Assembly: GCA_020055645.1 (NCBI GenBank)
Contig: CM034547.1
Location: 620,001 to 684,000 of the forward strand
Direction of reading: 5' to 3'
Origin: Tomocerus qinae
Taxonomy: Eukaryota; Arthropoda; Collembola; Entomobryomorpha; Tomoceridae
Length of the DNA stretch: 64,000 bases
Part shown: positions 1 through 64,000 of the stretch, one piece after another
How the letters are laid out: the number at the start of each line of letters is the position of its first letter
Numbering within the stretch: position 1 is the stretch's first letter
Program-made: the position numbers and the translations under genes
Notes under the pieces: generated by a model
Told to the model about the DNA's origin: nothing
What the model saw: only the letters and a program-made list of their open reading frames with translations
Databases searched by the model: none

Positions 1-540
1 AGCTCTATGAGAAGGCTGTAAAAATTTTACTTAAATAAAATTCCGACGTCTGCTGATTAGTCAGTTATCCGGAATTGCTAAAATTACATTCATTCAGTGA
101 CTGCAATGTCACTGATTAGTTTGCCACCAAATTTCTTCTTACATCGAGTTGGCATAAGTATTTATTTGATGTAAAAGCATGTTATAACACGTTGCCCCTT
201 ATATGAAAAACTTTCGACAACTGATTAGCCAGTCATCCGAATATGCACCAACTATAATTATTCAGTGACTAGAATGTTAATGATCAGTTTGTCACCAAGT
301 TTCAACTTACCCCAAGTTGGCATACGACTTTATTTAATGAAAAGCATGTGATAAAAGTGTGCCCATCATATAAAAAACGGTTGATAACTGATTAGTCAAT
401 GATCCGGAATGGCTAAAATTGCATTTATTCAGTGACTACCAGGTTACTGATTAGTTTTACATCAAGTACCACCTTATCCTTACTTGGCATCTAGTTATAT
501 TTAATAAAGGTATGTAATATTTTAGTACTCATCTAATAAC
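1..540. repeat. Diverged tandem repeat, about 168-bp unit, three copies
   Basis: CTGATTAGYCAGTSATCCGRA recurs at about 51, 220 and 387, each followed by a similar CAGTGACT...CTGATTAGTTT...AAGTTGGCAT series. Copies differ at roughly one site in five. The first copy may begin left of the window. Confidence 0.6.
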
Positions 541-1119
541 TGCTGCATCATCACAAAACTGTATTCAATTAAGTTAACATAAAATATCCAAATAGATTTT
601 ACGACATTCCCATGATGTCCTAAAAGGTAATATGGCAATTTAATAGTAGTATTATTGCATAATGGTCATGGCTTCCTGTCATGGTAACTGTTTCTACAAA
701 AAGTTGTTTAACATAAAGCTAAGCGGACGATAGCGGACGATAGATCAGTTTGGAAAATCCTGTCATGTCCTACCAATAGCTAACATGTTAATGATTGAGA
801 GTCGTGCAAAATCAAAGGTTTGGCATACAGCGTTTACCTTTACGGAGTCCATCGAAGACCAAAATCTCAATATGGATTTTGGTCTAAAAATTTAAATTGA
901 TCCACACGAGGAAATGTCGACCAATCAAATTTGTATGCAAAGGAGCATTGTATATTGAAGGTATTAATAGTAATGTATTAATTAAAGCACTATATAATTG
1001 AAGTTTTGTAAGTACTGTTTAGAAAATATTTCATTGAATTTATGGTCTCTATATCCAAAATCCAGTCTTTCACCGTTGATGCTAAACCTCTAACCCTTGA
1101 ATAATGCTGGATCGATGTA
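541..1119. other. No gene recognised
   Basis: AT-rich DNA with only short open frames. A short direct duplication of AGCGGACGATAG is seen near 721-742. Nothing else supported. Confidence 0.5.
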
Positions 1120-1839
1120 CCGGGCTATTCAAAATAATGTTAAAGAGGTCTACCCTCTCTACCTCCCAAACGGAGGCTGAGACGACCACCATTGGAAAGC
1201 TAACAGTATCACCGACAAAATAGGGAATAAGAATTATTTTACTGAATTTTATTTTGCACATTAAAAATCAGGAAGTCGAAGTCCAAAAATGTGCCTAAAA
1301 TTGTGTGTATTTTAGACTGAAGTTTTTTGGTTGTAAGTGATTTATTTTTAACACCACAGTAAAATGGTTGGCACCATTCGAAAGGAGAAATTATTTACTA
1401 CAGAAATGACTGAAAGAAATATTTTGTGGCGGTTAGTTTTAGGCGATAAAAAATTAAATGTTTTAAATATCAAATTTTTAAACAAAATTGGGCATTCAAA
1501 GATAAGATGATCCCTCTTCAATGAATATTTCCTATTGGAATGAAACCATGCTGATTTACACTAGAGTCACCTTGGACGTCTCCAATTGCGTTCATTGCGG
1601 AGTAATATTGTTGTCTTCTCATTCTGAGCTCTTTATACACTTTAAACTACACACAATTTTAAGCACATTTGGGCTTCGACATTCCAATTTTTAATTTGCA
1701 AAATAAAATTCAGTAAAATAATTCGTATATCCTATTTTGTCGGTGATACTGTTAGCTTTCCAATGGTGGTCGTCTCATTCCCGTAGCAGCCTCCGTTTAG
1801 GAGATAGAGAGCTCTTTAACATTATTTTGAAAAGCCCGG
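1120..1839. mobile_element. Palindromic MITE with TA target duplication
   Basis: Arms of about 190 bp (1120-1310 and 1648-1839) are near-perfect inverse copies, beginning CCGGGCTATTCAAAATAATG and ending with its complement. TA flanks both ends, as in Tc1/mariner-type insertions. The central 340 bp is AT-rich with no coding potential. Confidence 0.7.
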
Positions 1840-3770
1840 TATATAGCGAACAAGTCGCTCAACGAAATAATAAAGCAGCTGTAAGTGATATCGAAAGGTA
1901 GGTTTTACATTTGATCATTTATTCACAATTCTATCATTCACAATGTGAAGGTAAGGTAAGTAACTGATTTTAAATATTGTAGAAAGAAGCGTCTAATTTC
2001 GTCAACGTCAAGTAAGAAAGAAGGAGGTGACTTCAAGTCATTTTAGGTAATAATATTGTCAGCAGAATTACAATTGTCTTATTGCAGTTTATTGAATTAA
2101 TATTCGTTTATTGTATTAATCAAATCGCTGTATTTAATTTTAGATAGTTGAAGTTAAAGAAACTATTACTATTAATTCCAGCCTTAGTAGTATTACTAAG
2201 GCTGGATGTCTACATTTCTTGGTTCAAAAAGCAGCAATTCCTTTGTTCGATAGTCCAGATGAAGTTCAAACTATAGGATTAAGAGGAAAGAAAGGCCAGC
2301 TGTTCCTGGTCCTTCGAATTCTATAAATAGTAAGATTTTTTTCTATTTAACTACTGTAAAAGCAGTACACGTTTATTATCCGAAAATTAATTGCTAACTG
2401 TTTTAATATATTTAGAAACTTTCTCACGTTTGCCAAAACTGAACCGTTTGAAACTTGAAACACTCTGTCTCTAAATTATTTTGGGCAGAATAACAGCGGA
2501 CAGTACAATTTCTTAAACAAAGATGCCCAGGGGGATTGGCTAAATGGAAGGCCTAGAAGAAGTGCTTAGATATCAGCGAGATACAAATTAATGTGGGATA
2601 ATATTGATTACCAGCAAATCTAGCTTACACTATAATTTGTTTGTAGTTGATGTATTGTATTGTAATATTTCTGCATTGAATTGGTTATATTTTATTTATT
2701 ATTTTCATATATAAATTCATATTTTCATTTTTATAGTGCTAAAATGCGGCTAAAACATGTAAATAGTAACATTGGCGTATTGTGTGTACCAATTTGTTTT
2801 TGCTGTTTTTGTGGTGTCTGAAATGTCACAAATGGTAATTTTTAAGTGCACCTTTGTTTTCCATTAATTTTCAATACATTTCAGTAATGGTTTAAGGATC
2901 AATATTAAATTTATGGCATATTACATGTATTTAGTAGTTCAATGGTATTCATTTAGCTGTACTTGTCTTTATTCGTTTTAACATGTTTAAAAAAACATCT
3001 ATAATACAACAAATGTCCCATAAACACTAGTTTCTACATGTTCTATCTAACGCGTTTTCCACAGTTACTAAACACTTGTGTAGCCATAGTTATATTTCCC
3101 TATGGGTTTATTGCTTTATCAAGTCTACGATTATAATATAGAGAATATAGGAATGAATAAATACCATTCGAATGGTATATTCATTCTACTCTTTCTTACT
3201 CTCCTTGTCCTCCCCTCCGCACTCTTCTATATAATATTATATGCACTTTGAGATATTCTACTACTTATAGTATAGGTTGTGAAATGTTTAATTCGGTTCT
3301 GTGAATATAGCTACCAGCCACCGTCATCTAGACGGCCATAACCCGTTGACCCACTTACTATTTTTCTAACACTCCTAATCCAATCAGATGAAATAACATT
3401 ACGACTGTAAAACGACCACTCCATACATATATTATATACAACATATAATTTCATCTTATAATATAAACATTTACTCTGTTAGTGCGTACGATGACGATTT
3501 ATAAGACTTCACTTTTCCCATAGAAATTTTTGCAACCCTGCAGAGAAAGCAAGAACTCTAAATGAATTTGATAAACACCCAGTCCAGTCCATCCCCTCAG
3601 TCTCAGGATTGTAAAATGCAAGACCTGAGTTGGACTACATTTACATATTTTACTATAGCCAAATAGGTATTTACACATAATATATTATATATGGGCTTGA
3701 TTCCAGCGTTAATGCATAATTGCTATATATTGTTCAATGGCGAACAAATAGCACGAACAGTTCTCCAATT
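1840..3770. other. No gene; one perfect hairpin
   Basis: No credible coding frame. A perfect 12-bp stem with a 4-nt loop lies at 2181-2208 (CCAGCCTTAGTA / TACTAAGGCTGG). The rest is AT-rich with short TA runs. Confidence 0.5.
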
Positions 3771-4187
3771 TTTAGCTCGCCTGAATAAGGCAGCTTATAG
3801 AATCACACAGTCAGTCCGTGTACATGATAACTTTTATTGAAGACATTAGTGGATTTCAACTAAACTTGGCAAAAACATTGCCTATGGACCTGTGACCAAG
3901 CCTATTGAAATTGGGCCACATTAGCCCATAGGTTGCAGAGATACCGTACGCTCACTTTGTCTTCATTTTGATAGTCAAAATGAAAAATTGGCATTAAATG
4001 GACATTAAAAGTTCAATTGTGTTTCCTGTATATATAAATGGTATATAATATTTAAATCCGCTTCGACCAAATTTAAGATTTTTATAATATAATAATTTAA
4101 ACCGGAAAATATCTATTGTAGGACGGAAATAAATCTATTTCGAATTTATCTTCAAATTGACAGTCAAATTTACATTTTTCGAATTAG
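3771..4187 (+). mobile_element. Truncated HINE (DINE-1/Helentron-like) left end
   Basis: Starts TTTAGCTCGCCTGAATAAGG and continues through the family's left flank (AACTTGGCAAAAACATTGCC, then CACTTTGTCTTCATTTTGAT). It is cut off where a second left end begins at about 4188. Confidence 0.75.
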
Positions 4188-5924
4188 CTTTAGCTCGCCT
4201 GATAAGGCAGCTTATAGAATCGCACAGTCTGTCCGTCCTTCCGTCCGTCCGTCCGTTTACACGATAAATTTTGAAGACATTGATGAATTTCAACTAAACT
4301 TGGCAAAAACATTGCCTATTGAACCTGTGACAAAGCCTATTGAAAATGAACCACATTGGTCCATAGATTGCTGAGATGCCGCGCGCTCACTTTGTCTTCA
4401 TTTTGATAGTCAAAATGAAAATGTGACATTAAATGGACCTTAAAAGTTCAATTGTGTTTCCTAAGGATTGTTAGCAGGATAGTGCAAAATATTAAATGCC
4501 GCTTCGACCTAATTTAAGATTTACATTTTTCGAATTGCTTTTCATTATGATAATCAATATTAACCGATTGTGATTTTCTTTTGATTTTGATACTCAATAT
4601 TAATCAACTTTGATTTTTTGTTTATTTTGTTACTCAGTATTAGTCAATTTTGATTTTCTGTTGATTTTCACAGTCAATATTAATCTATTTTGATTTTCTG
4701 TTGATTTTAATAGTCAATAATAATCTATTTTGTTTTTATGTTGATTTTAATAGTCAATATTAATCTATTTTGATTTTCTGTTGACTTTAATGGTCAATAT
4801 TAATTTATTTTGATTTTCTGTTGATTTTAATAGTCATTATTAATCTATTTAAATCAAAATAGATTAATATTGAACTAATTTGAATAAAAATTTACTAATC
4901 AAAATAAATGTATTTCTATTATTGTTCCACCAAAAAATGGATGCTATTTAATGGGTCAATGAAATAATTTAAATAGTCAATGAATAATGATTTAATCGGT
5001 AAATGCTGAAGATTTAAATGGAGATAATTTGAAAAAGTCAATACAAACGCTGAATGGGTAAATGGCAGTTGGTTTTACATATAAACCTTAGAGCATATCC
5101 AAAAAACAGTAAGAGACGGCCGTCTGAGAGTTTGAGATAGCAAAATTATGTCAATTTGTTGAACGATAAGACCAAGGTTGAGGTTAGATGTTAAAGTGAA
5201 GGGAAGTGAACGACACAATTCTCCACTATTTTCCACTCCCTGGGCCAGTAACCACACTATCTTCCAATGGCTTCACAATTAATTTATAGTTCCAATTCGG
5301 AAACCGAAAACAGTCCCCCGAAGAAAATTTCACTGTGATCACGGCAATATTTCTCAACTGCCCTGTAGTTGGAACAGCGATATTTTTTGGAATATCATAA
5401 GCGAACAAATAACGACAATATAGTTAACACAAGTGACATCGACAAATATTGCCGTGATCACAGTGAAATTTTCTTCGGGGGACTGTTTTCGGTTTCCGAA
5501 TTGGAACTATAAATTAATTGTGAAGCCATTAGAAGATAGTGTGGTTACTGGCCCAGGGAGTGGAAAATAGTGGAGAATTGTGTCGTTCACTTCCCTTCGC
5601 TTTAACACCTAACCTCAACCTTGGTCTTATCGTTCAACAAATTGACATAATTTTGCTATCTCAAACTCTCAGACGGCCGTCTCTTACTGTTTTTTGGATA
5701 TGCTCTAAGGTTTCTATGTAAAACCAACTGCCATTTACCCATTCAGCGTTTGTATTGACTTTTTCAAATTATCTCCATTTAAATCTTCAGCATTTACCGA
5801 TTAAATCATTATTCATTGACTATTTAAATTATTTCATTGACCCGTTAAATATATTCCCCAAAAAATGTGTACACGGTCCCCTTTGATCAGGCGAGCTTCT
5901 GTTATGGCTTGCCGTAGGTTTTTA
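4188..5924 (+). mobile_element. HINE copy with minisatellite core and nested palindrome
   Basis: Left end TTTAGCTCGCCTGA, (GTCC)n at about 4230-4258, then degenerate 40-bp core units to about 4860. The right end has TCAGGCGAGCTTCTGTTA (near 5887) and a terminal hairpin close to TACGGCTTGCCGTA. A palindrome of about 0.9 kb interrupts it before the right end. Confidence 0.75.
4930..5870. repeat. Large inverted repeat (foldback) inside the HINE
   Basis: Arms of roughly 420 bp at about 4935-5353 and 5446-5860 are inverse copies with few mismatches, around a 90-bp spacer. For example CACTGTGATCACGGCAATAT near 5330 is repeated inverted near 5447. The identical small frames read on opposite strands are a by-product of the symmetry. 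Confidence 0.8.
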
Positions 5925-6090
5925 TTATGACAGTCAATATCAACAAATTTTGATTTTTGTTTATTTTGATACTCAATATTAATCGATTTTGATTTTTTGT
6001 TGATTTTGATAGTCAACATTAATCTATATTGGTTTTCTATTGCTTTTGATAGTCAAAATTAATCTATTTTTATTAACTGTTCATTTTTAT
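5925..6090 (+). repeat. 40-bp minisatellite fragment
   Basis: About four diverged core units (TTTTGATTTTTTGTTGATTT...AGTCAA) directly after the HINE right end, probably left over from another copy. Confidence 0.6.
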
Positions 6091-6215
6091 ACGGGGAGAA
6101 ACTGCAAAGCAGGCAGCGCATTGCCCGAAGGGCAATGTGTGGTTTCAACACTTATTATACGGGGAGAAACTGCAAAGCAGGCAGCGCATTGCCCGAAGGG
6201 CAATGTGTGGTTTCA
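6088..6215 (+). repeat. Tandem duplication of a 62-bp unit with hairpin
   Basis: Two almost identical copies, each starting TATACGGGGAGAAACTGCAA and containing the perfect palindrome CATTGCCC-GAA-GGGCAATG. They differ at one base near the 3' end (CAACACTT versus CACCACTT). GC-rich against an AT-rich background; function unknown. Confidence 0.8.
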
Positions 6216-7989
6216 CCACTTATACTGCATTTAACTGAAGGGTCAAAATCTATTGACACCGATTGCTCGTAAACTAGCAGCTTCTGTGAAATAATGCAAG
6301 ATACCGAAAACGTAGAGCCATTCTCTGCGGGGTGTGCTCCAATTCAAAATCAGCTGTCCGGTGTCAACTTTAGCCGTAGGAACCGGAAGAATGAAATTTG
6401 AAATTGTTTGGTCACCAATTTATCTCCTTGGCTACTTGGTACAATGCATCATAGTCATAGTCAATTGGGTACTGGATGGAGTGGATGGACTCATGATCGT
6501 GGAACTAGGAATACACAGTGAAACATTCCATTTCCTAATTCAATCTCCGTAGATACGGAGTACCAAGGAAACCAAGGGATACCCCAACCAATTAAAGCTC
6601 CTTGCGGAGTACGTAGTGCACTGAATTGGTTCATTGGCTGGCATCATCCAATAATGATAATAATGTCGGATTTAAACATGCATTATTACGTAGTATTCTC
6701 AATAATCCCAGTTACATTCACAACTCAATGCAAATACGGAGTACTGAGAACAATTCCAGGGATGGAAAATATATTAGGCTTGAGGTTACTTACAGGGATT
6801 GTAACAAATAAACAATAAGGTAAAATTTCAGGGATGAAAAAATATCATTGAGTGCGATTCCAGGCATCGAAAATGTCTAAATTGTAATCGGCATGCATAT
6901 CTATAATGCTCATTATTACTATATACTAATGCAAATATTTACGCTTTGCTGGCTACTGTTTTACTAACTACGAGGATACCAACTATTTATCTCCCTCAAG
7001 CGGGGGTTTGGGGGCGGCAGCCCACTAAAAAATAATATATTATTACATATATAATATATTATTAATAATTTTGCGAAAATATCAAATTTATAAAGATCAA
7101 ATAGCATATTATATATCATTTTTCCATAAACGTAATATTTACATTATAACCTAGGCAGTGATAAATATTTCGGAAATGACAACTTTACTCGAGTACTGTA
7201 CATTGTCATGCATAGTATTGATACCTGCATAATTAATTTCGAAATATTCATAATCTAGTTAAACATTTTGTAGTTCCTAGTTATATGATAGTTATAACCA
7301 GATATATCAAGAAAAACAATAAAATAAAAAATATAACCGGTAAAAACCCGGAAAAATATACGGTGAGAATGCCAGCAAAACTTAAAAACAAGGCATTATT
7401 TAGAGATTGCGGTATGAGAAAATAATGAAATTTTCCAAAAGTATTTTCCTAAATAATCTCCCCGTGCGTTTAAAGCTATTCCCTTGTAATTTTTCAACAC
7501 TGATATCGAACAGACTTTGTAATTGTTATTATAATTGACAATAATTTCAAAACGAGATATCAAATTTCAACTTAACATAAATCTAACGTTTGGTAGATTA
7601 AAAGTTGAAAACTAAGGTCCAGCTTCTTTAAATGGCGACTTCAATAAACATCAGCATTTTCTATGTAACAGTTATGAATGAAATTTTGACATTACATTTA
7701 ATTTTTTATACACCTTCATATTAGGAGTGCAATCATGTAATGATTTAAAGAAAACAAATAGAATATTTTATCTAGAATATAGGCACAAAAAATTGCCATA
7801 TCGTCAAATCTCCTTAGCTTCGTTATTGACATTAATTCCGTTATGCTATTTTACAAAGGCGTACAAAGATATAAGGGCAACAAATTCCCATTTTACGAAA
7901 TATTTTTCATCCCTACAAGGTTAACTACTTCGACGGGCCAGGAAAACAAATACATTTTGAGGTTTTGGCTCATGTACTCATGTCACAAA
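6216..7989. other. No gene recognised
   Basis: Only short frames without family resemblance. The octamer CGGAGTAC recurs near 6556, 6606 and 6737. The remainder is AT-rich. Confidence 0.4.
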
Positions 7990-8318
7990 ACAAATGTTCA
8001 AAGATGAATTTCGATTTTCTGTTGATTTTCATAGTCAACATTAATCAATTTAGATTTTTTGTTGATTTTCATAGTCAACATTAATCAATTTTGATTTTCT
8101 GTTGATTTTTCAAATAATATAGCTTCGTTTCCTTATAATATCAATGTCTGAATTTTTAATATATCTTAGCTACATATATAAAGACCCAATTCTGAAAGTT
8201 TGGTCAAAATCCGTACGCTCGGTTTTGTGCTACGTGCGTGTACTTTGTGTCTATCAAAATGTGTACACGTTAACCTTTAATCAGGCTAGCTTCTGTTACG
8301 GCTTGCTGTAGGTTTTTG
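7990..8318 (+). mobile_element. 5'-truncated HINE right half
   Basis: About two 40-bp core units, the conserved right flank (AGCTTCGTTTCCTTATAATA...GTGTACACG), then CAGGCTAGCTTCTGTTACGG and the TACGGCTTGCTGTA hairpin. Confidence 0.7.
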
Positions 8319-8429
8319 TCCTTATATATGTTGACGCTGATTGTAATTAAAAATCTTTTTTATGTAGTAAATAGAAATAATATAAATTACCTTTAACAAA
8401 TTATTCCATTAGTAAATTGCAAGTAACTT

Positions 8430-8617
8430 GTACATACGCAAGATTATGCATTCGCGAAAAATTTTCGCTTATTTTGTCTAAAATGAGTCAAAAATAAGCC
8501 TAAAAATGACAAAATCGCACCAAACGCGAAATCTTTTGGTATTTTGAGTAAAAAATTTTTTTCCTTGGATTTCGCTTCTCCCCAATTCCCCCACCCCCAA
8601 TACAATCTTGCAATGGA
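8430..8617. mobile_element. Diverged hAT-type MITE with CGCGAAAATTTT core
   Basis: Starts CAAGATTATGCATTCGCGAA and ends CCAATACAATCTTG. It has the internal TTTGTCTAAAATGAGTCAAA stretch shared with the MITEs at 17340 and 22212. No intact 8-bp duplication is seen. A HINE left-end fragment in reverse orientation follows (about 8618-8680). Confidence 0.55.
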
Positions 8618-8680
8618 CAGACTGTGCGTGCGGTTGTATAAGTTAGCTTCCTCAGGAGCGCTAAAACGGGAAGCCTTTTG

Positions 8681-9781
8681 AGAAGCTAGACATGATTCTA
8701 GGTTTGGGGATTTTGGGTTATGATATATTTTTTATTCCTGCATTAGCGAAGAGGCCTAAATTAACTTTTTAGTAGGATGGATAGTTCGTACAAAGAGCGC
8801 CCTGGCATCATTGGCAATTTCACTCGAGTTAATATTGTAGGCAGTCGATTGCATTTGGATGAGCCATTTGGCTAATTGGCTTGTTGTGTGTCCGAATGGA
8901 ATAATTTAATACTCCATAGTAGTCTAGTGGAGTGGTGGGACTGGAGGTGAGGGTGATGGGGGAACGAACCACATGCATGCACAGATGCACATAATATCAC
9001 ACACACACTGGCTGTACTATCAACTGGGTTAACTCTGGTTACGTAGTAGTCCATAAATCAAAACATGACCTTATTCGCATTCATAGCCACTAACTCTAAA
9101 ATCCAAATGCAAACAAACCTACACAATTCCACTTTTACTACATGCTATTACATTCCATAGTAAAGAAAAAGCTTATGTTGCATGGGGACTCATACATGCC
9201 TATATATATAATTATTATTATACTCTCATGGGTATGGTTGGGGGAAACGCTGGAGGAATTATTTCCCACTCCGAAATTCGGAATGAACTAAATGAGTGCT
9301 GTTCTCCTTCTCTCTCCTTCCTCTATAATGTGGTATTTAAATAGCAAATGCTTTCCAAATAGACATTGATAGCGATATGATATTATACTATGATGTGTGT
9401 ATAAGATCTAACTTCAATGTTCAATTTATCTAAAGTGCCAAAATTACAACTCAATATTATAACAATATGCTCTCCCAATGCAGGCACCGAAAGTATTTAA
9501 CAATTAGAATACACACATCAGCATAAAATTGTTACTGTATAAACGGAAATTATAAATACTCTGACGTCATAATAACTCCGCCTGATGTTATAATATACTA
9601 TTGTGTAGTGAAGTATAGTAACGCAAGCAACTGGTAACAGTAACACTCAAAAATTTGCGCGAAATTCATAATCAGTCCCGATATTAAACGAGCGGATAGT
9701 ACATACTTTACTCCATTAGACGGTCCGAGTCGATCCCACAAATCCATCCGCAATTTTCAAATTTTACCATTTTTATAGTAG
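8681..9781. other. No gene recognised
   Basis: No coding frame with family resemblance and no clear repeat; short CACACA and TATATA runs only. Confidence 0.4.
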
Positions 9782-9789
9782 GTTGGAGG

Positions 9790-9976
9790 CAAGCACGTAT
9801 CCAGGAATTTGACCTAGGGGGGGCACACGAAAATATATTGGTAAAATTATGGCATTTTCGCGCGAAGCGCGAAAAATTTTTGGATTTTTAACCGTTATTG
9901 ACAAAAAAATCGTCTTTTTTTGGCGGCTTAGGGGGGGCCCGGACCCCCCCCGGCCCCCCCTCTGGATACGTGCTTG
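9790..9976. mobile_element. hAT-like MITE, perfect TIR and 8-bp duplication
   Basis: Perfect 15-bp inverted termini CAAGCACGTATCCAG / CTGGATACGTGCTTG, flanked by GTTGGAGG on both sides (9782-9789 and 9977-9984). Contains the CGCGCGAAGCGCGAAAA core and long G and C runs near the ends. Confidence 0.9.
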
Positions 9977-9984
9977 GTTGGAGG

Positions 9985-11022
9985 GCTACTGCCCGATTTA
10001 ATTAAAATTTTAGTATACATGACCACCGACCACCACACATATATATAGAAACTATAATACTATATTAAACATTGAGAAAACTACAATAAAAATCATATGA
10101 CATGGCTAGTCCCAAACCGCAAAAAAATTAAATGCTTCCATATGAAGATGGGGTTTTAGTCACCGGTTTTAGTCACTGTATGTAAATAAATTGCACTTCA
10201 TTTTAAAAGATTGCGGAGGAGACCTCGCTCAATGACTCCCTCCAATCACAAGAATGAAAATTTTTTAACATTGAAGGTATAGACAATGCGTCATATAGAA
10301 ATATCCTTATAGTATTATAGTTTCTATATATATGCCACCACATGTATTTGACTATGCTAATAAATTAATTAAATTAAAAGAAAGCTGATATATCTAGCAA
10401 TTTTATCCTAACAACTTTAGGCGCGCAAGCAAAATGCTGGGAGCCGACTGGTTGTCTATAAATGGATTCTCTCATATTCATTTTTCCTATGATGTTGACA
10501 TTTAACAGATGGTCCCTATATATCCCTGTATGCAAATTTTAATTTGAGCCATTTTAGGCGCTAAAGTTGTTAGGATAAAATTGCTAGATATATTAGCTTA
10601 TATTAGCCAGGTTAAAAAACATTTTTGCCATAGCTATATTATGGTCAAACACATGTGGTGGTCGGTTGGTGTGTTCGTGGTGAAGAAATAATCCTGCAGT
10701 TCTGTTAATACAAACCAGGCGAAGGTGGTCATCAACAACAGAAGGGATACAAAAATTACTTATGCGATGAAATATGAAAATAAACAAGAATTTATGCTGA
10801 TTACAATGTATTCGTTATGAACAGGAGGTAACCATCGACCATATTCTCTACAAGCCGACTTAGGGCGAAAAGCAAGGATGAACGACGAAAGCACATCTGA
10901 TATTCCAGGTGGACTGGAGAATTACAAAGAATGGAAGTGAAATTAGGAGTGAGAGGGATGGAGTAATACAAGGGGAGGGAGGGAGAAACGGATCCAACAA
11001 GACACTTAAGGGTCCTACTATT
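9985..11022. mobile_element. Nested palindromic repeats upstream of the ankyrin gene
   Basis: Arms of about 95 bp at 10332-10425 and 10558-10663 (GATATATCTAGCAATTTTAT versus its complement), plus an outer pair at 10037-10062 and 10306-10330. The promoter and 5' UTR of the ankyrin gene must lie in or near this stretch, but no TATA or initiator is convincing. Confidence 0.6.
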
Positions 11023-11214
11023 ATGGCTGCAGCCCAAGTCGTTCAATTCCGTTCCGATTCGAACAAAAGTCCCGTCGTTCAGTCGTCTCCGTCACCATTA
11101 CTGTCCACCACCACAACAACGAAAATGGCCCCGAACTACGACGGTATCACCGTCCTCATGCTCGCCTGTCAACAAGGTCGCCCCGATGATGTTCAAAAGA
11201 TTCTCAGACAAAAG
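11023..11214 (+). CDS. Ankyrin gene exon 1 (start)
   Basis: Codes 64 residues from MAAAQVVQF, with a Ser/Thr/Pro-rich leader and then the first ankyrin helix pair (GITVLMLACQQG). The donor follows AAAAG at 11215. The reading frame stays open upstream to about 10909 but has no earlier ATG. A TATTCCAG acceptor-like site just before 10909 could mark the end of a 5' UTR intron. Confidence 0.75.
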
Positions 11215-14200
11215 GTAACATATCGAAGCCACTTATTAATTTATTTAACTGGTGGAGTTGAAGTTTTTTTAAAATAAATAATGAATTTTCAGAAACTGAT
11301 GGCGAAAGAGCGGACGCGTGGCGGGAAAGTAGCGCTTCATTTTTGTGCAGAGTCTGGGAGCGTGAAATGCTTAGAGCTTGTTCTGGGGGCAGAGCCCTAC
11401 CTTTTAAACGCTCAAGACGAAGAGGGCTACACACCCCTCCACCTGGCTGTCATCACTGGCAACAGGGATGCTGTTGTCAGTCTCATCTCCACAGGGGCTG
11501 ATGTCAACTGTCTCGACAATGAAAGACACTCCCTCGTTCATTGGGCCACAGGTCCGTTTGCTTTCAACTTTCCTTTAACTTCCCGCCAGTAACTGTTAAA
11601 TTATTCTTGGAGCCCTAAAACATTTAAAAACGTAATTGATTCCCTTAAATCAAATATTCGAAAAACAAATTTACATTTTCTATACTCAGACGGTATAACT
11701 AAATTAGAAGTCGATTTCGGCGGGGGCAATGACGTCATACACCAATATGTATTAGGCATATAACTTTTGCCTTATTTTGTCTAAAATGAGTGAAAAATAG
11801 CCTAAAAATCACAAAATCGCAAATTGTTTGGTATTTAGAGAAAAAATTTTCCCTGTTTTTTGGATTTCGGGGGGGGGGGGCATTGGGGCACATGCCCCCT
11901 TCAATACAGCCTTGGTAAGCCACACCCTATCCTTAGGTTAGGTTAGGTTAGAAGATTTATTAGGTTATGTTTGTTGGTTGGCGCGGGTTGATCGCCACAC
12001 CCTGGGATGGGGCCGTTTAGTCTAGCCGATGATATTATTCAAAGAACCAAAAAAAGAAAGTAGAGAAAGTATAAGCATGATACAATGAAGATATTTGTAC
12101 GTTATTTAAGCTTATCCTTTGTAGTGATTCTGAAATATTTATTCAGTGTGTGGTGAAGTGGAGATTTTGGATGTATTGTTGGCGAATGGGGCTCCTGCCA
12201 CGACTCCCGATATCCACCTGGCCCACCCCATCCACTACGCTGCCCAGATGTGCGGAAGTGCCAACGGCGTCAATTCAGGCTCTCGCGCCAGAGTACAAAG
12301 CACTGTCTACGGTGTAAGTCCTAAGAAGGGCCTGGCCATACTTAGACGGCTGATTCAACATGGAGCTCCAGTCGATGTCCGAGATCAGGATGGCCGACAA
12401 CCTCTACTATGGGCCTCTAGTGCAGGTATCTATTATATTGTTTCGGACTTGGAAAAGGTATTTATTTTTTTAATTAGAAATGCATTTTTTTCCACCAAAA
12501 AGGTTTTTTATTTTAAAGCCTGGTACACAGATTGAAATTTCGCCACCATGAATTCCGAGTCAAAATTTTAACTGCGTCATGGTGACAGGAAATTTTCTCT
12601 GATTCGGAATACCAAACCGGAAATCAGTTTTCCATCACCTAGTACACAGATCATGTCAGCTTATTTGAACGAACAGAGTTTGGGTTAAGGTGGCTGTTCC
12701 TCTTTTATTTCGAAATTCAAAATTTTGAAATATTTCAAAATTCAAATAAAAATATGCTTCTAACGGTAGCCGAAACCCATAGCGCTACTAACCGAAAAAC
12801 TAACTGGAGATAACCACACAATCGCAGTATTCGACGCTGGGCAGTATAATAGTGCAATACTTCAAAATAACAAAAATGAAAGTTCCCAACAAGGAAGTTC
12901 CTAATTTTGAATGGTATGTAGCTATTTAACACAGGGAGCCAATAGCAACAGCAATCTGCACTGCAAAATCTTCATCCAATGTGCACAGGAATTTGTTCAT
13001 GCCATGAACTGGCTACATTTGGATGTAGAGGCACATTTGCATTTCCACACATATTATTTCGAGTATTGCACTGCTATCCCTTGGGTGGGACATCAGTAAC
13101 CATGGGATCGAATTACTACTAACTGTGATCAAGCAATGACACTATGAAAATTATGACACCATCAGCGTTGGCATAGATAAAAAGCTCTAGCTCATGTCAA
13201 GTTGAAATCAGTCCATTGCTTCAATGTCGGATATTCTATGACTTGCACATCCGGTCAAGTATGAGGCAGTTTACATTTCAACCTTTTTCATGAAACTCTC
13301 TTTGCTATTTTTGATATAACTTCCAGAGTTTAACTCCGATTTTCTAATGATGTACATTTTCGGAAAGGTAAAAACATTGGCTAGGATTTAATTTGGGAAA
13401 ATGTTCGATTATTGCCTCAGTTTTTATACATGTCACACTTTAATGATGACATCTGGATAGAAATTCGCATAAAATTTTGAACCATTGCTACTGCTAAATA
13501 ATCAAAAAAATCGAAAATTTTCCCAAATTAAATCCTAGCCAATGTTTTTACCTTTCCGAAAATGTACATCATTAGAAAATCTGAGTAAAACTCTGGAAGT
13601 TATATCAAGAATGGCAAAAAATTTTAACATGTATTTTGATAGTCACCAGAGATTCCCAAATCGTATACACAGTCACCTTAAGAAATTCACAGCTTTCAAG
13701 TCACCTTATTAGTACCACAATGCCGGAGTAGACACGTGTAAAAGAGCCTCAACTTCCGTATATGACATCATAATCTAGGCATTTTTACGTGTCATCTCCG
13801 ATAATTATTTGCCAAAATCAAGTACATTTTTATCACACTTCTTTTGGTGGGATAGGTTATCATACTTCGCAATCGCAACATGCAATACATTTGAAAAGCA
13901 TGACATGTAACATTTTGATCCCATAGTTACTCCCAGCGATCAAATTACATATTTCACGGCGAAAAAATAGATCCCTTTTCACGCTACCGAGCTGGCGAAA
14001 TTCATGATTTTCACTTCCGTGAAATGAATATTTTGATTTCACAGGGGAAAATTGATCAAGTGTGTACCGACAAAATGAAATCACGGCGGAATTTTAATTT
14101 TTTTCCCCACGGTGAAAATTTGCCTTAGAAACTGCATTTCGCTCACTATCTGTGTACCACGCTTAAGACAAGAAAACGAGAAGAAGGAATCAACAATAAG

Positions 14201-17200
14201 CTACCTACTGATATTTTTCAATTAAAAAAAATTATGCTTTAACCAAGGTGAGTGTAATTGTCATGGTAATAGGCTTCTGAATAGAAGCCCAGTCCCCATA
14301 AAAATTTCACTCACCTTGGCTTTAACTAAAAAATGTATTTTAATAGTTACAAAAAAGCTTTAAAGGAAAGGCATTTTTGCACAATTTTTTTAAAAGAAAT
14401 AAATGTTTTGGAGCCTAGCTGTTTTTACAGTATTGGTTTTGTTCGCTATACAATTTATTTAGCAAAATGAAAGCTTTTATGGCATAAATATCGACGAAAC
14501 CCTTTCCCAAAAATATTTAGTCTGACGGAACGGAATACTGATTAGAATTCTATTTTCCAGGACTCCAAGATTTTTCCACTGATATGCCAATTCCACCAGC
14601 AAATAAAAGCTAATTGACATTCTAGCAGTTCTATTTTTATTTATTTAGCATTGCACTTTTGAGTAGGGATTTTTCAGACAATTGGACGGATACTTCCTGT
14701 TTTACTTGGAGATTAGTAGATAATTTTGATGTGTGATGGAATGGATTGATATGCTTTTTATTTTAAGCGGGAATCCACTTGTACCAACGGAAATTCGAAC
14801 CCACGAAAATAGTTCATAAAGGCTATTCATTTGTAGGTAGGTTTCTAACTAACTGATCTCCCAATCAGTCGGCACTTTCATCTATAGCTTTGGCTGATAT
14901 TTCCAATCATCATCGACACTTTCTTACTTTGATTCATTCTACTGGTAGAAAAAACATAGATCAACCCCTTCTAAATATCCCCCAACAATTATTCACTCCA
15001 ACGTCTCCAACATTAATTTTTTTAAAACTATGGCAAGAATATTTAGGTATTCGGGCCTAGTAAAATTGTTTACATTTTAATCTTTCTTTCATCGGGGCCC
15101 TCAGATGTTTACTGCCATCGACTGTAAAAAATCCTTGTCGCTTCATGGGAAGCAAATATTTCCAGTTTCCCTGGGCCGGGTCAAACGAATTGAATTCTTT
15201 ACCTGTCAAAAATAGCCAAGCCATCTCCCATTTTTCGAGGGCACGCTTTTCTCCTTGTCCTTCCTTTCACATTTTTCTGGTCTCATATCTGCACTTTTCT
15301 CCCCCACCCTATAAAAATGAATTTCCCCTTTTCCACCTCCTTTCCATTTTACCTAGGTTTTTGAAATATGGGGCGGGAGAAAGAACCATGCAGGCTCCTT
15401 TCTGTTTGTGACGTTTTTTCCACCAGCCCCTCTCCTTTTTTCATGAACGCTTTTTTTCTGTAGAGATTGATGTTGTTCAAATCCTTTCGATCCAAATGGA
15501 TTTCTAGTTCTAATCCTAGTATTAGAGAATAGAAAACACATGCAAGTAGTCTATTTATGGAAATGCATTTTTCTACCTGACTGCATTGCATATTGAATTG
15601 AAATGATAGTTTAATTAATCCTGACTGCATATTGTATCGAAATAAGTTTCTCACGTTTTTGATTACACACTTAACTGTAGACCCATTATTATATTGATGG
15701 AATGGTACCAGATAACAATCAATTAAAGCTTACAGCTGGCTGAATAGAATTGTGACCTCACTGATTGTCTATTATTATCATCTGTACCTAACCAGTAACA
15801 TTTGTTCTGTAGTCAATATGAATGGAATGTCTGTTTCCGAAACGTATAATAAAATTCACCCACTACCCACAAAAACTATAATATTTAGATTACAATCAAT
15901 AGTAGTTTTACTCGTAATAATTGAATGGAAAACGCTGGATCTGTAATTTAATGTTAATTCATGAAAACTGATGGAATTACAGGAAGTGGAGACGCCATTC
16001 TATCCCTTGTCAATGCGGGAGCCAGAGTTGATGCCGAAGATAAAGACGGCCTCACAGGTACCTTTGTTATCTTAATATAATTATCCTAATCTTTCCCACT
16101 TTATCCGAACTATTCGTCCTTCCTTATAGATCCTTATGAACCTCGTCTTAAATTTTGAGGGCTATACTCTTTCATTTTAAAATCGATAATTGGCTCTTAC
16201 AATGGTAATCTGGTATTTAAGTCCGACTTAAGTTTTAGGATGAAGTTCGTAATACATTTACATACATACCTTAGATGTTCAAAATCCGTCCCATAAGCCT
16301 AATCGTCCCGTAAATTTTTGTCTCCTGACGACCTTCATTGCCTGCAAATCAATCAGTCAACATTTTTCATTCCCGTTTAGTTTACTCGAGTTATGTGTAC
16401 AGTACAGACCAAACGTGAGAAAATTGACTAAAACTCATAGGCGTATACCGAAATGATTTTCCATAGGAGGGCAGTTTCATGTAGACATTATAAGCAGGTA
16501 TATATATTAACGCGTGGCGCGAAAATTTTTGATATAAGAAAATAATATTTTTTTTCTTGAATTTAAGAGAGGGGTAAGAGGTGCTTCTGCCTTGATAGCC
16601 CCCCTGAATACGCGACTGGACCAACTTAACCTAACCTAACCTAACCTAACCTTAATTTAAATTCACTTTACAATTTCCCGCCAAAGAGCTGCAAAACCCA
16701 AATTGACCACTAGTCATTTTTTGTCTATAAAATAAATTATAATTCAAAAATTTGTAGTTTTATAATATTTTCAGAGAATGTTAAGTGAAATCATGGCTCG
16801 GGCGTAAAATCCCTGCTTTTTATAATTGATCAATTAGCTATATAGGATGTAGGATATATAAAAGTGAATTCCTTAATTCCTCTGATTAATTCCAAAGAGC
16901 CTAGAATAAAATAGACTGATGGATTAAAACCCAAAATATAGTTTTTAAAGGATTGAATGGACTCTTCAAGAAGTCAGATTCTTTTTAGATATGCAAATAT
17001 GAGAATCAGCTTTCGAAATTAGTTTCGTCGCTGTGTAGAGAGTTATTGATTGTTTGCAATCGATTCTAATGTTCACTGCCACTAAGGACGGGATCCCCTA
17101 CAGATATATCTACATTTTTACACCAAACACAACCAAATGAACCCCGCTGAACTATTACGGCAGGACGAAAGAAAGAAACTTTTCCCATTTCGTTACCGAC

Positions 17201-20200
17201 AGGGTTGAAAAAATAAATCAACGCCAATCAAATGAAATTTTGAAATATTATTTATTCAATTTATTAAATTTTCTTATCTATAGATGTCATAATGAATTAT
17301 TAATATTGAAATATTTATTGAAAGTTTAAATATTGAAATCAGTACTGTATTTAGAAATCGATTTCGGTGGGGGCTATGATATCATAGGACAATATCTATT
17401 AGGCATAATCGCGCGAAGCGCGAAAATTTTTGGCTTATTTTGTCTAAAATGAGTCAAAAATAGCCTAAAAATCACATAAAATCGCGCGAAGCACGAAATT
17501 TTTTGGTATTTTGAAAAAAATTTTCCTTTTTTCTTGGATTTCGGGGGGGGGCTTTAGCCCCCAAAGCCCACCCCCTCAATACAGCCTTGATTGAAATGTA
17601 AAGGGATTCAATCAAACCCAATAACCCAAAAATGTTTATAAATGCAAAAACCCACATGGTTATGATTATAGTTCCAAATAATTCATTTTGCGGAAAAACA
17701 ATGTTATACTATATATCGGATTACATGCTAAATGAAATGGTTTTGTGAAAATTGCATTAGACTATTTCAAATGTTGTTGGAAAACGATGCATTTTGTAGA
17801 CGAAAGGGGGAAAGGGAACCCTGTTACAGAGTATCCACATTGGATGAAAAATGCAACTCTGTTACATTCGTCCGTTATGTTATGTTAGACAATAATAATC
17901 AGGTTTAGGTTTCGTCTTCGTCCACTCGCACGCACGCACGAACGACATAAACATAATTAAGGAGCCAAAGTTACATATTAGAATGTTTGTAGGATTTCCG
18001 ACTTCAGTAAACTTCAGAAAATGCCATTTAATAGTCTATATACCGAAGAATATATGCAATTCCTTGGTATTCCTTCTGTAAAAATCGGGAAAAATTATCA
18101 AGACTTTCTTTTATCGGGTTTTTATTTTTAGAAAACTGTTTATCAATCTTAGAATAAGGGAGTCGACAAAGTACACCGCCAAACTCCAAGGATCGTATTC
18201 TTACCCTACATATAACTTTTTGCTTGACATGATGACCCTTGCTCCCTATATCTCTGCGAATACTGATTATCTTTTACTCCATCCCCATCCAACTGGAACT
18301 TGGCGAAAATATTATCCGCGCATTGATTTATTGGAAGAAATTGACGATCAGTTGCTTTTAGCAGTTACATACAATACATAGTAGAAATTTATGACGTAAG
18401 CATAAACAAGCTTATTGCCCAACCAAAGCACATCTGAGTTAAGCGGCAACCGCACTGGCAGTTAGCACGAATTTGTCAAAACATTTTTGCTCAGATTAAA
18501 CTGTATTAACAGAAAATGGTTGACACAAAAACTTACAGCTGTTTGCACTAAATATGACAATGAAATAACATTATTGTTCATACCATTTAATTTTCCATCA
18601 AAATATTTTTGGTGCAAACGACAGTTATTACAAAATGATGCATTCTGCGAATTTCCAAGTCACGTTATCAAATAAATTGATAAAATCAAACATATTGCAT
18701 TACCCGGGTAGATTTTCGCGAGGGGCATCAGATATTGTTACTTCATAGTCACAAAAAGTTGGATTTTTTCAACTTGCAACTTAAACAGCTTTAACATGTT
18801 TTAACATGTTTAAGCATTAATGCTTCTACAGGGCTAATGCAGTGCAAATGCTCATTTCATTTTAGCATTAGCATTTGTGTCAGAAGAACACTTGTCACCA
18901 ACTGAAATGCTATAACACTTTCTTAGTGCGGATGGTTGTTTTGACAAATTTGTTCCGACAATTTTGTTATAACGTTTAAAAACATCTTGATGCGGATGAG
19001 CCTTGTCACGTAACATCGTTACAAATTTGATCTGTTTTTTACAGCCCTATGGAAACAGCCTAGAGATCATATTCAAAATGACTTCCGTACAGGGCAGAAG
19101 GACGGGCGACAAATCTAACCCTATGTTAAGTTTGTTATTGTCAACACCAGCAAACTATTTTTGTACAGAACAGATAGGAAGCCTATCCTTTCTATACTAA
19201 CCAAGTTTCCATAGGGTTAGATTTGTCGCCCTTCCGGTGTGTGTTAAAATGGGTTTTAACGTGTGAAAGCTAAATAAGTACTAAATAGAATCGGGTAATA
19301 AATGAACCAAAAATTGAAAATAAACATTGTCGATTTATATTAATTAATTAAATGTTGACATTTGATGAGAGGTAAAAGGTGTTTCTAAAAAGCGAAAAAT
19401 TTTTTGATTACATAATATGTGGATCAACTCTAAATATGTGGGTACCTTATTGCAATTTAACTCGGTCTTCTCACCATTTTCGTCCTTTGTCTTTGCTATA
19501 TATTTCCTGGACTTACGGGCTACAACATCCAATGAGACGCAACAATGACCTCCACAACTATTGCAAAGTGCAGTACTATATCTGTATTCTCATTTAAATA
19601 CGTAAAATGTAAATATTTCATTGATTTCTTCTAACAACAACTATCCATCATCCGTAGCTTCATGTTTTATCATTAATTTGTAATGAGTAGGGTTTCAAAA
19701 ATTTGATATTTACAATTAAGGTTAATAAAAAGGTAATTTGTTTGAACATGTACAGAGTGCAGACTGAAAATAACCATTACCCAATTTTAAATGTCTTTCA
19801 CATTCCTGCCCCGAAACTGGAAACAGCCTATCGATCATATCCAAAATGACTTTCGTACAGGGCAGTAAGGCGTGACATAGCTTTCACAGGTTAAAACCCA
19901 TTTTAACACACACCGGACGGGCGACAAATCTAACCCTATGGAAAATTGGTTAGTATAGAAGGGGTACGATTCGTATCTTTTCTGTACAAACGATGTTAGT
20001 TCACGATGACAATACTATAGAAGAGATACGTTTCCTATCTTTTCTGTACAAACGATGTTTCGTCATTATAACAATAACAATAGGGGACTTTTTTCAAATA
20101 ATTACCGCAGTGAAAATCGCTGATTGGTGGATGCATTTTGAAATTGACCAATCAGAACACAGAATTCCATGGCAAAATTTTATATGATTTTCATAAAGCA

Positions 20201-23200
20201 TTTCCAAAAGAAATATTTATTGCAACACTGAACTTAGAACTACAGACTTGTGAAGGCCACTTTAGACTCATTCTATTTCTATCGTTGTCATATCATATTA
20301 TTAACAGTTTCGAGTGGTATTCCCAGCAACACTTTACACTATTTTTTAGGTTGTCCTATTTGCATTGCATTCCTATCGTCTTCGTGTATCATTCAAACGT
20401 CAAATCAAAGGTATAAAGTGATAAAATTGACAAAATTACGAAAGAAACAGAGGGTGGCACTCCAACTACAGTAGATCCGTAACTGTGGCAACTAAATAGA
20501 AAAGTCGTAATTTGAGTCCCTACTACAATACACAAAATGGCTTTCAAGGGAGTTTCAATTTTCTGAAAGTTGAACTTTGTTCAACTGAGGTTTTTCTTGA
20601 CAACGATAGAATTAGAATATGAAAAGCATGAGTATAAAGTGTCCAAGAATTATATGAATATGAAAGTTATATGAATGTGATAACATCACTATAACGATAG
20701 TATCAATCGAAGTATAAACTCAAAAATCTGTATAGAAATAGCATAACGATGGGAATAGGATGAGTCTAAAGTGATGGACTTGTGATAGGAAAATAAGGAC
20801 TAGGACTAACACTTTTCGCATCATCGAAAACTAATACACGGTACTCTATGATATAATTAAAATCATATTGGATTAACTTGAACTGAACTTGAAACGGTGA
20901 AAAGGTTGCTATAGACTATTATAGACTAACTAAATTACTTGCTGAACTGCAAAAGACTTACCTGATATATGTTATTGACTACTTTGACTACAACCAACCT
21001 ACAACCTTGATAATGCGTGCAATGTACATTACTGCACTTTGACTGTATCCTTGCCTGATGCTTAAACAACCTCACATTTTTGGGATTGTATTTTATGAAT
21101 GCCAAATTCCGTAGCAAATTCTTTTAGCCAGAGGTACTATACGTGTATTAAACTGTAATATACATGTGAATAATTACCACAGCCCACAAACTGCAGCTCT
21201 CGTGTAACGCTTTGGACGATGTACTACTATTTCATGCTATAGTGGGGATTGAAATTCACTCAGGACCACTTACGGGGGAAACGTACAGGCGTCCCTATGC
21301 CATTGAGTAATGCTCTATGGCTCCTTCTCCTTGATCCCCATTAGTGGTTCTGACAGATTTTTTAAAAAACTATAAGCATACCTTGTTAGGTCGTCATGGT
21401 ATTTATTTAAAGTACCTTGACTATTTCACTGTCACGTTAAGGGCTGTTCCGTGCGTGTTCCTTTATTAATTCGAAAGTTTGAAATATTTCGAAATTCAAA
21501 CAAAAACATGCTTCTAATGTTAGCCGAAACCCAAAGCCCTACCAACCGACAAGCTAACTGTATACGGAGATATGCAAACACTCGACAGTAGTGCAATACT
21601 CAAAATAAAAAAATGTTTACACCCAAGCTAAGTTCTGAATTTTGAAAGGGATGTGTAGCTGTTTAACAATGGGAGCCAATAGCAACAGCAATCAGACAGA
21701 ATTTTCATAAATGTAGGCTCCTACCACTTTTGGTCCTTCTGCAGCCAGTTTGAATAGGATAAAACCAAAGGGAACGGTGCATGGCTGTATCCATGACCAC
21801 GGGCTTCTCCCAGCTAAAAGTTAACTGAATATCAAACAGGCTGTACAAAAAGGCTGAATTGGCCACGATAATCACCTTGGTGCACATTTGCACTCATGTA
21901 ATGTTATTTCGAGTTGTCGTATTGCACTTTGCACTCTCCTATGGGACAGTAATCCGTAATCATGAGTTCGAATTACTGTACTGTAATACAAGCAATGACA
22001 CGATGAAAATTCGCAAGGCAAATTGACTACACCAGCGTTGGCATAGGGAAAAGCTCAATGCTCCAGCTCCATCGCTTCAATTTGTCGGATATTCATGACC
22101 TACACATCCGGTCAAGTGCAATGCAATTTACATTTTACACTTTTTCATGAAACTCTCTTCGCATTTGCTTCAAAATTGGCGAAAGTTCTAGCCCGATTTT
22201 CTAGTGTAGTACAGTACTGTATTTAGAAATCGATTTCGGTGGGGGCTATGATATCATAGGACAATATCTATTAGGCATAATCGCGCGAAGCGCGAAAATT
22301 TTTGGCTTATTTTGTCTAAAATGAGTCAAAAATAGCCTAAAAATCACATAAAATCGCGCGAAGCGCGAAATTTTTTGGTATTTTGAAAAAAATTTTCCTT
22401 TTTTCTTGGATTTCGGGGGGGGCTTTAGCCCCCAAAGCCCACCCCCTCAATACAGCCTTGGTGTAGTACACGGTCGGAATGGCAAACGCATTGGCAAGGG
22501 CTGTATCCGAGAAAATTTTAGATATTCCTCCCAGTTTTTTTTATATTTTATATTTTAATGTTCAATTCTTGACAAGATTTGGACAACATTTTCAATCATT
22601 GCTGATGCCGAATCATTTAAGAATATCGTAAATTTTCTCGGATACAGCCCTAGACAATGCGTTTGTCATTCCGACCATGTATTACAATAGAAAATCGGGT
22701 CAGAACTTTAGCCAATTTTGAACGAAGTACAAAAGATGATTCTAACGTATTTTGATAGTCAATTGGGTTTTCCAAAAGTCAGGAACACGGACCTTAAGGG
22801 CCCAGTACCTTTAAATTTGGAAATCTCTGATGACTATCAAAATACATGTAAAAATTGCTTTACAACTCTTGGAATTCTGTCTAAAGTTCTTACCCGATTT
22901 TCTTGTGTGGCACATTTTTGGAATCCTGAATATATTGTCAACCACCCCATTGTACAAAATATACGATATTTAAATTTTATAGCAGATTTTGTCGTTTACA
23001 AAATTATAATCGCAATAAGATATATTAATGAGTAAACATATCGTATATTTTGTACAATGGGGTGGTTGACAATATATTCAGGATTCCAAACATGTGCCAC
23101 ACAAGAAAATCGGGTAAGAACTTTAGACGGAATTCCAAGAGTTGTAAAACAATTTTTACATGTATTTTGGTAGTCATCAGAGATTTCCAAATTTAAAGGT

Positions 23201-26200
23201 ACTGGGCTCTTAATCTCTTTCGAATTCGAAAGAATACAATGCAATACAATGGACCTCCCACGTTCATTTGCTCGACTCGAAGTTTGCGCTGAAGTTAAGC
23301 CTTTTGTATTGCAACATATGATCCATTGTCGTTCGTATACAAAGAGATACCATAATAGAAAGAGGGGACAGATTCTAACTTTTAAAGTACCTAACCTACT
23401 TACCTAATGTTAAATATGCCAATTTCAAATTGCTATAACGGGAGCATCTCTGGTAGTCGCTCCTTGTAACTTACATATATTGTTAATTAAAACAAGACAA
23501 TTCTACTGATATATACATCATAGTTCCAGGTTGAACCAGGGAAGGTCAAAAACCGATTGGAAATATTTAATTTAGGGGAATGCGTGGTTAAGCAATGGAA
23601 AAGTACAATGCGCAGCTGTGGTTTAACTGACCGCCCGTCCCTATTAGCCCTGCACTTAGTGCATCCCTCAAAATTCAGCATTCTCACCAAAACCCCATTG
23701 GATGACAATGCCAAAGCCAAAGACTATAACATGTCGCAGTACTATACGACTGCTGAAGCTATTGAAATACAGCTGCAACCTGCAACTGCCAATTTACCAT
23801 TCTCCTACCCTATTGGTTTAGAATTACGAATTACCGTCACCCTTGTCTATTGGTAGTGAGTGGGCGCCAGTGATGGGCGTGAGCTCACCTTGAGTCCTCT
23901 GAACTCAACTGAGAGGACTCTGTGGTGGGAAAGACTCGTCTCAATTTTTAGTTAATAAAAAAGTCTTCCCATAAGTCTTCTATTAAGTTCTATTCTGCAT
24001 TTTCGGAACCCAACCCCAGGCCTCGGGTATCAAGTTTCGTGAAAAAGAATGGTGGATGCTGTAAAGATCCCACATCCAGGAGTTTGGGTGCTGACTGGGA
24101 TTGCAGGATGTTAATGCCAATGTTGGTTTATATTTAGCTCTCCATTGTGCTGCTAGTCGCGGTCACACGGATTGTCTAGAGACGCTGATCGCTCTGTGCG
24201 GGGCGGAGGTGGATGTGATAGACAACAACGGTTGCACTTCATTGTTCTACGCAGTGACCCTGGGACACGCCGACTGCACCGAACTCCTACTCAACTATGG
24301 GGCTGAGCCTAACCGTCAGGACAGAAAAGGAAGAACTCCTGCCCATTGCGGAGCATCCAAAGGACAGCTGGAGACAATCAAACTGTTGGCCAAGCATGGC
24401 GGGAATTTGTGGCTTCGAAATGTCCGTGGAGACCTCCCGCTTCATGAAGCCGTCATATCCCGCCGAAAAGATCTCGTCCTCTGGCTCCTGTCCCAACGTC
24501 CCGATGTCATCAATGCCGCTAACAATGACGGACGATGTCCAATACATCTTGCTGCTCTCAATAACAATGTCGAAATGGTCAAGGTAAGCTGCATTCAGAA
24601 TGACTGGGTAAAACCCCAGCGGAAATGGGATAGAAAATAAATAAAACCGAATCGCGCCAAAAGTAAAATTAAGGCTTTCTTTCTTGTTCTCAGTATTTAA
24701 CATTTTCCGATATTTCTCAGGTCTCCAGAAAAATGGGAGAAAAAATTTTATGAGTAGGTTTTTAGCTGTACATAATGAAAGTCACTTTTCACCTACTTTA
24801 GTGGGCAGCAGCCAGAAAAAAAGTAAGGCGAGGATTTTTCAGCTTATTTCCTTTTCTTCATTGGAGATTTTCCGGGGTGAGACCAAGGGCTGCTGTACCC
24901 CCTCCTACTTCCTACTTATGTGCGTTAGGCAATAGTTAAATAAAGCGTAAATCTTCAGACTTAATTTCATATTTTCCTGGCGTTATTTGCGTTTGACGCT
25001 AAAATTATGTAATTGGCAGATCTTAATTGACTACCGAGCGGATCTAAATATTTTGATGCGAAGCGGGAAGGGAGGAGCAATGACGGCTCTGGATGCGGCG
25101 ATGTTCCGAGGAAATAGCGCAGTCGCCAAATTCCTTCAGCTACACGGGGGACTCCCCGCCAATTCTTTAAATGACGCCGCCCTGCAGAGACGACTTAACA
25201 GGTAATAAAATAACCCACTATTATTTTTCTCATTGCCCACTTGAATACAGAATAAGAAATTATTTTAATCCACTTAAGGAGCATTTTGTCAAGAAAGAAA
25301 TGGAGACTTGTTAGGGCGACATTCAAAACGTGTCACTTTTGATGAGTAAAGTGAAACAGTGAATATATAAATTATATATTATGTTAATTAAGGGTAAAAA
25401 CGTAGAAACGAAGAAATTGAGGACAGCGAGGAACGATTTACGTGCAGACGAACTCGTAATAAAAAGTTCACTTTCGTTGATGGTCAATGTAAAAGTAGAA
25501 AGAAAGTGAGTGTTTTTCGTACTCCTTTTGGAATAGTCGACGACTCGATGCCAGTACAATATTAATGCATAAGGAAACGGAGATGCATTTGTTTTAAATA
25601 GCCCGGCTTACGTAGAGACGACATCATCGGACCTTTCTCATTTTGATAATCAATGTTAATTTAATCTGGGCTTGCTATTCATTTTACTAGTCCGTATCAA
25701 TCAGCTTTGAAATATCAGCTCAGCTCAGCTACTACTCTTTTTACCAAAGAAGTGTTCACAGGATTCCCTTCACTCAGGCGAGCTTCTGTTACTGCTTGCC
25801 GTTCGGTTTTATGCTTTAATTTGTGCTTGTCAACGTGAACGAAAGATTAAAATATTATAGTCTTGCAAATATATTTCCCTACTCAATACGTGTTTTAAAT
25901 GTATTTTTGATTAAAAATAGTTTAGAAAATCGGATTTTCATGCTCATCGTAAAAGTATTGGTAGATTTGGAATTTTTTGAAATTGAAAACTTTGTACTTT
26001 CTGCCGATTTTCTCCAAAGATATTGGCAAGACTAGCCCAACCCATCTAAAATAATTATATAGATTTTCGACTCGGTTTTTAAACGCTTCTGTTATTTGAG
26101 ATAGTAAAAAATATATTCAGGCCATTTTTAGGAAATAAATGTATAGATGCCCGTTTCCTGGAAGTGCGTGAGTGATCACGCAGAGGGCTGCATGGAAGTA

Positions 26201-29200
26201 TCTATCTACTATTATAAATAAACTGTGTTACACACAGGTGTAGGCAATAAGAGGTTCAAAAAAGGTCAAAGGTTAAAAAAGACGGTAAAATTTTGTGTTA
26301 AACATCGTGGGGCCCCAGGCGGCTGCCCATTTAGCCCCCACGACAGACCGGCCCTGAAATGTATTTTGAATGCATTCTGTAACATGAAAAGGGTATAGGA
26401 GTCAAAAGAAGTGGTTAGAATGTACAGAATGAAAGTTACCCACTTCCACAGACGGGGGATTAAGGTATTTGTCATATAGTATTTAAAAAGTTGTTTAAGA
26501 AGCTTTTTTCGGAAGAACTATTACACGACTTTATACGATGTACAAAACCAATTGAATTTTGAAAACAGACGCTGTTGACCTAAAAGACCCGAAGTAAATC
26601 TAGCCACATTCCACCTCACTGAGTGAGTGACGATAACAACGGCAGTGCAGTAGGAATATTTCAAAGTTGACCTAGGCAGCTGATTTCCACACGATTCACT
26701 AAAATAATTTTACGATGACCGTTAAATTGCACGGCTGATAATACTTGAAATGTAATTATGAAATAATTTTTCGATGGCTACCGAATTCGAATGTGATGAT
26801 ACACGGCCTCCAGGAAATATCGCAAATCGGAGTTCCGTAATGTCAATGTGGCAACGTTGCAAAATGATGGAAACGCTGCCCTTCACACGCTTTCGATTTA
26901 CTGTATTTTGTCAGGGGCTGCATAGTGGATGTTTTTATCTTGGAAAACGTAGCAACGGCATCCTTCTGCTTCTCCGGTATGCACACTAGGGAATTAAGTC
27001 TTGCATTTTTATGAGCTATTGCATCCCTCGCTTTTCTGGTGAACGGATTGCTGGATCTAGTCTTGCTATTTGATAAGCCATTGCATCCCATTGCTTTTCT
27101 TGTGTTCGCATTACTGGATCATCTCTACATGTCGTCATACATCTAACATTACTTTTCGGTGATAATAATGCAGATATATAACCTTTTGTTTTGATACGTC
27201 TTCCCCAGTAATTGAGACTTGAAATAATCACTATCCTTTTTCTGTTTTCGCATTTGCTCTTTCTTGGTCTTCTTGCAGGTTTTCTTGTACACTTTCTTTT
27301 TTAATTTGAGCATGATCTGCATTCAAAAGTAAATTTTTATCGTAATTCAAGGTGAGTCAAGGTAGAGTATGATGATGAGTAATGGAATAACAACTGAAGT
27401 AAAATAATTGACGAATTTTACCGCTGAGTAAAACTGTTAACGTCAATGGGAGGAACGAAATGTAAAATTATGCGAAAAGTAAAATACAATAAGGGGTATT
27501 ATTACTTGCGTGTAAAACGAATTCGTCATAAATGGTAGCTCGTGATTACTTCAACGGTTTAGTTTAGTCAAAATGAAGTACCCAAAGGGATGTACCTTTG
27601 TTGAGATGTGAAATAACCAACATAATGGGCAGGAGAGAACTGTTGAAATGTGGAAGTAAAATTTTTAATGATGAAATCAACGTAAAATATGTGTGAAGGA
27701 AATGTAATGTAAAAATCGCAGAAAGAAAAGTACCTTCGACGTGTGCAACGTGTAACAAACGATATAGAACAAATAATTTTACGATGATTGAGATAACTGT
27801 TGAATTGCGAAGATAAATGTAATGACGAAATCAACGTTAAATAGGTGGAACGAAATGTAAAACATAACGAAATGTAAAATACGCGAAAATGAAAGTACGA
27901 ATTGTAAAAGCGACGCTTGATAGGAACGTAACACAGAATACGAAGTGGATATACGAAAATTTAAGTTAGCGTGGTATGAGACGTACAAGTAAAACATGTG
28001 GCTGGTCTGCGGGAAACTGGAATGTCGCATAATATTGCCTCATATTGAAACTGGAATGAAATGTAACGGTCATCGAAATTAAGTCACTCCCCATGACCAG
28101 TGGGTATGACCGATATGGCCCATTAACGAACTCGATCTTAAGTTATACGTCTTGTTTTAGGATCCGAAGACAGAATGTAAAAATTTTACTTCTGTCAAAA
28201 GTTATTGACCATACAGCTTATGCATGGAGAGGTGGGTACACAGACAGACGGACAGACAGACGGACAGACAGACAGAAACACAAACTACTTGCAATTAATT
28301 GTTGTGTAGTGGGGATTGCATGACGATGACCTACTCCGTATGCACATGGACTGACATATCTAGATTGAACCGTAACGTATAAAATGTAGTACACACTGAT
28401 AATAGCCACGTTGTCCTACTCTATAATACCCGAGTGAGCTATTTTCTTTTTGGTTCATCACATATGAATAAATGATGAGCACTGGCGACGCTTCGATTGA
28501 CACCATTCTATCTATCGTTTAGGTTATCAATCAATCCTATTGGAGTAGGCAGACCAATATGCTCTACTATAACAAGTATAGGTATACTACTTGTATGTAA
28601 ATCATATGTAAGGAAGTAGAACAATAATAAGTTTCCCACCTTTCCATACCCAATTTGATTCATACTCTGATCTATATCAATCAACATTCAGTTCAAATTC
28701 ATCATTAAACATTCAATCAAAATATCCCATACGGAATTACGAAAATATTATGTTCATGTACTTAGGCAATTCACTATTATTATTAACTAATTGGACGAAA
28801 ACTTACCTCGCCCAATAAATCCTTACTAATGTATTAGTTGTTATTACTATTACTAAGCTGTATAGTGTTTTTCACGTAGTTGATAAATGTAATTCACTTA
28901 TTAAACAAGCCTGTTTTCGCAATTATTCACAATTAAAGTCTTCTTACCTCCAATCGAAAGCCTCCAATATATTTGGGTGATGCTATATTTTTTCTAGAGC
29001 TCAATTTTATTTTTAACAATGAAGCAATTAAAAATTTATCAGGTATGTACGTATACAGAATCGAGTCATAAAGTTAGTTAGGGGAGAGGTAAAATTTCAT
29101 ATAGACATATTTATTTCAACTTTTGGCTCAAGGCCTGAAAAATTTAGGGACATTTTGACCACTAGTAAATAAATATATATATGAATATGATTGAATAATG

Positions 29201-32200
29201 AAATGAATTATATTTTGTAGGTCTGTGGATAGCCAAGTGAGTGGGGGGAGTAGCATGCAGGGACATTTGCATCATCCCTCGCCCGATGACCCCCGCCACA
29301 ACTTCACTTCTCCAGAGATGTTTGACAATTCTTTGGTGCAGTACGGGCGGGGTTCAGTGGCGGCGGCGTCTTCCTCCCTGAACAACCAGCGTCTGAGTCC
29401 CTTCATCGCCACATCCACGCCCATTATGGACGACAGTGTACAGACAGACTCTAGCCACTACGTCCGCCATGTTGATGTCCAGGTTTCGGACGACTTTGCC
29501 GAACAAGTCATCAGAAACCGACAATTGGAAATGGCAGGTGACAGACATTTACTGTCGTCGCAGCATAGGAAGGCGGAGCGGAGAAGACGGCGGAGATCCC
29601 CTAGAGACGAAGTTACAAGCACCGACAGCAGCAGTACCGAAAAAAGTCAGCTAATCACCTCGCGTGCGAGTAACAGGTCGTCGCGTAAGTCCCGGCGGGA
29701 CAGCGGAGGAGAGAAGAAAACGGAAAAAAGTCGCGGGAAAAGCAATGAACAAGATTCAAAAGATAAGACTGGTGTCAGACGCCGGGTGGTGCCCCAGGAG
29801 AGCAGCGACGCCATTCTGGATAATACCATGATGAGCGAGAAATTCTCGGAACTGGAGAACGTCGTGGTCAACAGTTCGGAGACAGAAGCCAGGGACGAAG
29901 ACTTGATTGTCCAGGATGTAGCGCGAAAACGAGAATCGAAGGCCAAAAGCACTTCACAATCTTCGGAGACAGACGACGGAGAGGGAAAAAGTCTTGCAAG
30001 ATCGGAATCCAGAAGTCCGTCTAGAAAAAAGTCTGAGGGTAGAGAAAATGAGGACAAATCTTCAGGGGCATCATCCGAAAACGATGGAAACGAAGAGACG
30101 ATAAAAAAATCAAAATCTAGAAACTTGTCTTCGCCTGACAAAATGCGTAAGTCAGGTAGCTCGGCCGAGAAAAGTGACGATGGAGCAACTCGAAACAGGA
30201 CGAGAAGCCCGTCAAGCAAACGTTCTGGAAATTCAATTTTAAAATCTCGAACCCCTTCTGGCAAACGCAGTTCGGTTTCTTGGCATGACGAAGACTCCAA
30301 ATCTCAGAATCCAATAAGTAAGAGAAGCTCAAAATCCATTGAAAGGACTCCAAGTCCTTCCGAACCAATAGATAATTCTCCAGAAAAGAAATTAGCCACT
30401 GTGGACAGCAACGAGGAGGCTGGAACAGTCACTGACGGCGAAATGGAAGAGACTAAAGAGGTGAAATCTCCAAAGGAAAGATTGTCAAGGAAGGACACCC
30501 CGAAGTTGTCCGACTCCAGAAATAAAAAAGGAACATCTCAAAGCACTTCTATGAAACGGGAACATCAAAGCCCTGAAAGCAGCGAACTAAACGACGAGAA
30601 AAGTGAAGTTGCTCTGGACGAACATGAAAATGAACAAGAGAATCTTGAAAATCACTCTGTTCTTGAAGAAAATAAATCATCTTTTAATGGGATAGAAAAT
30701 AGGTCAAGAAGTCATTCCCAATCGAAACATTTATCCAAAAGTCGTTCCCAATCGAAAGATTTATCTAAAAGTCGTTCCCAATCGAAAGATTTATCAAAAG
30801 GTCGTTCCCAATCAAAAGATTTAACTAAAAGTCGTTCCCAATCGAAAGATTTACCTAAAAGTCGTTCCCAATCAAAAGATTTAACTAAAAGTCGTTCCCA
30901 ATCAAAAGATTTGTCTAAAAGTCGTTCCCAATCAAAAGATTTGTCTAAAAGTCGTTCCCAATCAAAAGATTTGTCTAAAAGTCGTTCCCAATCAAAAGAT
31001 TTGTCAAAAAGTCGTTCCCAATCAAAAGATTTATCTAAAAGTCGTTCCCAATCAAAAGATTTCTCTAAAAGTCGTTCGCAATCAAAAGATTTGTCTAAAA
31101 GTCGTTCCCAATCAAAAGATTTAACTAAAAGTCGTTCCCAATCAAAAGATTTGTCTAAAAGTCGTTCGCAATCGAAAGATATGCGACGCTCTCAATCGAA
31201 AGATGATCATACTACAGAGGCTAAAGAACTTAATCGATCTCGCTCCATAAGTCTGACGAAATCCGTGTCTAAACATTCGGAGACAAAAAGTCGGTCGGAG
31301 TCGAGAGAAATACTTCGGCCCGAATCAAAAAAAATCAAAAGTAGATCTCAGTCTAAAGATGCGTCTGAAAAAGGGGCGAAAAGTCGATCGGAGTCGAAGG
31401 AGATACATCGCTCAAAATCCAAAAGTCTAAGTCCGTCTGATTCTCTTTCAAAGGATCGCACCGATTCGGAAGAAAAAGAAGAGGATGAAAACAAAGAAAA
31501 GTCCATTGATGTTGAAAAGGGGGTTTCTTCATCAGAAGAGAAATCTTTGGCGGGGATTGAAATTAGGGAGATAATACCTGATAAGATGGAAGAGGAGCCA
31601 TCGGCAATTGAAGAAAATTTTGAAAATATATTCGGATCATCAAAATCGGAGGAAGACAACAAGGGAGTTTCGCCAGTTTTAGAGGAGCAATTGGAAAACG
31701 AAGGAATTTCGCCAGTTTTAGAGGAGCAATTGGAAAACGAAGGAATTTCGCCAGTTTTAGAGGAGAAATCGGAAAACGAAAGGACGTCGCCAGTTTTAGA
31801 GGAGAAATCTGAAAGTGAGTCGGGGACTGTAGGCGGAGATGATCAAGTGACATCAGAAAAGACAACGGAAATCGACGAGGAATTGTCGGTGAAGACAGAG
31901 GAGGAAGATCTCATCGAAGCGGGAAAACGAATCAATTTGCAAGAAGCCGCAGCGAGACGGCAGAGCAAATCGAATTTGCCACTTAAACCTCCCGTAGCTA
32001 ATCAGAGATCAATCAAATCGCGGAGTAGGTCGATGCCCCGAAATGAGGTCCGAAACCGAAAGCCGAGAGAACCGATTAGTCGGAGGACGAATAACACAGG
32101 GTCTTTAAATGTGTCTCCTCCGAATAAATACCGAAGCAGATCTATCTCTTCGTCGCGGTCGCGGGACCCTGGCGAGTCACGACCTGCAGCTAGGCGAGTG

Positions 32201-35200
32201 CCGCCGAGAACGAAGACATCCGAAGAGCGGGAGATTGAACTGCAAGAAGAGCTTCTGGCTCTGCGGAGGGATGTAGATAGACGACTGGCGACTCATCAGA
32301 GACTGACGAGGAATCCCCGGAGTGGGCGTAGCATTGGAAAGACGACGTCGACAACCACTAGTCGGAAATCCAGTCGGGAAGGCGGGGACAGAGACGAGAG
32401 CCCCAATGTCGGGGATTCGGGATTTAGCGATCAAGTAGGAGTCCCGACATCTGCGTCGGAAGATCACGTCAGACTCCGCGCAGGCAAATCCAATATCAAG
32501 ACTAGGCGGGTGAATCCCCGAAGACCCGTCTCGGGCAAGAGAAAATCCATATTTAGCTCCTCGGCGAAAAAACCGAAACCGAAGAAAGTTGATGATTTCA
32601 ACGGAGTGGATGGACTGGAAGTAGATGACGATCCGGACCTGGAAGAGTCCACTTCCAACGGGGGAGGCTCCGTGACCAGCGAAGAACTGGAGAAGAAAGT
32701 AGCGAGACGAAGGAAGGTGCCTTCCAGACCCAGATCTAAACTTACATTCTCCAGGGGGGAGGACGTCCGCGGGAGTGAGAGCAGGGCCAGCCCCCGCCCC
32801 AAGAAAACCACCGACGTCGACACCCCTGTCTCCGTCACTCAGGCTATGCAGGCCAGCATGAGAAAGTAAGCATCACTACAGTACCGTATTTAGATGTCGA
32901 TTTCGGAGGGGGTAATGATATCATAGGACAATATATATTAGGCATAATCGCGCGAAGCGCAAAAAGTTTTGGCTTATTTTGTCTAAAAAATCACAAAATC
33001 GCGTCATCAAAATTTTTTTTGCCCCCCCCCCTCAATACGGCCTTGCATCTATACCAAGGTACTTTAAATAAATACCATGACGACCTAACAAGGTAGTTTT
33101 TTTAAAAATCTCTCAGAACCACTTATGGGGAATCCAATGCAAGAAATTGCATCTATATTTTCATGCAAGCATCATAACATTTGGTTTAGTCTTAACACTA
33201 CCAGTACCATAACCATTGACAGATAAGTCTTCTTGGCGGAGGTAAATAATATGGTTCATTGCTCAGTACCAGGATGTGGCAGTCAATATAAAGCTTTAAA
33301 GAATCTTGGACTGTCTAAACGATTCTACAGAATACCTATGAATGTCTTCATAAGAAAATCTTGGATGGCAAAGTGTGGGTTAGCATTCGAACCATGTAAA
33401 GATGTTAGAATATGCTCGGACCATTTCGAAGACGATGATGTCCTTATCAATGATCCAAAAAAATCCTTAAAGTCCACAGCTCACCTACTGCTGTTGAACA
33501 GAATTAATAATTGTTATTGTTACCCATTTTTAATTGTTGAATACTTAATGATTTTGTTAAACTGTGTGTGATCATACTAAGAAAATAATATGGATATAAA
33601 TGTGTCTTATCTTATTTTTTTTATAAGAAATTAACAGTAAAAAGTGACAAATAGTACGAATTAAACTATTAGTATTTTCTTCCGTAAATTTACACCTGTC
33701 CTGTATACATACTTTAATATGTATTTCCTTAAGGCCACTTCAGACTCATTCTATTTCTATCGTTGTCATATCATATTATTAACAGTTTCGATTGGTATTC
33801 CCAGCAACACTTTACACTATTTTTTAGGTTGTCCTATTTGCATTGCATTCCTATCGTTTTTGTGTATTATTCATACGTCAAATCAAAGGTATAAAGTGAT
33901 AAAATTGACAAAATTACGAAAGAAACAGACGGTGGCACTCTCACTACAGTAGATCCGTAACTGTGGCAACTAAATAGAAAGGTCGTATTGAGTCCCTACT
34001 GCAATTACACAAAATGGCTTTCAAGGGAGTTTCAATTTTCTGAAAGTTGAACTTTGTTCAACTGAGGTTTTTCTTGACAACGATAGAATTAGAATATGAA
34101 TAGCATGAGTATAAAGTGTCCAAGAATTATATGAATATGAAAGTTATATGAATGTGATAACATCACTATAACGATAGTATCAATCGAAGTATAAACTCAA
34201 AAATCTGTATAGAAATAGCATAACGATGGGAATAGGATGAGTCTAAAGTGGCCTTTAGTGCGTATTGAATTCCCCATAAATGGTTCTGAGTGAATTTCAA
34301 TCCCCACTATCAGCATACCTTGTTAGGTAGCCATGGTGTTTAAAGTACCTTCATCTATACTATATTACAATTTCCGGGAGTATATATGTCTGTATGTCCA
34401 ACCCCATTTTACCCATGTTAACACTTCTAAAAGCAGTTAAATCGTGATGTTGACACTTCTGGAAGCAATAAAACCCTATGTTGACACTTTTAATAGCAGT
34501 AAAACCCTATGTTGACACTTTTAATAGCAGTTAAACCATGATGTTGACACTTTTAATAACAGTAAAACCATGATGTTGACACTTCTGGAAGCAATAAAAC
34601 CCTATGTTGACACTTTTAATAGTAGTAAAACCCAAGATTGACTGTAGTCATAGTGATTGCGTATTAGGTTGGCTCACTTGGGTGTTTGGAAAATGAAAAT
34701 TCAGTTTTTTCATTTGTGGATCCAAATTGGACAATTTGGATCCACAGCCAAATCTGTCTTTCAATGACCAAGGATGGTTGCCATTGGATACGTATGTCTT
34801 GGTGGGTCATAGCTTTGAGTATAGACAAAAAATTGAATTTTATTTTCCCAAACACCCAAGTGAGCCAACCTTACTACACACACACTGTCTTACTAATACT
34901 GCATGAATTTTGAGTAAAACCCTATGTTGACATTTTTAATAGTAGTAAAACCCTATGTTGACACTTTTAATAGTAGTAAAACCCTATGTTGACACTTTTA
35001 ATAGTAGTAAAACCCTATGTTGACACTTTTAATAGTAGTAAAACCCTATGTTGACACTTTTAATAGTAGTAAAACCCTATGTTGACACTTTTAATAGTAG
35101 TAAAACCCTATGTTGACACTTTTAATAGTAGTAAAACCCTATGTTGACACTTTTAATAGTAGTAAAACCCTATGTTGACACTTTTAATAGTAGTAAAACC

Positions 35201-38200
35201 CTATGTTGACACTTTTAATAGTAGTAAAACCCTATGTTGACACTTCTAGGATCAGAAAAGCTTTATGTTGACACTTCTAAAAGTGGAAATTACCCATGTT
35301 GACACTTCTAAAAGCGGCAATTACCCATGTTGACACTTCTAAAAGCGGCAATTACCCATGTTGACACTTCTAAAAGCGGCAATTACCCATGTTGACACTT
35401 CTACAAACGGCAATTACCCATGTTGACACTTCTAAAAGCGGCAATTACCCATGTTGACAATTCTAAACACAGTAAAACCCTAAGTTGACACTTTTAATAG
35501 AAGTAATTACCAATGTTGACACTTTTAAAAGCGGCAATTACCCATGTTGACACTTCTAAAAGCGGCAATTACACATGTTGACACTTCTACAAGCGGCAAT
35601 TACCCATGTTGACACTTCTAAAAGCGGCAATTACCCATTTTGACAATTCTAAACACAGTAAAACCCTAAGTTGACACTTCTAATAGAAGTAATTACCTAT
35701 GTTGACACTTCTAGAAGCAACAAATACCTCTTTGAACACTTCTGAAAGCAGTAAAACCCTATGTTGACACTTCTGGAAGCAGTTAAACCCTATGTTGACA
35801 CTTTTAATAGTACAGGGTGTCAAACTAGGATTCAGGCCCTATGTATCTAAAGAACCGTAAGTAGCACGGCAAAACCGTTGATACCAATCGAAAGCCCGTG
35901 CAAAGTTACATTGAAACACCGGTTTTCATCAACTTATTCCTACGCATTCGCTTACACCTGCAGTTCTCCCAAAAAAAGTTGAAAATATAAATAAATTACT
36001 AGCTAATTCGTGACCAAATCTCTCGCGGAGGCTGAATGAAGGCAGCGGTACGTTGTTGCCACTGTCTCCGCTGGGAGGTATGGTGGATGAGCGGCAACAG
36101 CATAATAGCGGAGACAGTGGCAACGGCGGCAACACGCTACAACCACTACCGGCAACAGCGGCGACACGCTGCAACCACTAGCGGCAACACTGACCAGCGG
36201 CAACAGAGACACATTAATCTGATTTCCTCTGTTGCCGCTAAACCTAGCATAAGCCAGCAGTGCACTGTTGCTCTGAGCTCAATGCTCTAAGACAAGAGCA
36301 ACACAGAGGATACCAGATTAATGAGTCTCTGTTGCCGCTGGTCAGTGTTGCCGCTAGTGATTGCAGCGTGTCTCCTCTGTAGCCGCTAGTGGTTTTAGCT
36401 GTGTCGCCGCTGTTACCGCTAGTGGTTGTAGCGTGTCGCCACTGTTGCCGCCAGTGGTTGTAGCGTGTTGCCGCCGTTGCCACTGTCTCCGCTATTATGC
36501 TTTTTCCGCTCACCCCCATACCTCCCAGCGGCAACGGCGGCAACAGCGGAAAAAGTGACAACACTGACAACACAGTACCGCTGCCTAAATTCAGCTACCG
36601 CGACAGATTTGGTCACGAATTAGCTAGTAATTTATTTATATTTTCCACTTTTTTTGGGAGAACTGCAGGTGTAAGCGAATGCGTAGGAATAAGTTGATGA
36701 AAACCGGTGTTTCAATGTAACTTTGCACGGGCTTTCGATTGGTATCAACGGTTTTGCCGTGCTACTTACGGTTCTTTAGATACATAGGGCCTGAATCCTA
36801 GTTTGACACCCTGTAGTAAAACCCTATGTCGACACTTTTAATAGTAGTAAAACCCTATGTCGACACTTTTAATAGTAGTAAAACCCTATGTCGACACTTT
36901 TAATAGTAGTAAAACCCTGTGTTGGCACTTTTAATAGTAAACCCCATGTTGGCACTTATAATAGTAGTAAAACCCTATGTGGGCACTTTTAATAGTAAAC
37001 CCCATGTTGGCACTTATAATAGTAGTAAAACCCTATGTTGGCACTTTTAGTAGTACTAAAACCCTATGTTGGCACTTTTAATAGTAGTAAAACCCTATGT
37101 AGGCACTTTTAATAGTAGTAAAACCCTATGTAGGCACTTTTAATAGTAGAACCTTATCTTGGCACTTTTAATAGTAGTAAAACCTTATCTTGGCACTTTT
37201 AATAGTAGTAAAACCCTATGTTGGCACTTTTAATAGCACTAAAACCCTATGTTGGCACTTTTAATAGTAGTAAAACTCTATGTTGGCACTTTTAATAGTA
37301 GTAAAACCCTATGTTGGCACTTTTAATAGTGGTAAAACCCTATGTTGGCACTTTTAATAGTAGTAAAACCCTATGTTGGCACTTTTAATAGTAGTAAAAC
37401 CCTATGTTGGCACTTTTAATAGTAGTAAAACCTTATGTTGACACTTTTAGAATCAGAAAAGCTTAATATTGATACTTCTAAAAGCTGTAAATACCCTTTG
37501 TTGACTCTTCTATACGCAGTAAAACCCTAATTTGACACCTCTAATAGTAGCAAATACCTATATTGACCCTTCTAGGGTCAGAAAAACGTTATTTACATAA
37601 TAGCAGTAAATGCGGGGATGGGTAGACTACATGTCGATGAAAGATTTTTGTTTGGAAAGGAGCGGGGAGATGGAAGCTATATTAAATTATGTTATTTGGG
37701 AAGGGGTTGGGTGGGGTCTTTACATGTCCATTAAAAATTGTTATTGGAGTAGGGGCGTGAATGTGTCGACTACATGTCGATGAAGGATTTGTTGTTTGGA
37801 AAGGGGCGGCGAGGTGGAGACTGCATGTCGAAGAAACGTTTGTTGATTAGGAAGGGGCGGTGAGGTGGCAATACTGAATGGGTATGGATTCGCTGAGGTT
37901 GTATAGAAAACTGTAGTATGAAATATCAGGGCACTTGAGCTTGGGATTAGTGTTATTTGAATCTTTAATTTTGCTTCATGGGAAACAGAGCCCTGTCGTA
38001 GGACGGGCTAAACAGCTAGTTACTAAATATACTCCCTCAGGTGTGCAGCCAAACACATTTTCGAATCCGGAAAATATGTCACAATTTTGAGGCGTTTTGA
38101 GACAACAATCTGTTGAGAGCCATATGCCCCCTCGCTTCGGGCCGATTCTACGAAATGCTTGGCAGCTGTATGTAGTCGATAAATATTATAATTTTTGTAC

Positions 38201-40926
38201 AGAAAAATCGTGGCAGCTGTATGATTTAATTATTACTTTTAATTTTCACCTTGGCATGATTTTTTGTAGATATCAGTTGGAAAGGACGATTTTTCAAGAA
38301 TTGCTGGAGCTGAAGCGACTGCAGATCCGAGCTGGGAAGGCCAACGAGCAAGTGCTGGTGAAGAGATTGGCAGACAATTACCGCAAAGCTGGACTCAGTA
38401 TTAATTTCAGAGAATACGACGGACCCTACACCTTCCGAAATTTCGAAAAATATCTATATGGTACAGTGTACAAAATTTACCACTTTTTAGCCTTTTTTAC
38501 CATCACAGTGGGAAAAATGCACTTAATGGTAAAAATGCATTTAATGGTAAAAATGGTAAATTTTAGCGATTTTTTAGACAGCTGAGCACAGATACACTAG
38601 ACTTCCTAAAATATAAATTTTAAAACTTTTTTTTCTATGAAATATTTCCAATTAGCCACTTAATCAATTAAATTATTCATATTTATTTGATTGTACACCC
38701 AAAGTTATAAAAAATGAGAAAAGAAAGATTGTATTGCTATCGCCCATTTAAAATTGATGCTAATTTAATTGCAATTAATTTCTCAATCGGCAAGGGTAGT
38801 TAGCGTCCCCATTGGTTGAATCCTACTATGATTGATGAACACCTATCAATTTGTGACAACAATGATCATCTGCTAAGCTATTTCATACTTTGGCACCGAA
38901 TTTTATTCAAAATTCAAACACGAAATTTAAATGAAACTATTTTTTACCATTTTTACCACTTACCACTACTTTTTAGGTAGTGGTATTTAACGTTAAATAC
39001 CATTAAAACCACTTACCACTGGTAAGTGGTAAATGGTATTTTGTACACTGATATGGTACAAATGTTTATAAATTAATATAATTCACAAATGATGTAAGAA
39101 TTAAATACTAATTAAACAATTGATTGTGGCTATATAGAGCAGCTGCGACTGCTGCAAGCGAACAGAAGACTCCTCCCTCGATTTGCGCCGTCGGATGACT
39201 TGGAGAAATTAAGTGTGGCTCTCAAGAAGATGAATGCTACGAAATTACCCTTCCTAGATGACGTGGAGCGATCCGAGAGTTCTTGTGACCACACTCAATG
39301 CACACACACCACGCATCGATGTCACCATGCTGCCCATGCCTACACCGGAGTCCCTTGTGCTGCTTACAGTACTAAATTCTATTACATTATAGGGCCGGGC
39401 AGTGTACGATCTAGACCCCCATTATGAATATTTCGTTACCGCACTGGGCTGTACCCATTCTCGCTATGTCAACCGCTAAAAATGTTGCCTTTGTCAACGG
39501 ACTGACTACGTCGCCCGTAAGGCCTTAAAGTGAAAATAACGTGGAGTGAATTGTCCACATAATTTTTCAACGGCTCTGACCATCGACTTTTTCAGTTACT
39601 CACAAGGTATCACACGGGTTTTTTAATTTTTAGGAAGACACCCACGACCTAGGGTTTTTTTATTATAACTATAGGCATAAATGCAACCCTATACTATACC
39701 ATATAAGAAAACTACAGCTGACAATATCAACATCTGTCTAATCTTGCAACTGCTATTATTTACGCATATAAAAACAAAAATTAAGGGACAAAAAGTTTAT
39801 TGTTAACATATTTTAACATCACAGCAAACACGTTATTAACCTTTTCTGACAAAAAAATCGACTTTTCCTGGAAATTTAGGGGGGGGGGCTAGCACCCTCG
39901 ACTTGGCCAACCCCAACGATACATGCTTGCGATACATTTATTTCACGTAAAAGTGTAAAAGCTACAATTTGTTTCCACCTGAAAGTATATTTGTTCACAT
40001 TTTTGAATAGAAATATGAGAAAATTGGTATGTTTTGCTTATCTAGATGGAGCTTTAGTGCACATTCTGCACATTAGTGTATGTTTTGTAAAAGCCCAATA
40101 AACCCAGGGTTTTTTCAGTGAAGCGGGGTGGGTTTTTTGCCCAAAAACCCATACCCATAAAAAACCCAAACCCACAACCATTACTCAGGACAGTATTATG
40201 GACGTAGTCAGTCCGTTGACAAAGGCAACATTTTATTTTAAATTTAAATGGTGGTATTTAACTTTAAATCCCATTAAAAACCACAAGCTTTAAACTTAAT
40301 GAAATAAAAAGGTATAATGGTAATTATTTCAATAAACATTCGAAGACAATTTTCAAATATTTCATTTTTCAAGGGAAATTCGTTGAAATAAGAAAATTAA
40401 TGGCATGTTTGGCCACAATGTATTTTGTACACTGTCCCAGTGATAGAAAATAATGATGGTTGGTGTTACAGTTACAAATGTTTGATTGGCAGTAGGGAAA
40501 GGTCGGAAGAACGGTTTTCTGCCCCGGGTGAATCCTCTGAGGTCGCCGGGTCCTACCCAGAAGGATCCGCTAACCCGAAGTGTGATTGACGGTAGCGGCC
40601 TGTCTTCACAGGCAATGCAGATCTCCATCTCGCCGAGGGCGGACACACAGTCTCCGATCACCCTGGAGGTGCAGCAAGGAGCTAACACCCAAGTATTCTC
40701 ATTGCCAACGCAGAGTTTGGATCCGACGAAGAACTATTACGTCAGTCTGTCCATCAAACCGAACCCGAGTCCGAACATCTCCACCCCACCCGCCCCCACC
40801 CAGGCTGACATCAACCAGGCCCTAATTGACGAGTCGGGCTCCATCAGTGCTCCGCCTCCTCCCGCCGAACCCGATTCATACGTAGATGTAGCTCTAGATA
40901 GGGATAAACACAACAAGAGTCTGTAG
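11023..40926 (+). CDS. Ankyrin-repeat protein with Ser/Arg-rich middle and Cys/His-rich C-terminus (10 exons)
   Basis: Exons: 11023-11214, 11293-11551, 12147-12425, 15983-16057, 24138-24583, 25020-25201, 29221-32865, 38270-38460, 39138-39368, 40493-40926. All introns begin GT and end AG, phases match at every join, and the total is 5934 nt (1977 residues plus stop). The start is the first in-frame ATG, with A at -3 and G at +4. The N-terminal third is ankyrin repeats (TPLHLA, HPIHYAA, TPAHCGASKG, CPIHLAA-type motifs), which normally mediate protein binding. The middle is highly charged low-complexity sequence; the C-terminus has a helical Leu/Arg-rich segment and a Cys/His cluster. No membrane segment is seen, so a cytoplasmic or nuclear scaffold is inferred. 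I do not recognise a named orthologue. A donor-like GTAAGT overlaps the last codon, so another 3' exon is possible. Confidence 0.85.
11293..11551 (+). CDS. Ankyrin gene exon 2
   Basis: Enters in phase 0 after TTTTCAG and leaves in phase 1. It holds two to three ankyrin repeats, including ALHFCAESG and YTPLHLAVITGNRDAVVSLI, and ends within the next repeat (HWATG). Confidence 0.85.
11687..11914. mobile_element. Diverged hAT MITE in ankyrin intron 2
   Basis: Same family as 17340-17589: CAGACGGTATAACTAAATTA, the internal TTTGTCTAAAATGAGT, a G run, and the end TTCAATACAGCCTTG. No target duplication is recognisable. A (TTAGG)n tract starts about 20 bp later. Confidence 0.65.
11934..11953. repeat. 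Interstitial telomere-like (TTAGG)n
   Basis: About four TTAGG units in a row, next to a MITE end. TTAGG is the arthropod telomere repeat. Confidence 0.7.
12147..12425 (+). CDS. Ankyrin gene exon 3
   Basis: Phase 1 on both sides. The repeats EVEILDVLLANGA and HPIHYAAQMCG are followed by an inserted Ser/Gly-rich loop and then GLAILRRLIQHGAPVDVRD. The donor is GCAG/GTATCT. Confidence 0.85.
12517..14164. mobile_element. 1.65-kb non-autonomous DNA element in ankyrin intron 3
   Basis: Ends in AGCCTGGTACACAG and CTGTGTACCACGCT, inverse with one mismatch. It contains a strong inner palindrome (about 13325-13400 with 13525-13615, around GGCTAGGATTTAATTTGGGA). A diverged relative of its left two-thirds occurs at 21430-22200. 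No transposase frame is present. Confidence 0.6.
14165..15982. other. Ankyrin intron 3, remainder
   Basis: No exon or element recognised. A short imperfect palindrome (AAGGTGAGTGTAATTG / inverse) lies at about 14246-14322. Confidence 0.4.
15983..16057 (+). CDS. Ankyrin gene exon 4 (75-nt microexon)
   Basis: A short exon between TTACAG and GTACCT, phase 1 on both sides. It codes GDAILSLVNAGARVDAEDKDGLT, the second half of one ankyrin repeat and the start of the next. Joining to exon 5 restores DGLTALHCAASRGH, which supports both splice sites. Confidence 0.85.
16391..16625. mobile_element. Probable MITE remnant with GCGCGAAAATTTTTG core
   Basis: Shares the GGCGCGAAAATTTTTGATAT core and the closing GCCCCCCTGAATACGCGACT with the hAT-like MITEs. 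Its ends and duplication are not resolved. It is directly followed by (CCTAA)n. Confidence 0.45.
16626..16653. repeat. Interstitial telomere-like (CCTAA)n
   Basis: About five CCTAA units immediately after a MITE remnant in ankyrin intron 4. Confidence 0.7.
17340..17589. mobile_element. hAT-like MITE, 250 bp, with ATTGAAAT duplication
   Basis: Begins CAGTACTGTATTTAG and ends CTCAATACAGCCTTG (imperfect TIRs). It is flanked by ATTGAAAT at 17332-17339 and 17590-17597. It contains two CGCGCGAAGC cores and a G8 run. Almost identical to the copy at 22212-22460. Confidence 0.9.
17598..19000. other. Ankyrin intron 4, no gene recognised
   Basis: AT-rich. Weak inverted similarity between about 18450-18490 and 18925-18960 (AATTTGTCAAAAC / inverse) hints at an old element. 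Confidence 0.35.
19000..19960. mobile_element. Foldback element with duplicated ends
   Basis: CAAATCTAACCCTATG with CCGGTGTGTGTTAAAATGGG at about 19205-19272 is repeated inverted at about 19882-19950. A CCCTATGGAAACAGCCTAGA...GACTTCCGTACAGGGCAG stretch near 19042 recurs directly near 19815. No coding frame. Confidence 0.55.
20254..20777. mobile_element. MITE with 8-bp duplication ACTTGTGA
   Basis: The ends AGGCCACTTTAGACTCAT and ATGAGTCTAAAGTG are inverse. ACTTGTGA occurs at 20246-20253 and 20778-20785. A close copy lies at 33732-34254 inside the THAP element. The 8-bp duplication suggests the hAT or P superfamily. Confidence 0.75.
21234..21419. mobile_element. Short THAP/P-like MITE with ACTATTTC duplication
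   Basis: Its right end GACGACCTAACAAGG(inverse)...AAAGTACCTTG matches the terminus of the element at 33055-34351. The left end is a shortened version (ATGCTATAGTGGGGATTGAA). Flanked by ACTATTTC at 21226-21233 and 21420-21427. Confidence 0.7.
21706..21893 (-). pseudogene. Exon-like segment embedded in a DNA element
   Basis: An open frame codes MCTKVIIVANSAFLYSLFDI followed by QLTFSWEKPVVMDTAMHRSL and WFYPIQTG. It is missing from the related element at 12690-13340, where unrelated DNA lies between the same flanks. It looks like a captured exon piece; no protein family recognised. Confidence 0.25.
22212..22460. mobile_element. hAT-like MITE, 249 bp, with GTGTAGTA duplication
   Basis: Same family and almost same sequence as 17340-17589. 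GTGTAGTA flanks at 22204-22211 and 22461-22468. Nested in a palindromic element, so it is the younger insertion. Confidence 0.92.
22794..23213. mobile_element. 420-bp palindromic MITE at TTAA
   Basis: TTAA then GGGCCCAGTACCTTTAAATT, and inverted at the other end before TTAA. The arms are about 175 bp around a 70-bp centre. A second copy of exactly the same length is at 44508-44927. TTAA targets are typical of piggyBac-type transposition. Confidence 0.85.
23214..24137. other. End of ankyrin intron 4, no gene recognised
   Basis: A 99-codon plus-strand frame at 23557-23856 has no family resemblance, no splice context and no repeat. I do not call it. Confidence 0.4.
24138..24583 (+). CDS. Ankyrin gene exon 5
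   Basis: Follows an 8 kb intron. It carries about four and a half consecutive ankyrin repeats (ALHCAASRGHTDC, TSLFYAVTLGHADC, TPAHCGASKGQLE, LPLHEAVISRRKD, CPIHLAALNNNVE). It enters in phase 1 and ends in phase 0 at AAG/GTAAGC. The sequence is noticeably more GC-rich than its flanks. Confidence 0.9.
25020..25201 (+). CDS. Ankyrin gene exon 6 (last ankyrin repeat)
   Basis: Begins ILIDYRADLN in phase 0 after TTGGCAG, completes the repeat begun in exon 5, then runs through TALDAAMFRGNSAVAKFLQLHGG. It ends in phase 2 at AACAG/GTAATA, and the split Arg codon is completed by exon 7. Confidence 0.9.
25640..25812 (+). mobile_element. HINE right-end fragment in ankyrin intron 6
   Basis: A core remnant (TTTTGATAATCAATGTTAAT), then CACTCAGGCGAGCTTCTGTT and the hairpin-like TACTGCTTGCCGTTCGG. 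The left end is absent. Confidence 0.65.
26843..27310 (-). pseudogene. Relic coding DNA with STPR-like repeats
   Basis: Three or more diverged copies of a roughly 23-residue repeat are visible in different frames: DDPVMRTQEKQWDAMAYQIA followed by RLDPAIRSPEKRGMQ, and RDAIAHKNARLNS followed by VCIPEKQKDAVATF. An acidic/basic stretch, SVQENLQEDQERANAKTEK, lies upstream. Such RxxDPxxRxxEK repeats occur in STPR-domain proteins and in the N-terminal part of some Helitron/Helentron replicase polyproteins. Frameshifts and lack of a start make it a pseudogene. The link to Helentrons is inference; no helicase or Rep motif is seen here. Confidence 0.35.
27340..28060. repeat. Degenerate GAAATGTAAAA-type repeats
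   Basis: ACGAAATGTAAAA and close variants recur at irregular spacing (for example near 27458, 27850 and 27874), with GAAAGTAC between. It looks like a decayed tandem array or coding repeat; unit not resolved. Confidence 0.4.
28239..28276. repeat. (GACA/GACG)n microsatellite
   Basis: CAGACAGACGGACAGACAGA and its continuation, about nine tetranucleotide units. Similar GTCC/GACA tracts mark HINE left ends, but no other HINE sequence is adjacent. Confidence 0.7.
28300..29220. other. End of ankyrin intron 6, no gene recognised
   Basis: AT-rich; nothing recognised other than the acceptor of exon 7. Confidence 0.4.
29221..32865 (+). CDS. Ankyrin gene exon 7: large Ser/Arg/Lys/Glu low-complexity exon
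   Basis: Codes 1214 residues without a break, rich in Ser, Arg, Lys, Glu and Asp, with many SP and RS dipeptides (likely phosphorylation sites, inferred). It contains a 16-unit tandem repeat of a 10-residue unit (about 30711-31190) and four 13-residue units of the type SPVLEEQLENEGI (about 31660-31815). A short predicted coiled coil, around IELQEELLALRRDVDRRL, lies near 32235-32290. It enters in phase 2 after TTTTGTAG and ends in phase 2 at AGAAA/GTAAGC. Reading straight on meets TAA at 32868, so an unspliced transcript would end four codons later. Confidence 0.88.
30711..31190 (+). repeat. Coding minisatellite: 16 x 30 bp (SRSQSKDLSK)
   Basis: Sixteen in-frame 30-bp units coding variants of SRSQSKDLSK. 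Inner units are nearly identical at the DNA level (AGTCGTTCCCAATCAAAAGA); outer ones diverge (HLSK at the start, DMRR at the end), the usual pattern of recent internal expansion. Confidence 0.95.
31660..31815 (+). repeat. Coding repeat: 4 x 39 bp (SPVLEEQLENEGI)
   Basis: Four units of 13 residues; the first two are almost identical (TCGCCAGTTTTAGAGGAGCA), the last two change to EEKSENERT and EEKSESESG. Confidence 0.9.
32879..33045. mobile_element. hAT-like MITE 13 bp after an exon donor
   Basis: CAGTACCGTATTTAG...CTCAATACGGCCTTG, internally shortened relative to the 250-bp family members. Flanks CATCACTA and CATCTATA match at six of eight bases. It lies just inside the intron after exon 7. 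Confidence 0.75.
33251..33571 (+). CDS. THAP-domain ORF inside a transposable element
   Basis: From the ATG at 33251 the 106-residue product has C4, C9, C55 and H58 with P29 and W38, the C2CH zinc pattern of THAP DNA-binding domains (C-x2-4-C-x35-53-C-x2-H). The ICSDHFEDDD motif follows. The usual closing AVPTIF-type box is absent: the frame runs into unrelated hydrophobic sequence and stops, so no transposase domain follows. It lies between the inverted repeats of the element at 33055-34351, in an intron of the ankyrin gene. THAP domains are the N-terminal DNA-binding domains of P-element transposases, so this is probably the relic of one rather than a host gene. Confidence 0.6.
   Translation: MVHCSVPGCGSQYKALKNLGLSKRFYRIPMNVFIRKSWMAKCGLAFEPCKDVRICSDHFEDDDVLINDPKKSLKSTAHLLLLNRINNCYCYPFLIVEYLMILLNCV
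33732..34254. mobile_element. Nested MITE, copy of 20254-20777
   Basis: About 95% like 20254-20777 along its length, with ends GGCCACTTCAGACTCATTCT and ATGAGTCTAAAGTGGCC. Sits within the THAP element; its own duplication is not evident. Confidence 0.75.
34664..34873. mobile_element. Mariner-like MITE
   Basis: Inverse ends TTAGGTTGGCTCACTTGGGT and its complement, with the TTAGGTTGG start seen in mariner elements, next to TA. An inner palindrome (GTGGATCCAAATTGGACAAT...) is present. No transposase. Confidence 0.7.
35813..36814. mobile_element. 1-kb foldback element inside the minisatellite
   Basis: Ends ACAGGGTGTCAAACTAGGAT and its complement. The outer arms (about 200 bp) are near-perfect. 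The centre is built of GCGGCAACA-type units, again as inverse halves (36030-36240 and 36300-36560). TAGTA on both sides may be a 5-bp duplication, but the repeat context makes this ambiguous. Confidence 0.85.
37591..38269. other. End of ankyrin intron 7
   Basis: A few diverged units of about 60-70 bp (TACATGTCGATGAAAGATTT...GGAAAGGGGCGG) near 37630-37870, then unique DNA. Confidence 0.5.
38270..38460 (+). CDS. Ankyrin gene exon 8
   Basis: Codes a predicted helix (IFQELLELKRLQIRAGKANE) followed by FREYDGPYTFRNFEKYLY. The low-redundancy sequence looks strongly constrained. It enters in phase 2 after TTTTGTAG and leaves in phase 1. Its donor lies inside the target-site duplication of a MITE that begins 4 nt further on. 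Confidence 0.85.
38464..39050. mobile_element. hAT-like MITE inserted at a splice donor
   Basis: Ends CAGTGTACAAAAT and ATTTTGTACACTG, with ATATGGTA at 38456-38463 and 39051-39058. The duplicated 8 bp includes the last five bases of exon 8 and the GTA of its donor. The inside contains ACCACTT/AAGTGGT short inverse repeats. Confidence 0.9.
39138..39368 (+). CDS. Ankyrin gene exon 9 (Cys/His cluster)
   Basis: Begins QLRLLQANRRLLPRF and continues through DDLEKLSVALKKMNATKLPF to a Cys/His-rich run (CDHTQCTHTTHRCHH, then VPCAAY). The spacing suggests metal binding, but no standard zinc-finger pattern fits exactly. Enters in phase 1; ends at TACA/GTACTA in phase 1. Confidence 0.8.
39369..40492. 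mobile_element. Ankyrin intron 9 with inverted repeats
   Basis: A perfect 30-bp pair, TGTTGCCTTTGTCAACGGAC... at 39483-39512 and inverse at 40201-40230, encloses a truncated CGTATCCAG-family MITE remnant (about 39840-39930, with a G9 run). A segment near 40230-40440 resembles the MITE at 38464. Confidence 0.55.
40493..40926 (+). CDS. Ankyrin gene exon 10 (C-terminus)
   Basis: Starts after GATTGGCAG in phase 1. It codes 144 codons of Pro/Ser-rich sequence with a fairly ordered stretch (SPITLEVQQGANTQVF) and ends KHNKSL-stop. An AATAAA follows about 50 nt after the stop. Because the stop TAG overlaps a good donor (TA/GTAAGT), a longer form ending in a later exon cannot be excluded. Confidence 0.8.
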
Positions 40927-40977
40927 TAAGTATAAATATTCTGCAAACCAGTATTTCCCACACAACCGTCCCCCTTT

Positions 40978-40983
40978 AATAAA
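40978..40983 (+). terminator. Polyadenylation signal AATAAA of the ankyrin gene
   Basis: A canonical AATAAA about 52 nt downstream of the TAG at 40924, the expected place for cleavage and polyadenylation if exon 10 is terminal. Confidence 0.5.
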
Positions 40984-42271
40984 CTTCAACTGACGCTTTA
41001 GCAAGTTTATGATTTTTCAATATTCTGGACAACTGACTTTTGTGGATTCAATTTCCCCGAAACTATAAATACAATTGTGAGAATGGTAGAAATGTTACCG
41101 TTTGATTCCAATCTGAAACTCATCGGTTTGTATCAGAAGAGAGTTATTGAACGTGATGTGTCCCAATCCCAAAGAAGTTCAGTCTCTACGGAATCAGGTG
41201 GGTGGGACAACATCTTGTCGTTTTTATGACTACAAATGTAATCAGCATTTTCTGAAGGTGAAATTTTTTCGGGAGTGTCTGGACGGGACGGGACACACCT
41301 ACGCTTGACGACTTTCAATAATTGGTTAATTGAAACTTTTAGCAATTGGTTTTATACATAACGATGAGTTTGATTGAGCATCAGTGATGACATTTGGATT
41401 GTATTGTAATTTGTCTGATGAATGACGTCGTAAAACATAATTCAAATGTATATTCAAATAATAAATGAATGAAAATGGACTTTCACGGTTTTATTTTGTA
41501 TATTTACTAGTGTAACAGTTTAAGCTTTGTGTTAGTTGAGGGTGTTGTGAATGAGCAGCAGCCTATGCTAATGAGTCCGACTCTACTATAGACTAGTGAT
41601 AGACTAGGCGTCTTTGTATTAATCATAAACAAAATTGACGTGCAGGATTCGGTATGGTGTAACGCTGTAAGTGTCCCATTCGTAATAAAGAATATTTATT
41701 GACAGAGTAATATTTTTCAATACACGCACGGCGTTTACAATGGGAATATTTCTAAATAAATTACTATAAGTAAGTAGGTCTGAATAAACCTAAAAAAACT
41801 TTGAATGGTGGATATACCCCCAGTCAGAAAATTAAGAAAAAAACGATGAAAACTATTCTGAGCGTTTGAAATGAACAATTAATCCGTATTGGCTGGAGAT
41901 GGTGACCTGGAACTTCTCGGTGGCTATATTTTGGAACTTACATCGTTGACTTGAACTTAAAACGTGTTCAACACGAAAATATCATTACAAATAAAAAAAT
42001 TTGCACTAATTGCCCAGTCATTGAAACATTTCCAAAAGAGTCATGTCGAGGTAGCAAACTGATGACAGCCAACTTCGGGATATTCCAAACGTTTCTGTAA
42101 CCAATAATCAAACAAAACAATAATGAAGTAAATACATGACACTCATAATAGTCACTGACACAAACCTCAAAATACGCAGTTCCTATCAATTTAAATTCTT
42201 TTTACAAACTCAGAATTTGCTAAAATATGTTTTAAAATGCAACCTTTTTATAAAAATTGGATGAAAGGTTT

Positions 42272-42277
42272 TTTATT
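42272..42277 (-). terminator. Polyadenylation signal of period
   Basis: AATAAA on the minus strand (TTTATT on plus), 63 nt past the period stop codon, giving a short 3' UTR if used. Confidence 0.5.
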
Positions 42278-42339
42278 TTCCAAATGAATGAGCTTAAAAA
42301 TATATTCAAGTATTGTACAACAGCGATCAGAAAGTATTT

Positions 42340-42525
42340 TTAATATAAATGCCCGGATTCTAATAATGGACTCGAATTTGCCTTTTCATCTTTGTTGGAT
42401 TCTACATTTCCTCGGAGATCCTCGCCACTCTCTGAACCACTCTCTTCTAAACTCCCACGTTCCTCCTGCTCCATTTCTATCTCATCGTAAAGCAAACACA
42501 GCTGGTCATTCACAATCGACGATTG
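42340..42525 (-). CDS. per: period terminal exon
   Basis: Codes [20 protein letters not shown] and an acidic Ser/Glu tail ending LLESGHLY-stop. VNxQLxxLYxxxE is the end of the conserved C-terminal block in insect PERIODs. Acceptor AAATTGCAG. Confidence 0.92.
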   Translation of the reverse strand, partial: QSSIVNDQLCLLYDEIEMEQEERGSLEESGSESGEDLRGNVESNKDEKANSSPLLESGHLY

Positions 42526-45500
42526 CTGCAATTTGAAAAAAAACTATATAAAAAATAAATTGACACAGAGCCCTGAAACGGGCTCGACCCCTTATCTGTA
42601 CCTTTCCAAGAATCTTAAGAGCCTGCAAGTCTTTCTGGAGGATTTGGCTCAAATCCGTCTGCGGTATTTTATAGCGGTAAACGATATCTTCGGTCATCTT
42701 GATATTTTCCATCCAGGGCGGCACTTTGCTGCGCATCCTTCGTGTTTTCTTCAGTGCAATGCCCGCCATTTCTGTTTTTTCCGCATGATTGGCCCACATC
42801 ATTTCTTGATCGCCATCCTCCGATTGACACGTGTCATAACTGTCCATCTTTTCTTTATTTTCATTTTCTGAATTATTTTTACGCCAGGACCGGACTGGTG
42901 GATCCAAAATGGAATTTGACGAGGAGGATGAACTACACTCCTCCAAATACTTGCTCCCGAATCCATCAGAACTAGAGGCGGGAGAACTGTCGTTTTCCAT
43001 CTCTGGTTCCTCTCTTTCTAGGGAGTTTTTATCCGTATTCTCCCGCTCATTACTAGTATCATTATCAACTGATTCGAGTTGTGGGCAGTTCTGCTGAGAT
43101 GTACTATTGAAAGAATCCTGAATGGATATCGATGTACACCCAACAGAACCCTGCGCATCCGTTGTCAATGACAGCCCGGCAGTCGAAGAGTTCAAATGTT
43201 TTTCCACCCTGGGGGATTGATGGGCCACGGGGGTCGGCATTGTGATCATGTTGATCGTTGACTGAGTGAAGGATTGAGTACTTGCCCTATTTGCCGTATT
43301 TTGTGAACCCGCTTGGATAACTCCCGGGATATTCGGCATTAGAACCGGTGCACTTTGACCCACTACTTGAAACGCTATAGGCTGTAAAACCACCCCACCC
43401 GGGACCGCATACTGAACTGAAAATTCCACAATAATAATAATAATAATAAATTGATTTTTGCAAAAGTAGATCCTTTCGTCAGTTCGTATTATGAGCATTC
43501 GGACATTCATGACCAAGGCCGCAGCCAGAAAAAAAATTTGGGGGGGGGGGGACCGAGAAAAAATACCATAATTTTCGCGCTTCGCGAAAATAGCAAAAAT
43601 TAGCATTTTTTTTGGTTTTTAGACAATAATTCTATGTGTCTAAAATCGAAAAAAAATCGCTAAATTCTCGATGCCCCCCGAAACTTTTTTCTGGCTGCAG
43701 CCCTGTATCTTTATGGGGTCATTTTTCATTCTAAAATTGGCTGAATTAATAAGTAAACCTGAGGGAAAAATTTTGAAAATCGCGCCATGAATTACACAGG
43801 GGATACCTCTACTCACTTTCGAGGGACCTAACCTCCTAACCTAACCTAACCTAATTAAAACAATAACATTGATAGGTTAGGATTTACCCTCTGCTTTACT
43901 CGAGCCAGCCAGGATTTGCGTTAAAAGACGATCAGGCACCCGATAACACAACGACTTAACAACCAAACCAACCAACATTACAATTACTCAGAAATTCGCA
44001 ACCCAAGCAAGCCTTCTATCAAGTGAAATAACTGCAGTGAAAATTTGCATTATTTGCTTAGCTTGAGAATTTAAAACCAATAATTTAGACTGAAAAATAA
44101 GTCATTGTTGGATTGTCGGAGGATATTCAGATAATTCAGATCGATTTTTGTTAAACTTACGCGTGCGAAAACCATATGAATATAAATATGCGGAGATAAA
44201 ATGAGAAAAATCAAAATTTGTTAACCTTGTTGCGGAATGAAATTTTGCTGACCCGGAACAAAGACAAGAGACGGTCGATAATTCCCTTGGTTAATGTCAA
44301 CACTAACAGGTGAAACAACTTGATTAATTCCGGGAAGTGGCACTGGAGCTGTTGGCTGGTACAAATGATATCCAGGCCCCCCAGGTTGAGCACCTAATTT
44401 CTCCGCCACATTTTGCCCACTTTTCAGTTTTAATGATTTTTATTAGTTAGGAGTTTGGAGTCAATACTTAAAATAAAAAAATAATGTTAAGTCTGGATAC
44501 AATGTAATTAAGAGCCCAGTTCCTTTAAATTGGGAAATCTCTGATGACTATCAAAATACATGTAAAAATTGCTTTACAACTCTTGGAATTCTGTCTCAAG
44601 TTCTTACTCGATTTTCTTGTGTGGCACATTTTTGGAATCCTGGATATATTGTAGACCCCCTCATTGTACAAAATATACGATATATTTACTCATTAATATA
44701 TCTTATTGTGATTATAATTTTGTAAACGACAAAATCTGCTAAAAAATTTAAATGTCGTATATTTTGTACAATGGGGTGGTCGACAATATATTCAGGATTC
44801 CAAAAATGTGCCACAAAAGAAAATCGGGTAAGAACTTGAGACAGAATTCCAAGAGTTTTAAAGCAATTTTTACATGTATTTTGATAGTCATCAGAGATTT
44901 CCAAATTTAAAGGAACTGGGCTCTTAAGGGAAGTGTATGAATCTGAAAGTGGGAAAACTCGATAACTTTGTATATAGTAAAATAACCATGGATATAATTT
45001 TCAATGAAGCAGAATAGTCAATTTATTGCACAAAAGTAGTTTGCAAAGCTCTTTCTTGTTCTATCTCTTCTTGCTACTCATCACTTAGGCCCATATTTTT
45101 AATAAACACTCCCACTCTAATCTCCACTCTTTGAGAGTGTAAGGTATGTATCGAGGTACCTTTCACTCTCGAAAAAGTGCGTAAAAAGTGCGTGAGAGTG
45201 AGAATCGAGTCATTAAAAATATGGGCCTTATCACCTTTGAATCTAAATATCTCCGAACCGAATATTACTTATTGGGACTGTGTAGACCAATGTGTTATAG
45301 GAACTTTTAACTTTTCTTCTCTCGACTGGGTTGAATTTAGGCAACGGTACCTCGTTGCCGTTGTTGACGGTAAACATTGTTGCTAATTCATCTTTTACCA
45401 AGGGCAACAAAGGCAACACTCTCATTTGGTCATGTAAAACTTATCATATATAACAAACCTAACCTAAATGAAATAAACAAATTCGACAGTTATCTATAAA

Positions 45501-48500
45501 AATTATTAGATTAGGTTCGTTACATACAAAACTGATGGAATTTCATTTTTCCCCAGATCCCCCCTTATAATTTGTTTATTTCATTTAGGCTATAGGTTTG
45601 TTATATCCGTAAAATATGGACCGGTAGCAAGATTCGTCTATATGGTATTATAAAATATTAGTATAAAGTCATTGATGAGGGTGTTGCCGGTGGACGCGTA
45701 CCTTAAGGAAATGGTGCATGTTTAAAAGACTCCGATTGTTTTTGCTACAAATGGGGATGTTGCTGGGTAACCAGCTAAAATTATCATAGAGGGTATATGG
45801 GAATAGGAAAAATTCGTACTTTTTTTTGGAAATTCCCTAAGGATCTGAGACCACTGGTCCTACACCCATACAATAATTTTTTAGAAATTCTTCGAAACTT
45901 ATTCTATAGTAGTTATATTTAAAATTCCACATTTTGGTCTTCGACTTGAAGACAAAGCACGTATCCAGGAATTTGACCAAGGGGGGGCCCACCAAAATAT
46001 ATTGGTAAAAGGAAGACATATTCGCGCGAAGCGCGAAAATTTTTTGGATTTTTAACCTTTTTTGACAAAAAAATCGCCTTTTTCTGAAGATTTAGGGGGG
46101 CCCAGGCCCCCCCGGCCCCCCCTCTGGATACGTGCTTGCGTTGAAGATATCATCGTTTGAAACCGAAAAATGTGTTTTTTTGTGCAATTTATATTGCGAA
46201 TTTATATCTTCAAGTCAAAGACCAAAATGTGGAATTTTCAATATAACTACTGAAGAATAGGATTCAAAAATTTTTTTAAAATTTACTATATGGCCTTAGG
46301 ACTTGTGATTTCAGATCCTTAGGGAATTTCCAAAAAAAAGTTACTGGCAAATATGATAGTCGAGAAATCATTTTCGTTTCTATGCACCTGGGCTTTAAAG
46401 ATAAGGTCAGCGTATTCCTAGTTACAGCTAGTTACACTGACTATCAAATTTGCCCGTAACTTTGAAAGCCCTACACACACATTGTAAATTTGAAAAAGAT
46501 ACATCGAAACTTTCTTCATCGTTTCCTTATTGAAAATTTCACACTTTCGACTTTGTTTTCTAAGATACCGCAGTTTGTAAATTGAATCTTAGATCTTAGA
46601 CAACAAAGATGAAAGTGGGAAATTTTCAATAAGGAAACAATGAAGAAAGTATCGGTGCATCTTTTTCAAATTTACTATGTGTGTAGGACCAGTCGTCTCA
46701 GATCCTTAGGGACTTTGCGAAAAAAAGTCGAAATTTTGGCTTTGCTTATGACCAACTTGGTAGTCAAGTGGCTTAGTAAAATGTCTGATCTGTCAAGTAA
46801 TTATATATCCTTGGCTGGATGGGCGCTAAAATATAAATCTTTCAAAACATTTATTGTGTGTGTTGGTGTTTTGGAATACCGTTGAATTGATTACATGGAA
46901 CGACTTCTACGAGGGAATCAATTTTAAAAGACTTTACTCCTAAAGAAATCCTAAAGCCAGCTAATGGCTAATACTATGTTCAGTGCAGCTTCATCAAGCA
47001 TACATAACAGATTAAGATTATCTTAACAGTCAACTAACATTAAAGACACTGAAAATTAAACTGATTTGTGAACCAATCGAATAGTCACGATTAGATGTGG
47101 TATAAAGGGCAACTCTAAAATAATTTAAAAAATCAGTTAATATATTGCATTGGAGGAAGAAGTACTTTTTAGGAATCCTTTAGGAGTATAGTCTCTTAGG
47201 AGTGATTCCCTAGTAGGAATCGGTCCCTGACACCCTTTCTGCAGGCTTTTAAAAAAGCTACTTTGTCCGTATTATCGCATTACTTATCCAAAGCACATAA
47301 TATCTTCCCTTCATAAATAAGTAGATGTCCTATTATTATAAAACCTACTGCAAGCCGTAACAGAAGCTCGCCTGATTAATGGTAAACGTGTACACATTTT
47401 GGTAGACGAAAAGCACTCGCACGTAGCACAAAACCGAGCGTACGGATTTTGATCAAACTTTCAGAATTGGGTCTTTATATATGTAGCTATGACATATTAA
47501 AAGCTAAAATTCAGACATTGATATTATAAGGAAACGAAGCTATATTATTTGAAAAATCAACACAAAATCAAAATTGATTAATGTTGATTATGAAAATCAA
47601 CAGAAAATCAAAATTCATTAATGTTGATTAAGAAAATCAACAGAAAATCAAAATTCATTAATGTTGATTATGAAAATCAACAGAAAATCAAAATTTTTAT
47701 TAATGTTGACTATGAAAATCAACAGAAAATCAAAATTCATTAATGTTGATTAGGAAAATCAACAGAAAATCAAAATTCATTAATTTTGATTATGAAAATC
47801 AACAGAAAATCAAAATTCATTAATGTTGACTATGAAAATCAACAGAAAATCAAAATTGATTAATGTTGACTATGGAAATCAACAGAAAATCAAAAGTCAT
47901 TAATGTTGACTATGAAAATCAACAGATATTCAATCTTGATTGATTATGAGTATTAAAATCTTCAGAAAATTAAAATCGGTTAATAAAGATTATCAAAATT
48001 TAAAGGAAATCAGAAATGGAAATTTGACTATAAAATTGAGTAAAAATCCAAAATAGTTTTTTTTTCATCTTATAATAGTTATTTTCCGGTTTAATTTGCT
48101 TTATTATAAAATCTCAAATTTGGTAGAAGCGGATTGAAATGTTTTATACTATCCCGCTAACAATTTATAGGAAACGCCATTGAACTTTTTAATGTCCATT
48201 TAATACCAAATTTTCACTTTGACTATCAAAATTAAGACAAAGTGAGCGCGCGTTATCTCAGCAACCAATGAACCGATTAACCCCCAATTCAATAGGGATC
48301 GTCAGTGGTCCATAGGCATTGTTTTTGCCAAGTTTGGTCAACATCCGTCATTGCTTTCGAAAGTTATTGTGGCGACGGACGTAGGGACGTACAGACGTAC
48401 GGACAGACTGTGCGGTTCTATAAGCTCGCCTGAGGAAGCGAGCTAAAACGTTATTTATAAGTGAAAGCTGTGTGTTCATTTCATAATTCATAAATAACGG

Positions 48501-51500
48501 AAGCGCATCGAATGCCAATATTCAAGGTACTCCTTTTTAGCTCGCCTGAGAAAGCGTGCTTATAGAATCGCACAGTCTGTCCGTCCGTCCGTCCGTCCGT
48601 CCGTGTACACGATAACTTTTGAAGACATTGATGGATTTCAACTAAACTTGGCAAAAACATTGCCTATGGACCTGTGACAAAGCCTATTGAAAATGGGCCA
48701 CATTGGTCCATAGGTTGCTGAGATGCCGCGCGCTTACTTTGTCTTCATTTTGATAGTCAAAATGAAAATGTGGCATTAAATAGACATTAAAAGTTCAAAT
48801 GTGCTTCCAATAGATTGTTAGCGTGATAGTAGAAAATATTAAAAGCCGCGTCGACCAAATTTAAGATTTTATAACAAAGTAAAAAAAACCGGAAAATACC
48901 TATTATATGACGGAAATAAATCTATTTCGCATTTATATGCAAATTGATAGTCCAAATTTATATTTTTCGAATTGCTTTTCATTATGATAGTCAATATTAA
49001 CCGATTTTGATTTTCTTTTGATTTTGATACTCAATATTAATCAACTTTGATTTTTTGTTTATTTTGATACTCAATATTAGTCAATTTAGATTTTTTGTTT
49101 ATTTTAATAGTCAATATCAATCTATTTTGATTTTCTGTTGATTTTCACAGTCAATGTTAATCTATGTTTATTTTCTGTTGATTTTAATAGTCAATATTAA
49201 TCTATTTTGATTTTATATAGATTTTAATAGTCAATATTAATCTATTTTGATTTTATGCTGATTTTAATAGTCAATATTAATCTATTTTGATTTTCTGTTG
49301 ATTTTAATAGTCAATATTAATCTATTTAAATCAAAATAGATTAATATTGAACTAATTTGAATAACAATTTACTAATCAAAATAAATGTATTTCTATTATT
49401 GTTCCACCAAAAAATGTGTACACGGTCCCCTTCACTCTTGCGAGCTTCTGTTACGGCTTGCCGTAGGTTTTTAAACGGTGGGCTATAGTTGTGTTGTGTA
49501 CAAAGGGTATACAATGTAGTGTCACAGTCAAAATCGCAATTCTTATATTCCCACAGAAAAGTTCAATATATGCATAGGACGGGCTTTGGATTCTGGTTTT
49601 TTGAATAGTATTCATAATTTTAAATGATATCCATAGAGATTTTATTATTTACTAAAACATGAAATATTTTTCCTGACCGCTATTCTTAATTCTTATTTCA
49701 ATTCAAGAAATGTTTTGAAAAACTTCAAATGAAATTATACAAATACGCATGCATTCTCAGTTCAGTTTATTTCAAGGGAAAATTGAAATAAATACAATGC
49801 GTATACATGTGAATGGGCATTCGTAGTATCATGAATCATCTATTTTATTGCCTAATAGTTCATTTCAAGTAGACCTTCATTCTGGAATATGATATTGAGC
49901 AATGAGAATGAGAAATGTATAGATTGAGCTATTTACATGCACGTCTTATGCAGTTATTACACTATAAATATTATGCCATGAACTATGAATCATCTATTTT
50001 TATTACCTACCATACCAGTTTCCCTTTCAATGTAGACTTTTATTCTGTAATACGATATTGAGCATGAGCAATGAGAAACAAGTATAAACCGGAAGAACAC
50101 ACATTGTGGATATATAAATATAGTGCATAATCGAACAAGGAATGATGTGATTAATATTAAAGTATCGTACAAACAAACTCTTCCTACAATGACCTTTAAA
50201 ATGATAACTCAGCAAGAAAATTACTGATAACTGAAAATTGTGTGAATACTAAATATATCTAAACATTAGACCGTTTCTGGTATAACTTAAAGTCATTATA
50301 CTGAAATCAGTGAATCACTTTATTTTTATAATACAAACTAAGACTTACCAGGGTAAAGATAGTGTTCCACAATTTCAGATGTAATAAATTTCCAAATTAT
50401 GGAATCTGGGTTGTGCTCAGGTGGACACAGGCTGGCACTTTGGAAGTTGACAAATCCCATGAGTTTGCCTTCCGTGGGCAGCTCTGCCAAGCAATCTCCA
50501 GCAGGGCCGCAGCGAGGGGGGGGGGGCACCGGAGCCCGTGCCCCCCCCCCCCCGAAATCGAGAAAAACAAAGAAATTTTTCTGAAATTTTTTTCTAGCTG
50601 CGGCCCTGGTCTCCAGAGTCCATGTCGGTAATGGCATATAAACAGCCGGACTTGACACAATCTTGACAGTTGTAAAATTAAATAAAATTATTCAAAATAC
50701 CCTTTAATGGAAAGCACGTCGTCCCAGAAAGCAACACCAGGAAGAGAAGTGCAGAACACATATTGAAAATTTTCAAAACCGAATTTTAACATAGAAATTG
50801 ACTCTGGTAGAACTTAAACTACTATTTAAACTTAAATTAAAAATCCATCAGCGTTTAAATGCTATTAAGAAGTTTACCAAAGCTAAGAAGGAAAACTTGT
50901 CTAAGAAAGGCTATCGACACCTGGATACTACTGAGGAACAAGGATCGGGTGGTCAGGAATCACCAGAAACGGTCTAATGTTTAGATATATTTAGTATTCA
51001 CACATTTTTCAGTTATCAGTAATTTTCTTGCTGAGTTATCATTTTAAAGGTCATTGTAGGAAGAGTTTGTTTGTACGATACTAATTTAATATTAATCACA
51101 TCATTCCTTGTTCGATTATGCACTATATTTATATATCCACAATGTGTGTTCTTCCGGTTTATACTTGTTTCTCATTGCTCATGCTCAATATCGTATTACA
51201 GAATAAAAGTCTACATTGAAAGGGAAACTATGGTAGGTAATAAAAATAGATGATTCATAGTTCATGGCATAAAATTTATAGTGTAATAACTGCATAAGAC
51301 GTGCATGTAAATAGCTCAATCTATACATTTCTCATTCTCATTGCTCAATATCATATTCCAGAATGAAGGTCTACTTGAAATGAAAACTATTAGGCAATAA
51401 AATAGATAATTCATGATATGACTGCATTGTTACTTGCAACAATTCAAAATTTGCTAAAATGTCCCCATTTGGGTAATCTATAGAATTTTCGTCATAGAAA

Positions 51501-54500
51501 TAGCCAATCAGAAGGCTGGATTTCAAGAAATTTCAGCCAATCAGAAGGCTTATCGCCGTACCACAGGGCAACCATAGGTCTGATGTTGGCTGATTCTAAC
51601 AGTAGTACTTATGTCAAGTGAAATAAATAGGACGCCGGTGTAGACATGCTCCGACAATTTATTTCAAGTGAAAAATAAATTCTATCTGTATTATCTATTT
51701 ATTTCATTGGTTCATTTTTCAAGAACAGTAAAAGTGGAATATTTTATGAAATATTTCAATAATTTCAGCTATTTATTTCCGATAAATATTTTCAGTGCCA
51801 CCACCTGATATTGGATCATTAGAGTTTAAGTAGTAAATATTGTCAAATTTAAGTGTATTTCAATCAGTAGAAGACTTGTAATTCGTTAAATAATGAATCA
51901 CTTAATTGTCATTAATTAATACTAAATACTTTTTCACTTATTTGATTGTAATTAATATTACATTTTAAAATGGAAATTACCAATAACTAGTTGTTGGGTG
52001 AGCGGCTAGAGAAATTGAAAATGGCGGCCAGAGATCATTGGAATTCGATTGCACTGGTATGCAACCCGACAAAGATGTTTCGGACGGTCGTTCTAAATGG
52101 GGGTATTTTACTGCGGTTTGGTTGTCTTTGTCCCATCCTGAATTTGTCCGCTTCACTCCATGACTCACTTCAGGCTGAAACTCTTTCGCTATTTTCCTTC
52201 GTCTCAACTAGGAACAAATCATGTAGACACAGTTTTATGTATTGTAAAAATTAATGCTGTAGACAAATAAAATATTATTGAACATTTAAAAAAAATACTT
52301 AATGTTAATAAAAACGAAATAAATAACCTCAGTGGTTTTGTGGCGAATTTCTTTCTGGCTGGCAGCACATGAATTCTGCTTCCCGCGCAGCTCACGATGT
52401 CTTTGGATCATATACTTCTCCATGTCTTCATTATGCCTAAAGAATAAAAATAATCTTAGGATTCTGACAAAACAGAAATTTCTGGTTCTGGGAAACCACA
52501 GAGGTCTCCAATCATACTAAATTAAAAATAAAATAAAATGGACATCCATATTTATCATTAAACTCAATTATCTCTTCAACAAAATTACTAGTGCCTTTGC
52601 ATACTCCTGTCATGTAAAATGAAACAAAGGAAAGCCATCCACAATCGACTCCGATTTTAAAATCGCTATATCTAACGCTACGAACGTAGTCGGGCCTTAT
52701 TACTAATTCGAATGTGACGTTTCGAATGATGTGTATATCAATGCTCTCCGTCGATAGTTTCTGTATTAAAAATGTATTCAAAAAATTAGAATAGGATTTT
52801 CAATGTAAAATTCAAACGGAAAAGAGAGCGAACTCAGCTTTTAGACGACCGCTTTAATACATATGTACGCTCCAGATAGTGCAATCTGACAAATTGTCAA
52901 AGAACTAGAAACGAACACTAATAAATTCGATGAGGATCATGGATTATTATAGGATTATTATTTCATTGTAATTAGCATTAATTTTATTACACTAAAGAAG
53001 TTCTAATATTATAATTTTATTAAGCCTTCGAACGGGTACTCTGAAATAATAGTACTAAAACCAAAACCCAAACCAACCTGCTGAGAACATCTTCAGTTAG
53101 AATCATAGAACAGGTGTCGAAAGTCTCCCGGTCGTCACTCTCGTTACTCCCACTCGATTTACTGCCAACACAAAATTCTTGAGCTTTTTGTCTTAAATTG
53201 AAGCATATTTGTACTGAGTGGAAGGACTCTACGTACTAAGGATGCAGGTTGTTTTAGAAATTACTCTATTATCTAATTCATTGCAAAAGTGGAAATCGTT
53301 TTAACAAGAATTGCTACATATTTACGGTTAATTATTACGTATTTAGATGTCCTTAAGAAGAAATAATTTCTAAGGATTTTAAAATTAATTAAATATTTTT
53401 ATATTGTTTATACCAAAACATCTGATTGGAGCCGGAGCTGTAGTCAACATGAGGCGAACTTTTAATGTCTTCATCTGAAGATCGATGCTGAGACGATTGC
53501 TGTGTTTCAATTTTATTGTTGATTTCCCCCGACTCGTCAGACCGAGATGTTTTGGGTTGACTCTGAAAAAATCTGCAATTTTGGATTGATGGTTAAAATC
53601 GAATTTCCTTATGCGGGTCCATTAGTTTTGTTACTTGGTCAATCTACCTCTCAATATTTTCCTTGTAATTCAACTCGTTATAGCTCGGGGGAGTTTCGGA
53701 GCTTTGATTACTGCCAGAGTAATCGTCATGATGCGGAGAGATTTCTCCGAGCATGACTGAGTCCCGCTCCTAGAAAAACATTCAAAAATAAAAAAAATAT
53801 TTCAAACTTTCACTTGGCGTTTGTAGATTAAAGTTATTCTAACTACCGCGAGCATCTTTTTTAATCTAAACTCAAACTTCTGAGTGCGTACAAATAATTT
53901 GGCCATTTTGATATCATGCGAAATTGCATACGTATTGGAATTGGCCAATTGAAAACAATTGGTGCATCGGGAACGCCAATGTTCAATTCGACTAAATTCC
54001 CGACTTAGTATTTGAGTTTATAAAAAAATATTGAAAATTGACAAGTAAAACTAATTGTGATATACCATTACGCTGTACATGTTACTGCATTGGGAGCCCG
54101 ATAGTTCCGAGGTTCCTCCTTTCTTCATGTGGTCCAAAAGGGTCTCCATTAATGCACTCAAAATCTTTCGGCGTCGGGACGATTTGATTTTTATAATAGG
54201 GTCTGATATAATCCGACGAGTGACCGACTATAATCAAATGAAATAAAATAGCTAATTTACAACAAAATTGATTTATACTATTAAATCCATGTTTTTTATA
54301 CTTCGGTGAGAATCTTCTTAATTTCCTCCTGCGTCTGTTTCCCATCGTTGATCACATCTTCCGATAGTAATAAATCTTCACTGTCCATTGGCGACATGAA
54401 AACATTTGGGTTCAGTGGACCCTGAAATATGTAATCGTTGATATTGCTTTATTTAGGTAGAAACGTGTTTCCTTGCTAGGGAGTTCAGTCCTAACCTAAC

Positions 54501-57500
54501 AAAACTTCGAACTATTCACTACTAACATTTTGGCACTCACTTTTCCGAGCATTTGAATTTATTTTTTATTATCCACAAGTACATATTTTAGGATAAAAAA
54601 TATATTTGACGACATTTATTATTTCAGGTATTCGACAGTATTTTGGAAATATTTTGCTATTTTCAAAACATAATTTTATTTCCAACACGTTTTCAGGGCA
54701 TTTAAAAAGTATTTTTGCGCTTCAGGATATATTCTATTTAGCATTATTTGGGATAGTGAACCCAGCACTCAAGAGATATTCAGCAGGCCATCCATCACAA
54801 TAATAAAAGCAATCACGAAAAAACATCGGTATTTCACTTAGGTTATTGTGTAAATATACTTTTATTTGCTACAGCGGTTGGAAAAATTAACTGCAGTTCC
54901 AACTTCCTGGTAAAAAAGAATTTACTAAACACAACAATATTACTGCTAATCGTAGCATCAAATACAGGGGACAATGAAAGACTACATTTTTAATAAACAG
55001 CTCAAAAAGTTACCAAAAAGCTCCCATTTAAAATCAGAAAAATTAGATCCCCTGGGATTTTGGAAAAACCGTACAAATCCCATGAGTACAACTTACGAAT
55101 AAATATTTGTAAAGGATGAATAGTTGCCCCCAGTACTGTTATTTAATTCTACAAAAAGGTGTGCAAACTGACAAAGGAATCAAGGGGGTAATAAAAAGTA
55201 AAAACCACATCTAAAAAATGCTAAATAAGTTTTTCGATATAACAGAACCACTTTGGATTAGTAGTTTTGAAATGCTAATTAATACGCGCATAACGATCAT
55301 TATGAAATGTTCCCTTTCTCCAATCATTTCCATCACAAAATAATCATCTTGTGTAAATTTCTATTTTTGTTTTGATGTTATAATAGGCTAATGTTTACCC
55401 ATATTGGACTTCCTTGTTTTATAAAACATGCATTGTATACGCCCATGTGCATTGCAACAAAATGCCGCATTGTCCATGGCATAGATAGATACATAGATCC
55501 TGCGACATATAGTATAGAATAAATAATTTTTATTATAACTAGGCCCCCAGTACTACTGATGAATTTCAAAATGATTAGGCGTATTAACAATTTTTTATTT
55601 TCGAAATACGCTAATGTTAACCCATATTGGACTTCCCTGTTTTATGAATTATGTATGCATTGTGTAAGCGCATGTGCATTGCAACAAAATGCCGTATTTA
55701 CCTTGACTAGTAACTAGGCTTGATTGCTGGGAGCAAACAGCCTAGTCTCGTTCATTGTCTTAAATGTATTCTAATTTGTAACGATATTCGTTACAAACAG
55801 AGTTGATGGCCGACACGAGGCGAGGCAGAAATGAGGGAAGGCGGCCAGAATTAATGTTTACAATTACTGATTGTAACAATTACTTTTGGCCGCCTCCCCT
55901 CATTTCCTCCTCGCCTCACTGTCGGCCATCAACTCGTTTGTAGTTTGTACCACGTGAGGAGTGGAAACTAAGACGCAAATAAATACACACAACCAGTCCC
56001 GACAAGTATTTACCATGGTATAGATAGATACATACATACATGCGACATACGAAGAAATACTTTTATGTATAGTAATAATAGAGATAATCAGTAGATTTCT
56101 GGCAAGTTAGCAGATGTAAAAGTTGCAGTTCTGAGGCTTACTAAATCGCAATTTCGATACTTTTTTATTTGAATTTACAAATTCATGAGTCAATTTATTT
56201 GAAATCATGTAAGACGACTACCTCCTGTGACATTGTAATATTATTATACCTATAAGCTAATCGTAGTATGATATTTAAATACTGCATTGCCGTGCCTGGA
56301 CTCATCGAGCCAATGAAAGTTCGAGTTTTAGACGCGAACTCTCGATGGTTCGAGAAGGACATGCGGCCGCAGTAGCTGACTTGCACAGTCTGCTTTAGGA
56401 ATTCAGTCGGGTTGGGGCCTTCGGGCTTGGACAGAGTCTGGCTTTGGTATTGGGACAAGAACTTAAATAAATCGGAGTCTAGAGAAGATTTATTGGTGGT
56501 TCACTGGGCATTTCAATGGCATTCCGGATCCGGGCATTGTTGCATCCCGAATAAACCGTACCTAGCACTGGCATTTGGGCTAAACCATCCCTAGAACACC
56601 GCCTATTTCACACTCCATGACTACAAACATTTTTAGTTCGGTTTATCGCTCATGTTGTGCTTTGTAAATAACTTGGGTCTTGTCGTCATAACGACAAGTC
56701 TAGTGGGATTTGATCAAATGTACAAATATTTGCATCTGCCTTTTAGCTTGGCACTCGCGCAATGTCTTTGCAGATGCTCTCCACCAATCACAGTCCGTAA
56801 TGACTGCCAAACTCCACCTTCCACCTGCCAAACCGCTCAACTGCCCAATTTTCACAGATTTTCAGAAATTGTAATACTTAATCGTACATATTTTCCGTTT
56901 TTTTGAAAAGGCTTTTGGTACATCTATGTTATATTATAATTTCCGGGATACATGCACACATGTATGTATGTGTGTGTCCAAAATTGATTCATTTTTACTA
57001 TGGAAATCAACAAAAATTCAAAATTTATTAGCGTTGACTATGAAAATCTAAAGAGAATCAAAATCGGCCAATATTAATTATCAAAATCAATAGAAATTGG
57101 AAAAATGCAAGTTTGACTATAAAGTTGAATATAAATGCGAAATAGATTTATTTCCGTCCGCTAATACTTATTTTCCGGTTTTATTTGTTTTATTATAAAA
57201 TCTTAAATTTGGTAGAAGCGGTGTGAAGTATTTTATATTATTATGCTAACAGTTTATAGGAAACAGTTGAACTTTTTATTGCCAATTTTTCACTTTGACT
57301 ATCAAAATAAAAACAAAGTGAGCGCGCGGTATCTCAGCAACCTATGGAGCGATTTGAACCAAAATCAATAGGGTTCGTTACCAGTCCATAGGCATTGTTT
57401 ATGCCAAGTTTGGTCAACTCCCGTCTTTGTGTTCGAAAGTTATCGTGGGTACGGACGGACGGACGTACGGACAGACTGTGCGGTTCTATAAGCTCGCTTC

Positions 57501-60500
57501 CTCAGGCGAGCTAAAATGCCTATGGACCACTGACGATCCCTATTGAAATGGGGGTAAATCGGCCCATTGGTTGCTGAGATACCGGGCGCTCACTTTGTCT
57601 TCATTTTGATAGTCAAAGTGAAAATTTGGCATTAAATGGACATTAAAAAGTTCAATGGCGTTTCCTATAAATTGTTAGCAGGATCGTATAAAATATTTCA
57701 ATCCGCTTCTACCAAATTTGAGATTTTATAATAAAGCAAATTAAACCGGAAAATAACTATTAAACGATAGAAAGAAATCTATTTTAGCTCGCCTGAATAA
57801 GGCAGCTTATAGAATCGCACAGTCTGTCCGTACGTCCGTCCGTCCCCACGATAACTTTCGAAAGCAATGACGGATCTTGACCAAACTTGGCAAAAACAAT
57901 GCCTATGGACCACTGACGATCCCTATTGATTTTGGGGCTAATCGGTGCATTGGTTGCTGAGATACCGCGCGCTCACTTTGTCTTCATTTTGATAGTCAAA
58001 GTGAAAAATGGGCATTAAAAAGTTAGCTTATAGAACCGCACAGTCTGTCCGTACGTCCGTCCGTACGTCCGTCCGTCCGTACCCACGATAACTTTCGAAA
58101 GCAATGATGGATATTGACCAAACTTGGCATAAACTATGCCTATGGACTGGTGACGAACCCTATTGATTTTGGTTCAAATCGGTCCATAAGTTGCTGAGAT
58201 ACCGCGCGCTCACTTTGTCTTTATTTGATAGTCAAAGCAGAAAATGGGCCATAAAAATTTCAATTGTGTTTCCTATTAATTGTTAGCGAGATAGTATAAA
58301 ATATTTAACTCTGCTTCGACCATATTTAAGATTTTATAATAACGTAAATAAAACTGCAAAATAACCATCATAGGACGAAAATAAATCAATTTCGCATTTA
58401 TATTCAAATTGATAGTCAAATATCCATTTTGCGATTTCTTTTTAATTTTAATAGTCATTATTAACCGAATTTAAATTTCTGTTGATTTTAATACTCATAA
58501 TCAATCAAAGTTGAATATCTGTTGATTTTCATAGTAAACATTAATGTGCTTTGATTTTCTGTTGATTTTCATAGTCAACATTAATGTGCTTTGATTTTCT
58601 GTTGATTTTCATAGTCAACATTAATGTGCTTTGATTTTCTGTTGATTTTCATAGTCAACATTAATATGCTTTGCTTTTCGGTTGATTTTCTTAATCAACA
58701 TTAATCAATTTTGATTTTCTGTTGATTTTCATAGTCAGCATTAATCAATTTTGATTCTCTGTTGATTTTTATAGTCAACATTAATGTACTTTGATTTTCT
58801 GTTGATTTTTATAGTCAACATTAATGTACTTTGATTTTCTGTTGATTTTTATAGTCAACATTATTGTACTTTGATTTTCTGTTGAATTTTATAGTCAACA
58901 TTAATGTACTTTGATTTTATGTTGATTTTATAGTCAACATTAATGTACTTTGATTTTTGGTTGATTTTGATTGTCAACATTAATCAATTTTGATTTTCGG
59001 TTGATTTTGATTATCAACATTAATCAATTTTGATTTTCGATTGATTTTCGTGGTCAACAATCATCAATTTTGATTTTATGTTGATATTTGAAATGATATA
59101 GCTTCGTTTCCTTATAATATCAATGTATGAATTTTTAATATGTCGTAGATACATATATAAAGACTCAATTCTGAAAGTTTGATCAAAATCCGTACGCTCG
59201 GTTTTGTGTAACTTTTCGCTACCAAAATGTGTACACGGTAAACTTTACTGAGGCGAGCTTCTGTTACGGCTTGCTGTAGGTTTTATTAATAATATTGACC
59301 GATTTTGATTCTCTTTAGATTTTCATAGTCAACATTATTCAATTTTAATTTAATGTTGATTTTCATAGTCAAAATTATTCAATTTTGAATTTATGTTGAT
59401 TTTTATAGTCAACAATTATCAATTTTGAATTTCTGTTGATTTTCATAGTCAACATTAATCAATTTTGATTTTCTGTTGATTTTCATAGTAAACATTAATC
59501 AATTTTGATTTTCTGTTGATTTTCATAGTCAGTCAACATTAATCAATTTTGATTTTCTGTTGATTTTCATAGTCAACATTAATCAATTTTGATTTTCTGT
59601 TGATTTTCATAGTAAACATTAATCAATTTTGATTTTCTGTTGATTTTCATAGTCAGTCAACATTAATCAATTTTGATTTTCTGTTGATTTTCATAGTCAA
59701 CATTAATCAATTTTGATTTTCTGTTGATTTTCATAGTAAACATTAATCAATTTTGATTTTCTGTTGATTTCCATAGTCAACATTAATCAATTTTGATTTT
59801 CTGTTGATTTTCATAGTCAACATTAATCAATTTTGATTTTCTGTTGATTTTCATAGTCAACATTAATCAATTTTGATTTTCTGTTGATTTTCATAGTCAA
59901 CATTAATCAATTTTGATTTTCTGTTGATTTTCATAGTAAACATTAATCAATTTTGATTTTCTGTTGATTTTCATAGTAAACATTAATCAATTTTGATTTT
60001 CTGTTGATTTTCATAGTAAACATTAATCAATTTTGATTTTCTGTTGATTTTCATAGTCAACATTAATCAATTTTGATTTTCTGTTGATTTTCATAGTCCT
60101 ATAAAATTTAAATATTTTTGTAAATATTTTGTCTGTAGATATATATTTTCGAAAAATAAATGAATACAAATATACAAATCACGGCTGTCTGCTAATGATA
60201 AGATCTTATAATATTTGATAATACTTAACTTATAAAATATACATAGTTTCTTTAGTAGATTATTTTCAACACAGTGTGTGACCCTCGTTAGTAATTCGAT
60301 CACATAATTAGCTCGCCTGAATAAGGCAGCTTATAGAATCGCACAGTCTGTCCGTACGTCCGTCCGTCCGTCCGTCCGTACCCACGATAACTTTCGAACG
60401 CAACAACGGAAGTTAACCAAACTTGGCAAAAACAATGCCTATGGACTGGTGACGATCCCTATTGATTTTGGAATAAATCGGTCCATTGGTTGCCGAGATG

Positions 60501-62920
60501 CCGCGCGCTCACTTTGTCTTCATTTTGATAGTCAAAGTGAAAAATGGGCATTGAAAAGTTCAATTGCGTTTCCTATAAGTTGTTAGCTGGATAGTATAAA
60601 ATATTTCACCCCGCTTCTACCAAATTTAAGATTTTATAGTAAAGCAAATAAAACCCGAAAATAACTATTAGAGGACGGAAATAAATCTATTTCGCATTTA
60701 TATTCAATTTTATAGTCAAACTTGCATTTTCCAATTTCTATTAATTTTGATAATTAATGTTGATCGATTTTGATTCTTTTTAGATTTTCATAGTCAAAGT
60801 TAATAAATTTTTATTTTATACTGATTTTCATACTCAACATTAATCCATTTTGATTTTGTGTTGATTTTCATACTCAACATTAACCAATTTTAATTTTATG
60901 TAAATTTTCATAGTCAACATTAATCAATTTTGATTTTGTGCTGATTTTCATACTCAACATTAACCAATTTTAATTTTATGTAAATTTTCAGTCAACATTA
61001 ATCAATTTTAATTTTATGTTGATTTTCATTGTCAACAGTAATCAATTTTGATTTTATGTTGATTTTCATATTCAACATTATTCAATTTTGATTTTATGTT
61101 AATTTTCATAGTCAACATTAACCAATTTTGATTTAATGCTGGTTTTCATAGTCAACATTAATCAATTTTAATTTTATGTTGATTTTTATAGTCAACATTT
61201 ATCAATTTTGATTTAATGCTGATTTTCATAGTCAACGTTAACCAATTTTGAACTTATGTTGATTTTGATAGTCAACATTAATCAATTTCGATTTTCTTTT
61301 GATTATGATACTCAAAATTAATGAATTTCGATTTTCGATGATTTTGATAGTCAACATCAATCTATTTTGATCTGCTGTTGGTTTTAATTTTGGATTATGA
61401 ATTATACTAGCCTAATTTGAATTAGTGTCCACTTTATTAATCAAAATCATAATTATTTCCACAATTGATTAACAAAAATGTGCACACGGTCCCCATTACT
61501 CAGGCGAGCTTCAGTTACGGCTTGCTGTAGGTTATTTATTGTAGAAGTGGTAGATGACTTACCTGGATAACACGGTGTTGACCAATGACGAATTCTAATT
61601 TCCAAGACCACGGATTGATGAAACACGACCAATCCGTTTCCAACATAGCAAAACTTCCATTGAAAACTCTGAACCTGTACGGCCGACTTCGAAATGGCTT
61701 CCCTTGTTCTTGCATTACTAACCAATACAATAATAAAAATGGCGTCAATAATACAACCACAGTATTTTGATCCCCATGTCTACTCCCCCACATACAGTAA
61801 CGCCCTACCCAAAATAACAAAAATTTTGCACCCAAGTTGGAGGAGCTAATGGCAATTTTTGGTGTGGATTCTACAAACTGCTGTTACTATTGACTCCAAA
61901 AGTGTTGAGTAGCCACACAAGACCGCATTCAAAAATCGGAACTTTTGGGTGCAAAATTTTTGTTATTTTGGGCAAGGCATTACTGTATGTGGGGGAGTAG
62001 CCATGGGGATCAAAATATTGTGAATACAACATTAATTTTGATAATAAACAATAGAATAGCTTTTTGGAATAATTTTATTTAATTATTTTCTACCTCCATA
62101 AACAACTTTCACATGACAAGGTCACATCAATTTTTAGAAAATGCTAGGTACTACATCATAATATTTCTCGCAAAATGTATTTTTGCCATTTGTGACTCAT
62201 TTTCGCCAAAATGAACTATGTTTTGGCGCTCTGCCAGCGTAGTCAATTACATATGCCAAAGTCGACGCCCTCGCCTCCCCCCCTCCCCGAAATAGTCCAT
62301 ATTGCTAACCTCCTTCGTAGATATCTTTCAGAAGGGCCATATCCTCTGGATGGTAATAGTCCAAGACCGAATTCCCGATCAGATCTTGTGGTAAGTGGCC
62401 CAAATAGCTAATTGCTTCGGTGTCCATATGTCCGAAATGACAACTAGCCGAATGTCGAGTCACAAATTTCCCAGCATTTGTTGGCACTTCTTCCGGATCT
62501 ACCAAAAATTTTATAGCTTATTCGATTTCTTAAATGTGTAAGTTGGAATTGAATTCATCGTTGACACTTATGAAAGTGGGATTTATCGTTGCAGGTTGCA
62601 TATATTCGTTGCATTTATCGAGTACTATTTTTCTGACCAACTTTCAACGCACAATACCCGACAAAATAATTTGGACGTACATTGATAGGCCGATTTGATT
62701 CTGGTGGCTACAATCACAAGATTGAAATTAACAGTGACTTTGGAGTCGTTGGGTGGAATGCGGACTTCGGAATTCGTCGTTTCTTCTATTTTCTTCAATT
62801 TCATTGTCAACTTGAATGGATAATACACAACTGTTTTATCTACAACTCCGAAACCGATGGACTTCAGACCTCGGTATTGACGCAAACGGCAAAAGAATTG
62901 CTCCGATTTTGTATTAGATC
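42340..62920 (-). CDS. per: PERIOD circadian clock protein, 5'-partial (12 exons in window)
   Basis: Exons in transcript order: 62920-62681, 62498-62310, 61717-61563, 54421-54302, 53769-53648, 53572-53414, 53161-53078, 52436-52328, 52207-51981, 44419-44226, 43416-42602, 42525-42340. All phases agree; 865 residues and the stop are in the window. PERIOD is the negative limb of the animal circadian oscillator: it dimerises through PAS domains, is phosphorylated by casein kinase 1 and, with CRY or TIM, represses CLOCK:CYCLE in the nucleus. Visible hallmarks: [11 protein letters not shown] (end of PAS-A), [20 protein letters not shown] (PAS-B), [30 protein letters not shown]-like [43 protein letters not shown], and the C-terminal PPWMEN...YRYKIP...NDQLCLLY block, the region that binds mammalian-type CRY in non-drosophilid insects. 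The bHLH-like region and most of PAS-A lie off the right edge. Confidence 0.92.
42602..43416 (-). CDS. per: period large 3' exon
   Basis: Codes 271 residues from [20 protein letters not shown] through a Ser/Asn/Glu-rich, probably phosphorylated region ([12 protein letters not shown]) to [20 protein letters not shown] and [17 protein letters not shown]. The last block is the conserved C-terminal domain lost in Drosophila-type short PERIODs. Acceptor ATTTTCAG; donor AAG/GTACAG. Confidence 0.93.
43514..43705. mobile_element. hAT-like MITE (GCCGCAGCCAGAAAAAA family)
   Basis: CAAGGCCGCAGCCAGAAAAA and TTTTTTCTGGCTGCAGCCCTG are inverse ends, with a G11 run and the CGCGCTTCGCGAAAA core inside. Same family as 50502-50608. 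Lies 97 bp from a period exon. Confidence 0.75.
43830..43856. repeat. Interstitial telomere-like (CCTAA)n
   Basis: Four to five CCTAA units with one break, about 125 bp after a MITE in a period intron. Confidence 0.65.
44226..44419 (-). CDS. per: period exon: Pro/Gln/Gly-rich segment
   Basis: Codes [20 protein letters not shown], then [10 protein letters not shown] and [12 protein letters not shown]. The acceptor CTGAAAAG/TGGGC was chosen because it alone restores phase with the upstream exon; an alternative AATTAG/GTGC would need another, unseen exon. The upstream splice is therefore the least certain in the model. Confidence 0.7.
44508..44927. mobile_element. 420-bp palindromic MITE at TTAA, copy 2
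   Basis: TTAAGAGCCCAGTTCCTTTA to the inverse GGAACTGGGCTCTTAA. Same length and structure as 22794-23213. Its end is 88 bp from the period exon at 44419. Confidence 0.85.
45085..45232. mobile_element. Small MITE with AGGCCCATATTTTTAA ends
   Basis: AGGCCCATATTTTTAATAA and its inverse TTAAAAATATGGGCCT, with inner CACTCTxxGAGAGTG inverse motifs. Target duplication unclear. Confidence 0.6.
45820..46345. mobile_element. Palindromic element with hAT MITE nested at its centre
   Basis: Arms 45825-45950 and 46205-46345 (GGAAATTCCCTAAGGATCTG / inverse; AAAATTCCACATTTTGGTCT / inverse) surround a CGTATCCAG-family MITE at 45953-46139. That MITE's flanks CTTGAAGA and GTTGAAGA differ at one base. Confidence 0.75.
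45953..46139. mobile_element. hAT-like MITE (CAAGCACGTATCCAG family), copy 2
   Basis: Same length (187 bp) and sequence family as 9790-9976, with CGCGCGAAGCGCGAAAA core. Near-perfect 8-bp duplication. Confidence 0.85.
46470..46700. repeat. Inverted repeat related to 45820-46345
   Basis: AACTTTCTTCATCGTTTCCT...GAAAATTTC is repeated inverted after a 60-bp centre. The flanking wording (CCTTAGGGACTTTGCG, TACTATGTGTGTAGG) is like the neighbouring palindrome. Confidence 0.6.
47341..48447 (-). mobile_element. HINE copy, reverse orientation
   Basis: Reading on minus: left end TTTTAGCTCGCTTCCTCAGG, GTCC-type tract, flank, about nine 40-bp core units (47560-47950), right flank and AGGCGAGCTTCTGTTACGGC with hairpin TACGGCTTGCAGTA. 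Head-to-head with the next copy. Confidence 0.85.
48536..49472 (+). mobile_element. HINE copy with 40-bp core
   Basis: Left end TTTAGCTCGCCTGAGAAAGC, (GTCC)5 at about 48580-48602, core units at about 48990-49330, right end with a GCGAGCTTCTGTTACGGCTT hairpin and GTAGGTTTTT. A complete example of the family. Confidence 0.9.
50349..50761 (-). pseudogene. Broken signal-peptide gene fragment inside a period intron
   Basis: A first exon (50761-50701) codes [20 protein letters not shown], a clear signal peptide. A 39-nt GT/AG intron follows. The second exon (50661-50349) continues in phase: [20 protein letters not shown], then [20 protein letters not shown] and [19 protein letters not shown], ending at a good donor (CCTG/GTAAGT). 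A 107-bp MITE with an 8-bp duplication sits in this exon and brings an in-frame stop, so the copy is inactive. I do not recognise the family: a small secreted or type I membrane protein with several Cys. It lies between two long inverted-repeat arms. It does not fit period by sequence or phase. Confidence 0.5.
50502..50608. mobile_element. 107-bp hAT MITE disrupting an exon
   Basis: CAGGGCCGCAGCGAGGGGG to TTTTTTCTAGCTGCGGCCCTG, flanked by ATCTCCAG and GTCTCCAG. Inside the second exon of the fragment at 50349-50761. Confidence 0.85.
50820..50977 (+). pseudogene. C-terminal exon remnant between inverted-repeat arms
   Basis: An open stretch codes [20 protein letters not shown], then [18 protein letters not shown] and SPETV-stop. 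The very basic start followed by an acidic tail resembles a cytoplasmic tail. The last codons (CCAGAAACGGTCTAA) are also present, inverted, at about 50267-50281, so the stop and the following sequence form the arms. The left end is not defined. It could be the 3' end of the gene whose 5' exons lie on the other strand here; that is inference. Confidence 0.35.
51421..51980. other. Period intron, no element resolved
   Basis: AT-rich; a short direct repeat CAGCCAATCAGAAGGCT-like at about 51508 and 51535. Nothing else supported. Confidence 0.4.
51981..52207 (-). CDS. per: period exon: NLS-like and HGVKR / LWPPFS motifs
   Basis: Starts [10 protein letters not shown], a likely nuclear-localisation cluster, then [13 protein letters not shown] and, near the end, [10 protein letters not shown]. 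Acceptor TTCCTAG; donor TATTG/GTAATT (phase 2). Followed by a 7.6 kb intron full of repeats. Confidence 0.9.
52328..52436 (-). CDS. per: period exon: HNEDMEK block
   Basis: Codes [20 protein letters not shown] and then [16 protein letters not shown]. This basic, helical block is one of the best-conserved PERIOD signatures outside the PAS domains. Acceptor ATTCTTTAG; donor GAG/GTTATT. Confidence 0.92.
53078..53161 (-). CDS. per: period small exon (84 nt)
   Basis: Codes [20 protein letters not shown] then LTEDVLSR. Acceptor TTGGCAG, phase 2 in and out. It leads directly into the RHNEDMEK exon, and [15 protein letters not shown] is a conserved PERIOD junction. Confidence 0.87.
53414..53572 (-). 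CDS. per: period exon: FFQSQPKTS / DESGE segment
   Basis: Codes [20 protein letters not shown], then a Ser/Gln-rich stretch ending YSSGSNQMF. The FFxSxPKT...SDESGE order follows PPSYN in insect PERIODs and lies in the phosphorylated region. The donor TTTTG/GTATAA was chosen because it keeps the frame into the next exon. Confidence 0.87.
53648..53769 (-). CDS. per: period exon with PPSYNELNY motif
   Basis: Codes [20 protein letters not shown] followed by [17 protein letters not shown]. The PPSYNxLNYxEN stretch is a conserved insect PERIOD element. Acceptor TTTTCTAG; donor GAG/GTAGAT (phase 2). Confidence 0.9.
54302..54421 (-). CDS. per: period exon after PAS-B
   Basis: Forty codons in phase 0: [20 protein letters not shown], then [19 protein letters not shown]. 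This continues HRVIQ with the GPxNPxVF motif seen after PAS-B in PERIOD proteins. Acceptor ATATTTCAG; donor GAA/GTATAA. Confidence 0.9.
54422..55790. repeat. Period intron with a direct duplication
   Basis: CTAATGTTTACCCATATTGG...TGCATTGCAACAAAATGCCG at 55388-55470 recurs with changes at 55609-55695. No exon found. Confidence 0.5.
55793..55945. mobile_element. 153-bp GC-rich hairpin MITE
   Basis: ACAAACAGAGTTGATGGCCG...GGCGGCCAGAA and its inverse with a short loop. The stem is about 65 bp, clearly richer in GC than its surroundings. Confidence 0.7.
56287..56461 (-). pseudogene. Exon-like open segment in the 7.1-kb period intron
   Basis: After an acceptor-like TTTATTTAAG the frame codes [40 protein letters not shown] and [20 protein letters not shown], ending near GCA/GTATTT. 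Composition is exon-like and GC-rich. It is not PERIOD sequence and would break period phase if included. A second short open piece ([20 protein letters not shown]) lies just upstream at about 56480-56575. Family unknown; a captured or degenerate exon is the likeliest explanation. Confidence 0.3.
56985..57515 (-). mobile_element. HINE left half, reverse orientation
   Basis: On minus: TTTTAGCTCGCCTGAGGAAG, GTCC-type tract, AACTTGGCATAAACAATGCC flank and about two core units. The right end is missing. Confidence 0.75.
57516..57781 (+). mobile_element. HINE flank fragment
   Basis: Left-flank sequence (ATGCCTATGGACCACTGACG...TTTGTCTTCATTTTGATAGT) without its end, wedged between two other copies. 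Confidence 0.65.
57782..59284 (+). mobile_element. HINE copy with long core
   Basis: Left end TTTTAGCTCGCCTGAATAAG, GTCC tract, a second internal left-flank fragment at 58024, about fourteen 40-bp units (58480-59095), then AGGCGAGCTTCTGTTACGGC and the TACGGCTTGCTGTA hairpin. Confidence 0.85.
59285..60100 (+). repeat. 40-bp minisatellite array with higher-order pattern
   Basis: About twenty units of CATTAATCAATTTTGATTTT + CTGTTGATTTTCATAGTCAA. A 4-bp insertion (AGTCAGTCAAC) at about 59528 and 59653, together with TAGTAAAC variants, shows a block of three units duplicated as one. Confidence 0.92.
60307..61534 (+). mobile_element. HINE copy with diverged core
   Basis: Left end TTAGCTCGCCTGAATAAGGC, GTCC5, flank, about fourteen diverged core units (60760-61380), and right end CAGGCGAGCTTCAGTTACGG with hairpin. 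Its right end is about 30 bp from a period exon donor. Confidence 0.88.
61563..61717 (-). CDS. per: period exon: PAS-B, second part
   Basis: Codes [20 protein letters not shown], then [20 protein letters not shown] and GQHRVIQ, the closing strands of PAS-B. The acceptor is ATTGGTTAG and the donor CAG/GTAAGT. Followed by a 7.1 kb intron. Confidence 0.93.
61756..62022. mobile_element. Palindromic MITE in a period intron
   Basis: Arms of about 90 bp: TATTTTGATCCCCATGTCTA...AAAATTTTGCACCCAA and its inverse at 61931-62022. Lies 39 bp upstream of the PAS-B exon at 61717 in transcript terms. Confidence 0.75.
62310..62498 (-). CDS. per: period exon: PAS-B, first part
   Basis: Codes [19 protein letters not shown] and then the PAS-B core [20 protein letters not shown], ending LLKDIYEG. 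The split Tyr codon from the previous exon gives SAYQYPEEVP. Donor G/GTTAGC, phase 1. Confidence 0.93.
62681..62920 (-). CDS. per: period exon: end of PAS-A and linker
   Basis: Codes [15 protein letters not shown], then [13 protein letters not shown] and the PAS strand [17 protein letters not shown]. The acceptor is AATTCAG and the donor CAAT/GTACGT (phase 1). This order is typical of PERIOD proteins just before PAS-B. Confidence 0.9.
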
Positions 62921-64000
62921 CTGAATTTTTATTTCAAAATAATAAATCATTGCAAAACGGATGTAAATATAGTCCTTATTAGTTAAGTTATTTCAAAATT
63001 TTAAGGCGCATAAACGGAAGAATTTGTAATTTTTAAAGTTGCTATATTATTACAGCCTTTTTAGAATTTTCTGGCGGAAACATTTTTAGGAATAATACAT
63101 TTTTAAAATTTGTAGCACTCTGTTACAATAACATCAAAAAATCCGAATATGAAATAACTCCGAAACTACCGATCTGGATAAAACAAAGAACAGAAGTCAA
63201 CAATCGCAGTATCTCGGGGGGGTTTTTGAATTTGTGAAAAAATCGAATTTCTTCCCTTTCAAAATGACGAAATAAATTTCGAAATAGACAGTTTTTCATA
63301 TAAGGAATTGTTTCATTAAAATTCTGCCCCATTAAAAATACGGCCCTTATAAAGTTATGATTTATAGACATAGAGATAAAATATATTTCAAAATCGTTGA
63401 ACTCCACGATATGTCAGATCAAGTTATATTTTTCGTCGAAAATTGGCTACGTAAAGGTGTTGTTCGCAATCTAAAGATATAATAAAGGCCAAGGAGCATA
63501 GACGTTGTCATAGTTCTGTAGCGTTTTATCAGGAGAGTCGAGTAAGGAATTTTACCATACGCGAATTTGAAGATTTATGGGAAGTTTTTTGGAAAACGTC
63601 CCCTACCCCTGTCTTTATCAATCTGCCATAAACATTGATTTCCTACTTGCTATCCTCCAATAATTTAATACGTAACCAACAGCATAGCAACCAGATATTC
63701 AGACGAAATTAGAAACAAAATGTCCCTTATAGGTCTTCAAAATCCCTTATGGATAATTCTCTACTTGGCTCTCCTTATTAACCGTCCAAGCTCCTTGGTA
63801 AAGGCCAAATATTACATATATTTGATATATCAGATACAGCGATTGTTGACTTCTGTTCCAAGTTTCATTCAAATCGGACTGGTAGTTTCAGAGTTATTTC
63901 ATGTTCCGATTTTTTTGTGTTAATTTTATATAGGGCCTGAAATACTGAAAAATGAATTTTTTTGACCATGCAAAGATGTTAGTTTACAATAATAAAGTGC
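62921..64000. mobile_element. Period intron with an inverted repeat
   Basis: No PERIOD exon recognised. An inverse pair at about 63140-63215 and 63835-63910 (AGAAGTCAACAATCGC / inverse, ATAACTCCGAAACTACCGAT-like) marks a foldback of about 770 bp. Confidence 0.5.

Follow-up and report, generated by a model that had tools for sequence, protein, structure and literature searches.

A MITE-like insertion across a coding-exon end of Tomocerus qinae, with the splice donor in both copies of the duplicated target

The genome of Tomocerus qinae includes an ankyrin-repeat gene (11023-40926) in which the exon end at 38460 is hit by a short element; coordinates refer to the window, the 64,000-nt stretch of contig CM034547.1 analysed here. 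The locus raises the question of whether a gene can keep its mRNA when an element enters one of its 5' splice sites. The favoured reading, with a probability of roughly 85%, is that a DNA transposon inserted across the exon end and that the left donor and the old acceptor leave the mRNA unchanged, with some non-productive transcripts probable.

The duplicated target and the position of the exon end

The initial annotation described a MITE insertion at a 5' splice site. This is borne out by an exact duplication of ATATGGTA and by perfect 13-bp inverted repeats of the 587-bp element, which start flush inside both copies (Table 1). The duplication also spans the donor as described, with five exon and three intron bases and a GT donor in both copies. 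The direct match of ATATGGTA extends to 10 bases because the element and the old intron both continue with CA. At the base composition of the window, the chance of an 8-base match is 2.8e-5 and that of a 13-base inverted match 4.0e-8. Among 40 first-order Markov sequences, each as long as the window, none contained a pair combining an 8-bp repeat with inverted ends of at least 11 bases. The real window contains 11 pairs with an 8-bp repeat and 13-bp inverted ends. Eight are palindromic 8-mers, in which an inverted repeat runs on and no duplication is present; the three non-palindromic pairs are the element itself and those at 9790-9976 and 10038-10334.

Staggered cutting of the target is established for DNA transposons. 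A non-autonomous DNA transposon, probably hAT-like, would have entered an 8-bp target made up of the last five exon and first three intron bases, and cutting and repair would have copied this target, leaving the exact duplication and flush inverted ends that are observed. The left copy retains the exon bases and GTA, and the element completes the donor. Its CAG supplies positions +4 to +6, of which +4 and +5 are unchanged and +6 is altered from A to G.

Table 1. Features of the insertion site and the surrounding gene (window coordinates; U1 pairing in kcal/mol)
Feature	Position	Strand	Description	Basis
Coding exon, 7 of 9	38270..38460	+	Ends at left donor	Frame/phase continuity, nine exons
Next coding exon	39138..39368	+	Split codon G/AG (Glu)	Nine-exon model
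Inferred ancestral intron	39056..39137	+	82 nt, TACTAAT before acceptor ATATAG	Sequence and gene model
Present intron, provided the left donor is used	38461..39137	+	677 nt	Gene model
MITE-like element, non-autonomous	38464..39050	.	587 bp, 29.5% GC	Flush inverted repeats and target-site duplication
Left target-site copy ATATGGTA	38456..38463	+	Five terminal exon bases and GTA of donor	Exact repeat
Right target-site copy ATATGGTA	39051..39058	+	Carries original donor ATATG/GTACAA	Exact repeat
Left terminal inverted repeat CAGTGTACAAAAT	38464..38476	+		13/13 complementary to right end
Right terminal inverted repeat	39038..39050	-		Perfect 13-bp partner of left end
Subterminal tandem repeat	38509-38555 (feature 38509..38561)	+	18-bp unit, within element
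Strong donor-like site CTG/GTAAGT	39019..39027	+	In element; would end exon at 39021	U1 pairing, -8.8
Three ATG/GTAAA donor-like sites	Exon ends 38528, 38546, 38555	+	In element	U1 pairing

The exon end at 38460 was placed by reading frame and phase, not by RNA. The splice sites were picked to fit the frame, so that the phase agreement arises partly by construction, and the gene model may miss an exon. With this end, nine joined exons give 5,859 nt and 1,952 codons with a single terminal stop, which is consistent with the earlier proposal that splicing at the first donor gives the same mRNA. The coding exon had been numbered 8; its end at 38460 stands, but it is the seventh of nine in the present model. 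Among eight exon ends tried, 38460 alone yields the full product. The end at 38397 keeps the frame, and all six downstream ends lead to early stops: after 1778, 1784, and 1787 codons for 38528, 38546, and 38555, and after 1772 codons each for 38976, 39021, and 39055, the last being the duplicated donor. When the flanks are rejoined without the element, they read as a plain exon/intron boundary.

Possible competition between the donors

The acceptor is located 79 bases past the right target copy, outside the element, and the TACTAAT of the 82-nt intron is presumably its branch point. A pre-existing intron thus appears to have grown from 82 nt to 677 nt, and no new one to have arisen. If the left donor is joined to the old acceptor, the element, the right target copy, and the old intron would all be excised, and the frame suggests that the mRNA would remain unchanged.

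Between positions -5 and +5 the two donors do not differ, and their nine-base pairing with U1 is equally strong. At -4.1 kcal/mol, this native donor is the second weakest of eight in the gene model. The element contains seven sense donor-like GTs at -5.3 kcal/mol or better, compared with a shuffle mean of 1.34 and none of 500 shuffles reaching seven, although these sites are copies of one motif and hence not independent. One site reaches -8.0 or better, which is matched by 74 of 500 shuffles; it is the CTG/GTAAGT site, the best U1 pairing among GTs in 38300-39130. Mis-splicing is plausible because the native donor is weak, seven element sites are stronger, and the right copy heads an intact 82-nt intron. 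These features speak against the easy neutrality assumed in the initial annotation, which took the insertion to be neutral at a normally lethal place. Part of the transcripts would probably be spliced at the right donor or at donor-like sites of the element and be non-productive.

It is possible, though doubtful, that the right donor or the element donors dominate and that mainly truncated or decayed mRNA results, which would deny neutrality but not the insertion history. The intact 82-nt intron and its donor, the element sites of up to -8.8 versus -4.1 kcal/mol, their excess over shuffles, and the early stops from all six downstream ends tried agree with such an outcome; with the right donor, the element would stay in the mRNA and translation would end within it. 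The remaining frame of 1,952 codons is open, with no decay seen, which speaks against this outcome; a young insertion, however, would not yet show decay, and a young age would suit the exactness of the duplication and of the inverted ends.

The two near-identical donors, with the repeated TGGTAA motifs of the element as decoys between them, may tentatively be regarded as a natural test of 5' splice-site competition. One donor lies beside the exon, 677 nt from the acceptor, and the other heads the intact 82-nt intron. If so, the ratio of donor use would tell exon from intron definition at this locus, and would show whether transposition generally rescues splice sites by duplicating its target and so gives genes partial protection as a by-product.

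An exon end at another position, such as 38397, is improbable; it would place the element within an ordinary intron. With training on six further exons of the host gene, the codon score is positive in six of nine seven-codon blocks of 38271-38459. The last block (38439-38459, 14% GC) scores -10.75, which agrees with an earlier, in-frame end, and codon usage alone therefore does not place the boundary at 38460. The end at 38397 pairs poorly with U1 (-2.3), however, and would shorten the product by 21 codons, including DGPYTFR (62% GC, slightly positive codon score).

Class of the element and related systems

The element is short, AT-rich, and, judged by its reading frames, non-coding, with inverted ends and a target duplication, as is typical of MITEs. 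No stop-to-stop frame of at least 60 codons lies wholly within its 587 bp, and the frame of the upstream exon continues into it up to 38582. Its 8-bp duplication and perfect 13-bp ends agree with the hAT superfamily, for which inverted ends of 5-27 bp are described (PMC3517528). At this one site, ATATGGTA (T at 2, T at 7, TG at 4-5) matches neither the Hermes target consensus nTnnnnAn (PMC2803484) nor the Buster consensus nnnTAnnn (PMC3517528). The Hermes table in that source includes exceptions, so the consensus represents a preference rather than a rule. Mar, a hAT-superfamily MITE of Drosophila willistoni, resembles the element in its size of about 600 bp, AT-richness, absence of coding capacity, short inverted ends beginning with CAG, and 8-bp duplication. 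It differs in its ends, CAG(G/A)GGTAGGC versus CAGTGTACAAAAT, and in its duplications, nnnTAnnn versus ATATGGTA, as described in PMC3517528.

In Introners, too, the duplicated target gives the 5' splice site and splicing removes the element, which would apply here if the left donor is used; mRNA length is unchanged in most of their families (PMC9860276). Unlike in the Introners described there, the 3' splice site here is old and outside the element, and one full copy of the element is known. Splice sites from a duplicated target are thus already published, and the present case is the lengthening, not the creation, of an intron. Introner membership was rejected, as the acceptor and the 82-nt intron lie outside the element. 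That the element itself made this intron is very improbable: Introners with target duplications can draw the 5' splice site from them (PMC9860276), but the acceptor lies 79 bases past the right copy, where an 82-nt intron persists together with its donor. A TE insertion in Bassia AUX/IAA16 is likewise recent, with exact target duplications, and is spliced at new GT/AG sites around it. The Bassia element is a retroelement, its target duplication measures 5 bp, and the protein is altered (PMC12277486), whereas here a DNA element would leave the protein unchanged if the left donor is used.

The locus illustrates to the base how a gene can be spared when a DNA transposon hits one of its splice donors, the staggered cut leaving a usable donor copy on each side, and insertion at 38464-39050 represents one route of intron lengthening. 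There are seven placements per donor in which an 8-bp target contains the whole GT, and on this basis about 0.19% of random insertions within the span of the host gene would qualify. Donor duplication is predicted by the transposition mechanism, and genomes with abundant elements of this type should contain many cases.

A search for copies covered the 64-kb window, where one full-length copy is known and the other matches are pieces. These comprise a partial match at 40243-40284 (86% over 42) and, at 20330 and 33808, weak matches of 32 bases each (81%, E 0.009). Seven 13-bp ends with at most two mismatches occur versus 3.4 expected, a number reached in 6 of 100 shuffles, and one extra exact 13-bp end is located at 40422-40434.

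Structure of the insertion

Positions 38456–39058 comprise ATATGGTA, an element of 587 bp, and a second copy of ATATGGTA. The element starts with CAGTGTACAAAAT and ends with the exact reverse complement of CAGTGTACAAAAT, and the match between these inverted ends is broken at the 14th base. The insertion proposed in the initial annotation is thus borne out by two exact copies of the target site, against which the perfect 13-bp ends lie flush on both sides. The GC content of the element is 29.5%, compared with 44.7% in the affected exon, at whose end it lies, and 19.5% in the old intron, i.e. the presumed ancestral intron behind that exon. An 18-bp tandem repeat is located close to the left end, and TGGTAA/TTACCA motifs recur toward both ends. 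Such a structure is characteristic of a MITE-like DNA transposon of the non-autonomous type.

Under the base composition of the window, the match probability is 2.8e-5 for the flanking 8-mers and 4.0e-8 for the 13-bp inverted ends. Forty first-order Markov sequences as long as the window contained no 8-bp repeat combined with inverted ends of at least 11 bp. The window itself contains 11 cases of an 8-bp repeat with 13-bp inverted ends, eight of which have palindromic 8-mers, meaning that the inverted repeat simply continues. The three non-palindromic cases are the element and the 187-bp and 297-bp elements in the table, both with exact 8-bp target duplications, which are probably other transposon copies belonging to different families. 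A search with CAGTGTACAAAAT plus the next bases gave a single match in genome_contigs (L001, uncultured proteobacterium), which was rejected as a chance match; it sits in a minus-strand frame (1272–1538), with just 23–25 bases aligning at 87–88%. The same pattern had no matches in viral_contigs.

Features of the insertion site, the host gene and other elements in the window
Feature	Position	Details
187-bp element	9790-9976 (with duplications 9782-9984)	15-bp ends CAAGCACGTATCCAG; target GTTGGAGG
297-bp element	10038-10334 (with duplications 10030-10342)	27-bp ends CATATATATAG...; target CCACCACA
Affected exon	38270-38460	plus strand; frame-based model
Next exon	39138-39368	plus strand; frame-based model; split codon G|AG = Glu
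Donor-like site CTG/GTAAGT	exon end 39021	inside element; U1 -8.8
Three donor-like sites ATG/GTAAA		inside element; U1 -5.3

Host gene and predicted splicing outcomes

The host gene was modelled with GT donors and AG acceptors picked by frame. Nine joined exons (11023–40926; 5,859 nt) give 1,952 codons with a single stop at the end, and phases are consistent at all eight junctions, an agreement that is partly by construction since the splice sites were picked to fit. An open frame this long across eight joins lends the predicted model good support. The intron after exon 2 measures 595 nt. Among eight pieces scanned with Pfam, three plus-strand open frames contained ankyrin repeats, one piece had PAS-type matches below the cut-offs, one had Period_C above the cut-off, and two had no match. 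The PAS-type and Period_C matches belong to PERIOD-like clock gene pieces on the minus strand downstream of the host gene (42509–43618 and 62308–62517), and these pieces point to an animal source. A plus-strand frame of 1,220 codons is rich in Ser, Arg, and Lys, and a 30-bp tandem repeat inside a long coding exon (30709–31180) translates as repeated KSRSQSKDLS.

The single Pfam match of the affected exon was far below the cut-off (E 0.16) and was discarded. When the affected and next exons were joined and compared with solved structures, the best E was 0.21, so no homolog backs this junction. Codon scoring, for which six other host-gene exons served as the training set, was positive in six of the nine blocks of the affected exon, with the final block already strongly negative, and negative in all six blocks that follow, up to 38585.

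Before the insertion, a single ATATGGTA would have been followed directly by CAAATGTTTATAAATT, and the intron would have spanned 82 nt (39056–39137), near the 78 nt of the host gene's shortest other intron. The productive intron would now measure 677 nt. The left donor, in the upstream target copy, takes GTA from that copy and then C and A from the element. As GTA is retained, +4 and +5 are identical to the original donor, and only +6 has changed from A to G, an unchanged mRNA is possible. Eight exon ends were compared: 38460 yields 1,952 codons and 38397 yields 1,931, whereas 38528, 38546, 38555, 38976, 39021, and 39055 lead to a stop after 1,772 to 1,787 codons. The right donor (39055) is the original one in its old intron-side context, and its use would keep the element in the mRNA. 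The claim that the upstream donor yields the same mRNA is logically sound, as this donor is retained and 38460 gives the full frame. Rescue of splicing by donor duplication is sound as a predicted mechanism; the insertion may have been neutral, and unchanged mRNA may be the main product.

Donor strength and possible mis-splicing

A fair rival explanation is damage, in which the allele is mainly mis-spliced instead of producing the normal mRNA. The right donor stands at the head of an intact short intron, and decoy donors inside the element are stronger than the left donor. Strength was scored as pairing with the 5' end of U1, which is a mere proxy for splicing. Over nine bases, both the left and right donors reach -4.1 kcal/mol; the model's other seven donors range from -9.5 to -1.7, one of them (39368) being weaker than -4.1. 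Since 14.7% of all plus-strand GTs across the window (3,228 in total) score -4.1 or better, the site does not stand out. When pairing is extended to eleven bases, the left copy scores slightly better (-5.0 versus -4.1). In the sense orientation, nine sites in the element reach -4.1 or better (3.2 on average in shuffles; 0/500 as high), seven reach -5.3 (1.34; 0/500), three reach -6.5 (0.48; 5/500), and one reaches -8.0 (0.16; 74/500); in antisense, six reach -5.3 (3.0; 28/500). These sites are mostly copies of one motif and hence non-independent.

Transposon family, precedents and other repeats

On sequence grounds the element is hAT-like, not proven hAT. Duplications of 8 bp are likewise generated by P-type elements, and the element may be P-type. 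The hAT-like element resembles hAT MITEs such as Mar in its 8-bp duplication, short ends starting with CAG, size, and AT content (PMC3517528). Its target ATATGGTA departs from the consensus sequences given for Hermes (nTnnnnAn; PMC2803484) and Buster (nnnTAnnn; PMC3517528). PMC3942097 was among the literature covered for background on family consensus and splice definition.

None of the papers listed, judged by title and opening of the abstract, describes the donor of an already existing intron being copied in the target duplication of a MITE; with subscription literature mostly outside the search, this is weak evidence of absence, and such a case may still be published. Splicing of maize Ds forms related background. 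Introners have 5' splice sites derived from target duplications (PMC9860276), and transposons frequently bring cryptic splice sites into host genes (PMC7605248). In the present case a pre-existing intron is affected.

The next intron (39400–40434) contains an isolated right end CAGTGTACAAAAT at 40422–40434, a 42-bp stretch similar to the element (40243–40284), and CAGTGTAC at 39400. It also holds an inverted repeat (39479–39512/40201–40234) whose 34-bp arms match perfectly. No matching target duplication was seen for these pieces, which are perhaps a related or nested element. Two 112-bp stretches (22948–23059 and 44662–44773) have inverted ends CATTGTACAAAAT and each apparently sit in a longer dispersed repeat, given their similar surrounding translations. 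A 31-bp tandem repeat forms three arrays in the intron preceding the affected exon (34411–34633, 34913–35807, and 36813–37565). Similar 40-bp tandem repeats occur as dispersed arrays in both orientations, at 4550–4850, 5921–6092, 8007–8109, 47553–47976, 48987–49327, 58476–60098, and 60763–61385.
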